From positions 310,001 to 374,000 of the forward strand of contig NZ_SMGO01000003.1 in NCBI RefSeq assembly GCF_004339765.1: a stretch of DNA of 64,000 nt. The letters are read 5' to 3'. The notes beneath the pieces were generated by a model. That model was not told where the DNA came from, made no database searches, and was given only the letters and a program-made list of their open reading frames with translations. This stretch comes from Albibacterium bauzanense (GTDB lineage Bacteria; Bacteroidota; Bacteroidia; Sphingobacteriales; Sphingobacteriaceae). This document shows, in pieces, positions 1 to 64,000 of the stretch. Each line of letters starts with the position of its first letter. The stretch's first letter is position 1. Position numbers and translations under genes: made by a program.

Positions 1-980
1 TTGGAGTTGCTTTAGGATATTTTATTCCATCAAGTTCAATATTCATTAACTCCTTTAATAGTGGTACTACCAATGTTCCTCTAGCTATCGGTTTAATACT
101 TATGATGTATCCTCCCTTAGCAAAAGTTAAGTACGAAAACTTAGGAAAGGTTTTTAAGGATACTAAAGTATTAGGCGTTTCGCTTTTCCTAAACTGGATA
201 GTGGGCCCTATCTTAATGTTTTTTCTGGCTATTATTTTTCTCAAAGATTATCCGGAATATATGGTCGGTTTAATCCTGATAGGATTAGCGCGCTGCATCG
301 CAATGGTTGTAGTATGGAATGAGCTTGCAGAAGGAAACAGGGAATATGCTGCCGGATTAATTGCATTAAACAGTATATTTCAGGTTATTTTCTATAGTTT
401 ATTCGCCTATCTATTTATTACAGTATTACCCCCTCTATTTGGTATTGAAGGCTCTGAAATACACATTACCATTATACAGATCGCAGAAAGTGTTGGTATT
501 TATTTAGGAATTCCTTTTGCTTTGGGTATTATCAGCAGGTATGCGCTTATTAAATTAAAAGGAGAAAACTGGTTCAATACAAAATACATCCCTTTCATCT
601 CTCCCATTACACTCATTGCTTTATTATTCACAATTATTATTATGTTTAGCCTTAAGGGTGAATTAATCGTACAAATTCCGATGGATGTTCTACGTATTGC
701 CATACCCTTGGTTATTTACTTCCTTTGTATGTTTATTTTCAGCTTCTTTATTGCAAAACGCTTTGGAGCTGATTACTCGAAAAATGCCTCCATTTCATTT
801 ACGGCTACAGGAAACAATTTTGAATTAGCAATCGCAGTGGCCATTGGTGTATTTGGTATCAACTCTGGCCAGGCCTTTGCCGGTGTTATTGGTCCTTTAG
901 TAGAAGTACCAGCCTTAATTGCCTTAGTTAATCTTGCATTTTGGTTCAAGAAAAAATACTACGCAAAGCATCCCTTATAG
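1..980 (+). CDS. acr3: ACR3-family arsenite efflux permease (5' end cut by window)
   Basis: The reading frame is open from the first bases of the window with no stop or convincing start before it, so the N-terminus lies outside; an internal ATG at 102 is not the real start. The protein is very hydrophobic, with about eight visible membrane segments. It carries the ACR3 signature around GLARCIAMV, which includes the conserved Cys in a membrane helix that is required for arsenite transport in this family, and the late [16 protein letters not shown] block. Family knowledge says it exports As(III), usually from an ars operon with arsenate reductase and an ArsR repressor; those genes, if present, are upstream of the window. 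Its 3' end overlaps the convergent epimerase gene by 35 bp. Confidence 0.93.
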
Positions 981-1848
981 TTGTATATCTAAAACTATAA
1001 CCCTGCTTCTCGATCTTTTTTGAGCTCGTATTTGTACTCATCAAAACCAAACTGCTTTTCTCACCTAAAACAATATTTAATATAACCTTATTAATCTTTA
1101 TTGGCCAAAGAGGACGGTGAAGAGCCTTAGCTACCTCCTGCGTAAATTCATGATTTCTTACCGAAGAAGGAGAACAAGCATTATAAGTTCCTTGATAAGT
1201 TGAATCACTAACTGCTTTTGCAAACATCCCTACCAGGTCATCGATATGAATCCATGGATACCATTGCTTACCATTTCCCAGATCTGATCCCATATAATTA
1301 CGAACTATCTTGCGGAATTCCATTAAAGCACCCCCATCTTTACTAAGCAACAGGCCAATTCTAAACTTAACGACTCTAAATCCCATCTCTGCACCTTTAT
1401 CAACTGCCTCTTCCCATTCCTGGCAGCAGTCTGCTAAAAAGCCCGTTCCTTTATTACTGTCCTCAGTTAATAATTCCTCACCCCGATCTCCATAATAGCC
1501 TACAGCAGAAGCTGAAATAACAGAACCTACAGACATCTTTGTTTCCTGCAGCACCTTATACAATAAAGCTATAGACAATGTCCTGCTCTCTACAATCTCC
1601 TTTTTACGCTCGCTTGTCCACCATTTATCTGCAATACTTTCTCCTGCTAAATGAATAATCGTGTTGATGCCTAACAAACAATACCGATCTATTTCCTGCT
1701 TTTGAGGATTCCAATAAAAAGCTTTTACTCCTTTCACATTCTCCGGATTTCTAGATAAAATAGAAACCTGATGACCCTCAGCCTGCAATCTTTCTATTAG
1801 ATGCTTGCCAATTAGACCACTGCCGCCTGTAATCAAAATATTTTTCAT
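946..1848 (-). CDS. TIGR01777-family NAD-dependent epimerase (YfcH-like)
   Basis: A 300-residue protein of normal family length. It opens with the Rossmann dinucleotide motif [15 protein letters not shown] and later shows [18 protein letters not shown] and a WIHIDDLV block, all typical of the SDR-derived TIGR01777/YfcH family. The C-terminal part (about 245-300) corresponds to the DUF1731 domain. The family's substrate is not established; it resembles nucleotide-sugar epimerases. The ATG start gives the glycine-rich loop right at the N-terminus, as expected. It is convergent with the ACR3 gene, and the last 35 bp are shared between the two coding sequences on opposite strands, so there is no room for an independent terminator. 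Confidence 0.9.
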
Positions 1849-1962
1849 TGTATCAATTGAGTTTTCACCGCAATATACTTGATTCTCTGCACCTCATTCA
1901 ATCTTAATATTTATATAAATATAACAAAATTGAAGGTTAAAACCACAATACATAGCACAAAC

Positions 1963-1994
1963 ACTATAAGTTAGTATAATCTAACAATTATAGT
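1963..1994. promoter_or_regulatory. imperfect dyad, candidate operator
   Basis: ACTATAA-GTTAG, then TATAAT, then CTAAC-AA-TTATAGT: 12-base arms around a 6-base centre, with a 2-base bulge in the right arm. It abuts the proposed -33 element of the promoter for the di-haem protein gene, a typical place for a regulator to bind. The regulator is not known. It also contains TATAAT-N6-ATTATA as an alternative dyad. Confidence 0.4.
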
Positions 1995-2023
1995 TTGTAT
2001 AATAAAATAATTTATTAGGTTTG
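1994..2023 (+). promoter_or_regulatory. Bacteroidota housekeeping-type promoter
   Basis: TTTG at 1994-1997 and TAGGTTTG at 2016-2023 match the -33 TTTG and -7 TANNTTTG elements described for the Bacteroidota primary sigma factor, with an 18-base gap against the usual 19-21. It would start transcription near 2029, about 35 bases before the ATG of the di-haem protein gene. Confidence 0.5.
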
Positions 2024-2062
2024 CATAAAACAATTAATCATTAAAAGAAGATCATTTCCGAC

Positions 2063-3262
2063 ATGAAGAAAACAAATACTTTAATTATCATATTAGCAGG
2101 GATACTTTGTTCTGTTGCCTGTCAGAAAATCTTACCTGCTGCTCCAGAAGATCATGATCTTCTGGATGGATCTGTTCAAGGTTTAAACAATGAGCAAGCA
2201 GCTCGTTTCGGCAGAGGTGATCTCACATTTAACAATAAGATATTCACATCCGAAACAGGATTAGGACCTATATTCGTAGCCACCAGTTGCGGAAGTTGTC
2301 ATCCCGGTGATGGTAAAGGTCATCCTTTTACCAGCTTAACGCGCTTCGGACAAACGGACGATACAGGCAATAAATTTCATACGCAAGGTGGTCCTCAATT
2401 ACAAAACCGTGCATTGCCTGGTTATCAACCCGAAACAATCCCTCCTGGTGCAACATTTTCTACTTTCACTCCACCCATGGTCACTGGTTTAGGCTTTCTT
2501 GATTTAGTGAGCGATGCTGATATTCTCGCCATGGCTAAAAAAAATGAAAACAATATAGATGGAATCAGAGGCCAGCCAAATTGGATTACCTTGCCTTCTT
2601 ATATAAAGCCAAAAGAAAACGCCATAGCAAGATATGATGGGAAATACATTGCACGTTTTGGACTTAAAGCCAGTGTCTATGATTTATTGCATCAAACCGT
2701 TGAAGCTCTTAATCAGGATATTGGGATAACTTCTATCTATAATCCGATCGACCAATGGTCTGGCCAGCCCATTGAACCAGAAATATTAGCCTCAGAAGTC
2801 CATAACCTGGTATTTTATCTGCAAACATTAAAAGCACCCATACAACGTAATCCTGAAAATCACACCATCAAAGCAGGAAAATCTCTTTTTAAGAGTATAG
2901 GTTGTGAAGGTTGTCATAGAGAAACCTTAAAAACCGGTACATCACTAATTACCGCGCTTAATAAGGTAGAATTCCACCCCTATACAGATTTGCTGGTTCA
3001 TGACATGGGGTCAGAATTAGACGATAAATATACAGAAGGCACAGCAAAAACTTCTGAATGGCGAACTGCTCCATTATGGGGTCTCGGTTTAGTTAAAAAT
3101 TCTCAAGGAGGAAAGTACTTTCTGATGCATGATGGAAGAGCAAAAAGTATAGAAGAAGCCATTCTCCTTCATGGCGGCGAAGCAAAAGTCAGCCGCGATC
3201 GCTACAAAGAGCTTCCAAATGAAGATAAAAGTCAATTAACCGCCTTTCTGGAATCTTTATAA
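2063..3262 (+). CDS. di-haem oxidoreductase lipoprotein (DUF1111 family)
   Basis: This 399-residue protein has a lipoprotein signal peptide ending at Cys20 (SVAC) and two haem c attachment sites, CGSCH at 76-80 and CEGCH at 281-285. The blocks around FGQTDDTGN, GGPQLQNRALPGY and the C-terminal RTAPLWGLG and LHDGRA-type region are characteristic of the DUF1111/DHOR family, sometimes called thiol oxidoreductase or cytochrome c peroxidase-like. The true reaction of the family is not settled; electron transfer or peroxide reduction in the periplasm is plausible. It is followed 8 bp later by a Rieske protein and then a porin, all on one strand and closely spaced, so the three probably form one transcript for an envelope redox function. 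Confidence 0.88.
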   Translation: MKKTNTLIIILAGILCSVACQKILPAAPEDHDLLDGSVQGLNNEQAARFGRGDLTFNNKIFTSETGLGPIFVATSCGSCHPGDGKGHPFTSLTRFGQTDDTGNKFHTQGGPQLQNRALPGYQPETIPPGATFSTFTPPMVTGLGFLDLVSDADILAMAKKNENNIDGIRGQPNWITLPSYIKPKENAIARYDGKYIARFGLKASVYDLLHQTVEALNQDIGITSIYNPIDQWSGQPIEPEILASEVHNLVFYLQTLKAPIQRNPENHTIKAGKSLFKSIGCEGCHRETLKTGTSLITALNKVEFHPYTDLLVHDMGSELDDKYTEGTAKTSEWRTAPLWGLGLVKNSQGGKYFLMHDGRAKSIEEAILLHGGEAKVSRDRYKELPNEDKSQLTAFLESL

Positions 3263-3270
3263 CCAACAAA

Positions 3271-3729
3271 ATGAACCGAAGAAAATTCATTCAAAGATCT
3301 ACTATCGTGTGTACAGGTAGTGTAATAGCATCAGCTTGCATTCAAAGCTGCACTTCACTAAAACTCCTTCAAAACAATATGATTGATGGAAATATTGACG
3401 GGTCTGATTTAATTATTCCTATTGATTCATTTAATAACAATGGGGTCAACAAACTATATGTTATTGTCCAAAACGAAATTCTAAAATACCCTATATGTGT
3501 GTATAGATTCAGTGATACTCAATATAATGCTCTTTATTTAGCTTGTACACATCAGGGCACTGAGCTCCAGGTTTTTGGTGAGCGACTTGAGTGTCCGGCT
3601 CATGGTAGCGAATTCGACAGTAAAGGTCGTATCGTAAAAGGTCCCGCCGAAGAGAATCTACGTTCTTTCCCCATAACCATCACAGCCAACGAATTGAAAA
3701 TATCCTTAAAACCGCAACAACCTCATTAA
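3271..3729 (+). CDS. Rieske [2Fe-2S] protein, Tat-type N-terminus
   Basis: A 152-residue protein with the two Rieske cluster motifs CTHQG (Cys92, His94) and CPAHG (Cys108, His111) in a C-terminal domain of about 90 residues. The N-terminus begins MNRRKFIQRS, a twin-arginine-like start followed by a hydrophobic stretch with several Cys, so it is probably exported folded and may be anchored as a lipoprotein or by the signal helix. It has no oxygenase or cytochrome b partner nearby, so it is not part of a bc1 complex or a ring-hydroxylating dioxygenase here. Its place directly after the di-haem protein suggests it exchanges electrons with it; that is inference. Confidence 0.9.
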   Translation: MNRRKFIQRSTIVCTGSVIASACIQSCTSLKLLQNNMIDGNIDGSDLIIPIDSFNNNGVNKLYVIVQNEILKYPICVYRFSDTQYNALYLACTHQGTELQVFGERLECPAHGSEFDSKGRIVKGPAEENLRSFPITITANELKISLKPQQPH

Positions 3730-3740
3730 TAAATATTTCC

Positions 3741-4973
3741 ATGAATAATAAACTATATTACTCTATCATAACCCTGCTGTGCTTTACTCTAAATAGCTAT
3801 GCTCAGATTGATAGTACCTTAATAAAACCAGGCAGCGATACCACCAAAAGGTCATTAATGAATTTGGAGGCTATTCATAATCGTCCATTTACAAATATTG
3901 GTAATACTCCTGCAGCCTTAGGAGGATATATGGAAAGTAACTGGCAATATTTATCAACTGAAGGGGTATCTGAGGGTCATCAATTTCAGTTCAGGCGCCT
4001 TACCCTATTTACATCAGCTACCATCACCAAGCGAATTAAATTCCTGGCCGAAATAGAATTCGAAGATGGCGCTAAGGAAATTGCCATCGAATTTGCTGCC
4101 TTAGATATTGAATTAAGTCCTCTTCTCAATCTTCGTGGAGGCATGATCGTAAATCCAATTGGAGCATTTAATGAAAATCATGATGGACCTAAATGGGAAT
4201 TTACCGACAGGCCTCTAGCCATGACCAACATGCTGCCTGCCACATGGAGCACACCAGGATTTGGTATTTATGGCAAGAAATCATTCAATAAATGGATGGC
4301 CAGCTATGAATTCTATCTGAGTAGTGGTTTTGATAACTCAATAATTGAAAACAGTGAAAACAAAACCTTTCTACCTGCTACAAAACAGAACAAAAACAGG
4401 TTTGAAGAAAGTGAAAATGGAACCATTTTCACTACCACCAAATTCGCTGTCAAAAACAACAAATGGGGAGAAATTGGTATTTCCCATATGGGAGGAATTT
4501 ATAACAAATATAGAGATGAAGGGATTGATATTGACGATAAGAGAAGAGTAAATATATACGCTATCGATTTTAATACCCAAATACCCAATACAAAAACCTT
4601 TGTCACAGGTGAATTTGCATGGGTTTTTGTAGATGTTCCTGAAACTTACAGCCAGCAGTTTGGAACGAAACAACAAGGTGGATTTATAGATATCGTGCAA
4701 CCTTTATACACCAGGAAAGTATTGGATTGGAACAATGCAACAGTAAACCTTTCCGTGCGTATAGAATATGTTGACTGGAACAAAGGACGATTTAAAGAAA
4801 CAGGCCATCAAATCGGTGATGAAGCCTGGAGTTTCATGCCAGGAATTAGTTTTAGGCCGAGCCAAAAGAGCGTATTCAGACTTAATTACCGTTACCTAAA
4901 GACAAGAGATCTCTTTCAAAATACGCCAGAAAGAACTGATGCTCTTATAGTTGGAATTTCAACTTATTTTTAA
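3741..4973 (+). CDS. porin, phosphate-selective OprO/OprP-like
   Basis: A 410-residue protein with a cleavable signal peptide (about 1-21, ending SYAQ) and alternating hydrophobic/polar strands ending in an aromatic residue (GISTYF), as in outer-membrane barrels. The blocks FQFRRLTLFTSATITKRIKF and LRGGMIVNPIGAFNENHDGP fit the OprO/OprP porin family as found in Bacteroidota. Substrate specificity cannot be read from the sequence. It starts 11 bp after the Rieske gene and so probably belongs to the same transcript. Confidence 0.8.
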   Translation: MNNKLYYSIITLLCFTLNSYAQIDSTLIKPGSDTTKRSLMNLEAIHNRPFTNIGNTPAALGGYMESNWQYLSTEGVSEGHQFQFRRLTLFTSATITKRIKFLAEIEFEDGAKEIAIEFAALDIELSPLLNLRGGMIVNPIGAFNENHDGPKWEFTDRPLAMTNMLPATWSTPGFGIYGKKSFNKWMASYEFYLSSGFDNSIIENSENKTFLPATKQNKNRFEESENGTIFTTTKFAVKNNKWGEIGISHMGGIYNKYRDEGIDIDDKRRVNIYAIDFNTQIPNTKTFVTGEFAWVFVDVPETYSQQFGTKQQGGFIDIVQPLYTRKVLDWNNATVNLSVRIEYVDWNKGRFKETGHQIGDEAWSFMPGISFRPSQKSVFRLNYRYLKTRDLFQNTPERTDALIVGISTYF

Positions 4974-4977
4974 TAAT

Positions 4978-4992
4978 TTATAATCATTATAA
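4978..4992. promoter_or_regulatory. perfect PerR-type box
   Basis: TTATAATCATTATAA is a perfect 7-1-7 inverted repeat and matches every fixed base of the classical PerR consensus TTATAATNATTATAA (extended by one T/A pair on each side to 17 bp). It lies between the porin stop and the next gene, 58 bases before its GTG. Fur-family proteins bind such boxes; which one acts here is unknown. In AT-rich DNA a chance match is possible. Confidence 0.5.
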
Positions 4993-5038
4993 AGAATTAA
5001 TTCATTTCAGGAAATAATTTTAATAAATAGTTATTGAT

Positions 5039-5046
5039 TACTTTCG
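5039..5046 (+). promoter_or_regulatory. -7 element of a near-leaderless promoter
   Basis: TACTTTCG fits TANNTTTG with one mismatch and sits only 4 bases before the GTG start at 5051. A TTTT at 5017-5020 lies at the expected -33 distance. Transcription would start at or within the first codon, so the mRNA would be almost leaderless. Confidence 0.35.
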
Positions 5047-5050
5047 CAGC

Positions 5051-5941
5051 GTGAAAAAAATCTGCGTACTATTATTCTTGCTAGTTATCTTTAAAGCTAG
5101 TAATGCTCAAGAGATTACATTAAAACCAAACGGCACTGTCGACATCGGAAAAAGTATTTTCTCTACTAAAAATGAACGAAACTTCTCAAGAAAAGGAAAC
5201 CTTTATATCCATTGGGGATATAACCTTTCATGGTATGGAAAAAGTGATATCCACTTTAAAGGAACAGGCTATGATTTCGTCTTAAAAGATGTTGTTGCAC
5301 ACGATAGACAATCTGACCTAAGCTTGAAATATCTAAGTCCAAAAAATATTTCCATTCCACAATGGAACATGCGAATCGGTTATTTCATTAAAGATAACTA
5401 CAGCATCTCTATTGGTTGGGACCATATGAAATATGTAATGGACATTCCTCAGCAGGTAGCTATTGTTGGTCATATTGATGATAACGTTTCGAACCCAAGC
5501 ATCCCTACAGGTAATTATGCAGGAAATTACAATGGAGAAATGATCACTGTTAATTCTGATATGCTAACTTTTGAGCATACCGATGGTTTTAACTATGCAA
5601 ATGTTGAAGTTGAGCGTTATGATGATATTTGGGTTGCCCGTTCACAGAAAACCTCTTTAACATTGGAAACAGGTTTGGGTGCCGGATTGATTATACCAAG
5701 GTCAGATGTTCGCTTTTTCGAAACAGGAAAGAACAATAGCTTAAACGTTGCTGGTTATGGCGTATCCATTAAAGCAGGATTGAAATTTTATATTACTGAA
5801 GGATTATTCTTGCAAAACACAACCAAATTCGGAGCAACCAATCTGCCTAATATTCATACTACCGGTAGAAATGCCTTTGATAAAGCAAGTCAGAAAATCA
5901 ATTATATAGAAAACTTCTTCGCTATTGGTTATCAGTTTTAA
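5051..5941 (+). CDS. outer-membrane beta-barrel protein, unknown function
   Basis: A 296-residue protein starting with GTG; the start is supported by the signal peptide that follows directly (MKKICVLLFLLVIFKASNAQ). The rest is rich in alternating aromatic/glycine strands and ends ...FFAIGYQF, with a terminal Phe as in outer-membrane barrels. I do not recognise a named family. It follows the porin after 77 bp and has its own candidate promoter and a PerR-type box upstream, so it may be controlled separately by metal or peroxide. The 3' end overlaps the convergent TMEM175-type gene by 20 bp. Confidence 0.75.
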   Translation: MKKICVLLFLLVIFKASNAQEITLKPNGTVDIGKSIFSTKNERNFSRKGNLYIHWGYNLSWYGKSDIHFKGTGYDFVLKDVVAHDRQSDLSLKYLSPKNISIPQWNMRIGYFIKDNYSISIGWDHMKYVMDIPQQVAIVGHIDDNVSNPSIPTGNYAGNYNGEMITVNSDMLTFEHTDGFNYANVEVERYDDIWVARSQKTSLTLETGLGAGLIIPRSDVRFFETGKNNSLNVAGYGVSIKAGLKFYITEGLFLQNTTKFGATNLPNIHTTGRNAFDKASQKINYIENFFAIGYQF

Positions 5942-6509
5942 CGATTGATCTTTCAATCCTTTTATCAGGGATAAACCAGGATGCTGCGATAGCGGCATAA
6001 ATAAGAATGCTTAATATTGGCTGAATAAAGGCCAATATTATTCCGATAGCATAAGCTAACATAGATAGCTTCGTTTTAATATCTCTTTTATAGGCTTTAC
6101 TTATTTGTGATAGCTCACCTTCTTCTTTAACAACAGCTTTAGCTAAGATCCACCAGGCAACGCTTGCCATTAAGAGAATAAAACCATACAAGGCATTCGG
6201 TATAGACGAATGGTAATTCTCCCCCATCCAGCCTGTAGCAAGAGGAAGCAATGAAAGCCAAAAAAGCAAATGAAGGTTCGCCCAAAGAACACTTCCATTA
6301 ACATGCTGAACTGCTTGCCATAAATGATGATGATTATTCCAATAAATACCGATATAGATATAACTTAGTACATAAGTTATAAACTTAGGCAAGATAGGTG
6401 CAAGATCTGCAAGATGATCTCCCAGAGGGACCTTCATTTCTAATATCATGATGGTAATAATGATTGCTAATACGCCATCACTAAATGCCTCTAACCTATT
6501 TTTTTTCAT
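5922..6509 (-). CDS. TMEM175-type (DUF1211) potassium channel-like protein
   Basis: A 195-residue membrane protein with about six hydrophobic segments. The N-terminal RLEAFSDGVLAIIITIMILE carries the FSDG motif of the first helix that defines the TMEM175/DUF1211 family, and the second segment ends in a WNNHHH-type stretch also usual in the bacterial members. Bacterial TMEM175 proteins form tetrameric potassium-selective channels. The gene follows DUF983 by 17 bp on the minus strand and is probably co-transcribed with it and the AraC-type gene. Confidence 0.88.
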   Translation of the reverse strand: MKKNRLEAFSDGVLAIIITIMILEMKVPLGDHLADLAPILPKFITYVLSYIYIGIYWNNHHHLWQAVQHVNGSVLWANLHLLFWLSLLPLATGWMGENYHSSIPNALYGFILLMASVAWWILAKAVVKEEGELSQISKAYKRDIKTKLSMLAYAIGIILAFIQPILSILIYAAIAASWFIPDKRIERSIVKTDNQ

Positions 6510-6526
6510 AACTTATATCATTAATA

Positions 6527-6946
6527 TCAGGCTACCTTCTGGTTTTTAATCCGATGTGATTGTTCAGCGATACCTGGCTGATACTTCAAGCCCGGATCGA
6601 GAAAGTGCATATGCAATACCCTTGAATATCTAAAATTAAAAGGAGCCAATAAAACTGTAAAAGTTGATATAACAGCTAAATATAGCCAAATGTTCTCTGA
6701 ACCACCCGAGAAAAAGAAGGTAGCAATTCCTACGGCAATAACTTCTATTACATTCATGGCATAGCTCACATACATGGCAACATAAAAATAACCGGGGTGT
6801 CTTTCATAAAACAAATCACAGTACTCACAACGTATAAACATTTTCTGTCTAATCAAGCCCGGCTCAAACATCCTCCCTTTTCTACACCTTGCACATTTTG
6901 CATGCACAAGTGCATACCATTGACCAACCTCTTCCTTATTTTCCAT
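6527..6946 (-). CDS. DUF983 family membrane protein
   Basis: A 139-residue protein with a zinc-ribbon-like N-terminus (CARCRKGRMF and CEYCDLFYERHPGYFY) followed by two membrane helices, the standard DUF983 architecture. The motif around HPGYFY is the family's most conserved block. Function is unknown. It begins 12 bp after the AraC-family gene and ends 17 bp before the TMEM175-type gene, so these three look like an operon. Confidence 0.88.
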   Translation of the reverse strand: MENKEEVGQWYALVHAKCARCRKGRMFEPGLIRQKMFIRCEYCDLFYERHPGYFYVAMYVSYAMNVIEVIAVGIATFFFSGGSENIWLYLAVISTFTVLLAPFNFRYSRVLHMHFLDPGLKYQPGIAEQSHRIKNQKVA

Positions 6947-6958
6947 TCAATATTATCT

Positions 6959-7837
6959 CTAATTATTAGTGCGTTCAGCTATATTTCTTCTAAATTCTTC
7001 TGGTGTAATTCCTATTTGCTTTTTAAAGAACTTGGTAAAATAGGAGTTATCATTAAAGTTCAATTCATTCGAAATTTCGGTAATGCTCATATCTTGACTT
7101 ACCAGTAATCTCTTTGCTTCAAGAAGAATCCGATTCCTAATCAATTCTCCTGCCTGCATTCCTGTAACAGCCTTACAAAGCGAATTCAAATGATTTGGAG
7201 TTACAAACAATAGGTCTGCATATTCTTTAGGCAATCTTAATTCAGTATAATGTTTCTCAATGAGTTTCTGAAAATTCCTTAACAAAGTATAATTCGGCTG
7301 ATGAAAAATTTCCTTCTTCAAATTCTGTTGTTTTATCATTAAAAACAACCGCAGTAGGATCACTTTCATAATATCGTTCTGCAAAGAATTCTCGGCATCA
7401 CTTTCAGCAATCAAATCCTCAAAAAGATCTTGCACAGGCTCCTTCAAACTCTCATTCAGGTTAATTACCCCATCCTCGGCTATACCATTAAAAAAGGAAA
7501 AGGATTCAAGATAATCGGTTCGAAGCAAAAAAGACTGAAAGAATTCAGCAGTAAAATTAACCACATACCCATCAACCTCACCTTCAAAATCCCAACTATG
7601 TACCTGTCCGGGAACCATAAAGTAAATCTGATAAGGCTCAACAGAAAATTTATTAAAATCTATGGAATGAAAACCCGCTCCTTTTGTAAAGAACACCATA
7701 TGATAGAAATTGTGCCGATGCGGAGAGTGGATATTCTTATGTCTTTTCAGGTATGAAGCAAACCTTTCCACCACAATATCTGAATTTCTTATTCCAGAAA
7801 GTGTACAAATCTCAAGTATGGGAATACTGTGCCTCAT
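6959..7837 (-). CDS. AraC-family transcriptional regulator
   Basis: The N-terminal half is a cupin-like ligand domain (HRHNFYHMVFFTKGAGFHSIDF is its clearest part) and the C-terminal about 100 residues form the double helix-turn-helix of AraC proteins, ending SITEISNELNFNDNSYFTKF and FFKKQIGITPEEFRR. The frame is open up to a GTG at 7885, but I choose the ATG at 7837 (MRHSIPILEI). A TANNTTTG promoter element lies between the two, 8 bases before this ATG, which makes the longer form unlikely to be transcribed from that promoter. This gives 292 residues. Targets are unknown; it leads the DUF983-TMEM175 unit and is divergent from the metal-efflux locus. Confidence 0.9.
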   Translation of the reverse strand: MRHSIPILEICTLSGIRNSDIVVERFASYLKRHKNIHSPHRHNFYHMVFFTKGAGFHSIDFNKFSVEPYQIYFMVPGQVHSWDFEGEVDGYVVNFTAEFFQSFLLRTDYLESFSFFNGIAEDGVINLNESLKEPVQDLFEDLIAESDAENSLQNDIMKVILLRLFLMIKQQNLKKEIFHQPNYTLLRNFQKLIEKHYTELRLPKEYADLLFVTPNHLNSLCKAVTGMQAGELIRNRILLEAKRLLVSQDMSITEISNELNFNDNSYFTKFFKKQIGITPEEFRRNIAERTNN

Positions 7838-7845
7838 ATATAGCA

Positions 7846-7853
7846 CAAAAATA
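7846..7853 (-). promoter_or_regulatory. -7 promoter element for the AraC-type gene
   Basis: On the minus strand the bases read TATTTTTG, an exact TANNTTTG match, ending 8 bases before the ATG at 7837. No clear TTTG was found at the -33 distance. Confidence 0.4.
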
Positions 7854-7951
7854 CGTTTAACTACGATAATATTATGGTATTCCACTAATTAGCATGGTAT
7901 TATTTACTTTAAGGATTACAAATGTATGTTCTCCTTTATAAAATCTTTTTC

Positions 7952-7959
7952 TAGATTTG
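7952..7959 (+). promoter_or_regulatory. -7 promoter element for the metal-efflux locus
   Basis: TAGATTTG matches TANNTTTG exactly and ends 7 bases before the ATG at 7967, so the transcript would have a very short leader. No perfect -33 TTTG was seen. Confidence 0.4.
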
Positions 7960-7966
7960 TACCCGA

Positions 7967-8287
7967 ATGAAACTGTTTAGTATATTTTTAGCAATCTTCT
8001 TTATCCTGTTGGACATCGCGCCTTGCGGTGACCAAATAGATTGCAATTTAGACCCTGGACAGAAAACAACTCTCGTAGACTCAGGAAACCATCCAGATAA
8101 ACCTCATACCGAGGAAGCTTGCACACCATTTTGTTCTTGTGCTTGCTGCAGTATATCCATAGCTGGAGTTGATGCTTCATCTACCCTTTCAGCCTATATT
8201 CCAAAAACAGATCTAGCCATTAATCTAGCTACATCCTTCCCTTTAAGTGCTCAATTCAGCGTGTGGCAACCACCCAAGATTGCATAA
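7967..8287 (+). CDS. small secreted Cys-rich protein, DUF6660-like
   Basis: A 106-residue protein with a signal peptide, two Cys near the mature N-terminus (CGDQIDC) and a compact CTPFCSCACC cluster around residues 60-69. Proteins of this size and pattern are commonly encoded just before CusA-type efflux pumps in Bacteroidota and are annotated DUF6660; I assign that family from memory with moderate confidence. The six clustered Cys suggest periplasmic binding of a soft metal such as Cu(I) or Ag(I), which is inference. It leads the cluster, 77 bp before the pump gene. Confidence 0.72.
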   Translation: MKLFSIFLAIFFILLDIAPCGDQIDCNLDPGQKTTLVDSGNHPDKPHTEEACTPFCSCACCSISIAGVDASSTLSAYIPKTDLAINLATSFPLSAQFSVWQPPKIA

Positions 8288-8364
8288 TAACCTAGCATTT
8301 CTAAATTAAATTCACAGGATATCTTATCCGGGCTTTTGCTATTGTTTATTATTCAATCAAATTC

Positions 8365-11300
8365 ATGCTTAATAAAATTATTGCTTTTAGTATAAAGAAT
8401 AAATTAGTTGTTGGCTTTTTTACTCTTTTATTGATAGTTTGGGGCTCATGGAGCGCAACCAAACTGCCAATCGACGCACTGCCTGACATTACCAATAATC
8501 AGGTACAGATCATTACAATTACTCCAACATTAGCCGCTCAAGAGGTAGAACAGTTTATCACCTACCCCATCGAAAAAAGTGTAGCAAACCTTCCCGATCT
8601 GGTTGAAATGCGTTCAATCTCAAGATTCGGACTTTCTTTAATTACAGTTGTATTCGATGAAAAGGTAGACATCTATTTCGCCAGACAATTAATCAATGAA
8701 AAATTAAAAGAAGCCGAAAATGAGCTACCAGAAGGTGTTGGCCGGCCAGAACTCGGTCCGGTTAGTACCGGATTAGGAGAAATCTATCAATATGTTCTTC
8801 ATCCGGAAAAAGGCTCTGAAGATAAATATACTGCCATGGAGCTGCGCACCATGCAAGACTGGATCGTTGCTCGTCAACTCTACGGAACTCCCGGAGTAGC
8901 CGAAGTAAATAGCTTCGGGGGCTATTTAAAACAATATGAGGTTGCCGTTGATCCTGACCGTCTATTAGCTATGGGAATCAATATACAGGACATCTTCAAT
9001 GCCTTAAAAAGCAACAATGAAAACACCGGTGGAGCCTATATTGAAAAAGCTCAAAGCTCTTATTTCATTCGGGGCATTGGTCTCATAACCTCTTTAGAAG
9101 ATATCAAAGCCATCCCGATAAGTACCGAAAACGACACACCCCTTTTTATCGGAGACGTTGCTACTGTCGATTTTGGTCATGCCACGCGCTATGGAGCATT
9201 TACCTATAACGGCGAAAAAGAGGCAGTAGGCGGAATGGTGATGATGCTAAAAGACGAAAACACATCTGAAGTTGTAAAACAAGTAAAGGAGAGGATGGAA
9301 ACTATCAAAAAATCTCTCCCGGATGATATTGTCATTGAAGCTTTTCTTGATCGGTCTGAACTGATCGACAGAGCAATCAAAACCGTAGAAACAAATTTAA
9401 TTGAAGGTGCCTTAATCGTCATTTTTGTCCTGGTAGTATTTCTGGGCAATATGCGGGCCGGTCTTATCGTAGCTTCAGCCATTCCTCTTTCTCTATTATT
9501 TGCATTAGGAATGATGCGTGTATTTGGAGTAAGCGCCAACCTGATGAGCCTTGGGGCGATAGATTTCGGACTAATCGTAGATGGTGCAGTCATAATCGTT
9601 GAAGCAATTATGCATCATCTCGGATTACGTAAAAACCGCAATCCGCTCACTCAACATGAAATGAATCAGGAGGTGTATTTATCCGCATCAAAAATACGCA
9701 ACAGCGCTGCTTTCGGTGAAATAATCATCCTGATCGTTTATATACCCATCCTAACTTTAGTAGGCACAGAAGGAAAAATGTTTAAGCCAATGGCTCAAAC
9801 CGTAAGCTTTGCAATTTTAGGTGCACTCATTCTTTCTATGACCTACATTCCTATGATGAGTGCCTTATTTCTCTCCAAAAAAGTATCAGATAAGAAAACC
9901 TTCGCCGACAAAATGATGGAGAGCTTACAAAGGCTTTACTCACCTCTTTTAAAGAAAATGATACGATTAAGGTATTGGGTTGTAAGCATCGCAGCAGCAA
10001 TATTCTTTTTCAGTATTCTTATATTCTCACGTATGGGAGGAGAATTTCTCCCTCAATTACAGGAAGGAGATTATGCTCTTCATTGCATACTTCCGCAAGG
10101 AAGTTCATTAACTCAAAGCATCGAAACATCGATGCAGGCTCAACGGATCTTACGCTCTTTTCCAGAAGTAGAATCAGTAGTTGGCAAAACGGGAAGTGCG
10201 GAGATTCCTACAGATCCTATGCCTCCGGAAACCACAGACTTGATCGTAAAACTCAAACCCAAAAGTGAATGGACTACCACGCAAGATTATAATGAATTAG
10301 CTGCTATGATGCTTGAGAAGCTGGAAGTAATTCCAGGAGTTTTCTTCGAAGCCTCTCAACCCATCCAAATGAGATTCAATGAATTAATGACAGGTGTCAG
10401 ACAAGATGTAGCTGTTAAAATTTTCGGAGAAAACATGGATACCTTAGCAGTACTTGCTCCAAAAGTTGCCAAGGTTATTCAATCGGTTGCCGGTGTAGCC
10501 GATCCTAGTATTGAAAGAGTAACCGGACTTCCTCAAATTACCATCGAATATGATAGAGACCGGATGGCCAACTATAAATTAACCATTGAGGAAGTCAATC
10601 GAACAGTTAAAACTGCCTTTGCCGGTGAGAAAGCAGGTTCGGTTTTCGAAAATGAACGAAAATTCGATTTAATAGTACGTTTAGACACCAATCATCGGGG
10701 TTCTATTGAAGATGTTAAAAATCTTCTAATTGCTACTCCTAAAGGCAACCAAATTCCCATATCTCAAATAGCTGCCGTTTCCTTTAAAGAAGGACCGGCC
10801 CAAATCAGCAGAGAAGATGGAAAACGGCGCATCGTTGTAGGATTCAATATCCAAGACCGTGATGTTGAAAGTGTAGTAGAAGAAATACAGCAAAAATTAG
10901 AAGAAAGCGATATACTCCCTCAGGGATATTACTATACTTATGGAGGTACTTTCGAGAGTCTAAAAGAAGCATCAGCACAATTAATGATTGCTGTACCCCT
11001 GGCCTTATTATTGATTTTTGCTTTATTATATTTTACATTTCATTCAGCAAAGCAAGCACTCTTAATCTTTACAGCCATCCCTCTCAGTGCAATAGGCGGC
11101 GTTTTTGCCCTAATAATACGTGGAATGCCCTTTAGTATATCTGCAGGTGTAGGTTTCATTGCCCTATTTGGAGTAGCAGTCCTCAATGGCATTGTATTAA
11201 TAGGAACTTTCAATCAATTAAAAAAAGAAGGTGTCAAAAACATATTTCAGCAGGTCTTGCTAGGTACACAAATAAGATTGCGGCCTGTTTTAATGACAGC

Positions 11301-12684
11301 ATCCGTTGCCTCACTAGGTTTTCTTCCAATGGCATTAAGCGGCGGTGCAGGTGCAGAAGTACAAAGACCACTAGCCACTGTTGTAATTGGCGGACTTATT
11401 ACTGCTACCCTCTTAACCCTCATCGTAATACCTTGTCTTTACATCATTTTTTCAAAAAGCAAAAAATTAAAAATGAATACCAAGCTATTAACTTGCTTAT
11501 TAGCTCTCACACTATTAAGTATCCAGCTGCCACTGAAAGCACAAAGCTCGACAGAGCGCATTAGTCTGCAAGCCGCAATCGATACAGCATTGGCTGCCAA
11601 TCTGCAATTCCAGATCAACAACGCTGAAACCGATAAAGCATCTTTTGATATTAAAGCCTCTTCTGAATTAGGAAAAACCGGCTTCTTTATCGATAACGAT
11701 GACATACGACCCAATGACAGAGGTGACTACAAAATCGGTGTATCTCAAGATTTTGAATGGCCAGGTTTATATGCAGCTCGGAAAAATTACTTCCAGGAAC
11801 AACTAAAATACGTACAGCTTAATCGGGAATTATTAAAAAACACCATCACAAGAGATGTCCGAAAGGTGTATTATGAACTTTGGTATTTACAGGAAAACGA
11901 GCAGCTGCTCAATCAGCTCGACAGCATTTATACGGAAGTTTTTCAGGCAGCCAAACTAAGATATGAAACCGGTGAAGTAGCTGCACTTGAGAAGATCGCT
12001 GCTGAGGTGAAGATGACAGAAATGAAAACTTTCATCAAACAAAACCAGCAAAGTATGTTCTCTCTTCAACAACAATTAATGGTTCTCCTAAACAAAGAGC
12101 AGCTTTATTTACCAATAGATGCACCCTTAGACAGAATGATGCCTAGAGCTGATACACTTCAAGCAAATCATCCATTAATCGTTTTACAGCAACAAAATAT
12201 CAAGATTGCGGAATCAAACACCAGTCTTCAAAAAAACGCAAATATGCCCGAGTTTTCTATTAGTGGCTTTTCTCAAAAGCTATATGGACTCAATAACCCT
12301 TTGTCGGGTTTTGCATTAACGGTTAGCGTTCCGCTGCTAAATAGCAAATCAGCAATCAATAAAGTAAGGGCAGCAGAAGCAGAAAGAACGATTGAAGAGC
12401 AAAAGCTTAATTCGCAGCTGCAAGAATTAAACTCGCAAAAGCTGCAAGCATTAGCGGCTGTTGATAAGCAATCTGAACTTGTTCAATTTTATGAAAACTC
12501 TGGTTTAAAGCAGGCCAATGAAATCATAAAAGCAGCGCAGCTGAGTTATCGCAGTGGGGAGATCGGCTTTACAGGTTTCAGTGAATTTCTCAGTCAGGCC
12601 GTAAATATCCGCGAGAACTATCTCTTGGCATTAAACGATTATAACCAGGCTCAAATAAACTATCTATACCTCATCAATCAATAA
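8365..12684 (+). CDS. CusA/CzcA heavy-metal RND pump fused to a TolC-like outer-membrane factor
   Basis: This is a 1439-residue fusion. Residues 1-1035 form a complete heavy-metal RND pump: N-terminal helix, two periplasmic porter regions and twelve membrane helices. The helix 4 motif DFGLIVDGAVIIVEA carries the Asp, Asp and Glu of the CzcA/CusA proton path. From Met1037 (ATG at 11473) a hydrophobic stretch ending LPLKAQS looks like a signal peptide, followed by about 400 residues of TolC-type coiled-coil hairpin and strands (RISLQAAIDTALAAN; repeated RYETGEVAALEKI and SYRSGEIGFTGF blocks). Such fusions are known in Bacteroidota. Together with the adaptor encoded 7 bp downstream it would export Cu/Ag, Zn or Co; the metal cannot be told from the sequence. 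Confidence 0.95.
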   Translation: MLNKIIAFSIKNKLVVGFFTLLLIVWGSWSATKLPIDALPDITNNQVQIITITPTLAAQEVEQFITYPIEKSVANLPDLVEMRSISRFGLSLITVVFDEKVDIYFARQLINEKLKEAENELPEGVGRPELGPVSTGLGEIYQYVLHPEKGSEDKYTAMELRTMQDWIVARQLYGTPGVAEVNSFGGYLKQYEVAVDPDRLLAMGINIQDIFNALKSNNENTGGAYIEKAQSSYFIRGIGLITSLEDIKAIPISTENDTPLFIGDVATVDFGHATRYGAFTYNGEKEAVGGMVMMLKDENTSEVVKQVKERMETIKKSLPDDIVIEAFLDRSELIDRAIKTVETNLIEGALIVIFVLVVFLGNMRAGLIVASAIPLSLLFALGMMRVFGVSANLMSLGAIDFGLIVDGAVIIVEAIMHHLGLRKNRNPLTQHEMNQEVYLSASKIRNSAAFGEIIILIVYIPILTLVGTEGKMFKPMAQTVSFAILGALILSMTYIPMMSALFLSKKVSDKKTFADKMMESLQRLYSPLLKKMIRLRYWVVSIAAAIFFFSILIFSRMGGEFLPQLQEGDYALHCILPQGSSLTQSIETSMQAQRILRSFPEVESVVGKTGSAEIPTDPMPPETTDLIVKLKPKSEWTTTQDYNELAAMMLEKLEVIPGVFFEASQPIQMRFNELMTGVRQDVAVKIFGENMDTLAVLAPKVAKVIQSVAGVADPSIERVTGLPQITIEYDRDRMANYKLTIEEVNRTVKTAFAGEKAGSVFENERKFDLIVRLDTNHRGSIEDVKNLLIATPKGNQIPISQIAAVSFKEGPAQISREDGKRRIVVGFNIQDRDVESVVEEIQQKLEESDILPQGYYYTYGGTFESLKEASAQLMIAVPLALLLIFALLYFTFHSAKQALLIFTAIPLSAIGGVFALIIRGMPFSISAGVGFIALFGVAVLNGIVLIGTFNQLKKEGVKNIFQQVLLGTQIRLRPVLMTASVASLGFLPMALSGGAGAEVQRPLATVVIGGLITATLLTLIVIPCLYIIFSKSKKLKMNTKLLTCLLALTLLSIQLPLKAQSSTERISLQAAIDTALAANLQFQINNAETDKASFDIKASSELGKTGFFIDNDDIRPNDRGDYKIGVSQDFEWPGLYAARKNYFQEQLKYVQLNRELLKNTITRDVRKVYYELWYLQENEQLLNQLDSIYTEVFQAAKLRYETGEVAALEKIAAEVKMTEMKTFIKQNQQSMFSLQQQLMVLLNKEQLYLPIDAPLDRMMPRADTLQANHPLIVLQQQNIKIAESNTSLQKNANMPEFSISGFSQKLYGLNNPLSGFALTVSVPLLNSKSAINKVRAAEAERTIEEQKLNSQLQELNSQKLQALAAVDKQSELVQFYENSGLKQANEIIKAAQLSYRSGEIGFTGFSEFLSQAVNIRENYLLALNDYNQAQINYLYLINQ

Positions 12685-12691
12685 AAGCACA

Positions 12692-13888
12692 ATGAAAAGA
12701 ATATATATAATCTTAGCTATCATTCAGCTAATCGCATTTTCATCCTGTCAAAACCAAACAACTGAATCGACCAACAATGATCCTATTGAAGAAGAGCATG
12801 AAGATGAAAATACGGTTTCACTTAGCCAGGAACAAATAAAAGCAGTTGATATTCAATTTGACACGATTGAACAAAAAGTTTTAAAAGATCTCTTAAAAGT
12901 AAGTGGTGAATTGCGTGTTCCTAATCAAAACAGGGCAAAAGCAACTACACTTTACCCGGGTGTAATTAAACAAATCTATATACAGGCTGGAAACTTCGTC
13001 AATAAAGGTGAGCGTATAGCATCCGTAACCAATGCAGATTATATTAAGATGCAAGAAGATTTTCTAACAATGACCACGCAAGAATCATTAGCAGAAACAG
13101 AATATAACCGTCAAAAAGACCTCTACGAAGGAAATGCAGGAGCCCTCAAAAATCTACAACAGGCAGAAGCCAATTTCAAAGCTTTAAGAGCAAGAAAGGC
13201 ATCATTAATGCGACAGCTACAAATCATGGGAATTAATACTTCCCAAATAAACAATGGCAACTTAGTAACAAGCTTGAATATTGTAGCTCCCGTAAGCGGT
13301 ATTGTGGGAAACATCTCTGTGCAAATCGGAAGCTATGTAGACACCAGCACACCCATTGCAGAGATTATTGACAACAGGAAAATCCACGTCGATTTACATG
13401 TTTACGAGAAAGATCTGGCTAGCTTCAAAGAAGGGCAAAATGTCGATTTCCTTCTTACCAATAATCCGGATAAAAAATTTACAGCTACCGTTTATTCAAC
13501 AGGTTCTTCTTTTGAAGAAAACAGTAAAACCATCATTGTACATGCACAGGTTACGGGCGATAAAACCGGCTTAATTGATGGAATGAATATTACAGCACAT
13601 ATGGGATTTAATGATTCAAAAGTAGATGCTGTACCCAACGAAGCCATTGTTAGTCATGAAGGTCAGCAATATATATTTGTGGTGGATGAGGATCATTTAG
13701 AGAAACCCAATCACTCAGCAGATGAGGTAAGCTTTACAAAAATACCGGTCATAGCTGGTAAATCAGATATTGGTTATACGCAGATAACCTTTATTGAAGA
13801 AGCACCCAAAAATGCAAGAATCGTTACAAAAGGAGCCTTCTTTGTATTAGCTAAGTTGACTAACTCTGGTGGAGATCATGCTCACTAA
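12692..13888 (+). CDS. CusB/CzcB-type efflux adaptor lipoprotein (HlyD family)
   Basis: A 398-residue periplasmic adaptor with a lipoprotein signal (Cys20, AFSSC). The lipoyl/barrel-sandwich halves are visible around VIKQIYIQAGNFVNKGERI and LNIVAPVSGIVGNISVQIG, with a coiled-coil hairpin between (about 105-170) and a beta-barrel domain after. A short His-containing tail (HLEKPNHSADE; GGDHAH) could bind metal. It starts 7 bp after the pump-TolC fusion gene and completes the tripartite system. An inverted repeat follows the stop. Confidence 0.93.
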   Translation: MKRIYIILAIIQLIAFSSCQNQTTESTNNDPIEEEHEDENTVSLSQEQIKAVDIQFDTIEQKVLKDLLKVSGELRVPNQNRAKATTLYPGVIKQIYIQAGNFVNKGERIASVTNADYIKMQEDFLTMTTQESLAETEYNRQKDLYEGNAGALKNLQQAEANFKALRARKASLMRQLQIMGINTSQINNGNLVTSLNIVAPVSGIVGNISVQIGSYVDTSTPIAEIIDNRKIHVDLHVYEKDLASFKEGQNVDFLLTNNPDKKFTATVYSTGSSFEENSKTIIVHAQVTGDKTGLIDGMNITAHMGFNDSKVDAVPNEAIVSHEGQQYIFVVDEDHLEKPNHSADEVSFTKIPVIAGKSDIGYTQITFIEEAPKNARIVTKGAFFVLAKLTNSGGDHAH

Positions 13889-13919
13889 CAGTAAATAAAC
13901 AAAGATCAAACAGATATTG

Positions 13920-13973
13920 AACAGTGGTTGAACAGTCCTTTTGCCCCTGCTTGGGGACTGTTCAACCACTGTT
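13920..13973. terminator. long inverted repeat between convergent genes, probable bidirectional terminator
   Basis: A perfect 19-base arm (aacagtggttgaacagtcc, 13920-13938) pairs with 13955-13973 across a 16-base loop that holds a competing CCCC/GGGG pair. It stands between the convergent adaptor and FTR1 genes. No long T-run follows on either strand. The left arm also contains the direct repeat TTGAACAGT twice (13917-13925, 13928-13936), one helical turn apart. Confidence 0.65.
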
Positions 13974-14090
13974 TGAATAAAATAAATCATTATGAATTCA
14001 TTTAGTTCCTATTTTGTTGAAAAATGGATTCCATTAAGTATTAAAAAAAGATTTCAGTTGAGTTATTCTGTAAATCCCGGTGGAGCTATT

Positions 14091-16016
14091 CTATTCTTTA
14101 GATTTGATGGCAGATAGGTCTTGCTTTGGACGATCGGCATAGATCCACAAAACAATCGTTAATAGAATAGTTACTATTTGTGCCGCTAAAGATTGAACGG
14201 TCGGGTAGATTCCTAATGGTTCAAAACGAAGCCAATCGCTTACCAGGCTCATCTCGATGACCCCGGCTTCCTGCAAAGCAGAGAAACCTTTTCCTACTAA
14301 TACAACGGCAAGGATTGCCATCGTGAGGGCTGAGATCTTAAAGATCTGTTTAATGGGCAGACGTTTTGAGTAGTACATCATCAATATAGTGAAAACTATT
14401 ATAATAGCAGTCGAGGTGAGTAAAGCCCAGCCTATCGGTGAGCCGCTGCCTTCCGGAATATCCAATTTAAGTGCTGTTAAGAAAAGGATGACTTCGAAGG
14501 CTTCGCGAAACACAACAATGAACGAGAAGAGCATTAATCCCCACCAATTACCTGACTTTGATATTTTATTGATCTTAACTTCAATAAATTCCTTCCACTT
14601 TTTGATTTCTGACTTGCTGTGGAGCCAGGTACCCATAAAGATCAGGACAAATACGGCAATCAAAGAGCCTACTCCTTCCATCATTTCACGGCTGCTACCA
14701 CTGATCTTTACAAGTTGATCTACAAAAAACCAACTTATTATCCCAATAACCAATGCTGCAATCCAACCCAGGTGAAGAAACTTAATAGCCTTCTTAATCT
14801 TCAAAGGACGAAGAATACTTAAGATAACGATGATAATTAACAGAGCTTCCAATGCTTCTCTAAGGAGAATAGATAAAGCTGCCCAGAAAGTAAATCCGAA
14901 AGAATAAGAGTTATTATCCAGAGTTCCCTGAGCTTGTATAATCAGCTCATTAACATCGCTGTATGTTGAACGAACCAACGCTTCATCGTCACCTTTTAAA
15001 GCATTGCGATAAGCTAACATTGCCTTTTCAATGGTAATAACAATATTTTTATCTACAGCTTTTAAAGTATTCTCTACAATTTCAACACCTTCAAGATAAG
15101 AACTTAAAGCCAATTGCTGCGCTTGCCTTTTATCCTTATTTAGATAGGCCTGCAAAGAGGCATCTAAGTTATTAGAAGCGATATCAAGTGGTAAAACGCG
15201 CTCTGGTTCATAATGGCGAATTTGATTAAGCGTGACCTGTTGATCGGCTTTCGCTAAACTGGTTTCCAATTGCTGATCAGTCCATTTACTAACGCTATCC
15301 AGGTTAATTCCAGCAGGTAAACTTGCTAATTTATTGTCTGCTTCCGGATGGCTAAGCGACATGATGTAAAAAGAAACATCCCATAGCTCAGCTTCAGAAA
15401 GCTCAGCAAAAGAACGCATTGCGGTACCTTCCAATCCTAACTTTGCAACATTATAAGCTTGTACAGCTGTAAGGTTTTTCAGCGTACCGGGCTCTTGAAA
15501 ATTAGTTGGTGCCGGATCTAGACTTCCTGCAAGAATACCATCTCCTTTTCCTTGCGAACCATGACAGGACTGACATTTATCGTTATAAATCATCATTCCC
15601 GACTTTAAGCTAGGCCATTGATCAGGAGTTATTTTTATAAGACCCAGATCCAAGATCTTTTCTTTTATATCTCTCGCTTGTGTTTCTATTGACTCTTGAT
15701 CTGCTTTTGTTTGAATCAACTTCTTCAAATTCTCCAGCTCTCCTCTTAAATCTACAAAAACCTGGCTATTAACCTGCGGAACAAGATTTTCATGATAAGT
15801 AATGCAAGTTTGTGTAAACTCTGCAATCTCCTCAAATTCTGCTTCGTTAATAATTTTGCCATCCGCCACTGCACCTTCGTAATCTTTTGCAATATAATCT
15901 AACAAAGTCACCAGGGTTCTAGCTTCCTTTTCATTAACATCGGTTTGAGCCGAAGTAATAAAAGGGTTCACTAGAAAAAGAATGAAAAACAAAAGTGTAA
16001 TTTTCGAGAAGTTCAT
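14091..16016 (-). CDS. cytochrome c-FTR1 iron permease fusion
   Basis: The ATG at 16016 opens a clean signal peptide (MNFSKITLLFFILFLVNPFITSAQ); the longer form would start with TTG at 16031. About 640 residues: an N-terminal helical periplasmic region, a c-type cytochrome domain with CQSCH (148-152) and a probable axial Met near 200 in GTAMRSF, another helical periplasmic segment, and from about 375 an FTR1-type permease of about seven helices. The permease has both REXXE iron-binding motifs, REALE (386) and REAFE (504). In yeast and EfeUOB systems FTR1 needs iron oxidation; here a haem domain on the same chain could provide electron transfer, which is inference. A Fur-like box lies 107 bp upstream. 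Confidence 0.92.
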   Translation of the reverse strand: MNFSKITLLFFILFLVNPFITSAQTDVNEKEARTLVTLLDYIAKDYEGAVADGKIINEAEFEEIAEFTQTCITYHENLVPQVNSQVFVDLRGELENLKKLIQTKADQESIETQARDIKEKILDLGLIKITPDQWPSLKSGMMIYNDKCQSCHGSQGKGDGILAGSLDPAPTNFQEPGTLKNLTAVQAYNVAKLGLEGTAMRSFAELSEAELWDVSFYIMSLSHPEADNKLASLPAGINLDSVSKWTDQQLETSLAKADQQVTLNQIRHYEPERVLPLDIASNNLDASLQAYLNKDKRQAQQLALSSYLEGVEIVENTLKAVDKNIVITIEKAMLAYRNALKGDDEALVRSTYSDVNELIIQAQGTLDNNSYSFGFTFWAALSILLREALEALLIIIVILSILRPLKIKKAIKFLHLGWIAALVIGIISWFFVDQLVKISGSSREMMEGVGSLIAVFVLIFMGTWLHSKSEIKKWKEFIEVKINKISKSGNWWGLMLFSFIVVFREAFEVILFLTALKLDIPEGSGSPIGWALLTSTAIIIVFTILMMYYSKRLPIKQIFKISALTMAILAVVLVGKGFSALQEAGVIEMSLVSDWLRFEPLGIYPTVQSLAAQIVTILLTIVLWIYADRPKQDLSAIKSKE

Positions 16017-16122
16017 TTTAAAAAGAATCAATCAATTATTCGACGAATTGCTATCTGGCTTTCTTGTGTTCGCTGAAAGACTTAAGAGGATAGTAAAGAA
16101 ATACAGACAAAGATATAACTAT

Positions 16123-16137
16123 TTAGAATGATTAAAA
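16123..16137. promoter_or_regulatory. Fur-family box upstream of the FTR1 gene
   Basis: TTAGAATGATTAAAA is an imperfect 7-1-7 repeat sharing the TTTAGAATRATT core with the two boxes upstream of the PepSY gene in this window, and it differs from the PerR/Fur-type consensus TTATAATNATTATAA at two fixed positions. It lies in the 248-bp gap before the iron permease gene, which fits iron control. Confidence 0.4.
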
Positions 16138-16279
16138 ATAATATGATCAAAACTAGATCGAAACAGGTAATTAATAGATTTCTGACCTTGTAATTAAATG
16201 TTTGTTTCTATATTGACAACAACTCTGTTGCAATTTTAAAAAAATATAGAATATAACCCATCGGTAGATAAAAATAAGG

Positions 16280-16732
16280 ATGAAATATAAAGTGCTAATC
16301 AAAGAATATAAAGATTCAGACAAAGCTGAAGTCGTAAATTTGTTAAAACTCAACACACCTTCTTACTTCTCAACTGAGGAAGAAAAAGACTTGATATATT
16401 ATTTAGACAATGAGATTGAAAAATATTATGTTATTGAAATCGATAATCAAATAGTAGGCAGTGGTGGAATAAATTTTGAGAATGATAAAACTACAGGAAT
16501 AATAAGTTGGGATATTCTGCATCCTAAGTTTCAAAAGAAGAAAATCGGAACTTTATTGCTGAAGTACAGAATTGGAGTATTAAGTTCAATTGAATCCATA
16601 AAAACTATTACTGTTAGAACCACACAGTTAACTTATGAGTTCTATCAGAAGAATGGTTTTGAGCTTAAAGAAGTTGAAAAGGATTATTGGGCAGAAGGGT
16701 TTGACTTGTACAAAATGGAATATAAAAAGTAA
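16280..16732 (+). CDS. GNAT-family N-acetyltransferase
   Basis: A 150-residue single-domain protein. The block SWDILHPKFQKKKIGTLLL is the acetyl-CoA binding region of GNAT enzymes (the usual Q/RxxGxG/A is here QKKKIG), followed by YEFYQKNGFELKEVEKDY, the typical C-terminal strand-helix. The substrate is unknown. It is followed by a membrane protein after 18 bp and then an MFS exporter; the three are probably co-transcribed. Confidence 0.9.
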   Translation: MKYKVLIKEYKDSDKAEVVNLLKLNTPSYFSTEEEKDLIYYLDNEIEKYYVIEIDNQIVGSGGINFENDKTTGIISWDILHPKFQKKKIGTLLLKYRIGVLSSIESIKTITVRTTQLTYEFYQKNGFELKEVEKDYWAEGFDLYKMEYKK

Positions 16733-16750
16733 TTACATTCAGTAACAAAT

Positions 16751-17287
16751 ATGACTAAATCAGATATTTACGAAATAGCTATAAAGATTCTAGGGTTCTA
16801 TTTAGTGACCTTATTAATTATACAGTTTAGAGAGGTACTTACCTATGTGACTGTCTTAATGCAAGCACAAAATAATCCGGGTATGATGGGAAACTTTAAT
16901 CAAACACCCATTCTCATCGCAACAGTTTGTAGTTTTTTCGTTCTGGTAGCTTTTACCTGGCTTTTACTTTTTAAAACCAAGAAGGTAACAAAACTAGTTT
17001 GTAAAAAGGAAGACTTTGAAGAACCGATAAAATTCTTTACTGATAAAAAGACAATCTATGAAATTGCATTAACCATTGTTGGCTTACTAACAATCATTTT
17101 GACATTGCCCGACTTTGCTTATCGCTTAAAGAATCATATTCAGTCAATACAAAATGATTTTTCAACAGAAAGCTACGACAGGAGCTTTTTAGTAATAGCA
17201 GGATTAAAAATCCTGATCGGGATATTAATAATTATTTATTCAAAAACTATTTCAAGCTATTTCTCGAAGGATAAAATAAATGGATAA
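16751..17287 (+). CDS. four-helix membrane protein with internal duplication
   Basis: A 178-residue protein with hydrophobic segments near residues 7-28, 52-75, 101-122 and 150-172. The first and third segments are clearly related (DIYEIAIKILGF near 4-15; TIYEIALTIVGL near 100-111), so the protein looks like two copies of a two-helix unit. I do not recognise a family. It overlaps the start of the MFS gene by 8 bp, suggesting translational coupling. Confidence 0.75.
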   Translation: MTKSDIYEIAIKILGFYLVTLLIIQFREVLTYVTVLMQAQNNPGMMGNFNQTPILIATVCSFFVLVAFTWLLLFKTKKVTKLVCKKEDFEEPIKFFTDKKTIYEIALTIVGLLTIILTLPDFAYRLKNHIQSIQNDFSTESYDRSFLVIAGLKILIGILIIIYSKTISSYFSKDKING

Positions 17288-18686
17288 AAGACCTGCAACC
17301 TGGAAAGAATTATTCAAAGGTAAAAACGGATTAAAAGCTATTGCCTTAGCAGCAGGGGTAGTTTTGCATGCAACGGATGTTTTTCTTGCTACAACCATCA
17401 TGCCTTCTGTTATTGAAGATATCGGTGGGCTTGCATTCTATTCGTGGGCAACTACTGTATATGTTGTAGCAGCTATTATAGGTTCGGTATTATCTTCCAG
17501 AAATTTATTGAAGAAGGGGCCTAAAATAAGTTACCGTGGGGCTATTCTTCTATTTGTTACCGGAGCATTATTATGCGCTGCAGCACCTTATATGTATGTA
17601 TTGTTAATAGGAAGATTTATACAAGGAATTGGTGGCGGGTTATTGTTTGCTTTGTCTTATGCAATGGTGAATGTCATCTTTGAAGAACGATTATGGCCCA
17701 GAGCGATGGCTTTAATCTCGGCAATGTGGGGTGTAGCTACTTTTATTGGTCCATTTATCGGTGGCATTTATGCAGAGTATAGTCATTGGCGCATGGCATT
17801 TGTTACCTTAATGGTGATTGCCTTCGGATTGCTGATTCTAACAGAAAAGATATTACCAAAAAAGCTCTCTGTTGTAAATGAGCAAGCATATCTTCCATGG
17901 GTTCAACTTATGCTGATTACGATAGCCGCGCTAGCTGTATCTGGCGGAGCTGCAAGTCAGCATTTGATCTGGAATGTGGGCAGTATTTTATTGGCTGTTA
18001 TCTTACTTTATTGGACTGTCAAGATAGATAAGAAAGCTACCAACCGCTTATTACCTCGCGGAAGCTATGATCTTACTAAAACTTTAGGAGCAACTTATGT
18101 TGTTATTGCACTTATAAATAGCAGCACGGCCGTGGAGATTTATATTCCTTATTTCTTCAAAGTTATTCACCAATATTCACCTTTATTAGCTGGCTATTTA
18201 ACCGTTCTTATTGCTGTAGGCTGGACTACTGCTTCTATTCTTTTTTCAGGTATTTCTCTTCATAAAGTACGAAGCAGTATTTTCATGGGGCTCGGACTCA
18301 TTTTTATCGGACTATGCGGATTGGCACTCATTATGCCCTCGCAAGACTTCTCCCATACTGCATTCTTTATTTTGATCTCTATTTGCCTGCTTATGGTTGG
18401 AATGGGAATTGGGATAGGCTGGCCACATTTACTTACGCGTGTATTAACCTATGCACCGAAGGATGAAGGAGAGAAAGCTTCTGCCTCCATCACTACGGTG
18501 CAACTTTTGGCTACTGCTATTGCAACTGCTTTTGCTGGCCTTGTAGTAAACCTTACAGGCTTAATAGAACCAGGAGGCCTGAAAGGAACTCAAAATGCTG
18601 CCACCTGGTTATTTAGTATTTTTGCTCTAGCGCCTGTAGCTACCTTCTTCCTACTTTTATATACATGGAAAAGCAAGAAGAGTTAA
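17280..18686 (+). CDS. MFS multidrug-type exporter
   Basis: A 468-residue transporter with about 12-14 hydrophobic helices. GRFIQGIGGGLLFALSYAMV and the following RAMALISAMWGVATFIGPFIGG match the conserved helix 4-5 motifs (including motif C, the antiporter signature) of drug/proton exporters. The substrate is not deducible. It begins inside the preceding membrane protein gene (8-bp overlap) and ends 14 bp from the convergent repeat-protein gene, with no clear terminator between. Confidence 0.88.
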   Translation: MDKRPATWKELFKGKNGLKAIALAAGVVLHATDVFLATTIMPSVIEDIGGLAFYSWATTVYVVAAIIGSVLSSRNLLKKGPKISYRGAILLFVTGALLCAAAPYMYVLLIGRFIQGIGGGLLFALSYAMVNVIFEERLWPRAMALISAMWGVATFIGPFIGGIYAEYSHWRMAFVTLMVIAFGLLILTEKILPKKLSVVNEQAYLPWVQLMLITIAALAVSGGAASQHLIWNVGSILLAVILLYWTVKIDKKATNRLLPRGSYDLTKTLGATYVVIALINSSTAVEIYIPYFFKVIHQYSPLLAGYLTVLIAVGWTTASILFSGISLHKVRSSIFMGLGLIFIGLCGLALIMPSQDFSHTAFFILISICLLMVGMGIGIGWPHLLTRVLTYAPKDEGEKASASITTVQLLATAIATAFAGLVVNLTGLIEPGGLKGTQNAATWLFSIFALAPVATFFLLLYTWKSKKS

Positions 18687-18700
18687 GGAATGTTCAGGCA

Positions 18701-19609
18701 TTAAAAATACAGCTGAATTCCGCCAAGGAAACCAATGTTTACTGCATTCATTTCTCCATCTTTTAAACTATCTTTCCAGATATCGTTCTTGATCATATCT
18801 ATTCCTTCTGGAGTATTTGTAAAGATATGGCTAACTGCCGGACCACCATATATTTCGATATTCTTAGAAATTTTATAAGCTGGTATCAAGCGGATTGTCC
18901 CTTTTGAATACATACCTTTTTTAAAGTCGATTAGTGCTGTGTTTGCAGCTTCTACATTTAAACTAAATTGGTTTTTAGTTAACAAATGTGCCCCAAAGCC
19001 GGCTTCGAGAGCATATCGTTGTTTGTCATTCTGAATATTAAAACCCAGACCAACAATACCATACATGATTCTTCCACCCGAACGAAAAGAAGCTAATATG
19101 GTTTGATCATCATCAACACTAATACCGACGGCCTTGGTACCATCTGCAATCAAATTGACGATCCCGATTGGGTAATCACTACTATCAGCGATATTCATAA
19201 AACCTGCGAACTGCACCCCATGAACTTTACTTGCTTTATTAATAAAACCGGCAAGCTGCACTCCATGCACATCTCCACGTGCTATATTTGCAAAACCTGC
19301 CAATTGAAATCCTTTACCATTTTCATAGCTGTTCAGAAATCCAGCTAGTTGGACTCCCTTAGCTTCTTCCCGGATAATATTTGCGAGTCCTGCTAAGCTA
19401 ACTGCTTGTTCATTTTTTGATACTCCGGCAATGGCATGTAATGAAAGGATATTTGAATACTCTTTTGCATGAGTCCAATGATTGCTCAAGGGGTAAATTA
19501 ATCCTACATGTACAGACCTTTCTTTAGAAGATTGTGCAATAGCAGAGAAGGAAAATTGTGATAATAGTAGAATTGCAATAATAGCAATACGAATAGATTT
19601 GATTTTCAT
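18701..19609 (-). CDS. secreted surface-repeat protein (LA_2272-type VQLAG repeats)
   Basis: A 302-residue protein with a signal peptide (1-25, ending AIAQ) and five repeats of about 16 residues built on (K/H)GVQLAGFxN between residues 66 and 145, followed by a beta-strand-rich region related to the C-terminal part of the neighbouring STN protein (both contain a GPA block near the end). Repeats of this kind are annotated in databases as LA_2272-family surface repeats; function unknown. It has its own copy of the ATAGGGGT-N13-GTTGTC motif 20 bases before the ATG, so it should be a direct target of the sigma factor encoded at 22316-22888. Confidence 0.82.
   Translation of the reverse strand: MKIKSIRIAIIAILLLSQFSFSAIAQSSKERSVHVGLIYPLSNHWTHAKEYSNILSLHAIAGVSKNEQAVSLAGLANIIREEAKGVQLAGFLNSYENGKGFQLAGFANIARGDVHGVQLAGFINKASKVHGVQFAGFMNIADSSDYPIGIVNLIADGTKAVGISVDDDQTILASFRSGGRIMYGIVGLGFNIQNDKQRYALEAGFGAHLLTKNQFSLNVEAANTALIDFKKGMYSKGTIRLIPAYKISKNIEIYGGPAVSHIFTNTPEGIDMIKNDIWKDSLKDGEMNAVNIGFLGGIQLYF
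19160..19414 (-). repeat. five VQLAG-type protein repeats
   Basis: DNA coding for residues 66-150 of the smaller repeat protein: units of about 16 codons (VSLAGLAN, VQLAGFLN, FQLAGFAN, VQLAGFIN, VQFAGFMN cores). Confidence 0.8.
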
Positions 19610-19629
19610 TTTTGTCTCGTTTTAATTGA

Positions 19630-19656
19630 GACAACCTGAAAGGAGAACACCCCTAT
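19630..19656 (-). promoter_or_regulatory. candidate ECF-sigma promoter, copy 3
   Basis: On the minus strand ATAGGGGT (19656-19649), 13 bases, GTTGTC (19635-19630). It is identical in both blocks and spacing to the two copies at 22932-23008 and points at the second repeat-protein gene, whose ATG is 20 bases downstream. It lies just after the stop of the STN gene, in the 53-bp intergenic gap. Confidence 0.7.
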
Positions 19657-19662
19657 AAAGAA

Positions 19663-21399
19663 TTAAAATAAAGTGATACCAAACTCCCAGCCTATCCAGC
19701 CATTGCTAGCTGAACTGAATTGCTTGCCTTGATAGCTGGTAAAGGGAAAGTCTTCTTTATAACCTTTAACTGCTGCTGTCCGGTCATCTACAAACAGGTT
19801 AAAAGCAGGACCGGCAAATACTCCAAAACGTTTTGAAATATTCAGATTTAAAAGTGTTTTTGCGCGATATAGATTACTGAGCTCTTTCCATTTTCCGAGG
19901 TAGACATTTTGAGTAGATAACTCTGTGGAAAGGAATAACCGATCATTAAAAATGAAATCATGTCCGAATCCTATTCCAAAGGTAAAAGCTTTCTGATTCT
20001 GAATAAAATTTCCTCCTCCTAATAAGACTGTATAAAATGCTGCATTACCCGTCTTAAATCCAACATTAATAGTATTAAACTCTGTATTTGATAAAATTAG
20101 ATTCTTATATCCGTCCTTAATAAAATTAAAGGCCCCAATGCTTACCCCGGAAGAAGTATCGGCAACATTAATAAAACCGATTTGAAGGCCTTTTAAATTT
20201 CTTGAATAATTAAATAAACCAGCTAATTGAACACCATTTGTTTTTGCAAGACTCACATTTGCAAATCCAGCCATTTGAAGTCCTTGGATTTCTTTTTTTG
20301 CAATATTAATACCTCCGGTCATTTGGACGCCATGAACACTTCCTTGTACTTTATTGTATATTCCGGCCATTTGAACGCCGTTAACACTATCAAGCACCGA
20401 ATTATTAGCACCAGCTAATTGAACTCCATTAACACTCCCTCCTACCAAATTGAATATTCCAGCGGCTTGTAAGAAATTGACATTTCTTTTATTGATGTTA
20501 AACCCACCTCCAAGTTCTACTCCGTTAACTCCTGAAGTATAACCTCCCAATACATTTATTGAAAATTTATTTATTACTTGTCCGCTTAAAGAACCATGCG
20601 TACTCAATCCCGGAGTTATGGAAGTCTGGAAAGGCGTATACGCAAAAAAACTTCCTAAGTTTAAACTTTGAAGTTTCTGTTTGGAAGAAACAAAGAACCT
20701 GCCCATTGCGGTCCTTTCAACCTTAAGTAAATCATCTCCAGGCTGATATCCATACCTTTCATTTTTACTACCTCCTGGTTTTATCAATACAGGAGCCAAC
20801 AAAACAATCGTAGTGTCGCGATAGTATTCTTTACTGATGGTCAATGACAGGCTATTTACCGGATTCTTTACTTTGAGCTTGAAATAGCCTTTTTCATCTG
20901 TAAGCGTTGAAAGCAGAAGGCTTTTTTCATACACACTGGCATTAGCTAATTTAGCACCAGTCAGATCATCTACAACATACCCTGTAATGGTATGAATCTG
21001 ATCGTATTCCAGGTTATCTTCAGAAACCAACTGTAAACGATTAGGGGCTAAACGAAGAATAACGTAATTAGGAGCCTCTTTATATTCATAATCTCCTTTC
21101 AAAAGTTTATTGAGAACCTCTTCTATACTTACTCCTTTAACGGAAATGCTAACTAAACTATCTTTGGGAATAACACTGCTGCTATAAGAAAAGTAAAAAT
21201 TACCAGACCTGCTTATTCTATCCAATACATCACTCAATTTCTCATCTTTAACATCTATCGATATCAGCTGAGTCAGGTAATTTTGAGCAATAGCATTATT
21301 TGTAAATAAAAAGCAGATGAAGATTAAAAGATAAAATCTTAACGATGCAGAATAATTTGCTCGCCACTTTTGTCTGCTTTTATGTTCAATGTTTGGCAT
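19663..21399 (-). CDS. STN-carboxypeptidase-like protein with nine VQLAG surface repeats
   Basis: A 578-residue protein with four parts: signal peptide (about 20-39, ending AIAQ); STN (secretin/TonB short N-terminal) domain at about 45-118; carboxypeptidase-regulatory-like beta-sandwich at about 137-205 (ITGYVVDDLTGAKLANASV); and a C-terminal region with nine repeats of about 16-19 residues on a GVQLAGxxN core (291-430), then strand-rich sequence. STN domains normally sit on TonB-dependent transducers and signal to FecR; here there is no TonB barrel on the chain. The gene overlaps the end of FecR by 61 bp, so it is in the sigma-FecR operon. I infer that it acts as the outer-membrane or surface sensor for FecR. 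Confidence 0.85.
   Translation of the reverse strand: MPNIEHKSRQKWRANYSASLRFYLLIFICFLFTNNAIAQNYLTQLISIDVKDEKLSDVLDRISRSGNFYFSYSSSVIPKDSLVSISVKGVSIEEVLNKLLKGDYEYKEAPNYVILRLAPNRLQLVSEDNLEYDQIHTITGYVVDDLTGAKLANASVYEKSLLLSTLTDEKGYFKLKVKNPVNSLSLTISKEYYRDTTIVLLAPVLIKPGGSKNERYGYQPGDDLLKVERTAMGRFFVSSKQKLQSLNLGSFFAYTPFQTSITPGLSTHGSLSGQVINKFSINVLGGYTSGVNGVELGGGFNINKRNVNFLQAAGIFNLVGGSVNGVQLAGANNSVLDSVNGVQMAGIYNKVQGSVHGVQMTGGINIAKKEIQGLQMAGFANVSLAKTNGVQLAGLFNYSRNLKGLQIGFINVADTSSGVSIGAFNFIKDGYKNLILSNTEFNTINVGFKTGNAAFYTVLLGGGNFIQNQKAFTFGIGFGHDFIFNDRLFLSTELSTQNVYLGKWKELSNLYRAKTLLNLNISKRFGVFAGPAFNLFVDDRTAAVKGYKEDFPFTSYQGKQFSSASNGWIGWEFGITLF
20110..20529 (-). repeat. nine VQLAG-type protein repeats
   Basis: DNA coding for residues 291-430 of the STN protein; cores include VELGGGFN, VQLAGANN, VQMAGIYN, VQMTGGIN, LQMAGFAN and VQLAGLFN. 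The units are diverged at the DNA level, so they look ancient, not recently expanded. Confidence 0.8.
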
Positions 21400-22319
21400 A
21401 TTATATCTAATATCGCATCAAGCGACTTGTCTTTAAAAGTAGTATTCAAAAGTATATTTTTCAACCCATTTCCTTCAATAATAATTTGAGCATCGTAAGC
21501 CTCGTTCAAAACTTCAACCAATCTCCAGAGGGGTGTATCGTCTGCAATAAACTCTTTATTTCTATAATATTTATACAATTGATCTGTATTTATTTTTTTC
21601 TCGAAACTATTATCTGATTTATTGATATCAACCATTTCATTACGTTTTAAGCGAATAATGATATCTTTTTTACTGACCTCCACTATACCTGTTTCTACGA
21701 TCAACTCTGTATGATCGTTTCCTGTTCTAATGTTAAAAGAAGTTCCGACAACCTTAACTTGTACATCATTAATGTTTACAATAAAAGGTTTAGATGGGTT
21801 GGGAGTGATATTAAAAAAGGCTTCTCCACCATCAAGGCTGATTGTTCTATTATTTCCAGAAAACCGTTTAGGATAGCTTAACTGACTATTCTTATTTAAT
21901 GTAACTATGGAACCATCTGGCAAGGTATCTATTCTAATTTCGTTGAATGTTTGAACAATAATAGTAGAATTTAGTCCTTTTGGATTTATAATAGTAATAT
22001 AAGAAAGCCATAAACCAACACTGACCAATACAAGAATTGCAGCTACTTTCAACCATTGAAATCCATCTGGTTTTCGACTGGAATTACTAATTTCTCCAGA
22101 TTGAACTCTTTTCTGAAATCTGGCCCAGGCTTCATCTTCATTGACTTCATTCTTAAGGGCGAAAGCTTCGCTCGATTCCAATATTAATTTAAAATCAGCA
22201 TATTTCTTTTCATTCTCAGCACTGTCCGCGATCCACTTTTCTACCAGCTCTTTTTCATCCGAACTAGTTTCGTTCACCAGATACTTAATTAATAACTCTT
22301 CATTCACCTTCTGTTTCAT
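21339..22319 (-). CDS. FecR-family anti-sigma/sigma regulator
   Basis: A 326-residue protein with the usual layout: cytoplasmic N-terminal anti-sigma region (1-85), one membrane helix (about 88-110, WLKVAAILVLVSVGLWLSYI), the periplasmic FecR domain (DGSIVTLNKNSQLSYPKRF, GEAFFNITPNPSKPFIV, VVGTSFNIR), and a C-terminal DUF4974-like segment resembling STN (TFKDKSLDAILDIICQTLNI). Its ATG overlaps the sigma gene stop (ATGA), and its end overlaps the STN gene by 61 bp. It should hold the sigma factor until signalled from the periplasm. Confidence 0.93.
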   Translation of the reverse strand: MKQKVNEELLIKYLVNETSSDEKELVEKWIADSAENEKKYADFKLILESSEAFALKNEVNEDEAWARFQKRVQSGEISNSSRKPDGFQWLKVAAILVLVSVGLWLSYITIINPKGLNSTIIVQTFNEIRIDTLPDGSIVTLNKNSQLSYPKRFSGNNRTISLDGGEAFFNITPNPSKPFIVNINDVQVKVVGTSFNIRTGNDHTELIVETGIVEVSKKDIIIRLKRNEMVDINKSDNSFEKKINTDQLYKYYRNKEFIADDTPLWRLVEVLNEAYDAQIIIEGNGLKNILLNTTFKDKSLDAILDIICQTLNIKADKSGEQIILHR

Positions 22320-22888
22320 AGCTTATAAAGATTTAGTAATAGAAAAAGAAGAGGTAAAAAGTCGATGAGTTCAAGCCTTAGAAGCTTTAAAGCTTTACCC
22401 ATCTGATTTTCTACAGTTTTAATGGATATATTTAATCTATCTGCAATCTCACGGTATTTTAATTCCTCAAAGCGACTCATCTGAAATACAGTTCTACAAC
22501 CTTCAGGTAAACGACTCAAGGCTTCATGCAGACGCTCTTCGAGTTCTTTTAATTGTACCCGACTGCTTGAAGCTTCGCTGCTTTCATCTTTCATGACGTA
22601 TACCTGATGTTGTTGATATTTTAGTTTCACTTTCTGATGCTTTAAATAATTCAGACTGTCATTATATACACTACGATATAGGAAAGCTTTGATTGAAGTA
22701 TGAACCATCAGGTCTTCCTTCTTTTCCCAAAGCCTCATAAATAAATTTTGCACGATTTCTTCTGCAGCCAGTTCATCCTTAAGAAAAGTATATGCATAGG
22801 CATATAATGCTTTAAAATGAGCTTTAAACAGCTCTTCAAAGTCTAGATCTGCCTTCAAAGGATTAAGTTCTGCCGATAACTTTATCAA
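22316..22888 (-). CDS. ECF RNA polymerase sigma factor, TTG start
   Basis: A 190-residue sigma-70 of the ECF class: region 2 (LFKAHFKALYAYAYTFLKDELAAEE, then VQNLFMRLWE) and region 4 (LPEGCRTVFQMSRFEELKYREI followed by the helix-turn-helix LNISIKTVENQMGKALKLLR). The C-terminus has a short hydrophobic tail (FLPLLFLLLNLYKL). The only start that keeps region 2 complete is TTG at 22888, with AAGGGA 3 bases upstream; an in-frame stop lies 15 bases further up, so no ATG is available. It carries a copy of the regulon motif upstream and is likely autoregulated. Confidence 0.92.
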   Translation of the reverse strand: MIKLSAELNPLKADLDFEELFKAHFKALYAYAYTFLKDELAAEEIVQNLFMRLWEKKEDLMVHTSIKAFLYRSVYNDSLNYLKHQKVKLKYQQHQVYVMKDESSEASSSRVQLKELEERLHEALSRLPEGCRTVFQMSRFEELKYREIADRLNISIKTVENQMGKALKLLRLELIDFLPLLFLLLNLYKL

Positions 22889-22931
22889 AATTCCCTTATG
22901 ATATCAATGTGTTTTATTAATTCAAATATAT

Positions 22932-22958
22932 GACAACATACCTTGGGTTTACCCCTAT
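22932..22958 (-). promoter_or_regulatory. candidate ECF-sigma promoter, copy 1 (autoregulation)
   Basis: On the minus strand ATAGGGGT (22958-22951), 13 bases, GTTGTC (22937-22932), ending 43 bases before the TTG of the sigma gene. The GTC in the downstream block is common in ECF -10 elements. Confidence 0.7.
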
Positions 22959-22981
22959 GCAAAATCAAAATAAATAATTAC

Positions 22982-23008
22982 ATAGGGGTAAAATGAATAT
23001 TGGTTGTC
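22982..23008 (+). promoter_or_regulatory. candidate ECF-sigma promoter, copy 2 (TonB receptor)
   Basis: ATAGGGGT (22982-22989), 13 bases, GTTGTC (23003-23008), ending 31 bases before the ATG at 23040. It is a mirror image of copy 1: TGACAAC and TTTACCCCTATG on one side match CATAGGGGTAAA and GTTGTCA on the other with equal 10-base gaps, around a 21-base centre. Confidence 0.72.
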
Positions 23009-23039
23009 ATAATACCAAATATTCATTTTAACATCTAAT

Positions 23040-25370
23040 ATGAACAAGTTTATTTCAACTTTAGCACTTATTGTCTTTATTAACCTTTCTGGTTTAGCAC
23101 AAGAACCGACACAACGTATACGAGGTATTGTTATTGATGAGGCATCTAATCAACCCTTACCTTTTGTAAGCATCGTTATTTTAAATAGCCAGCATGGTAC
23201 AACCACTGATAGTTTAGGGAACTTTATACTAAACGATATCGTTGTAGGCAGGTATACAATTCTGGCTTCAAGAGTTGGTTATGAATCTTATTCGGCAAAA
23301 GAAGTACAAGTAACTTCTGGTAAAGAAGTGTTTTTGAATATCTCTCTCAAAGAGAATATAAACACGCTTAGTGAAGTTATTATTAAGCCTACAATAAATA
23401 AAGGGCAAGCGTTAAATAATACGGCAACTGTAAGTGCCAGGATGTTAAGTGTAGAAGAAGCTAGCCGATATGCAGGTGGATTTGACGATCCGGCCAGATT
23501 GGTTTCTGCCTTTGCTGGTGTTTCCAGCAATACAAATAATAACTCGATCGTAGTTAGAGGTAATAGTCCACAGGCTTTACAATGGAAAATGGAAGGTATT
23601 GAAATTCCCAATCCTAATCATTTTGCAGATTTAGATGCTTTCGGTGGTGGCGGATTAACTGCATTAAGCAGTCAGCTTTTAGCCAACTCCGACTTCTACA
23701 CCGGTGCCATGCCAGCAGAATATAATAATGCCTTATCAGGGGTATTTGATATTTTTATGCGCAATGGTAACAATCAAAACCATGAACACACTTTTCAATT
23801 GGGTTTACTAGGAATTGATGCAGCTTCAGAAGGTCCTTTTAAGAAAGGAAAGCGTTCTTCCTATTTATTTAATTATCGATACTCAACCTTAGCTTTATTA
23901 GAGCCACTTTTACCAGAAAATTCAGGAGGTACAAGCTATCAGGATCTTTCTTTTAAACTTAACTTTCCGACAAAAAAAGCTGGTACCTTTTCAATATGGG
24001 GAATCGGGTTAATCGACGATTCAGGCGCAGAAGCAAAAAAGGATATGAGCGAATGGGAATATGATAGTGATATAGAAAATCAAGATGTAAAGCAATATAT
24101 GGGTGCATCTGGAATGAGCCATAAGTTGTTCTTAAACAACAACCAGTATATTAAAACAACCTTAGCTGCAACAACAACCGTTCTTGACATGGTTACTGAC
24201 AGATTAGATGATGACCTCTCTGTTTTTCCAAAAAACAGAATAAATAATAAAAACTATACCTTGACATTAAACTCATTCATCAACACAAAATTTAATGCAA
24301 AACATACCAATAAGACAGGACTTACAGCCACAGAAATGCTATATGATATTTCATTGAATAATGCCCTACCAATTGGAACACCCTTAGAGAACCTTGTTTC
24401 GGAAAACGGGCATAGTATGCTTCTTTCTGCTTATAGTAATTCGACTTTAAATTTATCTGAAAGATTTACAATGAACCTGGGAGTAAACGGGCAATTATTC
24501 ACATTAAATAAGAATTATACCATTGAACCTCGTGTGGGAGTTAAATATCAATATTCGCCAACACAGGCATTGAGTTTTGCGTACGGTTTACACAGTCGTT
24601 TAGAGCGGTTAAACTATTATTTTGTAAAGGGGAATGTAGGTGAAGATCTTAATAAGGATTTGGACTTTACTAAATCACATCATTTAGTATTGGGGTATGA
24701 TTTAAATCTATCAGAATATACTCACTTTAAAATTGAAGCCTATTACCAACATTTGTTTGATGTTCCAGTAATTCAAGACAGTTCCTTCTCATTAATAAAC
24801 CAACAGAATGATTGGTTTTTCAATGCACCTTTAAAGAATGAAGGAATGGGAAAAAATTATGGAGTAGATATTACTTTGGAGAAGTACCTGTCTCAAGGCT
24901 ATTATTATATGTTTACAGCCTCCATCTTTAATTCACAATATAAAGGCGGAGACGGAATATGGCGCGATACCCGGTATAATAGAAATTATGCATTCAATTT
25001 CTTAATCGGTAAAGAATGGCGGGTAGGTAGAAATAAACAAAATGTATTGGGGTTGAACGCACGATTGAGCTATCAAGGAGGTGAACGCTATTCTCCAATA
25101 AACACACAAGCCTCTCAACTATCTGAAGATGCCATTTTTGATGAAACTAACGCTTTCTCAAAACAGCTCTCTCCGGCTTTTACCAGTCACTTTACTGCAA
25201 GTTATAAAATGAATAAGGCAAAGTCAACGCATGAAATTGCATTTAAAATTTTAAATGCAACCATGCATCAAGAATTCTTAGGATTTCAATACAACTACCA
25301 AACTCAAGCAGTGGATGAATTTAGAGAAGCTCTTTTTGTTCCTAATTTAAGTTATAAAATTGAGTTCTGA
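23040..25370 (+). CDS. TonB-dependent receptor, carboxypeptidase-regulatory-like N-terminus
   Basis: A 776-residue outer-membrane receptor with a signal peptide (1-20), a carboxypeptidase-regulatory-like domain (about 26-110, IRGIVIDEASNQPLPFVSIV), a plug-like region (RLVSAFAGVSSNTNNNSIVVRG, then MEGIEIPNPNHF) and a beta-barrel ending in an aromatic residue (LSYKIEF). It has no STN domain of its own. It is divergent from the sigma-FecR-STN operon and shares the mirrored regulon promoter with it. The ligand is unknown; the plug has the form found in STN-less receptors of Bacteroidota. Confidence 0.92.
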   Translation: MNKFISTLALIVFINLSGLAQEPTQRIRGIVIDEASNQPLPFVSIVILNSQHGTTTDSLGNFILNDIVVGRYTILASRVGYESYSAKEVQVTSGKEVFLNISLKENINTLSEVIIKPTINKGQALNNTATVSARMLSVEEASRYAGGFDDPARLVSAFAGVSSNTNNNSIVVRGNSPQALQWKMEGIEIPNPNHFADLDAFGGGGLTALSSQLLANSDFYTGAMPAEYNNALSGVFDIFMRNGNNQNHEHTFQLGLLGIDAASEGPFKKGKRSSYLFNYRYSTLALLEPLLPENSGGTSYQDLSFKLNFPTKKAGTFSIWGIGLIDDSGAEAKKDMSEWEYDSDIENQDVKQYMGASGMSHKLFLNNNQYIKTTLAATTTVLDMVTDRLDDDLSVFPKNRINNKNYTLTLNSFINTKFNAKHTNKTGLTATEMLYDISLNNALPIGTPLENLVSENGHSMLLSAYSNSTLNLSERFTMNLGVNGQLFTLNKNYTIEPRVGVKYQYSPTQALSFAYGLHSRLERLNYYFVKGNVGEDLNKDLDFTKSHHLVLGYDLNLSEYTHFKIEAYYQHLFDVPVIQDSSFSLINQQNDWFFNAPLKNEGMGKNYGVDITLEKYLSQGYYYMFTASIFNSQYKGGDGIWRDTRYNRNYAFNFLIGKEWRVGRNKQNVLGLNARLSYQGGERYSPINTQASQLSEDAIFDETNAFSKQLSPAFTSHFTASYKMNKAKSTHEIAFKILNATMHQEFLGFQYNYQTQAVDEFREALFVPNLSYKIEF

Positions 25371-25390
25371 TGAAATTCAGAGATAGCCTG

Positions 25391-26074
25391 TTAACCCAAG
25401 AAATATCTTTCTAGCTCTAGAGGTACAATGTATTTACCATCTTTATAGACACGCATATTTCCACCGGATATTTCATCAATCAGCATGATCTCTCCGGTGG
25501 TTTTATTTCTACCAAACTCTAGTTTAATATCATAAAGGTCTAATCCTTTTTTGGCTAACTCTGACTTAATTAAACCGCAAATATTTTGGGTTAAGGCTTT
25601 AACTTCCTGATAGGCATCATTAGTAAGTATGCCTAACATTGCTAAGGTATCTTCAGAAATGACAGGGTCTCCTCGTTCATCATCTTTAATGGTAACTTCA
25701 ACCAAGGCATCTAACTTTTGTGCTTCTTCACAATACGCAGCATATCTTCTATAAAAACTTCCTACAGCCCTATATCTGCAAATTACTTCTAAACCTTTTC
25801 CCAATACATCGGCTTCTTTTACAGTCATACTTACTTCGTTCAAATCAGCAGATACATAATGAGTGGCAATATTGTTTGCTTCCAATAATTCAAAGAAGTG
25901 TTTAGTCATTCTGAGTCCTGATTTACCAACACCTTCAATTGTTAAACCAACTGTATTTGCTCCAGGGTCGAATACTCCGTCGGTACCAGTTACATCATCT
26001 TTGAACTTTAACAACACTTCATTTTCACCCAAGCTGTAAACGTCTTTAGTTTTGCCTTTATAAATTAGCTTCAT
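25391..26074 (-). CDS. purC: SAICAR synthase (phosphoribosylaminoimidazolesuccinocarboxamide synthase)
   Basis: A 227-residue enzyme of normal bacterial PurC length. It starts KLIYKGKTKDVY, the ATP-binding glycine-rich loop of the family, and contains the conserved GLEVICRYRAVGSFYRRY and the C-terminal DIKLEFGR and DEISGGNMR (metal/ATP-binding) blocks. It joins aspartate to CAIR in purine synthesis, in the cytoplasm. It stands alone here, convergent with the TonB receptor and divergent from nadE; no other pur gene is in the window. Confidence 0.96.
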   Translation of the reverse strand: MKLIYKGKTKDVYSLGENEVLLKFKDDVTGTDGVFDPGANTVGLTIEGVGKSGLRMTKHFFELLEANNIATHYVSADLNEVSMTVKEADVLGKGLEVICRYRAVGSFYRRYAAYCEEAQKLDALVEVTIKDDERGDPVISEDTLAMLGILTNDAYQEVKALTQNICGLIKSELAKKGLDLYDIKLEFGRNKTTGEIMLIDEISGGNMRVYKDGKYIVPLELERYFLG

Positions 26075-26222
26075 AAGAAATTGTATATAAATTTGTAAGC
26101 GTCAAAATTAATATAATTCCTTAAGTATATTAATTTTGACGGAACTTTAGCTTATCTTAATAAAAAGAAACAATGAGTTTATGCTGTTGTTCATAAACTA
26201 TTAAAGACAATCTTATACTCGA

Positions 26223-27863
26223 ATGAAAATAGCACTGGCACAACTTAACTATACAATAGGAGATTTTGCATACAATACAAAAAAGATTATAGATCATATT
26301 ATTAAAGCAAAAAAGCAGGGTTCAGACCTGATTGTTTTTGCTGAGTTAGCAGTATGTGGTTATCCGCCCCGTGACTTTTTAGAGTTTGAAGAGTTTATTG
26401 ATCTTTGTGAGCAGTCTGCTCAGGAAATTGCTAAATACACCATGGGCATTGCCTGTATTATTGGATTGCCAGTAAAAAACAACCTGGTTGCCGGTAAAGA
26501 TTTATATAATGCGGCTTATTTTATTGAGGAAGGGAATATAAAAAACATTGTAAAAAAAGCCCTCTTACCTAACTATGATATATTTGATGAATACCGCTAC
26601 TTTGAACCTGCAATTACCTTTAATTGCATTGAGTTTAAAGGCAAAAGAATTGCTTTAACGATTTGTGAGGATTTATGGAATATCAATAATAACCCTTTAT
26701 ATGTATCTAACCCGATGGATGAGCTGATCAAGCAGCAGCCTGATCTGATGATCAACATTGCAGCTTCGCCTTTCTCCTATTTACATGATGATGAGCGGGT
26801 AGAAACTTTATCGAAAAATGCGAGCCATTACAAACTTCCACTTTTATATGTAAATCAAGTGGGCGCTCAAACAGAAATTGTCTTTGATGGTGGCTCCCTG
26901 GCTTTTGATAAGAACGGTAATTTACTGGATGAAATGATGTATTTCGAAGAAGAAATTAGGGTATATGAATTTACAGACAATAAATTACAGGGATTAAAAC
27001 CTATAAAGCATCAGACTGTATCTGATATTGAGCAAATTCATGATGCATTAATTCTAGGCATTAAGGATTATTTTCGGAAGTCCGGATTTAAAAAAGCTGT
27101 ACTTGGCTTGTCGGGAGGAATAGATTCAGCAATTGTTTGTGCACTGGCCTGTCGTGCTTTAGGCCCAGAAAATGTTATGGCTGTATTAATGCCCTCAAAG
27201 TATTCTACGGATCATTCTATTGATGATGCCATGGATCTGGTTAATAATATTGGCTGTATGCATGAAATCATACCTATAAAGGAAGCAGCGGATGTATTTG
27301 ATCATATGCTTGCCCCGGCTTTCCAAAATTTACCTTTTAATATAGCAGAAGAAAATATTCAGGCACGAATCAGGGGGATACTTGTTATGGCGATGTCTAA
27401 TAAATTCGGATATATTGTATTAAACACGTCAAATAAGAGCGAATGTGCAGTAGGTTATGGTACATTATATGGTGATATGTGTGGTGCAATAGGTGTAATT
27501 GGCGATGTTTACAAAACGCAGATTTATCAATTGGCCCAGTTTATTAATAAAGATGGTTTAGTGATACCGGTTAATTCAATCGTTAAACCACCTTCTGCAG
27601 AACTTCGTCCTGATCAAAAAGATTCAGATTCTCTTCCTGATTATGACCAATTGGACAAAATACTTTTTCAATATGTTGAATTGAAGAAAAGTTCTACTGC
27701 AATCATAGCTCAAGGTTTTGAAGAAGGCCTGGTTAGCAGGGTAATTAAAATGGTCAATTCAGCAGAGTTTAAACGATATCAAACACCACCCATTTTACGT
27801 GTTTCTCCTAAAGCATTCGGCATGGGTAGAAGGATGCCGATTGTAGGAAAATATCTTTCTTAA
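26223..27863 (+). CDS. nadE: glutamine-dependent NAD+ synthetase
   Basis: A 546-residue two-domain enzyme. The N-terminal nitrilase-type glutaminase domain (1-260) has the expected Glu near 41 (FAELAVCGYPP), Lys near 113 (KALLPNYDIFDEYRYF) and nucleophilic Cys near 149 (ALTICEDLW). The C-terminal NAD synthase domain has the ATP-binding P-loop LSGGIDSA and the SNKSECAVGYGTLYGDMCG block. It converts nicotinic acid adenine dinucleotide to NAD+ with glutamine or ammonia. A strong hairpin follows the stop. Confidence 0.97.
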   Translation: MKIALAQLNYTIGDFAYNTKKIIDHIIKAKKQGSDLIVFAELAVCGYPPRDFLEFEEFIDLCEQSAQEIAKYTMGIACIIGLPVKNNLVAGKDLYNAAYFIEEGNIKNIVKKALLPNYDIFDEYRYFEPAITFNCIEFKGKRIALTICEDLWNINNNPLYVSNPMDELIKQQPDLMINIAASPFSYLHDDERVETLSKNASHYKLPLLYVNQVGAQTEIVFDGGSLAFDKNGNLLDEMMYFEEEIRVYEFTDNKLQGLKPIKHQTVSDIEQIHDALILGIKDYFRKSGFKKAVLGLSGGIDSAIVCALACRALGPENVMAVLMPSKYSTDHSIDDAMDLVNNIGCMHEIIPIKEAADVFDHMLAPAFQNLPFNIAEENIQARIRGILVMAMSNKFGYIVLNTSNKSECAVGYGTLYGDMCGAIGVIGDVYKTQIYQLAQFINKDGLVIPVNSIVKPPSAELRPDQKDSDSLPDYDQLDKILFQYVELKKSSTAIIAQGFEEGLVSRVIKMVNSAEFKRYQTPPILRVSPKAFGMGRRMPIVGKYLS

Positions 27864-27880
27864 TAAAAGATGAAATAAAA

Positions 27881-27906
27881 AAGGTTGTCCTGTTCAGGAC
27901 AACCTT
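27881..27906. terminator. bidirectional terminator between nadE and the ammonium transporter gene
   Basis: AAGGTTGTCC-tgttca-GGACAACCTT, a perfect 10-bp stem with a 6-base loop, flanked by an A-run on the left that becomes a T-run for minus-strand transcripts. The genes on both sides converge on it, so it fits termination of both. Confidence 0.88.
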
Positions 27907-27928
27907 AACAAACTAACCTAATTAAAAA

Positions 27929-29233
27929 CTATAACTCTTCATCGTGCTGACTTCTGTCTAAGCCAACAAACTCAGCATCGTCAGAAACTCTTAATGTGCT
28001 GATCATATCTGTTATTTTTAATAGTAATAAAGAACCCAGAAAAGCAAATAATGAAACTGCGATAAGGGCTATAACATGAGCAGAAAACAATCCGGTTTCG
28101 CCAAAGAATAATCCATTGGTTGTAACTGCACTGTTTACTGAACTAGTGGCAAATACACCTGTTAAAAGCATACCTACCATACCACCCACTCCATGGCAAG
28201 GAAAAACATCTAATGTATCATCTATTCCTTTACGTGTTCTCCAAAGAACAACAAGGTTACTAACAACGGCTGCAACAATACCAATAACCAAAGAATGAGG
28301 AATTGTAACATATCCTGCTCCAGGAGTGATAGCTACCAAACCTACAACAGCGCCAATACAAGCACCCATTGCGGAAGGTTTTTTACCTCTTAAGATATCA
28401 AAGAATATCCATGCCATGGCGGCAGCGGCAGATGCTGTAGTTGTGGTTGCAAAAGCAGATGCAGCGAGTCCATTAGCTCCTCCTGCAGATCCTGCGTTAA
28501 ATCCGAACCATCCGAACCATAGCAGACCAGTTCCTAAGATAACATAACTTATTCTGGCAGGTGCATGTGCAATATCTGTTCTCTTTTTAAGATATAATGC
28601 TGAAGCCAATGCAGCCCAACCAGCAGACATATGTACAACAGTTCCTCCGGCGAAATCCAACACACCTATTCCAGCTAATAAACCTGAAGGGTGCCATGTA
28701 GCGTGTGCCAATGGTGCGTAAATGAATATCATAAACAGGGTAATAAAAATCAGGTAAGAATTAAAACGGATTCTTTCTGCAAATGCACCTGTGATTAATG
28801 CAGGTGTAATAACTGCAAATTTTAACTGAAACATGGCAAACAAAGCGATAGGCACAGTTGGCATTGCAGGCCAGACATTGTTACCGAGCATTCCTTTCAT
28901 CATAAAGAATGTTGAAGGATTTCCGATGATGCCACCAATATCATCTCCAAAGGCTAAGCTAAAACCAAAAACCACCCATAAAATAGTGATCAAGCCCATA
29001 CAAACGAAGCTTTGCAACATCGTTGAAATTACATTTTTCTTGCTAACCATACCTCCATAAAAGAAGGCTAAACCTGGTGTCATTAATAATACAAGTGCAG
29101 CCGACATTAACAACCAAGCAGTATCACCCGTATCAATGGTTCCTTCTGTCATTGTTGTTACTTCTGTTGCGGGAGATACTAACGCTATAATAAGCGCAAT
29201 AAGCAGGGCTCCGAATGGTACATATTTTTTCAT
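27929..29233 (-). CDS. amtB: ammonium transporter (Amt family)
   Basis: A 434-residue protein with a cleavable-looking N-terminal helix and eleven further membrane helices, the normal Amt layout. The family signatures are clear: DTAWLLMSAALVLLMTPGLAFFYGGMV near the N-terminus, the DFAGGTVVHMSAGWAALASA block with a pore His, and the late FPCHGVGGMVGMLLTGVFA with the second pore His. It moves ammonium into the cell. No PII (GlnK) gene is adjacent, unlike many amt loci; instead it follows glutamine synthetase on the same strand after 55 bp, giving a nitrogen uptake and assimilation pair. Confidence 0.95.
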   Translation of the reverse strand: MKKYVPFGALLIALIIALVSPATEVTTMTEGTIDTGDTAWLLMSAALVLLMTPGLAFFYGGMVSKKNVISTMLQSFVCMGLITILWVVFGFSLAFGDDIGGIIGNPSTFFMMKGMLGNNVWPAMPTVPIALFAMFQLKFAVITPALITGAFAERIRFNSYLIFITLFMIFIYAPLAHATWHPSGLLAGIGVLDFAGGTVVHMSAGWAALASALYLKKRTDIAHAPARISYVILGTGLLWFGWFGFNAGSAGGANGLAASAFATTTTASAAAAMAWIFFDILRGKKPSAMGACIGAVVGLVAITPGAGYVTIPHSLVIGIVAAVVSNLVVLWRTRKGIDDTLDVFPCHGVGGMVGMLLTGVFATSSVNSAVTTNGLFFGETGLFSAHVIALIAVSLFAFLGSLLLLKITDMISTLRVSDDAEFVGLDRSQHDEEL

Positions 29234-29288
29234 CTTCTGTTTAATTAAGTATATATTGAACCTTTGTGAGTATTAGATTTTTAATGCT

Positions 29289-31460
29289 TTATTTTATGAA
29301 TAGTAGTTCTCTAAATTTTGGTAGTGGCCAGATAGCGTCATCAATTAATAGTTCTAACTTATCTACATGATATCTGATAGGATCAAAATATGCTTTAACC
29401 TTTTCATCGTATGCAATTGCTTTCTCGCGACTATCTTTAATTACATTGGCCTTTTTACGCTCCTCAGTCATTTCGTAAACATTCGTTTTAATGAAATTGA
29501 TATGCTTCGATAGTTCCTCAATAATGTGTATTTGGGCCTCATAAGTATCCTTACTAAAACCAATATCCTTTAGACCTTTTACGTTATTAATAATATCGGA
29601 TTGGTATTTTATAGCTGAAGGGATGATCATATTCGTTACCAATTCGCACATGATACGAGCCTCGATCTGCAATTTTTTATAATAGATTTCCAAAAGGATT
29701 TCGTGCCTGGCATGTGCTTCTCTTTTAGTAAACACACCTGTTTTTTCGAAGATCTTTTCAGTTTCTTTTGATACCAATGCATCTAAAGCCCTGGGTGTAG
29801 TTTTAATATTTTGCAGACCACGCTTTTCAGCCTCAGCTGCCCATTCTTGACTATAACCGTTGCCTTCAAAACGAATCTTTTTAGATTCTTTAGTATACTT
29901 TTTAATAATCGTTAATAGAGCTACCTCTTTTTGATCGCCTTTCTCAATCAATTTATCTACATCTGCTTTGAACTTGATTAATTGCTCTGCAACGATCATG
30001 TTCAGAATTGTCATTGGATTAGAAGAGTTAGCGGAAGAACCTACTGCTCTTAATTCAAATTTATTTCCAGTAAAAGCAAAGGGTGAAGTACGGTTACGAT
30101 CTGTATTATCCAAAAGTATTTGCGGGATCTTTGGAATGCTATGCCACATCTCAGCTTCTTTTGTTTTCTTAGATATTTTTGAGGTTTCAATCTCATCCAG
30201 TATATCATTCAATTGCTCTCCAAGAAAAATAGATATAATTGCTGGCGGAGCTTCATTGGCACCTAATCGATGATCATTACTTACAGATGCGATGGATGCT
30301 CTTAGCAAATCTGCATGCTCGTAGATCGCTTTTATTGTATTAACCAAAAAGGCAAGGAACATTAAATTATTCTTTGGAGTCTTTCCTGGTGACAACAAAT
30401 TCTTACCGGTATCAGTAATCAAAGACCAGTTGTTATGTTTTCCTGAACCGTTGATACCTGCATATGGTTTTTCATGTAGCAAGACTTTGAAATGATGCCT
30501 TTTAGCTACTTTATCCATGACATCCATCAGTAACTGGTTATGATCAATGGCTAAATTGATTTCTTCATAAATTGGAGCGCATTCAAATTGTGAAGGAGCA
30601 ACCTCATTATGACGGGTTTTCAAAGGAATACCTAATTTAAGGGCTTCTGTTTCAAAATCCTGCATGTATGCATAAACCCGATCAGGTATTGATCCGAAAT
30701 AATGATCTTCTAATTGTTGGCCTTTAGCAGATGCATGTCCGAATAATGTTCTTCCTGTTAAATACAAATCTGGCCTTGCATTAAATAATGCAATATCTAC
30801 CAGGAAATATTCTTGTTCAATGCCTAAAGAAGCACTTACTTTTTTAATATTCTTATCAAAGTAATGACAAACATCTGTAGCAGCTTTATCCATAATGGAA
30901 AGAGCTTTTAACAAGGGTGCTTTATAATCTAAAGCCTCCCCTGTATAGGATACAAATACTGTTGGGATACATAATGTTTTTCCGAAAATAAATGCCGGAG
31001 AAGATGGATCCCAGGCAGTATAACCGCGAGCTTCGAAAGTACTTCTAATTCCGCCATTAGGAAAACTTGATGCATCTGGCTCTTGTTGTACTAAGGCGTC
31101 TCCTGAAAATCTCTCAATCGCTTTACCATCAGAACCTGGCTCAAAAAAAGAATCATGTTTTTCTGCAGTAGAACCCGTTAATGGTTGAAACCAGTGAGTA
31201 TAGTGGGTAACGCCTTTGCTCATGCTCCAAGCCTTCATGGCTGATGCAATCTTTTCAGCAACCTCTCGACTAATGGAAGATCCGCTTTCTATAGATTCTT
31301 GAACAGCCTCATAAGTTTCTTTTGGTAAAAAAGCCAACATATTGGCATTATTAAAAATATTCGATGCATAGAAGTCTGAAATTTTATCAGATGGTGGTTT
31401 AACCTCAGGAATCGTTCTGGTTAAAACAGTTTGTAAAGCTTGAACCCTGTTTGTTGTCAT
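29289..31460 (-). CDS. glnN: type III glutamine synthetase
   Basis: A 723-residue enzyme, the length of GSIII, far longer than GSI or GSII. It shows the GSIII-specific GAPTSxx-type N-terminal region replaced by MKAWSMSKGVTHYTHWFQPL and SGSDGKAIERFSGDALVQQEPDASSFPNG-type blocks in pieces, plus SLGIEQEYFLVD (metal-binding Glu residues), GINGSGKHNNWS (glutamate/ATP site) and NRTSPFAFTGNKFELRAVGSS. It makes glutamine from glutamate and ammonium in the cytoplasm. It lies directly upstream of the ammonium transporter gene on the same strand, and they are likely co-regulated by nitrogen supply. A long AT-rich leader region lies upstream. Confidence 0.95.
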   Translation of the reverse strand: MTTNRVQALQTVLTRTIPEVKPPSDKISDFYASNIFNNANMLAFLPKETYEAVQESIESGSSISREVAEKIASAMKAWSMSKGVTHYTHWFQPLTGSTAEKHDSFFEPGSDGKAIERFSGDALVQQEPDASSFPNGGIRSTFEARGYTAWDPSSPAFIFGKTLCIPTVFVSYTGEALDYKAPLLKALSIMDKAATDVCHYFDKNIKKVSASLGIEQEYFLVDIALFNARPDLYLTGRTLFGHASAKGQQLEDHYFGSIPDRVYAYMQDFETEALKLGIPLKTRHNEVAPSQFECAPIYEEINLAIDHNQLLMDVMDKVAKRHHFKVLLHEKPYAGINGSGKHNNWSLITDTGKNLLSPGKTPKNNLMFLAFLVNTIKAIYEHADLLRASIASVSNDHRLGANEAPPAIISIFLGEQLNDILDEIETSKISKKTKEAEMWHSIPKIPQILLDNTDRNRTSPFAFTGNKFELRAVGSSANSSNPMTILNMIVAEQLIKFKADVDKLIEKGDQKEVALLTIIKKYTKESKKIRFEGNGYSQEWAAEAEKRGLQNIKTTPRALDALVSKETEKIFEKTGVFTKREAHARHEILLEIYYKKLQIEARIMCELVTNMIIPSAIKYQSDIINNVKGLKDIGFSKDTYEAQIHIIEELSKHINFIKTNVYEMTEERKKANVIKDSREKAIAYDEKVKAYFDPIRYHVDKLELLIDDAIWPLPKFRELLFIK

Positions 31461-31960
31461 TTTGATAGCTAGTTTTTAGTAATAAATCTGTTCTTATCTA
31501 TTTTTTTGATAAAAATACAGTAAAATATTTTTATTTAACACATATTTTCAAAAAAAATACCAACTTTTTGATAAATGATCAATAAAAAATATAACAATTG
31601 CTATTATTATAATATATAGTATCAATTTATATAGACAAAAACATTACTAAATCATATATTTTACCGCATTATAATCTATTTAATACCATTATCATTATAT
31701 TAATTCAATAAAAACCAGAAATAATGCTACAATTAATCACAAATCGTGTAGTTTGTATTAAAATACCGAACATTTCAATACACAAAACAATTTTTCATCA
31801 AAAACAAATCAACTATTTCGAAATTATCATGAATTGGACTATGAAAATATACATAGGAGGCTGACACTAAATATTCTTATATACTGCAATCTCCAATTCA
31901 ATGGCTTAATATTTTAAACAATTTTTTTAATAGTGAGTTATTAATATGTAAAGGATGGTA
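31461..31960. other. 500-bp AT-rich divergent intergenic region
   Basis: The only gene-free stretch over 300 bp. It separates the divergent glutamine synthetase and glycosyltransferase genes. It is extremely AT-rich, with many short A/T runs (for example TTTTTGATAAA-like sequence twice near 31505 and 31565). No RNA gene, mobile element or convincing small coding sequence was seen. AGGAGG at 31855-31860 has no start codon at a usable distance. Confidence 0.6.
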
Positions 31961-33079
31961 ATGAGAATGAACGAAGAAAAAAACGGCAATATCAAAACAA
32001 AGCCTTTAAGAATAGCTCAAATTGCACCATTATATGAATCTCTTCCACCTAAATTATATGGAGGAACAGAAAGAATTGTGTATTATTTAACAGAAGAGTT
32101 GGTTAAACAAGGTCATGAGATTACTTTGTTCGCTTCAGGGGATTCAATTACAAATGCTAAATTAATAGCTCCTGTTAATGAAGGTTTACGTCTAAAAAAA
32201 GACTGCATTGATCCATTAGCATATCATATAATTGAGATGCAGGAAGTAATAAAGCATGCTAAGGAGTTTGACATTTTACATTTCCACACTGATTATTTAC
32301 ATTTTCCGTTTAGTAATTTAAAAGTGCCTTCAATTACAACCTTGCATGGCCGATTGGATATTCCTGAATTGCAAGACATTTACAAAGTATTTCCCTATCA
32401 AAAATTAATATCAATTTCTAATAACCAACGGCGCCCTCTCCCACAGGCAAAGTTTGTTAAAACAGTTTATCATGGCCTACCTGAAAACTTACATTCTTTA
32501 GGAAATGGAACTGGCGATTATCTAGCTTTTCTTGGTAGAATATCTCCTGAAAAGGGAATTGAAAGAGCAATTAGAATTGCCCTCGCAACCAATATAAAAT
32601 TAAAGATTGCTGCAAAAATTGATAAAGCTGATTTAGCTTATTATGAAAATGATGTAAAATACTTACTAAATCACCCGCTAATAGAATATATCGGAGAAAT
32701 AAATGAACAACAAAAAACAGAATTTTTAGGTAATGCGAAAGCTTTAATATTTCCTATTAACTGGCCAGAACCTTTTGGCTTGGTAATGATTGAGGCTATG
32801 GCGTGTGGCACTCCGGTGATTGCCTTTAATAATGGGTCTGTTCCGGAGATCCTTGAAGATGGTGTTACTGGGTTTATTGTGGACACAATGACTCAGGCTA
32901 TTTTTGCAGTAAGTCAATTAAAATATTTATCAAGAATAAAGATTCGCCAAACCTTTGAGAAACGTTTCACTGCTAAACGTATGGCAGAAGATTATATTAA
33001 TGTTTATTATTCCTTAATTAATGTTTCATTAAAAAGAGTTTACAGAAACGGTAATATTAAATTAAATGAACAATTATGA
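31961..33079 (+). CDS. GT4-family glycosyltransferase
   Basis: A GT-B fold enzyme of about 372 residues. It begins LRIAQIAPLYESLPPKLYGGTERIV, the glycine-rich acceptor loop, and has YLAFLGRISPEKGIERAI and EPFGLVMIEAMACGTPVIAF, the donor-site E-x7-E motif of GT4 retaining transferases. Three in-frame ATGs lie at 31955, 31961 and 31967; I choose 31961 because AAAGGA at 31950-31955 gives it a 5-base spacing. The end overlaps the next gene by 4 bp (ATGA), so the two products are co-translated, suggesting a shared role in alpha-glucan or trehalose-like metabolism. Confidence 0.9.
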   Translation: MRMNEEKNGNIKTKPLRIAQIAPLYESLPPKLYGGTERIVYYLTEELVKQGHEITLFASGDSITNAKLIAPVNEGLRLKKDCIDPLAYHIIEMQEVIKHAKEFDILHFHTDYLHFPFSNLKVPSITTLHGRLDIPELQDIYKVFPYQKLISISNNQRRPLPQAKFVKTVYHGLPENLHSLGNGTGDYLAFLGRISPEKGIERAIRIALATNIKLKIAAKIDKADLAYYENDVKYLLNHPLIEYIGEINEQQKTEFLGNAKALIFPINWPEPFGLVMIEAMACGTPVIAFNNGSVPEILEDGVTGFIVDTMTQAIFAVSQLKYLSRIKIRQTFEKRFTAKRMAEDYINVYYSLINVSLKRVYRNGNIKLNEQL

Positions 33080-35235
33080 AAGAAGAAATTGTATATGAGG
33101 AAGAAAAATATCACATTTCGCCTGATGCAGTTAATTCTGATGAGGTAAATAATGTATTAAATTATTCGAATACATTTGTTGTTTTTGACCGTTCAGGAAA
33201 TATTCAACCTCATGGAAAAATGGTACAGGGAATATATCATGACGGGACTCGCTTCATTAATAAATTAGTATTGTCTATAAATGGAGAAAAACCTATTCTG
33301 TTAAGTGGTTCGATAAAAGAAGGCAATTCAATATATTCAGCTGATCTTACTAATCCTGTACTTAAAGAGTGTAACATAACAGAAAATTCTATACATATTG
33401 AAAGACATCAGTTTGTAAGAGAAGGGGCTTTTTATGAAGAAATCAGTATTCTGCAATATGGTCCGGAAAATTGTTTATTCAATCTTGAACTTGCTTTTAA
33501 CGGTGATTTCAAAGATATTTTTGAAATTCGAGGTTTAAAGCGGTCAGTAAAAGCAAATAATTCATACCCTATATATCATGATAATTATTTTGAAACGAAT
33601 TATTTAGGGTTGGATGGTCTGGAACGTTCTTGTGAAATTCATTTTCTCTCTGATGCTGAATATTCATTAAAGAAGAATAAAGCAATATTCGTTATTGATC
33701 TCATTCCGAACAAATCGATTATTATCAATTATTGTATTCATTTTTTATTGGGAACAGAAAGAAAAGAAAGGCTTTCTTATAAACAAGCAAAGGAATTAAC
33801 GCTTCTGGAGTTAAACGAAAGAAGGAATTTATTCTCTAGTATTAAAACCTCTAACCGACAATACAATCATTGGCTGTTTAGATCTGAAACTGACCTTATT
33901 TCTCTTCTTTCCCAAACTAGTCATGGGAAATACCCTTATGCTGGTGTACCTTGGTATAACACACCGTTTGGTAGAGACGGAATAATTGCTGCGATGGAAG
34001 TTTTATGGATTAGTCCTGAAGTTGCCAAAGATGTTTTATTATTTCTAGCAGCCAACCAGGCTGTTGATTTGATTCCCGAAAAAGATGCAGAACCAGGCAA
34101 AATATTGCATGAAGCGCGCAATGGAGAAATGGCTAATACAGGGGAAATACCATTTGCACAATACTATGGAACTATAGATGCCACTCCATTATTCATTATT
34201 CTTGCAGGCATGTACTATGATCGCACAGCTGATCTGGATTTAATCAAACAAATTTGGCCAAACATTAAAGCTGCCATTAATTGGATTGATCAATATGGAG
34301 ATTTTGATGGTGATGGTTTTGTTGAATATATACACAAAACAGAGAATGGACTGACCAATCAAGGGTGGAAAGACTCTTTTGACTCAATTATGCATGAAAA
34401 TAAACAGTTGGCTGAGCCTCCTATTGCTTTATGCGAAGTCCAAAGTTATGTATATGGAGCAAAAGTTCATGCAGGAAATCTGGCTTTATTATTCGGGAAT
34501 GAACATTATTCTTCAACGTTATTTAATGAAGCGGCTTTGTTAAAAAAGAATTTTAATGATAAATTCTGGGATGAGGAATTATCTTGTTATGTTTTGGCTC
34601 TTGACGGTAATAAAAAGCCCTGCAGAGTAAAATCTTCGAATGCCGGACATTGCCTTTTTACTAAGATAGCAGATAAGGATAAGGCAGCTTTACTTGCTGA
34701 CACTCTACTTAATGCAGATATGTTCAGCGGCTGGGGAATAAGAACTTTATCATCTTTATCAGGAAGATATAATCCAATGTCTTATCATAATGGATCCATC
34801 TGGCCTCATGATAACGCTTTAATTGCTTATGGATTATCTAAATATGGCTTACAAAGCCATGTTCTAAAAATCATGGAATCTATATTTGATGCCTCTCTAT
34901 TTATAGACTTACAAAGGGTTCCTGAATTATATTGCGGTTTCAATAAGCGAAAAGGTATAGGGCCAACAGCTTATCCGGTTGCTTGCTCTCCACAAGCTTG
35001 GTCAGTAGGAGCTGTATTTATGTTATTACAATCTTGTTTAAGAATTGATGTTAATGCTGTAAATAAAACTATCACTTTTGATAGAATTGTGCTTCCAGAG
35101 TATTTAGATGAAGTTTATATCAAAAGTTTAAAATTGACGAACAAAATATTCCAACTTACGATTCATCGTTCTTTGGATGGAGTGCGTTTTAGCATAATAC
35201 AAAAACCTGACGATTGGGAGGTTATTATAAAGTAA
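33076..35235 (+). CDS. amylo-alpha-1,6-glucosidase-type glycogen debranching enzyme
   Basis: A 719-residue protein with an N-terminal beta-sandwich of the GDE_N_bis type (about 25-220: YSNTFVVFDRSGNIQPHG, QGIYHDGTRFINKLVL) and a C-terminal (alpha/alpha)6 barrel (about 270-690). The barrel contains YAGVPWYNTPFGRDGIIAA, GDFDGDGFVEY, NQGWKDSFDS and SYHNGSIWPHDNALIA, which hold the acidic and His residues of the active-site cleft seen in this group. There is no signal peptide, so it is cytoplasmic. Such genes often pair with a GT4 enzyme; the natural substrate of the pair is not fixed. Confidence 0.9.
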   Translation: MKEEIVYEEEKYHISPDAVNSDEVNNVLNYSNTFVVFDRSGNIQPHGKMVQGIYHDGTRFINKLVLSINGEKPILLSGSIKEGNSIYSADLTNPVLKECNITENSIHIERHQFVREGAFYEEISILQYGPENCLFNLELAFNGDFKDIFEIRGLKRSVKANNSYPIYHDNYFETNYLGLDGLERSCEIHFLSDAEYSLKKNKAIFVIDLIPNKSIIINYCIHFLLGTERKERLSYKQAKELTLLELNERRNLFSSIKTSNRQYNHWLFRSETDLISLLSQTSHGKYPYAGVPWYNTPFGRDGIIAAMEVLWISPEVAKDVLLFLAANQAVDLIPEKDAEPGKILHEARNGEMANTGEIPFAQYYGTIDATPLFIILAGMYYDRTADLDLIKQIWPNIKAAINWIDQYGDFDGDGFVEYIHKTENGLTNQGWKDSFDSIMHENKQLAEPPIALCEVQSYVYGAKVHAGNLALLFGNEHYSSTLFNEAALLKKNFNDKFWDEELSCYVLALDGNKKPCRVKSSNAGHCLFTKIADKDKAALLADTLLNADMFSGWGIRTLSSLSGRYNPMSYHNGSIWPHDNALIAYGLSKYGLQSHVLKIMESIFDASLFIDLQRVPELYCGFNKRKGIGPTAYPVACSPQAWSVGAVFMLLQSCLRIDVNAVNKTITFDRIVLPEYLDEVYIKSLKLTNKIFQLTIHRSLDGVRFSIIQKPDDWEVIIK

Positions 35236-35301
35236 AGTAATTATGCTCTTTTTAAACTTTTATAAAAACATGCTGTTTTAATTTATAGAAAACATAAGAA
35301 G

Positions 35302-36192
35302 ATGAAAGAAGAAGGAAATCAAAATCCCAAAGAAAAATATCCTGTTCCACCATTTCCAAAACAAGAACAGGTTATTCCAGGTAACGAAGAAGGCATGCAT
35401 CCTAAAGCAGATCATGGAGAAGAATCTTATAAAGGTTGCGGTAAATTAGAAGGCAAAAAGGCGATCATTACTGGTGGCGATTCTGGTATTGGCAAGGCGG
35501 TCTCAATCGCATTTGCCAGAGAGGGTGCTGATGTGCTGATCTCTTATTTAGACGATATGGAAGACGAAGATGCTTTTGATACTGCTGAATATGTAAAGGA
35601 AGCTGGCAAAAGAGCTATTCTAATGAAGGGTGACATACGCGACCCTGAACACTGCAGGGCAATTGTACAAAAAGCTGTGGCAGAATTTGGTCAAATAGAT
35701 ATTTTAGTAAATAACGCTGCCTTTCAAATGGCCAGGAAATCATTAGCTGATATTTCAGATGATGAATGGGTTAAAAACTTCAATACAAATATTCATCCTA
35801 TGTTTTATTTAAGTAAGGCTGCAGAACCTTATATGAAACCTGGAAGTAGTATAATAAATACAACTTCTATAAATGCGTATTCTCCTACTCCCATACTACT
35901 ACCTTATGCTGCAACAAAAGCTGCAATTCAAAACTTTACGGCTAATTTAAGCCAGATATTATTAGAAGCAGGAAAAGGTATCCGTGTTAATGCTGTAGCT
36001 CCTGGTCCTATTTGGACTCCACTTATTCCATCAACTATGCCACATCCTGATACTTTTGGAAAGGATACACCAATGGGTAGACCCGGGCAACCAGTGGAAG
36101 TTGCTCCTGCCTATGTATTTTTAGCATCTGATGAGGCAAGTTATATTTCAGGGGCAACCCTCCCTGTTACTGGTGGACGAATAACCATTTAA
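35302..36192 (+). CDS. SDR-family oxidoreductase, general-stress type
   Basis: A 296-residue short-chain dehydrogenase with an extended N-terminal tail of about 45 residues rich in Pro and charged residues, as in the general-stress YdaD/YhdG-like group. It has the cofactor loop GGDSGIGKAV, NNAA, an active-site Ser in TTSINAY and the catalytic YAATK. The substrate is unknown. It follows the debranching enzyme by 66 bp on the same strand and converges on the small membrane protein gene 5 bp away. Confidence 0.92.
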   Translation: MKEEGNQNPKEKYPVPPFPKQEQVIPGNEEGMHPKADHGEESYKGCGKLEGKKAIITGGDSGIGKAVSIAFAREGADVLISYLDDMEDEDAFDTAEYVKEAGKRAILMKGDIRDPEHCRAIVQKAVAEFGQIDILVNNAAFQMARKSLADISDDEWVKNFNTNIHPMFYLSKAAEPYMKPGSSIINTTSINAYSPTPILLPYAATKAAIQNFTANLSQILLEAGKGIRVNAVAPGPIWTPLIPSTMPHPDTFGKDTPMGRPGQPVEVAPAYVFLASDEASYISGATLPVTGGRITI

Positions 36193-36197
36193 ATAGG

Positions 36198-36383
36198 TTA
36201 TTTAAAATACTTCACTCCATATTTAATCATAATATAAAGAGGAATACCTAATGCAACCCATGAAAGAATATGCCATACTCCAATCCCCATTATAGCTAAT
36301 AATAATCCTATGGTTGTTAGGACAGCCAAAAGAATAGGCATTACCCATGTTTTATTTAAGTAATAGTCATTTTTAGTAGGCAT
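36198..36383 (-). CDS. small two-helix membrane protein
   Basis: A 61-residue protein with two hydrophobic segments (about 13-34 and 36-54) and charged ends. It starts inside the end of the PepSY gene (11-bp overlap), the arrangement of a translationally coupled partner, which is the main reason to believe it is real. No family was recognised. It may be an accessory subunit of the PepSY protein. Confidence 0.68.
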   Translation of the reverse strand: MPTKNDYYLNKTWVMPILLAVLTTIGLLLAIMGIGVWHILSWVALGIPLYIMIKYGVKYFK

Positions 36384-37548
36384 CTTCTTCGACAGTTGAT
36401 AAAGTAAGCGATTCGTAATTGTCTATAAGTCTTTTTAATTGAGCGGCTTTCGCTTTTCGTCTTGCAAACCAAAGATAAAGTCCAGAGATCAATACAAGAA
36501 TAGTAGCCAGATCAAAGATTACCCAAATGATTTTCATAGGAATACCACCGTAATCTCCAAAATGAAAAGGCTGAGAGATGAAAATGGTATTTAAATACCA
36601 GGGAAGATCTCTCATATCTGTAAACTCACCTGTTTCAGCATCAATTAATGCAGGTTTAATAATTCTTGAAGTTAAGGGCGTAGTTCCAATCATATAAACA
36701 GCATAATGATGGCTACTTGAATATAAAGTACCAGGATATGCAACAAAAGAAACTTCCATTCCTGGAGCTGCTTCCTTCGCTTTTTCAATAGCAGCATCAA
36801 GAGAACTTAACTTACCCTCTATTTTAGGTTTATCTTTATACTCAGACACCATTTCGGCCAATTGTCCGGACCTCCACATTTCTAATGCAGGATCTGCCAA
36901 TGTATTAATAACACCTGTAATACCCACAACAAATGCCCATGCTAAAGTCACGATTCCAAGTAGATTATGCAAATCCAGCCATTTTAATCGAGATGATTTT
37001 TCGGTCCTTATCATTCCAAAATCAAAACGCTTCATGATTGGGCCATATAAAACAACACCAGAAACAATTGCTACAATAAAAAGCGTTCCCATTAATCCCA
37101 GAAAAAGTTTACCTGGTATGCCAGCAAGCATCTCTACATGGAGATAATACATTATTAACATGAAATCCATTTCATTTGGAGGTGCCTCAAGCACTGTCGC
37201 GGTCCTTTCATCCATAGTTAGATAATGATCTGCTTCAATAGGCGCTTCGGATGAGTCAGCTAATGTTACGAACATTTGATTTGGATGATGATCGGCATCC
37301 CAGAAAATATATTTTGCTTCTTTGCCTGGTATATGTTCCATGGCCTTTTGAAGAACCGCATCTTTTGAAAACTCAGGAGAGCCGGCAGGAAGTTCAGCAA
37401 GCTCTATATCCTTTCCAAGAAGATGATCTATCTCTTCATAAAATACCAGTGGCAATCCGGTGATGCATAGCATAAGTAAAAATATAGTGCATATAAGACT
37501 TGTCCATTTATGAACATCAAACCATCTTTTTATTGTTTTAGCTCTCAT
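36373..37548 (-). CDS. PepSY-associated transmembrane protein
   Basis: A 391-residue protein with four membrane helices (near 15-37, 145-168, 193-215 and 343-365) and two periplasmic PepSY-like loops, the standard PepSY_TM layout. WFDVHKWTSLICTIFLLMLC at the start and KWLDLHNLLGIVTLAWAFVVG later hold His residues in or near the membrane helices that may bind haem. Members are often linked to siderophore uptake as membrane ferric reductases, but no TonB receptor is adjacent here. Two tandem Fur-like boxes sit 78-118 bp upstream and support iron control. Confidence 0.9.
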   Translation of the reverse strand: MRAKTIKRWFDVHKWTSLICTIFLLMLCITGLPLVFYEEIDHLLGKDIELAELPAGSPEFSKDAVLQKAMEHIPGKEAKYIFWDADHHPNQMFVTLADSSEAPIEADHYLTMDERTATVLEAPPNEMDFMLIMYYLHVEMLAGIPGKLFLGLMGTLFIVAIVSGVVLYGPIMKRFDFGMIRTEKSSRLKWLDLHNLLGIVTLAWAFVVGITGVINTLADPALEMWRSGQLAEMVSEYKDKPKIEGKLSSLDAAIEKAKEAAPGMEVSFVAYPGTLYSSSHHYAVYMIGTTPLTSRIIKPALIDAETGEFTDMRDLPWYLNTIFISQPFHFGDYGGIPMKIIWVIFDLATILVLISGLYLWFARRKAKAAQLKRLIDNYESLTLSTVEEDAY

Positions 37549-37625
37549 AAGTACCTAGTAATGATAATGATGGATATTTCTTGTTATGGGTTTATTTATT
37601 TTATCCATCGCCACAAATGTATTAT

Positions 37626-37666
37626 TTAAAATTATTCTAAACAATATTTATTTGAAATTATTCTAA
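37626..37666. promoter_or_regulatory. two tandem Fur-like boxes
   Basis: TTAAAATTATTCTAA (37626-37640) and TTGAAATTATTCTAA (37652-37666), both imperfect 7-1-7 inverted repeats sharing AAATTATTCTAAA, with starts 26 bases apart. The first has one mismatch between its half sites. They lie upstream of the PepSY gene and share their core with the box upstream of the FTR1 gene. Confidence 0.5.
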
Positions 37667-37743
37667 ATAAGTAATTAGCGAAGGGAAAAAATAGCTGAAT
37701 AATGCTTAATAAAATACCTGAGAACAATAATTGATTTGCCTTA

Positions 37744-40263
37744 TTACAGTATACCTTTTTCTATTTTTTTAACAGGAAAAAATAAGCTTACGAGATAAGC
37801 TACTCCTACTGATACGAAAATTGCTATTGCCGGATACAGGAAAAAATTAACAAGATTTGCTTGGTGTACAATATATAAAACAATGGCACTAAAGATAAAC
37901 CCGACTAACATTCCTGTACTATTAATCCTTGGAAAGAATATGCCTGCTGTAAACATTCCGGCTAAACATCCTCCAAGGAGACCGATTATTGTTATATATT
38001 GATCCCAAATAGAAGAATTTTGCAATGACGCAATATATATAGAAACAATTGCACCCATAAGCCCTAAACAAACGGTTGTAATACGTGCAAAATCAAACTG
38101 TTTCTTATCAGACGAGTTTGGCTTAAGCAACACAAAGAAATCCTTCGTAATAACAGTAGCCATTGAATTCATACTCGAACTAATCGTTGACATGGTTGCA
38201 GCAAATACACCTGCTATTACCAAACCTGATAAACCGGAAGGTAATTGATTAGTGATAAATCCAGGAAAAATATCGTCGGTTCTTCCAAAAGGATTTACTA
38301 CAGCAGGGTGATGTTTAAAATATACCCATAACGCAGTGCCAACTCCAAAAAATATAATAGAAGCAGGAATCGTTAACAGAGCATTAACATAAATTGATTT
38401 TCTAGCCTCCTTTTCAGAGGAAGTTGTTAAATAACGTTGTACTACAACTTGATCAGACGAAAAAGTAACGAGTTGAGATAAGAACCCTCCAACCAAGACC
38501 ACCCACAAAACAGGCTCTGTTATTGTTGATTCAAGTATAGCCCATTGAAATTTATTATTGTCTGCTGCTTCAGAAAAAAAAGCAGAAAAACCTCCATCTA
38601 TGGAAAAAACAATAAATATTAGACTCGCCAAAGCACCACCTAATAATACAACCACCTGCATCACATCTGTCCACACGACAGCTTCAATACCTCCAAAAAA
38701 GCAATAAACTGTCGTAATCAGACTAGTTACAATAATACAGGTTGTTAAATCGATACCTATAATGGAACTTAACACCAAAGAAGGCAAATAAATAACCACC
38801 CCCAACCTGCCCAACTGAAACAATAAAAAGGTTAAACTTGCCAGCAACTTTATCGGTCGATTAAAACGAACCTCCAGGTATTCATATATACTTGTTACTT
38901 TAAGTTTTCTAAAATAGGGTAAATAAAAATAAACAATCAGAGGAGCAACGGCAACTATCATCATATTATTCATGAAATAGACCCAGTTTGTTGCATAAGC
39001 TTTCGCTGGAATTGCAATAAAAGTAAGAGCACTTAAGACAGTTCCGAAGATGCTTAAACCTGCAGCCCATCCTGGAATTTTGCCCTCTGCCAGGAAAAAA
39101 TCGGCAGTTGTTCCATTCATTCCTCTGGAAGCAAAAACGCCAATGCCTAGAGTAAGTAAAAAATAGATCCCTAACACAGTCCAATCCCAGCCTTTAAATG
39201 CACCTGTTGAATTTAAAGGTTCACCGAACCATACCTTGTTCGTTCTAATGGATGGTTTAACCTCTCCACCGGGAATAACTATTTTCCCTTTCCACTCCAC
39301 CATAGGTGTTGTAACAGGAGCCAAATCAGGAAAAGAGCCAATCTTTCCCCAAGTATTTGTAATGATATTATAAGAGAAAATGTCTTTTGAGAATCCAGGG
39401 TGAGAATTTACTGCCGGATCAAGATTAACATTGCTACCATCATCTCCACCAAAAACAATTAGATTGCTTTGTCCTGCACTTAATGCGGGATTAGGAGCAC
39501 CAGCGACAGATACTGGTAATTCGGCGAGTTTGCTCCATCCTTCTTTTTCAGTAAAACGATAAGCATCTTTTAAATATTCTCTTTTACCTTCATTCAAATA
39601 TACTCCACTAAAGAGGTAAATCGCATTATCTTGTACACCGGCCACTGAAAGCATTCTTGTTGGCCCAGGCCACGTTTCATTAATCTTCCATCCTTGAGCC
39701 AGATTACCCAGATCTAGTGTCCAAAAATTTTGTCCCGCTTCTTTTGAATCTGGATATCTAATTCCTCCTAATATATAAATCTTATTATTTAATAAAACTC
39801 CTGTTGAATTCGCAAGAGGTTGAGGCAAATCAGGTAATTTTTCATAATTAACAGATCCTTCCGAATAAGTCATTATATAAACTTCTGAATGATGCCCTTC
39901 TGCATTACTCCCCCCTATCAAAATAATTTTCCCGTTCCAACTGATCGAAACTCCATATCCGAGAGGCATGGGTAATTGTCCTACTAATTTCCATTCTCCC
40001 TCAGGTTGATCCAATGCATAAACCTGATCATGCCATACCTTTTCAGACCCTGTCCATGGAGCGCCGCCATCTGGAAAGTTAGCGCCACCAGCAACTAAAA
40101 GTGCATCATTTGAAACACCAGCGAAGGAACCCGCAAACCCAATGTTATCAGGAATATCCTTAGCAGATTGCCAACTTATATATTTCGTATCCTGTGCAAA
40201 CAAAGGAGAGCTGGCCATAAAAAGGATAATGTTAATGAAACAAAAGAAAGAAGCTTTGATCAT
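37744..40263 (-). CDS. NanM-type Kelch mutarotase fused to a sodium:solute symporter
   Basis: I start at the ATG at 40263, which opens a clear signal peptide (MIKASFFCFINIILFMASSPLFAQ) 8 bp after the lyase stop; the longer form would need TTG at 40296 inside the lyase gene. Residues 30-340 form a Kelch propeller with the N-acetylneuraminate epimerase hallmark GGANFPDGGAPW and KVWHDQVY and repeated GGxN/GG motifs. From about 355 the chain becomes a sodium:solute symporter of about 13 helices (DFFLAEGKIPGWAAGLSIFG). The propeller would sit in the periplasm, speeding sialic acid anomer conversion next to the transporter. The neighbours nanA and nanH support sialic acid as substrate. Confidence 0.92.
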   Translation of the reverse strand: MIKASFFCFINIILFMASSPLFAQDTKYISWQSAKDIPDNIGFAGSFAGVSNDALLVAGGANFPDGGAPWTGSEKVWHDQVYALDQPEGEWKLVGQLPMPLGYGVSISWNGKIILIGGSNAEGHHSEVYIMTYSEGSVNYEKLPDLPQPLANSTGVLLNNKIYILGGIRYPDSKEAGQNFWTLDLGNLAQGWKINETWPGPTRMLSVAGVQDNAIYLFSGVYLNEGKREYLKDAYRFTEKEGWSKLAELPVSVAGAPNPALSAGQSNLIVFGGDDGSNVNLDPAVNSHPGFSKDIFSYNIITNTWGKIGSFPDLAPVTTPMVEWKGKIVIPGGEVKPSIRTNKVWFGEPLNSTGAFKGWDWTVLGIYFLLTLGIGVFASRGMNGTTADFFLAEGKIPGWAAGLSIFGTVLSALTFIAIPAKAYATNWVYFMNNMMIVAVAPLIVYFYLPYFRKLKVTSIYEYLEVRFNRPIKLLASLTFLLFQLGRLGVVIYLPSLVLSSIIGIDLTTCIIVTSLITTVYCFFGGIEAVVWTDVMQVVVLLGGALASLIFIVFSIDGGFSAFFSEAADNNKFQWAILESTITEPVLWVVLVGGFLSQLVTFSSDQVVVQRYLTTSSEKEARKSIYVNALLTIPASIIFFGVGTALWVYFKHHPAVVNPFGRTDDIFPGFITNQLPSGLSGLVIAGVFAATMSTISSSMNSMATVITKDFFVLLKPNSSDKKQFDFARITTVCLGLMGAIVSIYIASLQNSSIWDQYITIIGLLGGCLAGMFTAGIFFPRINSTGMLVGFIFSAIVLYIVHQANLVNFFLYPAIAIFVSVGVAYLVSLFFPVKKIEKGIL

Positions 40264-40271
40264 AAAGTCAT

Positions 40272-41201
40272 TTAAAAAGAGTGATTTTTTATGCAATCTT
40301 TTACTGTTGAAAAGAATTCCTTTTTTTCAAGCTCTTCAATGAGCAGCTCCTTATCGGAAGCTTTTAATTCAAGTAAAGGTAAACGACAAGGTCCAAGATT
40401 AATTCCCTTAAATCCAACAATTGCGCGCTGAGCTGGTATTGGTGCAAATTTCACCAAAGATTGAACCATCTTTATTGACATCATCTGAAGATCGCGTGCT
40501 TCCTTTAATTGATTATTTTGAAAACACTCAATAATTCGGTTATATAAAGGAGCTGCAAAGGTATATGTACTTCCAACAGCACCTTTAGCTCCAACTGCTA
40601 AAGCTGGCAGCAGCATTTCATCAAATCCGAATAAAATATCAAATTTTCCATCTTTATGATTCAAACAAGCTTCATATTCATGCAAAGTAGAAGCTGTATA
40701 TTTCACCCCCCTAAAACTAGGAATAAGTTCTTCTGCTAAATTTAAAAACTCAAGCATATCCATTGAAATACCTGTTAAATGAGGTATATTATAGTAATAA
40801 AAGGGTGTTTCGGGTGCTGCAGAAGCAATCTCTGCCATACTGATAACCAGGGCTTTCACGGAAGATGGTTTAAAATAAAAAGCGGAAACAGAGGAAATAG
40901 CATCTACACCTAACCCTTGAGCATGTGCGGCAAGTTTTTTAGCCTCATAGATTGAACTATGACCTACATGAACCATAACGATAATACGCTTATTTACAGC
41001 TTTGACATAAGCCTCTGCAATGGCCATCCGTTCTTCAATCGTAAGATTGGGTCCTTCTCCATTTGTTCCGCAAATGAACACTCCTGCTAAGCCGTCTGCT
41101 ATCAAATTTTCAACGATTTCCGGAATGATATCCAGATTGATCTCACCATTATCTTTATAAGCTGCAAAGCTTGCAGCTATTAAACCTTCTATTTTCTTCA
41201 T
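40272..41201 (-). CDS. nanA: N-acetylneuraminate lyase (DHDPS superfamily)
   Basis: A 309-residue class I aldolase. GTNGE at 45-49 is the carboxylate-binding loop, Tyr137 in FYYYNIP and the Schiff-base Lys167 in GVKYTAS are the catalytic pair, and the FGFDEMLLPALAVGAKGAVGST block matches sialic acid lyases rather than DapA. It splits N-acetylneuraminate to ManNAc and pyruvate in the cytoplasm. It follows the sialidase gene by 13 bp and precedes the symporter fusion by 8 bp. No ManNAc kinase or epimerase is in the window, so later steps must be encoded elsewhere. Confidence 0.92.
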   Translation of the reverse strand: MKKIEGLIAASFAAYKDNGEINLDIIPEIVENLIADGLAGVFICGTNGEGPNLTIEERMAIAEAYVKAVNKRIIVMVHVGHSSIYEAKKLAAHAQGLGVDAISSVSAFYFKPSSVKALVISMAEIASAAPETPFYYYNIPHLTGISMDMLEFLNLAEELIPSFRGVKYTASTLHEYEACLNHKDGKFDILFGFDEMLLPALAVGAKGAVGSTYTFAAPLYNRIIECFQNNQLKEARDLQMMSIKMVQSLVKFAPIPAQRAIVGFKGINLGPCRLPLLELKASDKELLIEELEKKEFFSTVKDCIKNHSF

Positions 41202-41214
41202 TAATTTCTATTAT

Positions 41215-42852
41215 TTATTTCTTTATTATATCATCCATAGAAATTGCTTGAAAAACCATGTCGGCCTGACTACTTTCATAGAGTATACCAATAGTATTTT
41301 CATCAATATTTGCCAGACAGGAATAACCTCTACTTGATAACTCATCCAATAAAAGTCCTTTTTCCCAAGACGAACCATCGTTAAGGCTGTATTGGATGGT
41401 CATCCGATTGCGAGCAGTCATTGAATTAGGATTTGAGAATAATAAAACAGATTTATTCTCTTCATCATGATGTGAAATGATACTTGCCATACAGACCGGT
41501 TCAATTAAGGCATTATGCGAGGTAGAATGAACCTGCCAGTTTTCACCCAGATCTTTGGTTACTGCAATTGCTCTTCCATTCGTATGATCCGTAACTCCTT
41601 TATTTGAATTAGCACGCATATTCAGCATGATAGAGCCATCAGAGAGTTCTACTGCCATGCACTCCGTTGTAGATTCATTTATGGCGGGATTACTAGACTG
41701 CCAAGTCTTTCCCCCATCTTTACTATAGGTAATATTGGAGAATGCTTCACCAGTTTTATCTCTTCCTTGCGTTGGAAATACAAGTGTTCCATCCTTTAAC
41801 GTAATTCCCTGCCCAGGAGCTGGCGCCCAAAGCCACCATTCTTCCTTTTTCCCCATTTCGGTAATGTTAATGGGATCTGACCAGGTCTTCCCATCATCTG
41901 TACTCTTCACAATTAGGAATTGTGAAGTCTGTTTAACTCCAAAACCTGGTTGTGAGCCTTTCGTTAACCACTGATGATTCCAGTTATTGCTCTCTTCGGT
42001 CAAGTTCTCGACCCATTTACCATCATCTCCAATCACCCCATGCATCCATAGCCCGGCGATATAAATCGCATCTGAATTTTTATCTACCAAAATACTGGCA
42101 TCCGAAACTCCGTTGAACTTTTCGGGTAACCCACCCCATTTTCCCATATCAATTACTATTTGGATAGGCTCCCAGGTTTCCCCCTTATCAGTACTCCGAT
42201 GAAGACCAATATCCATATTTCCTTGTAAATCTCTCGCACTTTCATATCGTGCATCAAAAACAGCCAGTAAGGTTCCTTGATTACTTGTTGCCAGTCCTGG
42301 TATTCTTGAGGTATGAACGCCATCCTGATTATGTTTCCTTACTGCAACCCCTATCCGTTGTTTAATGTTATTATTTGCCGATGGTTTATACTCTTTATTA
42401 TCGATAAGAACCGACAATAAACTGGCATCAATTTCATTCAATAAATTGGCCTGTTCATTCAGTTCATAGGATAACCAAAAATAATTATCCCCACTTTTTA
42501 ATTTTAAATTTCCCGACAAAACAATTTCATTATCAACATCTTCAACTATTGAGAACAACAAGGCTTTTGTTGTTTCCATATTTCCTGGAAGGGAATCCTG
42601 ACCATAATAAAATAGCCGGACTCCTTTGATATCAGAAAGATTACTTGTACCATTAGTACTAATTTTAATACCGCCCAAAAACTGTCCTTCATCAGAGGTC
42701 GTAATTTTAATCCGTAAAACCGGATTTTCCTTCTTTCCCTTCAAAACCGGAATCTGCAATTGATGTTGACTAATCTTCACTTGAGGAGGCTTAACACCTA
42801 AACTTACGAACGGTGAACCAAACAACACAAATATTAATATCAGAAATCTCAT
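41215..42852 (-). CDS. nanH: exo-alpha-sialidase (GH33)
   Basis: The ATG at 42852 gives a signal peptide (MRFLILIFVLFGSPFVSLG); the extension to 42891 would begin with TTG. About 545 residues: an N-terminal beta-sandwich carbohydrate-binding-like domain (about 25-165), then the six-bladed sialidase domain with the RIP motif (SRIPGLATS) and Asp boxes STDKGETW, STDDGKTW, SKDGGKTW and SLNDGSSW. It releases terminal sialic acids from glycans outside the cytoplasm. It is the first gene of the nanH-nanA-symporter unit, with a candidate GntR operator 51 bp upstream. Confidence 0.94.
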   Translation of the reverse strand: MRFLILIFVLFGSPFVSLGVKPPQVKISQHQLQIPVLKGKKENPVLRIKITTSDEGQFLGGIKISTNGTSNLSDIKGVRLFYYGQDSLPGNMETTKALLFSIVEDVDNEIVLSGNLKLKSGDNYFWLSYELNEQANLLNEIDASLLSVLIDNKEYKPSANNNIKQRIGVAVRKHNQDGVHTSRIPGLATSNQGTLLAVFDARYESARDLQGNMDIGLHRSTDKGETWEPIQIVIDMGKWGGLPEKFNGVSDASILVDKNSDAIYIAGLWMHGVIGDDGKWVENLTEESNNWNHQWLTKGSQPGFGVKQTSQFLIVKSTDDGKTWSDPINITEMGKKEEWWLWAPAPGQGITLKDGTLVFPTQGRDKTGEAFSNITYSKDGGKTWQSSNPAINESTTECMAVELSDGSIMLNMRANSNKGVTDHTNGRAIAVTKDLGENWQVHSTSHNALIEPVCMASIISHHDEENKSVLLFSNPNSMTARNRMTIQYSLNDGSSWEKGLLLDELSSRGYSCLANIDENTIGILYESSQADMVFQAISMDDIIKK

Positions 42853-42902
42853 CACGATTGGAATCAAGGTATTAAATGTATAACTACTCAATTACTATGT
42901 AT

Positions 42903-42917
42903 ATATGTTCTACATAT
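42903..42917. promoter_or_regulatory. candidate GntR/NanR operator
   Basis: ATATGTTCTACATAT, a perfect inverted repeat (6-base arms, 3-base centre) with a GT-N3-AC core as in operators of FadR-subfamily GntR proteins. It lies between the GntR gene and the sialidase start, in the leader of the sialic acid operon. Confidence 0.5.
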
Positions 42918-42965
42918 TAAAGGTAAAAATAAAATATTATAAACAAAATTAAATGCTAAAAATAT

Positions 42966-43658
42966 CTAGAAGTTTTCAAGACGATCAAAATGGGGCTTCA
43001 AATGCTCCAACATGCCTTTATTGAAATCTTCCTTCGTACCATGTTTTAGTATTTCAACAAGATCGGCATGATTAACAGTTCCTTGCGTTGGTTTATCTTC
43101 TCTTTCGGTTACATAAGCAAAAATAGGTAATAACATAATCTGAAAACGTTTAAGAGTTTCGTTTCCTGCAATTTCATACAATTTCCCATGAAAGGCTAAT
43201 TCATGTTTTATACGAAACGTATTACCTATACCATCTTGATCTTTCGCAATTTTTTCTAATACGGCAATATCCTTATCTGTTTTATTACGATACAACAATT
43301 CCCCTAAGCCCATTTCGAGAACCAACCGCAATTCAAATATATCTTTCAAAGTAGTTTCATCCATGATAATTGGATCCAGTATCTTTTCAAAAGAACTTAA
43401 GATATCTGGACGAACAAAAACCATCCCACGCCTTTTCCTGGACTCAATCAGGCCCAACATTTTTAATCGGCTCAAACCTTCTCTAACAACATTCCGACTT
43501 ACACCTAGAGCTTCAGCCAATTCCATTTCCTTAGGCAACGCGTCACCAGGTTGAAAGGCTGTCTTCTTTAAAAACTCCATCAGTTTGAGCTCCACTATAT
43601 CAGCCATTGTGGGTGAATTAATTTTCTTCAAATCCTTTTTCAGTGCAATGGTTTTCAT
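42966..43658 (-). CDS. FadR-type GntR regulator, probable NanR-like repressor
   Basis: A 230-residue regulator with an N-terminal winged helix (FQPGDALPKEMELAEALGVS, then RNVVREGLSRLKMLGLIESRKR) and a C-terminal all-helical FCD ligand domain with metal-binding-type residues (LRLVLEMG, HELAFHGKLYEIAGN, HADLVEIL). The gene sits 113 bp upstream of the sialidase on the same strand with a GT-N3-AC palindrome between, so control of the sialic acid genes is the natural reading. The inducer is inferred to be a sialic acid or breakdown product. Confidence 0.9.
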   Translation of the reverse strand: MKTIALKKDLKKINSPTMADIVELKLMEFLKKTAFQPGDALPKEMELAEALGVSRNVVREGLSRLKMLGLIESRKRRGMVFVRPDILSSFEKILDPIIMDETTLKDIFELRLVLEMGLGELLYRNKTDKDIAVLEKIAKDQDGIGNTFRIKHELAFHGKLYEIAGNETLKRFQIMLLPIFAYVTEREDKPTQGTVNHADLVEILKHGTKEDFNKGMLEHLKPHFDRLENF

Positions 43659-43848
43659 AAATCAAATATAGAGCAATTCTTTATATTGCTTAAGTGCAGA
43701 ATAATCTAAATTCTCAAAGAATACAAAAGGTTAAAAAACCTAACGACAGTCGCCTTAGATAATTACGCTCTCACTTTTCTCCGATATATACTCTAGTATC
43801 TGCAGATTAACAATCTAGTATATCAAAAACGTCTTCTTAAATTCTTCT

Positions 43849-44955
43849 TTAAAGATTTTTTTCTAAGAACTGCTTCAAAGCAACTCCCCGTAAATTTTTA
43901 CCAATTATTTTGCCATCTGGATTAATTAGAAATGATGTTGGAATTGCTGTGATATTATATAATTGTCCGGCTCCGCTATTCCATTGCTTAAGATCTGATA
44001 ATTGTGTCCAGTCCAGCTTATCATCTTTAATCGCTTTTAGCCATGAAGCCCGATTTTCATCTAAAGAAACTCCTAATACTGTAAAACCTTTATTCTTAAA
44101 TCTATGATATTGACTGACAATGTTAGGATTCTCTTCGCGACAAGGGACACACCATGAAGCCCAGAAATCTAAGAGAACATATTGACCTTTTAGATCAGAT
44201 AGTTTAACGGCTTTTCCATCTGGAGTTAAAGAAGTAAAGTCAGGTGCATCTTGACCGATACTTAAAGGCTTTAATTCTTCCATATGTTTAACAAAAGATT
44301 GAACAAAAGGATTATTCGGAAATTTACTCTTTACTTCACTTGCATATTTAATTAGTTGTTCCTCATAGTTAGTTGGATCTATCGAAAACAAAAAGAGCAT
44401 GCTATAAAATCCAGCAAGGTTATCTTTATTCTCATTCGAAAACTGCAGAGTCTGTTCAGATATCTTCTGAATAGAGTTAAAGCTTTTTTCCATTAGTTCA
44501 TCCTGGATTACAGAAACTTCTTCTCCGCCATTTACTCTTTGTTCAAATTCATTTTGTAAAGCAGTTTGTTCTTCTTGAAACCTTTCACGGATTGCGCTAA
44601 GCTCTTGAAGTTTAGATGAAGTTTCGGATCCTTTAACAGAATATTGCGATGCGTCACTATTTAAATCAGTTTCAAATTCAACTTTATCTCCATTCTTCAG
44701 AACAAGCATATATGGCTTATATCCTATTACTAATGTATAGAGAGTAGCTTCTTTAGCTGTTTTTTCAAATTGGAACTTACCTTTGTCCAAAGTAATAGAA
44801 TCAACTACAGTCTCTCCTTCATACAATAATATTTTGTTAATATCGCCTACGTTCTCAACATAGCCACTGACTATAAACTTATCGTTACTTACAGTATTAC
44901 AAGATGCTAAAAGAAATAGGGAAATAATAGCCGTTAATAATAGTCTTATTTTCAT
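43849..44955 (-). CDS. TlpA-family thiol-disulfide lipoprotein with DUF4369 domain
   Basis: Starting at the ATG at 44955 gives a lipoprotein signal (MKIRLLLTAIISLFLLASC). About 368 residues: an N-terminal DUF4369-type beta domain (FIVSGYVENVGDINKILLYEGETVVDSI-type sequence in pieces), a helical linker and a C-terminal thioredoxin fold with the active-site WASWCVPCREE and the cis-Pro TAIPTSFL. It is a periplasmic redox protein. The long form to 44982 begins with TTG and overlaps the preceding gene. It follows another TlpA protein by 16 bp. Confidence 0.92.
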   Translation of the reverse strand: MKIRLLLTAIISLFLLASCNTVSNDKFIVSGYVENVGDINKILLYEGETVVDSITLDKGKFQFEKTAKEATLYTLVIGYKPYMLVLKNGDKVEFETDLNSDASQYSVKGSETSSKLQELSAIRERFQEEQTALQNEFEQRVNGGEEVSVIQDELMEKSFNSIQKISEQTLQFSNENKDNLAGFYSMLFLFSIDPTNYEEQLIKYASEVKSKFPNNPFVQSFVKHMEELKPLSIGQDAPDFTSLTPDGKAVKLSDLKGQYVLLDFWASWCVPCREENPNIVSQYHRFKNKGFTVLGVSLDENRASWLKAIKDDKLDWTQLSDLKQWNSGAGQLYNITAIPTSFLINPDGKIIGKNLRGVALKQFLEKNL

Positions 44956-44971
44956 TTTATATCGTATTTTA

Positions 44972-45589
44972 TTATTCTGCAATTAATTTACTAACAAATA
45001 CTTTAAACTCTTCATTGGAAAAATCCCCCATTCCTTCGTGCTTAAAAACTACTTTACCATATTTATTAAGAACCAATGTAGTTGGTATAGCTCCTCCCAT
45101 ATATGATGAGGGTATTGGACTTGCAGGTGTATAAACCGGTAAATCAAACTTTCTTTTATCCATAAATTTTTGTGATTTAGCAGGATTGTTATCAACATCA
45201 ACCATCAAAAACATAACCTTATCGTTATCTCTAAAATTTGAATAAAGCTTATTGATAGCTGGCATTTCAGCGATACAAGGAGGGCACCACGTAGCCCAGA
45301 AGTTAATAAAGACAACCTTTCCCTTTTGATCGGAAAGTTCAATGACTTCATCTTCCATATTCCTGAATAATATTTCCTCGTTATAGGCATTAGCATTGAT
45401 TTCTTCGACCAGATCTTTTGTTGATCCATCTGGTATACTTGGTTGAAATAAACCAATCTTCATTAGGTTCTGTATAACTATTCCTTTGAAATTTGGACTA
45501 AAAAGCATAGCCAATACAAAAACCATAAGGATTCCTGTAAAAATATTTGAAAGAGAAACCTTCTTCTTTAAATTCATTGTTGCGTTCAT
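44972..45589 (-). CDS. membrane-anchored TlpA-family thioredoxin
   Basis: A 205-residue protein with one N-terminal membrane helix (about 13-33) and a periplasmic thioredoxin domain with the active site FWATWCPPC and cis-Pro GAIPTTLVL. It keeps periplasmic thiols reduced, for example for cytochrome c maturation, in the related ResA/TlpA proteins. It is the first of a tandem pair with the DUF4369-TlpA lipoprotein 16 bp downstream. An in-frame second Met at residue 5 is an alternative start. Confidence 0.92.
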   Translation of the reverse strand: MNATMNLKKKVSLSNIFTGILMVFVLAMLFSPNFKGIVIQNLMKIGLFQPSIPDGSTKDLVEEINANAYNEEILFRNMEDEVIELSDQKGKVVFINFWATWCPPCIAEMPAINKLYSNFRDNDKVMFLMVDVDNNPAKSQKFMDKRKFDLPVYTPASPIPSSYMGGAIPTTLVLNKYGKVVFKHEGMGDFSNEEFKVFVSKLIAE

Positions 45590-45682
45590 TATATAATTAG
45601 ATATTCATGTAAAAGACAAATTCTCTTACATTTAATTCATTAATGCTTAAAATAGTAAAATGGAAATATAATAAGGATGGTA

Positions 45683-46081
45683 TTATATAATGATAGATCT
45701 ATTTTTCAAAAACAAAGGTATGTTATAAATAAAAAGCTTATTTCGATATTTTATATTAGAGCCTTTCCATGTATTTAAAATAGAAACAAACAGGTATAGA
45801 TTTAATAAGGTTAGAAGAAACGGAAGTGGCAAACTGTTGTTATTCGTTTTTGATAAATCTAAAAAAGTTGCCTGATTTATCTTTCCTTCAAATGAACAAG
45901 AAAGATTTTCATAAACAAAAGATTTAGTATTACTTGGTTGCTTAGAACTTTCTACAATCGAAAAGGACGCGCTTGATAAAATAGTTCGAATGGGGCAAGT
46001 ACCAGCCATCATGAAAAAAAGGCAAAGCAAAAGTACTATTGCTTTAACTTTATTATAAAAAGATGGAAGATGTTTGTCCAT
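45683..46081 (-). CDS. hypothetical protein with hydrophobic N-terminus
   Basis: A 132-residue protein. It has a signal-like or membrane helix near 11-30 (KAIVLLLCLFFMMAGTCP), a polar middle with one CSF motif, and a second hydrophobic segment near 84-103 (SLPLPFLLTLLNLYLFVSIL). I do not recognise a family. It sits between cobA (upstream, 27 bp away, same strand) and the TlpA pair, so it may be read from the cobA promoter. The ATG and same-strand context favour a real gene, but codon support is limited. Confidence 0.6.
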   Translation of the reverse strand: MDKHLPSFYNKVKAIVLLLCLFFMMAGTCPIRTILSSASFSIVESSKQPSNTKSFVYENLSCSFEGKINQATFLDLSKTNNNSLPLPFLLTLLNLYLFVSILNTWKGSNIKYRNKLFIYNIPLFLKNRSIII

Positions 46082-46108
46082 TAATTACTATGTTTCCTGC
46101 AAATTTAA

Positions 46109-46870
46109 TTAATAAATAGCATTCAAGCCATGGTTAGTAAGTAACTTATCTAATATTTTACTATCGGTTGCTAATTCTACCACGCCTCCAATTACAATAA
46201 TAGCGGGATTGCCTAATCCTTCAGTTAAAGCTGTTATGTTAAGGTCTTCCACTTTGCAGAATGCCTTCCGCTGATTTGGTAAAGATCCATTTTCAATAAT
46301 ACATGCCTGAATAGATCCTTTGCCGGCCTGTGAATATATTTGCGATATTTCGGCTAGCTTGCTCATGCCCATATAAATAACAATAGTTGCTTTGCTTTGA
46401 ACTGCTAAATATAAGTCTGTCGACAAGGATCCGTCCCGTCGAGTGCCAGTAATAACCCAAAAACCTTCACTGATTCCACGATATGTTAATGGAATATCAT
46501 TTAGACCACAGGTTTGCATGCTACTAATTCCTGGAATATAAGTAGCTTTTATACCGTTTTCTCGTGCAAATTCAAGTTCTTCAAACCCTCTACCAAAAAT
46601 ATAAGGGTCGCCGCCCTTCAATCTTACTACATTTCCTCTTGAAAGAGCATAAAATTTAATCAAATCGTTAATTTTTTCCTGAGTTATTGAGTTTTGATAT
46701 GGTTTTTTGCCAACATACACCTTTAAACAGCTTGAATTTGCAAGACTTAACACTTCTTTACTCACTAAATTATCATATAATATTGTTTTTGCATCCTTAA
46801 TTATCTTAAAAGCTTTAATTGTCAACAATTCTTTATCACCAGGGCCACATCCAACTATATAAAATTCCAT
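46109..46870 (-). CDS. cobA: uroporphyrinogen-III C-methyltransferase
   Basis: A 253-residue SUMT enzyme. The N-terminal FYIVGCGPGDKELLTIKAFKI holds the glycine-rich loop, followed by VRLKGGDPYIFGRG (SAM-binding signature 2) and PLTYRGISEGFWVITG. It makes precorrin-2, the precursor of sirohaem. There is no CysG-type dehydrogenase/chelatase fusion, so those steps must be elsewhere. It is divergent from nirB, whose product needs sirohaem, which explains the pairing. Confidence 0.95.
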   Translation of the reverse strand: MEFYIVGCGPGDKELLTIKAFKIIKDAKTILYDNLVSKEVLSLANSSCLKVYVGKKPYQNSITQEKINDLIKFYALSRGNVVRLKGGDPYIFGRGFEELEFARENGIKATYIPGISSMQTCGLNDIPLTYRGISEGFWVITGTRRDGSLSTDLYLAVQSKATIVIYMGMSKLAEISQIYSQAGKGSIQACIIENGSLPNQRKAFCKVEDLNITALTEGLGNPAIIVIGGVVELATDSKILDKLLTNHGLNAIY

Positions 46871-47069
46871 ATATTATTATTTATACTACAAATATTAACA
46901 ACCATTATATTATTTTAATACGATTATCCAATAATTACTAAAAAATATTTAAAATACTAACAAATTTTTCAATGATTATTCAAATTATATATAAATATAA
47001 TATATATTTGACATATAAAATTAATAGTTTATTGAATTATTCTATAAATAGTATAAAAAATACAATATT

Positions 47070-49583
47070 ATGAAGCAAAATAATATAATTTTAATCGGAA
47101 ACGGAATGGTAGGATACAAATTCTGCGAGAAGATGATATCCAAATCACATAATTTTAACATAACAGTTTTCGGCGAGGAATCTAGAAGAGCCTACGATCG
47201 CGTTCATTTAAGCGAATTTTTTAATGGGAAATCCTCAGAAGACTTATCTCTATGCACTAAGCAATGGTATTCTGACAGTGGAATCGAATTATATTTAAAT
47301 GATCCGATCGTCAGAATTGATAGAAATAATAAAATAGTTTATTCTGCTAAGGGCAAACAATTAACATATGATTATTTAATTATAGCAACTGGTTCAGCTC
47401 CATTTGTTCCTTCGATACCTGGAATTGATAAAGACGGCGTATTCGTTTATAGAACAATTGATGATTTAAAAAAAATTCACACATATGCCTCGAGTGCCAA
47501 AAAAGGGACTGTGATTGGTGGTGGACTACTAGGACTCGAAGCCGCGAAGGCTTTGATTGATCTTGAATTAGAGGAGGCGCATGTAGTAGAGTTTGCTCCA
47601 AGACTAATGCCAAGACAAATTGATGATCAAGCTAGTGGTATACTACAAACTCAATTAAAGAATTTAGGCTTACAAATATTTCTAAACAAGGAAACTATTC
47701 AAATTGAAGGTGAAGACAGAATCCAATCATTACAATTTAGAGATGGAAGTAATCTCAAAACTGAAATGCTCATTATTTCAGCTGGAATAAGACCTAGAGA
47801 TAAACTCGCTAAAGATTGCGGTCTTGAAGTTGGCAGCAGAGGTGGAGTTATAGTTAACGAATATATGCAGACTTCAGATTCAGCTGTTTTTGCGATTGGT
47901 GAATGTGCTCTGTTTGATGATAGTATTTATGGCTTGGTAGCTCCGGGCTATGAAATGGCTGATGTTGTGGTTAATAAACTAATAGGCAATCCTAAAACAT
48001 TTAAGGGTTTTGACATGAGTACCAAGCTTAAACTTATTGGTGTTGATGTAGCAAGCTTTGGAGACCCTTTTATAGCTGAACCTTATTCCAGAACAATTGT
48101 GTTTGAAAACAAATTGAGAGGAATATATAAACGCATGAATATTAGTAATGACGGCAAGCACCTTCTTGGAGGAATTTTAATTGGAGACGCATCGGCTTAT
48201 AACTTACTTCTACAGACAGTAACTAATAAAATCTTATTACCACCTAATCCTGAAGATTTAATCATAGAAGCCACTGAAAAGAAATCATCGGGCATTGGAG
48301 TTACCAACTTACCAGATGATGCCCTGATATGCAGTTGTGAAGGTGTCACTAAAGGCACTATATGCTCGGCTGTAACGGACCTGAAGTGCGAATCAGTTGA
48401 CGCTATTAAAAAATGTACGAAGGCAGGTACTGGCTGTGGAGGATGTGTTCCGATGTTGAAGGATCTAATGCTTCACACTATGAAATTAAATGGCAAATAT
48501 GTAAGAAATGTTGTATGTGAACATTTTGACTTAAGCAGACAGGAACTATACGATTTAATTAAAATACACAAACTAGATAACTACAATGACGTTTTAGACA
48601 ATTTGGGTAAAGGAGATGGCTGTGAGATATGCAAGCCATTGGTGTCTTCTCTGCTTGCTAGTATATGGAATGATATGATCCTAAAGAAAGGCAATGATAC
48701 GTCGCAAGATAGCAATGACCGATATCTTGCCAATATCCAAAGAGGGGGATCATATTCAGTTGTTCCAAGGATTCCCGGAGGAGAGGTCACCCCAGATAAG
48801 CTAATTGTAATCGGGAATGTAGCCAAAAAATATGGCTTATATACTAAAATTACAGGTGGTCAGCGTATTGATATGTTTGGTGCACACATGAATGATTTAC
48901 CTTTTATCTGGGAAGAACTAATTGCTGCCGGCTTTGAAAGTGGTCATGCTTATGGAAAAGGTTTACGAACCGTAAAAAGCTGTGTAGGAAGCACATGGTG
49001 TCGTTTTGGCTTACATGACAGTGTAAGTTTCGCCATTCAGATAGAGGAAAGATATAAGGGATTACGAGCTCCGCATAAATACAAATCAGCTGTTAGTGGC
49101 TGCATACGTGAATGTGCTGAAGCCCAAAGCAAGGATTTCGGAATTATCGCAACAGAAAAAGGCTGGAACTTATATGTATGTGGCAATGGAGGGAGTAAAC
49201 CGCAGCACGCCCAGCTGTTAGCAAGTGACATTGACAGTGAAACCTGCATCCGTTACATTGATCGGTTCTTAATGTTCTACATCAAAACTGCTGATCCTTT
49301 AACTCGTACTGCAACTTGGTTAAATAAAATGGAAGGAGGCATTGATTATCTGAGGAATGTGATTTTAAACGATAGTTTGAATATGGCTAAACAATGGGAG
49401 GATGAAATGAATCAATTCGTACAATCATATGCTTGTGAATGGAAAGCTGCAATTGAGGATCCTCAAATACGTAAAAGATTTAACCACTTTGTGAATGCTC
49501 CTGAAGAAAAGGACCCGAGTGTGAAGTTTGAAGAAATGCGCGGTCAGAAGAAAGTTGCAAACTGGTCAACAGTAACAGTATAA
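47070..49583 (+). CDS. nirB: assimilatory-type NAD(P)H nitrite reductase, large subunit
   Basis: An 837-residue protein with the full NirB layout. FAD/NAD domains occupy about 1-400 (IILIGNGMVGYKFCEKM, TVIGGGLLGLEAAKAL, then SAVFAIGECA). A BFD-like [2Fe-2S] domain follows with ICSCEGVTKG and CTKAGTGCGGCV, then a second Cys pair (CEICKP). The C-terminal sirohaem/[4Fe-4S] domain has CVGSTWC and CIRECAEAQ as the four cluster Cys. It reduces nitrite to ammonium in the cytoplasm. It is followed by nirD and a nitrite channel gene and is divergent from cobA. Confidence 0.97.
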   Translation: MKQNNIILIGNGMVGYKFCEKMISKSHNFNITVFGEESRRAYDRVHLSEFFNGKSSEDLSLCTKQWYSDSGIELYLNDPIVRIDRNNKIVYSAKGKQLTYDYLIIATGSAPFVPSIPGIDKDGVFVYRTIDDLKKIHTYASSAKKGTVIGGGLLGLEAAKALIDLELEEAHVVEFAPRLMPRQIDDQASGILQTQLKNLGLQIFLNKETIQIEGEDRIQSLQFRDGSNLKTEMLIISAGIRPRDKLAKDCGLEVGSRGGVIVNEYMQTSDSAVFAIGECALFDDSIYGLVAPGYEMADVVVNKLIGNPKTFKGFDMSTKLKLIGVDVASFGDPFIAEPYSRTIVFENKLRGIYKRMNISNDGKHLLGGILIGDASAYNLLLQTVTNKILLPPNPEDLIIEATEKKSSGIGVTNLPDDALICSCEGVTKGTICSAVTDLKCESVDAIKKCTKAGTGCGGCVPMLKDLMLHTMKLNGKYVRNVVCEHFDLSRQELYDLIKIHKLDNYNDVLDNLGKGDGCEICKPLVSSLLASIWNDMILKKGNDTSQDSNDRYLANIQRGGSYSVVPRIPGGEVTPDKLIVIGNVAKKYGLYTKITGGQRIDMFGAHMNDLPFIWEELIAAGFESGHAYGKGLRTVKSCVGSTWCRFGLHDSVSFAIQIEERYKGLRAPHKYKSAVSGCIRECAEAQSKDFGIIATEKGWNLYVCGNGGSKPQHAQLLASDIDSETCIRYIDRFLMFYIKTADPLTRTATWLNKMEGGIDYLRNVILNDSLNMAKQWEDEMNQFVQSYACEWKAAIEDPQIRKRFNHFVNAPEEKDPSVKFEEMRGQKKVANWSTVTV

Positions 49584-49604
49584 TCAAATACAAAAACAAT
49601 TACA

Positions 49605-49961
49605 ATGGAAACAATAGTCACAGAAACAACATGGTTTGCAGCATGCAGAGTAGAAGACGTTGTAGAAAATGGAGGAGTTTGTGTTAAATACGAAAACCAA
49701 CAAATTGCTTTATTCTATTTTACACGAAGAAACGAATGGTATGCAACGCAGAATGAATGTCCGCATAGAAAACAAATGGCTTTAAGCCGTGGACTGCTGG
49801 GCTCAACCGATGATGATTTAAAAGTTGCATGCCCCTTTCATAAAAAAACCTTTTCGATACGTACAGGTGAATGTCTTTCAGGAGATGAATGTTCTCTGGA
49901 AACCTTCCCTGTTAAAGTAGAAAATGGGATAGTCTATATTCAAGTACCTTTAAATAACTAA
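49605..49961 (+). CDS. nirD: nitrite reductase small subunit, Rieske-type
   Basis: A 118-residue protein with a Rieske fold and both cluster motifs, CPHRKQ and CPFHKK. Many NirD proteins lack cluster ligands, so keeping both makes this one likely to carry a [2Fe-2S] centre. It lies 21 bp after nirB and 4 bp before the channel gene and works with NirB. Confidence 0.93.
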   Translation: METIVTETTWFAACRVEDVVENGGVCVKYENQQIALFYFTRRNEWYATQNECPHRKQMALSRGLLGSTDDDLKVACPFHKKTFSIRTGECLSGDECSLETFPVKVENGIVYIQVPLNN

Positions 49962-49965
49962 TAAG

Positions 49966-50781
49966 ATGGATTACGTAACCCCAAAAGAAGTTGCATCTAC
50001 AATGATGAATGCAGCTCTAACAAAATCATCGTTATCGGTGAAAGATTTACTTATCAGAGGCAGTTTGTCAGGAGCTTTACTGGCTATTTCAGTTTGTCTG
50101 GCTTTCTTTGCCACCACACAAACCAATTTCACCTTAGCCGGAGCTATTATTTTTCCTGTTGGTTTCGTTATCATCGTTATCCTTGGCTTGGAGCTGGTAA
50201 CAGGAAGCTTTGCTTTGGTACCCCTTGCTTATCTGGAAAGAAAAATAAGCATGAGGACTATGATAAAATGCTTATTTTGGGTTTTTACTGGAAATTTAAT
50301 CGGTAGTGTACTCTTTGCCCTATTATATTGGGCAGCCGTTTCTGAATTAGGCACCATTGATACATTAGGTGCTATTGAAAAGATGATTGTAGCTGTTAGT
50401 GAGAAAAAGACAATTGGCTATGGACATAATGGCTTCGCTGGATTATTTACTGCTTTTGTAAAAGCAATTCTTTGTAATTGGATGGTGTGTATGGGAGTAG
50501 TAATGGCGATGACATCTAAATCTACCGTAGGAAAAATAATAGCAGCAGGTATTCCTATTTTCATGTTCTTTGCTCTCGGTTATGAACACGCAGTAGTAAA
50601 TATGTTCGTTATTCCAGCCGGTATGATGTTCGGAGCTCATGTAACTATTGGAGACTGGTGGTTTTACAATCAGCTAATTGTAACGTTAGGAAACATTGTA
50701 GGTGGCTTGCTATTCACAGGAATTGCAATTTATTATACATTCAAAACAAAAGAAGAACCTCTTTCATCATTAACGAAATAA
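49966..50781 (+). CDS. nirC: formate/nitrite transporter (NirC-like)
   Basis: A 271-residue membrane protein with six helices. The family blocks are LIRGSLSGALLAISVCLAF near the first helix, FVKAILCNWMVCMGVVMAM with the FNT signature KAxLCNWMVC, and the FFALGYEHAVVNMFVIPAGM block with the pore His. Position at the end of the nirBD operon points to nitrite as substrate. A strong terminator follows. Confidence 0.94.
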   Translation: MDYVTPKEVASTMMNAALTKSSLSVKDLLIRGSLSGALLAISVCLAFFATTQTNFTLAGAIIFPVGFVIIVILGLELVTGSFALVPLAYLERKISMRTMIKCLFWVFTGNLIGSVLFALLYWAAVSELGTIDTLGAIEKMIVAVSEKKTIGYGHNGFAGLFTAFVKAILCNWMVCMGVVMAMTSKSTVGKIIAAGIPIFMFFALGYEHAVVNMFVIPAGMMFGAHVTIGDWWFYNQLIVTLGNIVGGLLFTGIAIYYTFKTKEEPLSSLTK

Positions 50782-50833
50782 ATATTAACAAAAAAGGCCA
50801 CTGATCTCTTAGCGGCCTTTTTTGTTAATATTT
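50780..50833. terminator. bidirectional terminator after nirC
   Basis: A perfect 20-base inverted repeat (50780-50799 with 50814-50833) around a 14-base loop, with the A6GGCC / GGCCT6 core giving a T-run on both strands. It separates the convergent nirBDC and SusCD-phosphoesterase transcripts. Confidence 0.92.
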
Positions 50834-50841
50834 ACTCTAAT

Positions 50842-51807
50842 CTATTTTCTTTTGAACTTTGGTTGCACAATTTCAACATTCTCTATAGAATATGTTGACC
50901 CATCCTCTTTCGTCTTCTTATAATAAGGCGAATACATTTCAGCAGAAACAGTACCTGCATCTAGATCAAAATGTAATAGACGCAAATAGCCTCCTCCCAA
51001 ATCCTCATTTTGATAATTTTGAAGAACTTGATATATTTTGTTTCCATTTACTCCTTCATCTACTTTAAGAGCGGAGCTCATTACATGGCCACTTAAAACA
51101 AAACGGATATTTGGATAAAGCTTAACTAATCGATCAGAAACATATTGTGGACTAAAATCACCATACCCAGCGTTTCTATCTGCAATATCACCTTGTCCTG
51201 TTAGATAATAATGTGTCAATATGATAACATTATACTCATGATGTGCTTTAATGATATCTCCCGCCCAATTAATAGGCCCCTGACGAGGACAAAATTCTAA
51301 AGACACCACTAACCAATTAGCACCACCAGTTCTAAAGGTATAATAAGCATTATCACTCTTACCTTCTTCATACCTACCACGTTGAGCAATAAAACGAGAG
51401 GATGGAAAATAGGAATTAAATTTGGCAGTTTTACGCAGATTCTGATTAACATTTCCAGGTGCTGCACTACCATTGTATTCACCAACAGCTTCTGTATCAT
51501 GATTACCAACAGCAATAGCATAAGGAATACCATCATTATCTAGTCGATCAAACTGCGAACTAATAGTTTCCCATTGCGACAAGTTGTCAAAATTAGCGAC
51601 ATCTCCTACATGTAGTACTATAGGAATGTTTAATTTCTCTTTATTTTCCAGTATCCAGTCAAATTGATTTTTAAACATATTGAAATTCTCATCAATAGCA
51701 CTTTGTGAATCCGGAAATACAGGAATTGTAAACTTTTGTGCACGAACATCAAGTGAACAACCAAGCACAAAGAAAAGAATTAGTATACTATAGAGCTTAT
51801 TTTTCAT
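50842..51807 (-). CDS. secreted calcineurin-like metallophosphoesterase
   Basis: The ATG at 51807 opens a signal peptide (MKNKLYSILILFFVLGCSLDVRAQ) that may be a lipoprotein signal at Cys17. About 321 residues with the metallophosphoesterase motifs FPDSQ (in place of DxH), GDVANF, GNHDT, LTHYY and SGHVM. The D-x-Q start is seen in a known subgroup. The enzyme would act on a phosphate ester outside the cytoplasm. It is the last gene after SusC and SusD (48 bp gap), so it probably processes whatever that receptor pair takes up. The frame extends to an ATG at 51837. Confidence 0.9.
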   Translation of the reverse strand: MKNKLYSILILFFVLGCSLDVRAQKFTIPVFPDSQSAIDENFNMFKNQFDWILENKEKLNIPIVLHVGDVANFDNLSQWETISSQFDRLDNDGIPYAIAVGNHDTEAVGEYNGSAAPGNVNQNLRKTAKFNSYFPSSRFIAQRGRYEEGKSDNAYYTFRTGGANWLVVSLEFCPRQGPINWAGDIIKAHHEYNVIILTHYYLTGQGDIADRNAGYGDFSPQYVSDRLVKLYPNIRFVLSGHVMSSALKVDEGVNGNKIYQVLQNYQNEDLGGGYLRLLHFDLDAGTVSAEMYSPYYKKTKEDGSTYSIENVEIVQPKFKRK

Positions 51808-51855
51808 ATTCATTATTTTAAAAATAAATTGTATCATAAAGATTATTGTTGATTG

Positions 51856-53667
51856 TTATTTATATCTAGGGTTTTCTACTAAATTAGGGTTATTTGCAGT
51901 ACGCGCAAGAGTGATAGGAAGATAATAATGCTGACTTTCAAATATTGGTGGCTTTACTGCCCCATCAACGTTCAACCTTTTCTCCACTAAAAACTCACGA
52001 CTCGTATAATCCAATATGTAGCGTATCCCGCTTTGGTTTCTTGATAAATAATCCTCAGCAATTCTCCAGCGTCTTAAATCCCAATAACGATGACCTTCAA
52101 AAGCTAATTCCACACGTCTTTCATTGCGAACCTGTTCAATATTCAATGAGGTTAACTCTTTAATTCCAGCTCTTCTACGTACCTGATTTAATGCGTCCAA
52201 TGCTCCTCCTTCATTTCCTAAGGCATATGCTGCTTCGGCATGATTAAGCAAAATTTCGGCATACCGAAAAACAATGAAATCTTGTGTGGATCCAAAAATA
52301 CCAGCAGTAGAACTATTTCCATTATCCTTCTTCTCATCTAAATACTTAAGTACGCCAAAGCCAGTTTGCGTTACCTTTTGATCACCATTTGCAAGCACTC
52401 CATTATAGGACCCAGTTGTAAGTATTGTTCCATCCTCTTTCCTAACACCATTATAGAACTCTAAATTGCGACCTTGCCATTTAGTATCCTGTGTGTAAAC
52501 GGTTGCTAAAAAACGTGGGTCTTTTCCTGCCCATAACTCATCGATCGTAATCAATTTCCCTTTTAAACTTTCAAAGTCTAAAGTACCAGGTCTTCCATCA
52601 ATATATTCAAAGGCTTCAGCAAATTCCAGATAGGGCGCATCATGAATACCATTAGCCCAACCATTTGGGAAAGGGCACTGAAAATAATCATAAGACCAAC
52701 CTGCACCACTATAATCTTTATCACTACCGTCATGTTGAATAGCAAATATTATTTCAGAATTTCTCTTCGTCAAGAAAAGCTCCCTGAAATTTGCTGTCTT
52801 ATCCGGATTTTGATCATAAAGCTGAAATCTGTTATCACCAATAATTTGAGAAGATGCTTTCATGGATTCTTGATAATATCTATTCGCCTGACTCCTTTCT
52901 ATCCCAACAACTCCACCAAGCTCTACCGTACCATATTCTGCAATACTACCTGCATAAAGCGCTGCTCTGGAAATCAATGCCAAGGCTGCATAGCGTGATG
53001 GACGTCCCCAATTACTATCATCTATTTGGGAAAGGTCATTAAGTATTTCTTTTGCCTCTGAGATCACAAAATCATAGACTTCCTGTTCGGTGTTTCGTTT
53101 TGGATATAACTCTTCCTCTGGATCTGTACTTTGCTGAACTTTGGTTATCAATGGTACACCGCCATATCGCTTGACCATATAAAAATAATTAAAAGCTCTT
53201 AGAAATCTAGCTTCTGCTATTTTTTCTTTTTTAAACGTTTCACTTACTGTTGAAGATGGAAGATTTTCTATGATTTCATTCAAGGTGCGGATCACCTTAT
53301 AGGGTCTTTCCCAATATTCTAGCAGCCCCCCGTTAATTTTAAGCCCATTGACTTTATATTGATAAGCATTTCCTGAAAAATTAGAAGTGGACTTTGATTC
53401 ATCACTCACATTATTGACGTAAAAAATCGAGAAAAAGGGTTTACTTGAGTTCGCAACATCATCTGCTTCATTGTTCAATACTGTTGTATTGAGATATGCA
53501 CCTGTTAAATACGAGTCTACAAGTTTTTCATCATTCCATACAATAGTTTCTGGAATCACATCTAATGGTTCTTTATCCAATACATTACATGTTGAAAAAA
53601 TCAACATAAAGCTTGCAAGCATCCACCATCTAAAATATTTTGACTTATATGATAATTGAGTTTTCAT
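51856..53667 (-). CDS. SusD/RagB-family nutrient-binding lipoprotein
   Basis: A 603-residue surface lipoprotein with a lipobox (FSTC near 27) and the SusD features: DVIPETIVWNDEKLVDSYLTGAYLN near the N-terminus, AEARFLRAFNYFYMVKRYGGVPLI and the C-terminal LNHAEAAYALGNEGGALDALNQVRRRAGI and ELAFEGHRYWDLRRWRIA blocks. It caps the SusC barrel and binds ligand. The ligand is not deducible. It is encoded 50 bp after SusC. Confidence 0.96.
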   Translation of the reverse strand: MKTQLSYKSKYFRWWMLASFMLIFSTCNVLDKEPLDVIPETIVWNDEKLVDSYLTGAYLNTTVLNNEADDVANSSKPFFSIFYVNNVSDESKSTSNFSGNAYQYKVNGLKINGGLLEYWERPYKVIRTLNEIIENLPSSTVSETFKKEKIAEARFLRAFNYFYMVKRYGGVPLITKVQQSTDPEEELYPKRNTEQEVYDFVISEAKEILNDLSQIDDSNWGRPSRYAALALISRAALYAGSIAEYGTVELGGVVGIERSQANRYYQESMKASSQIIGDNRFQLYDQNPDKTANFRELFLTKRNSEIIFAIQHDGSDKDYSGAGWSYDYFQCPFPNGWANGIHDAPYLEFAEAFEYIDGRPGTLDFESLKGKLITIDELWAGKDPRFLATVYTQDTKWQGRNLEFYNGVRKEDGTILTTGSYNGVLANGDQKVTQTGFGVLKYLDEKKDNGNSSTAGIFGSTQDFIVFRYAEILLNHAEAAYALGNEGGALDALNQVRRRAGIKELTSLNIEQVRNERRVELAFEGHRYWDLRRWRIAEDYLSRNQSGIRYILDYTSREFLVEKRLNVDGAVKPPIFESQHYYLPITLARTANNPNLVENPRYK

Positions 53668-53717
53668 CTATTTGTTTTTATTTACTTTTATTAATGATAT
53701 CGATTTCTTGCACTTCA

Positions 53718-56700
53718 CTAAAAAATTAATGTTAACCCAAAAGAAAGGTTACGTTGTTGAGGATAATAAAGAGACCCTCTACCTGAAGGCATCTCTGGAT
53801 CCAGAGAATATTTATTGAGTGCGCTAAAAGTCAGCAAGTTTACCCCAGAAGCAAAGAAGCGTAAACTTTCAATTCCCGATGAACCCAATATCTTTTTATT
53901 TAAGGTATAGCCAATGTTTACCGATTTTAGGCGCATATAATCACCTTCAACTAACCTATAATCTGATGTCCAGCCATTTGAACCGGCACCACCTAAACGT
54001 GGAATAATCGCATTTCTATCATTATTATCCTCCGTCCATCTATTATTAAAATATTCTTCTGAATTACCATTAATCGAAGCAATCACATCAAAACCTAATG
54101 CGCCTTGCAACAGAAAGTCGAGATCAAACCCTTTATATCTAAATGAAGGATTTAAACCTACAATCCAAGTTGGAACAGTACCCTGCCCTATTTCTACCTG
54201 ATCTTTCCAATCAATGACTTTATCATCGTTCATATCCAAGTATTTAACATCTCCTGGACGCAATGTACTATTGTCTCTTAAATCCTGATCGTAAGGTAAA
54301 TTATCAATCTCCTCCTGACTAGTAAATAGACCATCAGATATATAGCCAAATGTGCGATCCGTCCAATTCCCTGATCGTCCATTAATCCTGTTTTGATCTA
54401 AATCAGCATACTCGGGTTCTTCGTAATGTATCCATTTAGAACGGGCCCAAGACACATTGCCTCGTATATTCCAGTTTAGTTCAGATACCTGGCCCATAGT
54501 AGCAATCATTACCTCAAAACCACGAGTATTAGTACTATTTAGGTTTTCTGAAGGAAGGGCTGATCCGAAAGAAGAAGGAAGAGTGATTAAACGATTAGCT
54601 GGAATGCCTGTACGTTCACGAAAAAAAACGTCCATGGAGCCATACAACTTACCATTCCAAAAGGAAAAATCTGTTCCCAAATTGTATATCTTCAATTTCT
54701 CCCATGTTAAGTCAGGATTCGGCAGACCTTTAGAAAGAATTCCCGGATACCTACTACTACCCCATAAGTAAGATCCACCAGTATTTTTACCACTAATATC
54801 GTATCCAGTTATATAGGCGAAATTCCCTACATTATCATTTCCTGAAGTACCATAACTAGCTCGCAATTTCAATGCATCCAAACTTTCCGAATCTTTTAAG
54901 AAATTCTCTTGCTCTAATCGCCAAGCAAGAGAAACCCCGGGGAAATAGCCCCATCTTGAAGCTGGAGGAAATTTTGCCGAAGCATCTGCACGCAAAGTTG
55001 CTTCTAAAATATATCGACTATTGAAAGTATAATTAAGACGCCCTACCCAACTCATACGGCCCATTTCGACTGTACCAGCATCATTAGTCATCCCTTCAGT
55101 ACTTCCAGCCAGCATCTCATCTATTTCAGGTGTAATAAAATTAGAACGCGCTGCCGCTACAAAATCATTATAGTAATCTGTCGATTCAAATAAAGCTAAT
55201 GCACTAAAATCATGTAAGTCATTGAATGTTCTATTATATGAAAGCGAACCCTGAGACAAAATTTGTCTGTCACTCGGCAAACTATACGATAAATTGGCAG
55301 TACTACCAAATGCTCCGGCATGGGTATAAACATCTGCAGCAAAATCATATTTATAGAAAGGAACTGGTTTTGAAAAATTCTTAGTAGAAGAATAATTTTG
55401 TTTATAATCTACCAAAGCTTTTGCCTGTAAACCTTCTATTTGTTGAAAGTCATACTTTAACTCAAAAACGGCACGTAAATCCTGACTTTTACGATCACTA
55501 TAACCCGATAATTCTCTATCTGTAGTAATATGTGCCCCACCAGTACCTCCACCTTCTGCATAAGGTATTTTTCCTTTATCAGGAAATTCTGAAGGGTAAA
55601 TAGGTAAAGTATTCCAAAAATCGCCCCAAATGTTATTATCTAGATTCCTTGTAGTATAATCCTGCATATTAATTGATGTAGATAGATCCATACGTGCAGT
55701 TAATCCGTTCGTAATAGTTGCATCAATGTTTGAACGAATATTATATCTCTGAAAACTTGCATCGCTTCGTTTAAAGAAAGTTTCTTGCTTTAGATAACCA
55801 ATGGTACCGTAAAACTTTATTTTTTCACTTCCTCCCCTTACAGACAAATTATGTTGCTGTTGAGGTGACCATGTTCTAATTAATAAGTCGTACCAATCCG
55901 TATTAGGGTACTGAGGATCTCCTCCTTCATAATACTTTTGAATTTCTTCTGTGGTAAAAGGTGCAGTTGCTTCTGGTTGACCACCTTGTATATGACTCTC
56001 TCTTCGCATTTCAGCATACTGTCCGGCAGAAGCCATATGTGGCATATTGGTAATGCCTTGCCATGTCATTGAACTATTAAACGTAAGAGTCGGTTTTCCA
56101 ATCTTTCCTCTTTTGGTTGTAATCAAAACGACACCATTTCCTGCTCGTGCTCCATATATCGAAGCAGAAGCATCCTTCAATACTGAAACTGATTCTATTT
56201 CATTTGTAGCGATAGAATTAATATCCCCTTCTGATCCATCAATTAATACTAGAGGACCATCAAAACCTCGAATCTTTAATGTTGCATTATCTGACCCCGG
56301 TAAACCAGTCGATTGTAATGTAATTAATCCTGGCAATTTACCAGCTAAAGTATTTGATACGGTTGCGACAGGAGTTTTTGTAATTTCATCTGCTGAGATA
56401 GAAGATACAGATCCCGCAAGATTCAATCTTTTCTGAGTACCGTAACCTACTACAACAACTTCATTCAGGTTATGTATATCTTCTTTCAAGATTACTTCCA
56501 TTATGTATGTAGAAGGAACTAAAACTTCCTCCTGTTTGAAACCGAGAAAAGAAAAAACAAGAACATCTCCGGCACTAGCATTTAAAACAAATTTTCCGTC
56601 GATATCTGTAATACCAGAACTGGTCCCCCCTTTAATCTTTAGTGTAACTCCTGGCAAGGAATTTCCTTGCTCATCCATCACTATTCCTCTTACTTCTTTC

Positions 56701-57110
56701 TGCTGTTTTAACTCTGTTATGTTTTTCGCTTCCTCTTTGCTATTATCAAGCGTTTGATCTACGGGTGCTGTCTTACCTACAACCACATTATGATTAATTA
56801 CCTCATAATCATAACCTGTATTTTTCAATAGATTACTTAATACGGTTGGAAGAGCTTCTTCTTTATATATCTGTGTTGATACTTTTAATGTACTAAGAAG
56901 ATTCTTTTCATAAGAAAAATTTACACCTGTATTCGTTTCAATTTTGGCCAGTACTTCGGCCATGTTTTCATTTTCTATATTGATGGTTACATTAACTTTA
57001 CTTAGGTCTTGAGCACTGCTTTCACTACTAAATACTAAACTACTAAAACCAACTATTACTATTAATATAATTGTTGTGACTCTCATAATCGCTATGATAT
57101 TTTTTTTCAT
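53718..57110 (-). CDS. SusC/RagA-family TonB-linked outer-membrane receptor with STN domain
   Basis: I choose the ATG at 57110 (MKKNIIAIMRVTTIILIVIVG); the frame extends to a TTG at 57146. About 1130 residues: signal peptide, STN domain (about 35-100: VTINIENENMAEVLAKIETN), carboxypeptidase-regulatory-like domain (about 130-205), the SusC motif EVVVVGYGTQKRLNLAGSVS, plug domain (PLVLIDGSEGDINSI, ATNEIESVSVLKDASASIYG, ARAGNGVVLITTK) and a 22-strand barrel ending LSFGLTLIF. With its STN domain it can signal to the FecR encoded upstream. It forms a transport pair with the SusD protein. Confidence 0.96.
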   Translation of the reverse strand: MKKNIIAIMRVTTIILIVIVGFSSLVFSSESSAQDLSKVNVTINIENENMAEVLAKIETNTGVNFSYEKNLLSTLKVSTQIYKEEALPTVLSNLLKNTGYDYEVINHNVVVGKTAPVDQTLDNSKEEAKNITELKQQKEVRGIVMDEQGNSLPGVTLKIKGGTSSGITDIDGKFVLNASAGDVLVFSFLGFKQEEVLVPSTYIMEVILKEDIHNLNEVVVVGYGTQKRLNLAGSVSSISADEITKTPVATVSNTLAGKLPGLITLQSTGLPGSDNATLKIRGFDGPLVLIDGSEGDINSIATNEIESVSVLKDASASIYGARAGNGVVLITTKRGKIGKPTLTFNSSMTWQGITNMPHMASAGQYAEMRRESHIQGGQPEATAPFTTEEIQKYYEGGDPQYPNTDWYDLLIRTWSPQQQHNLSVRGGSEKIKFYGTIGYLKQETFFKRSDASFQRYNIRSNIDATITNGLTARMDLSTSINMQDYTTRNLDNNIWGDFWNTLPIYPSEFPDKGKIPYAEGGGTGGAHITTDRELSGYSDRKSQDLRAVFELKYDFQQIEGLQAKALVDYKQNYSSTKNFSKPVPFYKYDFAADVYTHAGAFGSTANLSYSLPSDRQILSQGSLSYNRTFNDLHDFSALALFESTDYYNDFVAAARSNFITPEIDEMLAGSTEGMTNDAGTVEMGRMSWVGRLNYTFNSRYILEATLRADASAKFPPASRWGYFPGVSLAWRLEQENFLKDSESLDALKLRASYGTSGNDNVGNFAYITGYDISGKNTGGSYLWGSSRYPGILSKGLPNPDLTWEKLKIYNLGTDFSFWNGKLYGSMDVFFRERTGIPANRLITLPSSFGSALPSENLNSTNTRGFEVMIATMGQVSELNWNIRGNVSWARSKWIHYEEPEYADLDQNRINGRSGNWTDRTFGYISDGLFTSQEEIDNLPYDQDLRDNSTLRPGDVKYLDMNDDKVIDWKDQVEIGQGTVPTWIVGLNPSFRYKGFDLDFLLQGALGFDVIASINGNSEEYFNNRWTEDNNDRNAIIPRLGGAGSNGWTSDYRLVEGDYMRLKSVNIGYTLNKKILGSSGIESLRFFASGVNLLTFSALNKYSLDPEMPSGRGSLYYPQQRNLSFGLTLIF

Positions 57111-57208
57111 ATTTTTGAATATTGTTAAATGGTATGATAATGCCAATTAATTATACAGCTATGCTAACAAACTTTCGACGGCAAGTTAGCTGCTGTCTTT
57201 TATTGTAG

Positions 57209-57234
57209 ATGGGAGTTGTTCGTTCAACTTCCAT
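57209..57234. terminator. hairpin between fecR and susC
   Basis: A 10-bp stem with one G-T pair (ATGGGAGTTG / CAACTTCCAT) and the loop TTCGTT, 25 bases after the FecR stop. The T-run is on the plus-strand side, so it may be a weak attenuator or RNA-stability element for the minus-strand transcript, not a strong terminator. Confidence 0.4.
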
Positions 57235-57258
57235 TTACTATTTTTTTCTGTTTATTTT

Positions 57259-58242
57259 TTATTCATATAGTGTTATTATATTGTTCCTAATAAGATACTT
57301 CGCATCTGTAATTTTACTGATAACTCTCATGACATCTTCGATTTTGTTATTTGTATTAAATGTTGTTTTGTAATTTGCTGTTTTTAGTCTATTGCTTTGC
57401 GTTTCAAGGATAAGACCCCAAGTATTCTTTATAATGAGAGAAAGTTCCTGAAACGATACACCATCCAATCTAACTTCACCTATCTGCCAGGAGGTAGCCA
57501 GTTTAGCATCAGCATTCGTTACCTCATAACTTTCAGTCCGAGAATGATAGTTGATTTGCTGATTAGGATATAACAGACTTAATGTTTTGCCGGTGGCGGT
57601 AATACTCACTTTACCTGTAGATACTGTTACTTTAATTTGGTCAATTTCAGGATATGCTCTAATGTTGAATGAAGTACCCAAAACAATTGTCTTTAACTTA
57701 CCTGTATTTATGATAAAAGGCTTTGTCGCATTGTGGGTAACCTTAAAAAAAGCCTCTCCTTCTAAATAAACTTCCCTCTTGTTGTTGTCAAAATGCTTTG
57801 GATATTTAATTACTGAGCCCGAGTTTAATAATATTTCAGAACCATCTTCGAGGGTAAGTTTTACCCTCTTTCCTATTTGTGCCTTGCTGATCTGTAATGT
57901 AGCCGCATCAACTATTCTCAGCTCATTAGCTTTTTTCACATAATTATAAAGCGGAAAACTGACGAAAAGGATTAGAACAGCAGCCACTTTCATCCAATTA
58001 CTTGGTTTAAAGAATGGCTTTTCAATAAATGAATATTTTCTCGACGTTGGAATCTGAGCAATGATCCTGTTCAACAACCGTATACGTACTTTCTCTTCAT
58101 GTTTATCGTCATGAAAAACTTTCAAGTCTTTACTTGTGGTATCAAAGTCGGCATACCAATTATTCAGCTTCTCTTGCTCGTCCGCTGTTAAACTTCCCTT
58201 ACTTACTTTTTGTAATATCCGATTTCGTTCCTTCTCGTCCAT
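57259..58242 (-). CDS. FecR-family regulator of the SusCD locus
   Basis: A 327-residue protein with an N-terminal cytoplasmic region (1-85), a membrane helix (about 91-108, WMKVAAVLILFVSFPLYNYV), the FecR domain (EDGSEILLNSGSVIKYPKHF, GEAFFKVTHNATKPFII, VLGTSFNIR) and a C-terminal DUF4974-like domain (TTFNTNNKIEDVMRVISKI). It lies 82 bp after the sigma gene and about 150 bp before susC on the same strand, the standard sigma/anti-sigma/SusC order. It should pass the SusC STN signal to the sigma factor. Confidence 0.94.
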   Translation of the reverse strand: MDEKERNRILQKVSKGSLTADEQEKLNNWYADFDTTSKDLKVFHDDKHEEKVRIRLLNRIIAQIPTSRKYSFIEKPFFKPSNWMKVAAVLILFVSFPLYNYVKKANELRIVDAATLQISKAQIGKRVKLTLEDGSEILLNSGSVIKYPKHFDNNKREVYLEGEAFFKVTHNATKPFIINTGKLKTIVLGTSFNIRAYPEIDQIKVTVSTGKVSITATGKTLSLLYPNQQINYHSRTESYEVTNADAKLATSWQIGEVRLDGVSFQELSLIIKNTWGLILETQSNRLKTANYKTTFNTNNKIEDVMRVISKITDAKYLIRNNIITLYE

Positions 58243-58324
58243 TTATGCTCTTTGATTATATAACCGAACGGGATCAGGGTTTGTCCCAGAGCAAAACAAA
58301 ATTTAATATAAGTAGGATGTTTTA

Positions 58325-58948
58325 TTAACGATTACTAAACAAAACAGCTGACAATGTTATAAATATGTTAACTATTGAAGGGTTAAGCTCAACAGAGTTA
58401 TATTTATGAATAGTTGCCCTGATTTTTTTCAAGGCAGTGCTTAGCTGGTTTCTTACAGTTTTACCTGATACTTTTAATCGTGTTGCGATCTCTTCATTGG
58501 AAAGTCTTTCTTCCCTGCTAAGCAAGAATATTTCTTTCATCTTTTCGGGAAGATTGTTTATTTCCTGTTGAACGATAAATTCCAGCTCGTTACTCAGCAA
58601 CCAGGTATCGCTATAAGTATCGTCATAATCATTCTGTAATATCTTTTGATTTTCAAAAGATGTCTTTAAAATCTCTTTTCGGAAGAAATCTATGATGCGA
58701 CTTTTAAGACGTTTATGGAGTAGTGCACGAACAGACTGTTCATTTTCAAAGTCAAAATCACTTTCCAGCAAAGACAAAAATACATCTTGAAGAATATCCT
58801 CTGCATTTTCTTCACTTTGCAACCGACGAAAAGCAGCAATGTATAATTCCTTCCAGAACTTATTATACATTATCATAATATATTGACTGTTATTTTGTCG
58901 TTTCAATTTTGGCAACTGATTTAATGCCTTCAAATTTACCAATGGCAA
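58325..58948 (-). CDS. ECF RNA polymerase sigma factor of the SusCD locus, non-ATG start
   Basis: A 207-residue ECF sigma factor with region 2 (MYNKFWKELYIAAFRRLQSEENAEDI followed in frame by LQDVFLSLLES, seen as separate blocks) and region 4 (NLPEKMKEIFLLSREERL, then the helix-turn-helix NEEIATRLKVSGKTVRNQL). Homology to ECF proteins begins around residue 10, so the start must be one of the TTG codons at 58948, 58942 or 58933; the first ATG (58876) would remove about 24 residues of the N-terminal region. The exact start is unsure. It drives the fecR-susC-susD-phosphoesterase set downstream by context. Confidence 0.9.
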   Translation of the reverse strand: MPLVNLKALNQLPKLKRQNNSQYIMIMYNKFWKELYIAAFRRLQSEENAEDILQDVFLSLLESDFDFENEQSVRALLHKRLKSRIIDFFRKEILKTSFENQKILQNDYDDTYSDTWLLSNELEFIVQQEINNLPEKMKEIFLLSREERLSNEEIATRLKVSGKTVRNQLSTALKKIRATIHKYNSVELNPSIVNIFITLSAVLFSNR

Positions 58949-59197
58949 TGTTATTATATTATTACGTTTGTATTACCAACTTAACGAACAGTTAGCTTTA
59001 ATATCTATCATTGCGACACCATTTAATCACCCTATCAGCATTAATCATACCGGTCTTATCAAAATACTTGACCTTAAAAAATCATGGAATTGAAACGACA
59101 AAACAACAGTTAGTACAAGATATTAATGCATTGAATATTAATAAAAACATCTTTTAATATGGGCTGTTTTATAATTATATTAATCTCCGAAAGTGTT

Positions 59198-59905
59198 ATG
59201 GCAACTTCAGCGAAAAAGACAACTACAGCAAAAGCATCTAAACCTTCTAAAGAGAAAAGTAATGCTAACGGAATAAAAAGGGATGCCAAAGGTTACAATT
59301 CCGTCAAGAAATTTGAAGGCCGTCAATATACTGGCATGCAAGTCGGCAGAAGTCATCACTGGGATTATGATCAAGGGGACTGGAAAGAAACTAAAATTAC
59401 TCCAGATCTTTGGGAGATTAATTATGAAGTCATCAAACGTCGCAAAGGACATGCACCAGAAGGTAGTGGTGTTCCAATAGGCACCGAATATCATTGGTAT
59501 ATTTTATCGCATCAAAACGCAAAGAAATTAAATGCAAATGATTATTCTACCGAAATGCATGGTCTCAAATTCAAGCTTGCACATAAACGTGCTGATAAGG
59601 AGAAATGGAACCTAAGTGGCACCACGCAACGTAAACATCTGATCGCTTTTCTGAAAGAAATGATTGAACAACTAGAGAACGGATCTGTACCGTTAGAATT
59701 TGAATACGGCGGTAAAAAATATAAAGGCGAAGGCGTACCCGTGCCAGATACCTGTGATGAAGATGTTTGTTTTCAGTTGGACGTTGAACTGAACGATCAG
59801 GCTTTGGGTATTATCCGCTGTGCAAAGAGTGGCTGGAAGATGGATGGTATAGAACAAGAACTGGTAGAAACTATTGGCAATGAAATTTTTGCTTTTTACG
59901 AGTAA
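59198..59905 (+). CDS. unknown protein with Lys/Ser/Thr/Ala-rich basic tail
   Basis: I start at the ATG at 59198 (MATSAKKTTTAKASKPSKEK); the frame extends to an ATG at 59159 that would add a short hydrophobic stretch. About 235 residues: a basic, low-complexity N-terminal tail of about 30 residues resembling histone-H1-like tails, then a folded part with many charged and aromatic residues (YTGMQVGRSHHWDYDQGDW near the start). No membrane segments, no signal peptide, no catalytic motif that I recognise. It stands alone between the second sigma gene and the pirin gene. The tail suggests nucleic-acid or polyanion binding; that is inference. Confidence 0.75.
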   Translation: MATSAKKTTTAKASKPSKEKSNANGIKRDAKGYNSVKKFEGRQYTGMQVGRSHHWDYDQGDWKETKITPDLWEINYEVIKRRKGHAPEGSGVPIGTEYHWYILSHQNAKKLNANDYSTEMHGLKFKLAHKRADKEKWNLSGTTQRKHLIAFLKEMIEQLENGSVPLEFEYGGKKYKGEGVPVPDTCDEDVCFQLDVELNDQALGIIRCAKSGWKMDGIEQELVETIGNEIFAFYE

Positions 59906-60086
59906 TATAATTCCTGGGGAGTCTCATAAGACAATATTCATATTTCCCTGCTTACATAAACGGCAATTCCTATAGAAAATCGCAAAAACTAGACAGTAAA
60001 GGACTTGTTAACCCAAAAATACTTATATTGTATACTTAAAATTTACACATCAGATACTCCAATATTCTTAAACAGTAAGATAAATT

Positions 60087-61001
60087 ATGCTTGAAATAGT
60101 AATTGAATCCCGTACTGCTGCAATAAGCGCTGAAATGAAAGTAAAGCGTATCCTCCCTTTCCGACTACATAGGATGATAGGTCCTTTCATCTTTATGGAC
60201 CATGCAGGTCCAATAGTAAACCCGTCCGCACAGTCGTCAAATCTAGATGTACTTCCACATCCACATATTGGACTTTCGACAGTTAGTTATTTATTCGGTG
60301 GTGAAGTAACACACCGAGATAGTCTAGGTGTAGAACAAATCATTCGTCCAGGTGAAGTAAATTGGATGACGGCAGGTAGCGGAATAGCACATTCAGAGAG
60401 ATTCGAAAATCCTTCTTCATTAGCAGGAGGCTTGGAAATGATACAAACCTGGGTAGCGCTTCCAGAAAAAGATGAAGAGGCAGCACCTTCCTTTGCTAAC
60501 TATACACCCGATCAATTACCTGTTTTTACAGATAAAGGCATTTGGATGCGTCTCATTGCAGGTGATGCTTACGGATTAAAAAGCAATGTAAATACAAATT
60601 CTCCATTGTTTTATCTGCATGTAGTATTACAACAAGGTGCCCTCTTCGCACTCCCAAAAGAGCATTCAGAACGTGGCTTCTACATAGTCAAAGGATCTAT
60701 CGAAATAGCAGGAATAACATATACTGAAGGAAAGATGCTTGTATTCACCAAAGGTGTAGACCCTCGGATTGTTACCAAAGAAAACACAACACTAATGCTC
60801 TTGGGTGGGGAACCTCTAGGTGAACGCTTCATATGGTGGAATTTCGTTTCCTCGCGAAAAGAGCGTATTGAACAAGCCAAAGAAGATTGGAAACAAGGCA
60901 GGTTCATTCTACCTCCTAATGACAATAATGAATTCATACCACTACCCGATGATAATTCCAGACCTTCAGGAACTCCTCCAAAACCTGAACCACTTTCTTA
61001 A
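60087..61001 (+). CDS. pirin family protein
   Basis: A 304-residue bicupin protein. The N-terminal cupin has the pirin signature MDHAGP and HPHIGLSTVSYLFGGEVTHRDS, with His residues that bind the metal, and WMTAGSGIAHSE; the C-terminal cupin is degenerate, as usual. Some pirins act as quercetin 2,3-dioxygenases, others as redox-sensitive regulators; the sequence does not decide. It is convergent with the SulP gene 29 bp away. Confidence 0.93.
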   Translation: MLEIVIESRTAAISAEMKVKRILPFRLHRMIGPFIFMDHAGPIVNPSAQSSNLDVLPHPHIGLSTVSYLFGGEVTHRDSLGVEQIIRPGEVNWMTAGSGIAHSERFENPSSLAGGLEMIQTWVALPEKDEEAAPSFANYTPDQLPVFTDKGIWMRLIAGDAYGLKSNVNTNSPLFYLHVVLQQGALFALPKEHSERGFYIVKGSIEIAGITYTEGKMLVFTKGVDPRIVTKENTTLMLLGGEPLGERFIWWNFVSSRKERIEQAKEDWKQGRFILPPNDNNEFIPLPDDNSRPSGTPPKPEPLS

Positions 61002-61030
61002 AATAGGCTATCAAAATTGATTGTAATATT

Positions 61031-62566
61031 TTATTTATTGGGCATTACCTTATAAGTAGGATCCTCTTCCATAGTAACCACAATTACTCCCCTAGCCTTT
61101 TCAAGCTTACTTCTACAATCCTGACTTAAGTGTTTTAGTATAACTTGCTTATTCAAATCAGCATATTTAGCTGTAATCTTATTCAGTGCATCAATAGCAC
61201 TCATATCTGCAACCCTACTATCTTTAAAATCGATTATTACTTCAGAAGGATCATTCTCAACATTAAACTTTTCTAAGAAAACGCTGGCTGAACCAAAAAA
61301 CAAAGGTCCGTAAATTTCATATACCTTAGCGCCCTTTTCATTGATATACTTCCTTGCACGAATCCTTTTTGCATTATCCCAGGCAAATATTAATGCAGAA
61401 ATGATTACTCCTACCAAAACTGCCAAGGCTAGATTATGAAGTATTATAGTTATTAATGCGACTAAAATTCCTACAAAAATATCTGATATTGGCATTTTAT
61501 TAATGATCATTAAGGAGACCCACTCGAAAGTACCTATAGCAACCATAATCATTACTCCAACTAATGCGGCCATCGGTATTTTTTCTATTATCGGAGCGCC
61601 AAATAAAATAATGGTCAGAATGGCCAAAGCAGCAATAATTCCGGACAATCTTGCTCGAGAGCCAGCATTGAGATTAACTAACGTTTGAGCTACCATTGCG
61701 CACCCACCCATGCCACCAAAAAAACCATTAACAATATTGGCACTGCCTTGGGCCATGGCTTCTCTATTTGCTTTTCCCTTTGAATTAGTAATCTCGTCAA
61801 CCATTGATAAAGTAAGTAATGATTCTATCAGACCTACACCAGCCATAATCAATGAAAAAGGAAATATTATTTTCAATGTTTCCATTGTAAACGGAACCAT
61901 TGGAATGTGGAAAGAAGGCAAGCCACCTTGAATACTTGCAATATCACCCACTGTTTTTGTATCAATATCTAATCCTAACACAAGTGAAAAAACTATAATA
62001 ATAGCAATTAAAGATGCAGGAATGGCTTTTGTAATTTTAGGAAAGAACAGTACGATAACGATAGTAAGCAAAGTTAGACCTCCCATTATATATAATGGAG
62101 GGCCTGTCAACCAGGCAGTAACTCCATTTTCAATAAGCTTAAACTGTTCTATTTGCGCCATAAAAATAATGACCGCCAATCCATTTAAAAATCCATACAT
62201 TACAGGTTGTGGGATTAACCGTACAAATTTTCCCAATCTAAAGACCCCAACCAGGAACTGAAGAAGTCCTGCCAACGCAACTGCAGCAAATAAATATTCC
62301 ACTCCATAGATCTTGCTTAAAGCGATTAACACCACAATAGTAGCACCTGCACCACCAGAAACCATCCCTGGTCTTCCACCAAAAACGGCTGTGATCAAAC
62401 CCATTAAAAAAGCAGCGTATAGTCCAGTAAGCGGAGATAATCCTGCTAATATTGCAAAAGATAAAGATTCGGGAATCATTGTCATCGCAACTGTTAAGCC
62501 TGCTAAGAGTTCCGTTTTATAGTTTACTTTTTGCTTAAAATCAAAAAAGTGCAAATAAGAATTCAT
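61031..62566 (-). CDS. SulP-family anion transporter with STAS domain
   Basis: A 511-residue protein with about 12-14 hydrophobic helices in the first 410 residues and a C-terminal cytoplasmic STAS domain (about 420-505, VIIDFKDSRVADMSAIDALNKI). The N-terminal TVAMTMIPESLSFAILAGLSPLTGLYAAF is the SulP signature. Substrate could be sulfate, bicarbonate or another anion; there is no adjacent carbonic anhydrase or sulfate gene to decide. Confidence 0.93.
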   Translation of the reverse strand: MNSYLHFFDFKQKVNYKTELLAGLTVAMTMIPESLSFAILAGLSPLTGLYAAFLMGLITAVFGGRPGMVSGGAGATIVVLIALSKIYGVEYLFAAVALAGLLQFLVGVFRLGKFVRLIPQPVMYGFLNGLAVIIFMAQIEQFKLIENGVTAWLTGPPLYIMGGLTLLTIVIVLFFPKITKAIPASLIAIIIVFSLVLGLDIDTKTVGDIASIQGGLPSFHIPMVPFTMETLKIIFPFSLIMAGVGLIESLLTLSMVDEITNSKGKANREAMAQGSANIVNGFFGGMGGCAMVAQTLVNLNAGSRARLSGIIAALAILTIILFGAPIIEKIPMAALVGVMIMVAIGTFEWVSLMIINKMPISDIFVGILVALITIILHNLALAVLVGVIISALIFAWDNAKRIRARKYINEKGAKVYEIYGPLFFGSASVFLEKFNVENDPSEVIIDFKDSRVADMSAIDALNKITAKYADLNKQVILKHLSQDCRSKLEKARGVIVVTMEEDPTYKVMPNK

Positions 62567-62710
62567 AATTAATTTTAAGAGATTATTTTATTACTGCAAT
62601 CAAACTGTTCAACTGCGAAATGTTACGTAAATAAGTACTCAAAAGATTAAATAAAATAAATTCTATATAATGCATGAACTATGTACTTTATACCTTATAT
62701 TATATAACTA

Positions 62711-63766
62711 TCAATTCTTTAAAGAAGCCATATCAATTACAAAACGATACTTTACATCACCCTTTAAAAGACGTTCGTAAGCATTGTTGATGTCTTGCAT
62801 CTTAATCAGCTCTATATCAGAAACGATATTGTGTTTACCACAAAAATCCAGCATCTCCTGTGTTTCAGCAATGCTTCCAATCGTAGAGCCTGCAAAATTT
62901 TTGCGAGCAGGGATCAAGCTAAAAGCTGCTATGGGTAAAGGGTGTTCCGGAGCACCAACTAATGCTAATGTACCATCTGTCTTTAATAAACTTAAATAAG
63001 CATTGACATCGTGCTGAGCCGAAACACAATCTAATACAAAATGTAAAGTGTTGACATTGGCTTTCATTTGTTCTTCATCTGTGGATAAAATTACTTCATC
63101 TGCACCAAGGCGTTTTGCATCTTCAATTTTTGAAGGTGAAGTTGTGATCACCACAACGTGAGCTCCTAACGCCTTAGCCAGTTTTACACCCATGTGTCCT
63201 AAACCTCCGATACCTACTACACCTACTTTTTGTCCGGGACCAACCTTCCAGTGTTTTAACGGCGACCATGTAGTTACACCAGCACAAAGCAATGGTGCAG
63301 TTGCAGCCAAATCTAAATTTTCAGGAACATGTAAAACAAAATCTTCATCCACTATTACACGTTCTGAATAGCCTCCAAAAGTCTGTTTATTCAAGTGTTT
63401 GTCTGCACCATTGTAAGTTTGAATATTTCCTTTTTCACAATACTGCTCCAATCCTTCTCTACAGTGTTCACATTCACGACAGCTATCTACCATACAGCCA
63501 ACTGCGGCATAATCTTCAATTTTAAATTTGGTGACTTCACTTCCTATTTTGGTGACTCGACCTACAATCTCATGACCAGGCACATTTGGATAAACGGTAC
63601 CATGCCATTCATTACGAGCAGTATGTAAATCTGAATGACATACCCCACAGTATAAAATATCGATCTCGACATCCTTCGCCGTTACTTCACGACGATCAAT
63701 ATTCATTTGTTTTAAATCTGCATCAGGTGCATCTGTACCAAATGCTTTTACAGTATATATATTCAT
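62711..63766 (-). CDS. zinc-dependent NAD(P) alcohol dehydrogenase (YahK/CAD type)
   Basis: A 351-residue medium-chain dehydrogenase. It has the catalytic zinc site CGVCHSDLH and GHEIVGRV, the structural zinc Cys set CRECEHCREGLEQYC and the cofactor loop GIGGLGHMGVKLAKA, as in the YahK/cinnamyl-alcohol-dehydrogenase-like group. It would reduce aldehydes in the cytoplasm. It follows the FAD oxidoreductase (upstream, cut by the window edge) by 12 bp and may be co-transcribed with it. Confidence 0.95.
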   Translation of the reverse strand: MNIYTVKAFGTDAPDADLKQMNIDRREVTAKDVEIDILYCGVCHSDLHTARNEWHGTVYPNVPGHEIVGRVTKIGSEVTKFKIEDYAAVGCMVDSCRECEHCREGLEQYCEKGNIQTYNGADKHLNKQTFGGYSERVIVDEDFVLHVPENLDLAATAPLLCAGVTTWSPLKHWKVGPGQKVGVVGIGGLGHMGVKLAKALGAHVVVITTSPSKIEDAKRLGADEVILSTDEEQMKANVNTLHFVLDCVSAQHDVNAYLSLLKTDGTLALVGAPEHPLPIAAFSLIPARKNFAGSTIGSIAETQEMLDFCGKHNIVSDIELIKMQDINNAYERLLKGDVKYRFVIDMASLKN

Positions 63767-63778
63767 ATGCTAATTAAT

Positions 63779-64000
63779 TTATTCGGGCAAAACTAAAAGT
63801 TGTTTTTGGCTTAACAATGCTTGTTGAAGTTTTTGATAATTTATTTCCTGAACATCCTGGGCATCATCAATCGCAATAGCAGCAGCGGTAGCAGCAGACT
63901 GGCCTAAAATCATAAATACCGGCTCCATCCTTACTGAACCGTATGCGATATGGGAACTAGACAAACAAACAGGGACTAGTAAATTCTTAACTTCTCCTTT
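63779..64000 (-). CDS. FAD-dependent oxidoreductase, C-terminal end (cut by window)
   Basis: The frame runs open off the end of the window. The visible 73 residues read [20 protein letters not shown] then [20 protein letters not shown], the C-terminal FAD-binding signature of the FAD-dependent oxidoreductases that are common in Bacteroidota polysaccharide loci. The apparent start at 63964 is an internal TTG, not the real start. Substrate cannot be judged from this fragment. Confidence 0.85.

Follow-up and report, generated by a model that had tools for sequence, protein, structure and literature searches.

The window analysed here is a stretch of 64,000 nucleotides of Albibacterium bauzanense (contig NZ_SMGO01000003.1, positions 310,001 to 374,000). 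According to its list of open reading frames, the genes for a sigma factor, a FecR protein, a 578-aa protein and a 302-aa protein together span 18701-22888, and the gene of a TonB-dependent receptor lies divergently beside them (Table 1). The sigma factor scores 173.6 bits with TIGR02985 against a cut-off of 126.4 (NCBIfam). The FecR protein carries the FecR (PF04773, 6e-18) and FecR_C (PF16344, 2e-11) domains of Pfam, and its residues 126-325 match the solved structures 4m0n and 4m0h (1e-25 for 4m0n). The first-pass annotation had described these reading frames, with the STN domain on a separate 578-aa protein encoded in the sigma-FecR operon, and both the reading frame list and Pfam agree with it. 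As it had also held, the divergent 776-aa receptor is devoid of STN in Pfam, which finds only CarbopepD_reg_2 (4e-19) and a weak Plug (0.04). The receptor alone has no match among PDB sequences, while its family profile matches them in the carboxypeptidase-like domain only. The 61-bp overlap reported between fecR and the 578-aa gene is real (21339-21399). The same 61 bp are seen in the nearest relative (L040); in other relatives the value ranges from -130 to +183 bp, so conservation does not extend to the overlap. Each of the genome's other six FecR genes is followed by an ordinary STN-TonB receptor.

Table 1. Features of the locus, with positions in the window
Feature	Position	Strand	Basis
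ECF sigma factor, TIGR02985 type, 190 aa	22316..22888	-	TTG start; ORF, Pfam, NCBIfam
FecR anti-sigma factor with FecR_C (STN-like) C-terminal domain, 326 aa	21339..22319	-	ORF, Pfam
Transducer candidate, 578 aa: signal peptide, STN, carboxypeptidase-like domain, predicted beta-solenoid and 8-strand barrel	19663..21399	-	ORF, Pfam, model
STN domain, residues 43-118 of the 578-aa protein	21046..21273	-	Pfam, model
CarbopepD_reg_2 (SusC NTE-like), residues 119-204	20788..21045	-	Pfam 7e-8, structure and sequence matches
Repeat region, residues 251-429, predicted beta-solenoid, 16-residue coils	20113..20649	-	model
Predicted 8-strand outer-membrane barrel, residues 430-578	19666..20112	-	model
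Solenoid and 8-strand barrel protein (predicted) without STN, 302 aa	18701..19609	-	ORF, model
TonB-dependent receptor, 776 aa, CarbopepD_reg and plug, without STN	23040..25370	+	Pfam, profile search
Motif AGGGGT-N13-GTTGTC before sigma operon	22932..22956	-	genome search
Motif AGGGGT-N13-GTTGTC before TonB receptor gene	22984..23008	+	genome search
Motif AGGGGT-N13-GTTGTC before 302-aa gene	19630..19654	-	genome search

The 578-aa protein is the unusual member of this set. Its AlphaFold model (mean pLDDT 89.7) places in order an STN domain, a SusC-type carboxypeptidase-like domain, a beta-solenoid formed by the repeats and an eight-stranded OmpA/OprF-like barrel. The STN domain is found above the Pfam cut-off (PF07660, 5e-9), and the carboxypeptidase-like domain matches the SusC NTE (9hfj, 6e-9). 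The solenoid, with a pLDDT of mostly 92-98 from residue 281 onward, resembles tapirin (6n2c; Z 10.2, with an rmsd of 3.2 over 172 residues), and the barrel resembles OprF 4rlc (Z 13.9, rmsd 2.8 over 123) and the designed TMB 6x9z (Z 14.1, rmsd 1.9 over 111); a Foldseek search of the model against the PDB gave nothing below E 0.001. A TonB-type barrel in the C-terminal half, which had been named as the finding that would speak against the earlier reading, is not what the model gives, and neither plug nor TonB barrel was detected in this protein by Pfam. The barrel is also similar to the soluble designed barrel mFAP1 (Z 13.2) and to streptavidin (Z about 10), so its fold alone is no proof of membrane insertion. 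As indirect signs of outer-membrane insertion, most of its strands have one hydrophobic face and one polar or small face. A C-terminal Phe is present in 51/72 transducers and in 41/72 of the STN-less solenoid-barrel proteins (REP), and a crude pattern finds signal-peptide-like N-termini in 71/72 and 70/72, respectively. The model predicts an outer-membrane barrel.

The 302-aa protein, a REP, is modelled as a solenoid and barrel of the same type without STN (pLDDT 94.1, pTM 0.80). Its barrel matches OprF with Z 14.3 and rmsd 2.3 over 117, while Foldseek against viral models returned mostly generic barrels. The repeat counts given earlier were confirmed by eye: the 16-residue coils number nine in the 578-aa protein and five in the shorter one. 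Both barely reach the 25-bit cut-off of LA_2272_repeat (NF047436), at 25.3 and 25.0 bits, respectively.

A survey of STN-repeat genes beside FecR had been suggested, and it was found that the gene order is kept far beyond this strain, so that the second finding named as one that would speak against the earlier reading, an order confined to the strain, did not come up either. Loci were picked solely by similarity to the 578-aa protein; 8 of the 116 examined had no complete transducer, leaving 108. FecR lies directly 5' of the STN-solenoid-barrel gene in 102 of these, and at least one (L156) of the six transducers without an adjoining FecR is near a contig end. A REP gene is in the neighbourhood of 78 loci. 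In the Sphingobacteriaceae, the family of the window, the transducer is present in 47 of 121 sampled genomes, and the module, common there, is widespread in Bacteroidota. The system FecR proteins form a co-inherited clade. In a quick tree of 51 system FecR (out of 102) with the full set of 24 paralogs, two label changes separate them, against a mean of 20.6 for shuffled labels, and 50 of the 51 cluster together, the remaining one (L100) joining two paralogs. Alignments were made of the window's transducer with 81 of the 89 relatives of at most 690 aa, leaving out 13 longer ones (699-729 aa), and of the window's REP with 64 of 77 REP proteins.

The predicted regulon of the earlier annotation turned out to be real as a motif. 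AGGGGT-N13-GTTGTC has exactly three matches in the 3.08-Mb genome, all at this locus: one precedes the sigma operon, one the TonB receptor gene and one the 302-aa gene. The spacer is 13; AGGGGT and GTTGTC separated by 15-17 or 14-18 gave no match. The claim of a second secreted repeat protein in the shared regulon holds for the motif common to it; 'secreted' does not, since the model predicts an outer-membrane barrel. With up to two mismatches, the motif occurs at 89/97 related loci against 3/97 shuffled ones, and is missing from the other 8/97. Five loci taken as second copies (L109, L115, L155, L170 and L179, of L046, L044, L050, L048 and L045) were kept out of these counts and remain within the 108 loci and the 102 FecR. 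An exact site is present in 19/47 family genomes with the transducer versus 2/74 without it. The motif is promoter-like, a candidate for a sigma-dependent promoter common to the target genes. Over the 121 family genomes, a reversed control pattern gave 16 matches against 30 real sites, and two of the 11 sites away from the operon (L253, L254) lie more than 320 nt from any gene start; single distant sites can thus be chance. In two genomes, distant solenoid-barrel gene copies have the motif with one mismatch, 19-22 nt 5' of the start. It is absent from solenoid-barrel genes in genomes where no STN partner was seen (16 entries, 13 distinct; best 4-6 mismatches). Exact sites 19-39 nt before a start elsewhere belong to genes for an OMP_b-brl_2 barrel (L040), a DUF2807 protein (L248), a PepSY-like lipoprotein (L249) and a lipid A acyltransferase (L251). 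A lipid A acyltransferase gene is also seen 3' of the transducer in L047, and DUF2807 lies within five genes in 52/108 loci.

With a probability of about 0.72, we read the locus as a dedicated cell-surface signalling module whose transducer in the outer membrane is something other than a TonB-dependent transporter. The architecture, the conserved gene order, the co-inherited FecR clade and the conserved motif come directly from computation; the contact of STN with FecR, the protection of FecR at rest, its proteolysis and the release of sigma are inferred from the FecA/PupB/FoxA systems. The eight-strand barrel would anchor the 578-aa protein in the outer membrane, and the repeat solenoid would act as a stiff periplasmic stalk, carrying the carboxypeptidase-like and STN domains toward the inner membrane. 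There, STN would meet the anti-sigma factor at its FecR/FecR_C part in the periplasm. This contact would change upon an event at the outer membrane, and FecR would be processed. From AGGGGT-N13-GTTGTC, the freed ECF sigma would then transcribe its own operon, the TonB receptor gene and the gene of the solenoid-barrel protein without STN. In relatives, STN contacts the anti-sigma factor (PMC7186176, PMC11637429), and by analogy the STN of the 578-aa protein would engage FecR. A whole-protein covariation analysis of 77 transducer-FecR pairs did not single out STN: the top 50 include 4 STN-FecR_C pairs, 2.4-fold over expectation, but in the top 500 such pairs are only as frequent as expected (1.0-fold); solenoid-cap columns score above STN, perhaps from a clade split.

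It had been suggested that the repeat region lies at the cell surface, where it would bind a ligand or another cell and signal through FecR. NF047436 does carry the family name 'surface repeat', and the number of repeats differs among relatives. However, the repeats sit between STN and the first barrel strand. Both ends of an eight-strand barrel are on one side, and its N- and C-termini are expected to be periplasmic; here, they lie opposite the longest loop (538-564, conservation 0.29). Conservation along the protein is highest (0.685) in residues 251-337, at the N-terminal end of the solenoid region, which is unlike a variable surface binder. The repeats are placed in the periplasm because the solenoid precedes a barrel with periplasmic termini, and loop lengths and conservation agree. 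Surface-exposed repeats doing the sensing are thus decidedly improbable, and the model makes a stalk the more likely role. A better fit is sensing by the extracellular barrel loops or sensing of outer-membrane state. The latter differs from the main explanation only in the signal and is a possible, if tentative, reading. The barrel-stalk protein would report barrel assembly and outer-membrane distance; if it were missing or displaced, STN would no longer shield FecR, and sigma would turn on envelope genes, including a replacement barrel. The four envelope genes with exact sites elsewhere argue for it, as do the acyltransferase and DUF2807 genes near transducers; DUF2807 has been unified with the envelope-stress Toastrack domains in PMC11237479. 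Against it, several of these genes are single cases, and the motif is also found at TonB receptors with or without DUF4249 partners (the window, L244, L245 and L246), which looks like uptake. A test of a periplasmic ruler, by correlating REP and transducer lengths, gave no support (Spearman 0.13, p 0.27, 72 loci). A broader proposal, which we consider less likely than not, is that of a TonB-independent signalling class in several Bacteroidota families. Its barrel-anchored solenoid stalk would span part of the periplasm and present STN to FecR, thereby gauging the outer membrane's state (assembly of barrels or OM-IM spacing), the STN-less twin would be the main output and possibly a feedback partner, and the transducer would import no nutrient or ligand.

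The divergent TonB receptor might instead be the true sensor and the STN-barrel protein only a relay. The receptor has the motif, and its relatives occur at 18/108 loci; it is, however, missing from the neighbourhood in 90/108, a neighbourhood count in which distant copies were not sought in every genome, whereas REP and FecR are far more regular companions. This makes such a role unlikely. Another thought is that the 578-aa protein is a decayed TonB receptor that lost plug and barrel, since a SusC-type receptor in the same window (53718-57146) likewise starts with STN and then CarbopepD_reg_2. Its C-terminal half is, however, a well-predicted different fold that is conserved across families and has its own STN-less homologue. 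Decay is extremely improbable and is ruled out by the structure models.

The preferred module shares its main parts with FecI-FecR-FecA, PupI-PupR-PupB and FoxI-FoxR-FoxA, which also have an ECF sigma, a membrane anti-sigma (FecR with an STN-like C-terminal domain) and an STN on the outer-membrane partner. Unlike FecA, PupB and FoxA, the partner here has neither plug nor 22-strand barrel and presumably no transport function. The closest precedent is VreA-VreI-VreR (PUMA3) of Pseudomonas aeruginosa, with a non-TonB-dependent STN receptor beside a sigma and a FecR-like regulator. According to PMC2729926, VreA has no barrel, is mostly soluble and periplasmic with a TolA/TonB-like C-terminal domain, and vreA is not induced by its sigma; the C-terminal part of the protein here is a predicted solenoid and barrel, and the gene order differs. 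With the LA_2272 surface-repeat proteins, the GVQLAGxxN repeats are shared, at cut-off, while the STN fusion, the FecR linkage and the predicted periplasmic repeats are different.

The statement that no system of this make-up is described holds for the literature searched, with VreA as an earlier example of an STN receptor that has no TonB barrel. No description of the module was found by title and abstract, a scope that excludes preprints and most subscription papers, and LA_2272 appeared there in Leptospira papers only. The module is apparently undescribed so far. In the described systems, a single TonB-dependent protein both transports and signals, and the two functions are difficult to disentangle, as PMC9249621 states for FecA. 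Here, the barrel that bears the signalling front end is not that of a TonB transporter; the sensor is not the usual nutrient importer, and signalling may therefore be separated from transport. If STN-FecR signalling runs without TonB energy and plug, the route from an outer-membrane event to FecR becomes testable in a simpler protein, and in a module that is common in its family with a very specific predicted promoter. It also suggests a function for a repeat family named so far by sequence only.

SusC-type TonB receptors with STN in sigma/anti-sigma loci of Bacteroidota have, according to PMC7782687, the same front of STN and CarbopepD_reg_2 beside FecR and ECF sigma; here, the solenoid and eight-strand barrel replace the plug and TonB barrel, and there is no adjoining SusD. 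A classic SusC-type STN receptor locus is located at 51856-58948 of the window.

The 302-aa and 578-aa repeat proteins both lie in the region of an ECF sigma and FecR operon, and each barely reaches the cut-off of the LA_2272_repeat model. The first-pass annotation had placed the STN domain on the larger repeat protein (here called the transducer) and had left the divergent TonB receptor without one. Pfam agrees with this, as no STN match is found in the 776-aa receptor. The 61-bp overlap between fecR and the transducer gene is exact and, among the loci compared, common to the nearest relative only.

Features of the window and of related loci (L-numbers)
Sequence	Coordinates	Strand	Feature	Pfam or remark
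Window	8365-12684		1439-aa ORF	full RND pump (ACR_tran) and outer membrane efflux protein (OEP) in one frame
Window	14091-16031		fusion of an FTR1 iron permease with cytochrome c domains	2.7 kb from the 302-aa gene
Window	18701-19609	minus	302-aa repeat protein (REP)	
Window	19663-21399	minus	578-aa STN protein (transducer)	STN, CarbopepD_reg_2
Window	21339-22319	minus	FecR anti-sigma factor	FecR, FecR_C
Window	22316-22888	minus	ECF sigma factor	
Window	23040-25370	opposite to sigma operon	776-aa TonB receptor	CarbopepD_reg_2, weak plug
Window	51856-58948		classic sigma-FecR-STN SusC-SusD set	textbook example
L047	8619-9515		lipid A acyltransferase gene	immediately after the transducer gene
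L251	5224-6078		lipid A acyltransferase gene	motif 25 nt upstream
L252	3764-6099		gene of unknown product, then short-chain dehydrogenase and epimerase (both NAD-binding)	motif before the first gene

The AlphaFold model of the transducer, built on 82 sequences (mean pLDDT 89.7, pTM 0.64), was compared with PDB structures. Residues 119-204 match a beta-sandwich, which is the carboxypeptidase-like domain of Pfam, and residues 251-430 a beta-helix, that of tapirin (6n2c; Z 10.2, with an rmsd of 3.2 over 172 residues). In the model, the repeats keep a strict 16-residue period, each coil being made of a 7-residue and a 4-residue strand. The C-terminal residues 428-578 resemble 8-strand barrels, namely the designed transmembrane barrel 6x9z (Z 14.1), OprF (13.9), NspA (13.4) and OmpA (12.7). 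A model of the 302-aa protein built on 65 sequences (pLDDT 94.1, pTM 0.80) predicts the same solenoid and barrel without the STN domain. Soluble 8-strand barrels match this model too (mFAP1, Z 13.2; streptavidin, about 10); therefore, membrane insertion of the predicted barrels rests on indirect signs. These are a C-terminal phenylalanine (51/72 transducers, 41/72 REP proteins), signal-peptide-like N-termini (71/72 and 70/72) and, in family averages, one hydrophobic and one polar or small face in most of the strands.

An 8-strand barrel has both its ends on one side. In the predicted barrel, turns 2-3, 4-5 and 6-7 have 4 residues each, while the last loop (7-8) has 27; its conservation of 0.29 is among the lowest, the loop 465-469 scores 0.27, and the loops on this side are on average less conserved than the turns. 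Such short turns and long variable loops are the usual picture when both barrel ends are periplasmic. As the solenoid directly precedes strand 1, it would also be periplasmic, and its roughly eleven coils would make up a stalk beneath the barrel. The earlier proposal of a repeat-bearing surface sensor, read as exposed repeats that do the sensing, is not supported by the predicted topology. Conservation along the whole protein peaks in the first part of the solenoid region (residues 251-337), at 0.685 vs 0.55 for STN.

At E 1e-10, a relative of the transducer turned up in 23 of the 60 related genomes, in some cases through the STN part alone. At E 1e-25, 47 of the 121 family genomes have a match, and the STN part is covered by all of the best matches. 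A family profile matched 69 of 395 genomes of the phylum; in that search, long matches spanning STN and barrel fall within the same class, and repeat-only proteins occur in a family of another class. Pedobacter, Mucilaginibacter, Olivibacter, Dyadobacter, Chitinophaga, Niastella and Taibaiella are among the named relatives. A complete STN-solenoid-barrel gene is present in 108 of the 116 loci examined, and the counts on these 108 take in five duplicate genomes. Within five genes of it lie FecR (102), sigma (99), REP (78), DUF2807 (52) and a relative of the TonB receptor (18). The gene order is conserved well beyond the strain, with FecR directly upstream in 102/108 loci.

The FecR protein appears to have been inherited along with this arrangement. 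Six of the seven FecR genes in the genome are each followed by an STN-carrying TonB receptor; four of these receptors are open frames of 1106-1155 aa, one of which belongs to the classic set of the window (51856-58948), and two were seen in part, their STN and plug motifs being recognised by eye. The STN region of the receptor in the classic set also matches the FecR_C model, and this set is a good internal control. A quick tree was made with 51 FecR proteins of the system and 24 paralogs from six genomes; system and paralog labels require two changes on it (shuffled mean 20.6). Fifty of the 51 fall together, and one (L100) joins two paralogs. Thus, FecR belongs with its unusual partner.

A promoter-like motif, AGGGGT-N13-GTTGTC, marks the system as well. 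The 3.08-Mb genome has just three exact sites, one each upstream of the sigma operon, the TonB receptor and the 302-aa gene; a further site elsewhere carries one mismatch. In 1.56 Mb from 103 related loci, including the window, there are 68 exact sites, as against none of the reversed pattern; 59 of the 68 precede a system gene (REP 35, sigma 17, receptor 3, transducer 3, FecR 1) and 9 lie elsewhere. With up to two mismatches and a spacer of 12-14, a site occurs in 89/97 loci vs 3/97 after a crude two-letter shuffle. The motif typically precedes REP in the order REP-DUF2807-sigma-FecR-transducer, and sigma in other orders. REP genes far from the transducer have it in G007 and G028, with one mismatch and at 19 and 22 nt upstream of their starts. 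It is absent before repeat-only genes of genomes with no STN fusion seen (16 rows, of which 13 are distinct; 4-6 mismatches at best). Among the 121 family genomes, TAGGGGT-N13-GTTGTC occurs in 19/47 with a transducer vs 2/74 without (Fisher p 1e-7); the figures for its reversed control are 2/47 and 13/74.

The first-pass annotation knew of no such make-up, and no STN partner built as a solenoid plus 8-strand barrel, and having a promoter class, a FecR clade and an STN-less twin to itself, was found in the literature searched. A non-TonB STN partner as such has one precedent: VreA of Pseudomonas aeruginosa is an STN receptor without a barrel and is mainly periplasmic (PMC2729926). The solenoid and predicted barrel distinguish the transducer from VreA. 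The system is filed here as a novel variation on cell-surface signalling.

Most of the motif-bearing genes away from the operon encode outer-membrane or envelope proteins, and single cases may be due to chance. In four genomes, the motif precedes operons of a TonB receptor and DUF4249, the latter called by Pfam in L245 and L246 and by eye in L244 and L247 (motif distance 166 nt in L247). Single loci have it before a DUF2807 gene identified by BLAST (L248), a PepSY-like lipoprotein gene (L249), a hydrolase gene (L250) and an OMP_b-brl_2 barrel gene (L040), besides those tabulated. A dehydrogenase-epimerase pair like that of L252 also adjoins the system in three other genomes (L041, L043, L096).

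The STN-type domain of PupB binds and stabilises the two-part periplasmic region of PupR (PMC7186176), and the FoxA-FoxR contact is present without signal and guards the anti-sigma factor against proteolysis (PMC11637429). The window FecR has the same two periplasmic parts, and shielding of FecR by STN is therefore proposed. At rest, the stalk-borne STN would shield FecR; an outer-membrane event would alter this shielding, and the freed sigma factor would transcribe the motif-bearing genes. Covariation over 77 transducer-FecR pairs gave no clear signal for an STN-FecR contact. The event may be a ligand at the barrel loops, an attractive reading given the TonB receptors among the motif-bearing genes, or the assembly and position of the barrel itself, which the envelope-like targets make attractive.

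Several variants of the system were also seen. In three Dyadobacter loci (L140, L161, L163), the transducer gene lacks an adjoining FecR, and an exact motif of its own lies in the 150 nt before it. Thirteen transducers are 699-729 aa long (L100, L141, L146, L158, L162, L164, L169, L172, L173, L175, L178, L182, L183); by eye, the repeats are fewer in those of L141 and L158, and the C-terminus is longer by about 180 barrel-like residues. In 27 loci between L104 and L168, many from Pedobacter, a gene of roughly 500 aa, by eye a putative fatty acid hydroxylase, stands between DUF2807 and sigma. A typical Bacteroidota copy is present in a record titled Williamsia (Actinomycetota; L164), which is probably a mis-named bin.
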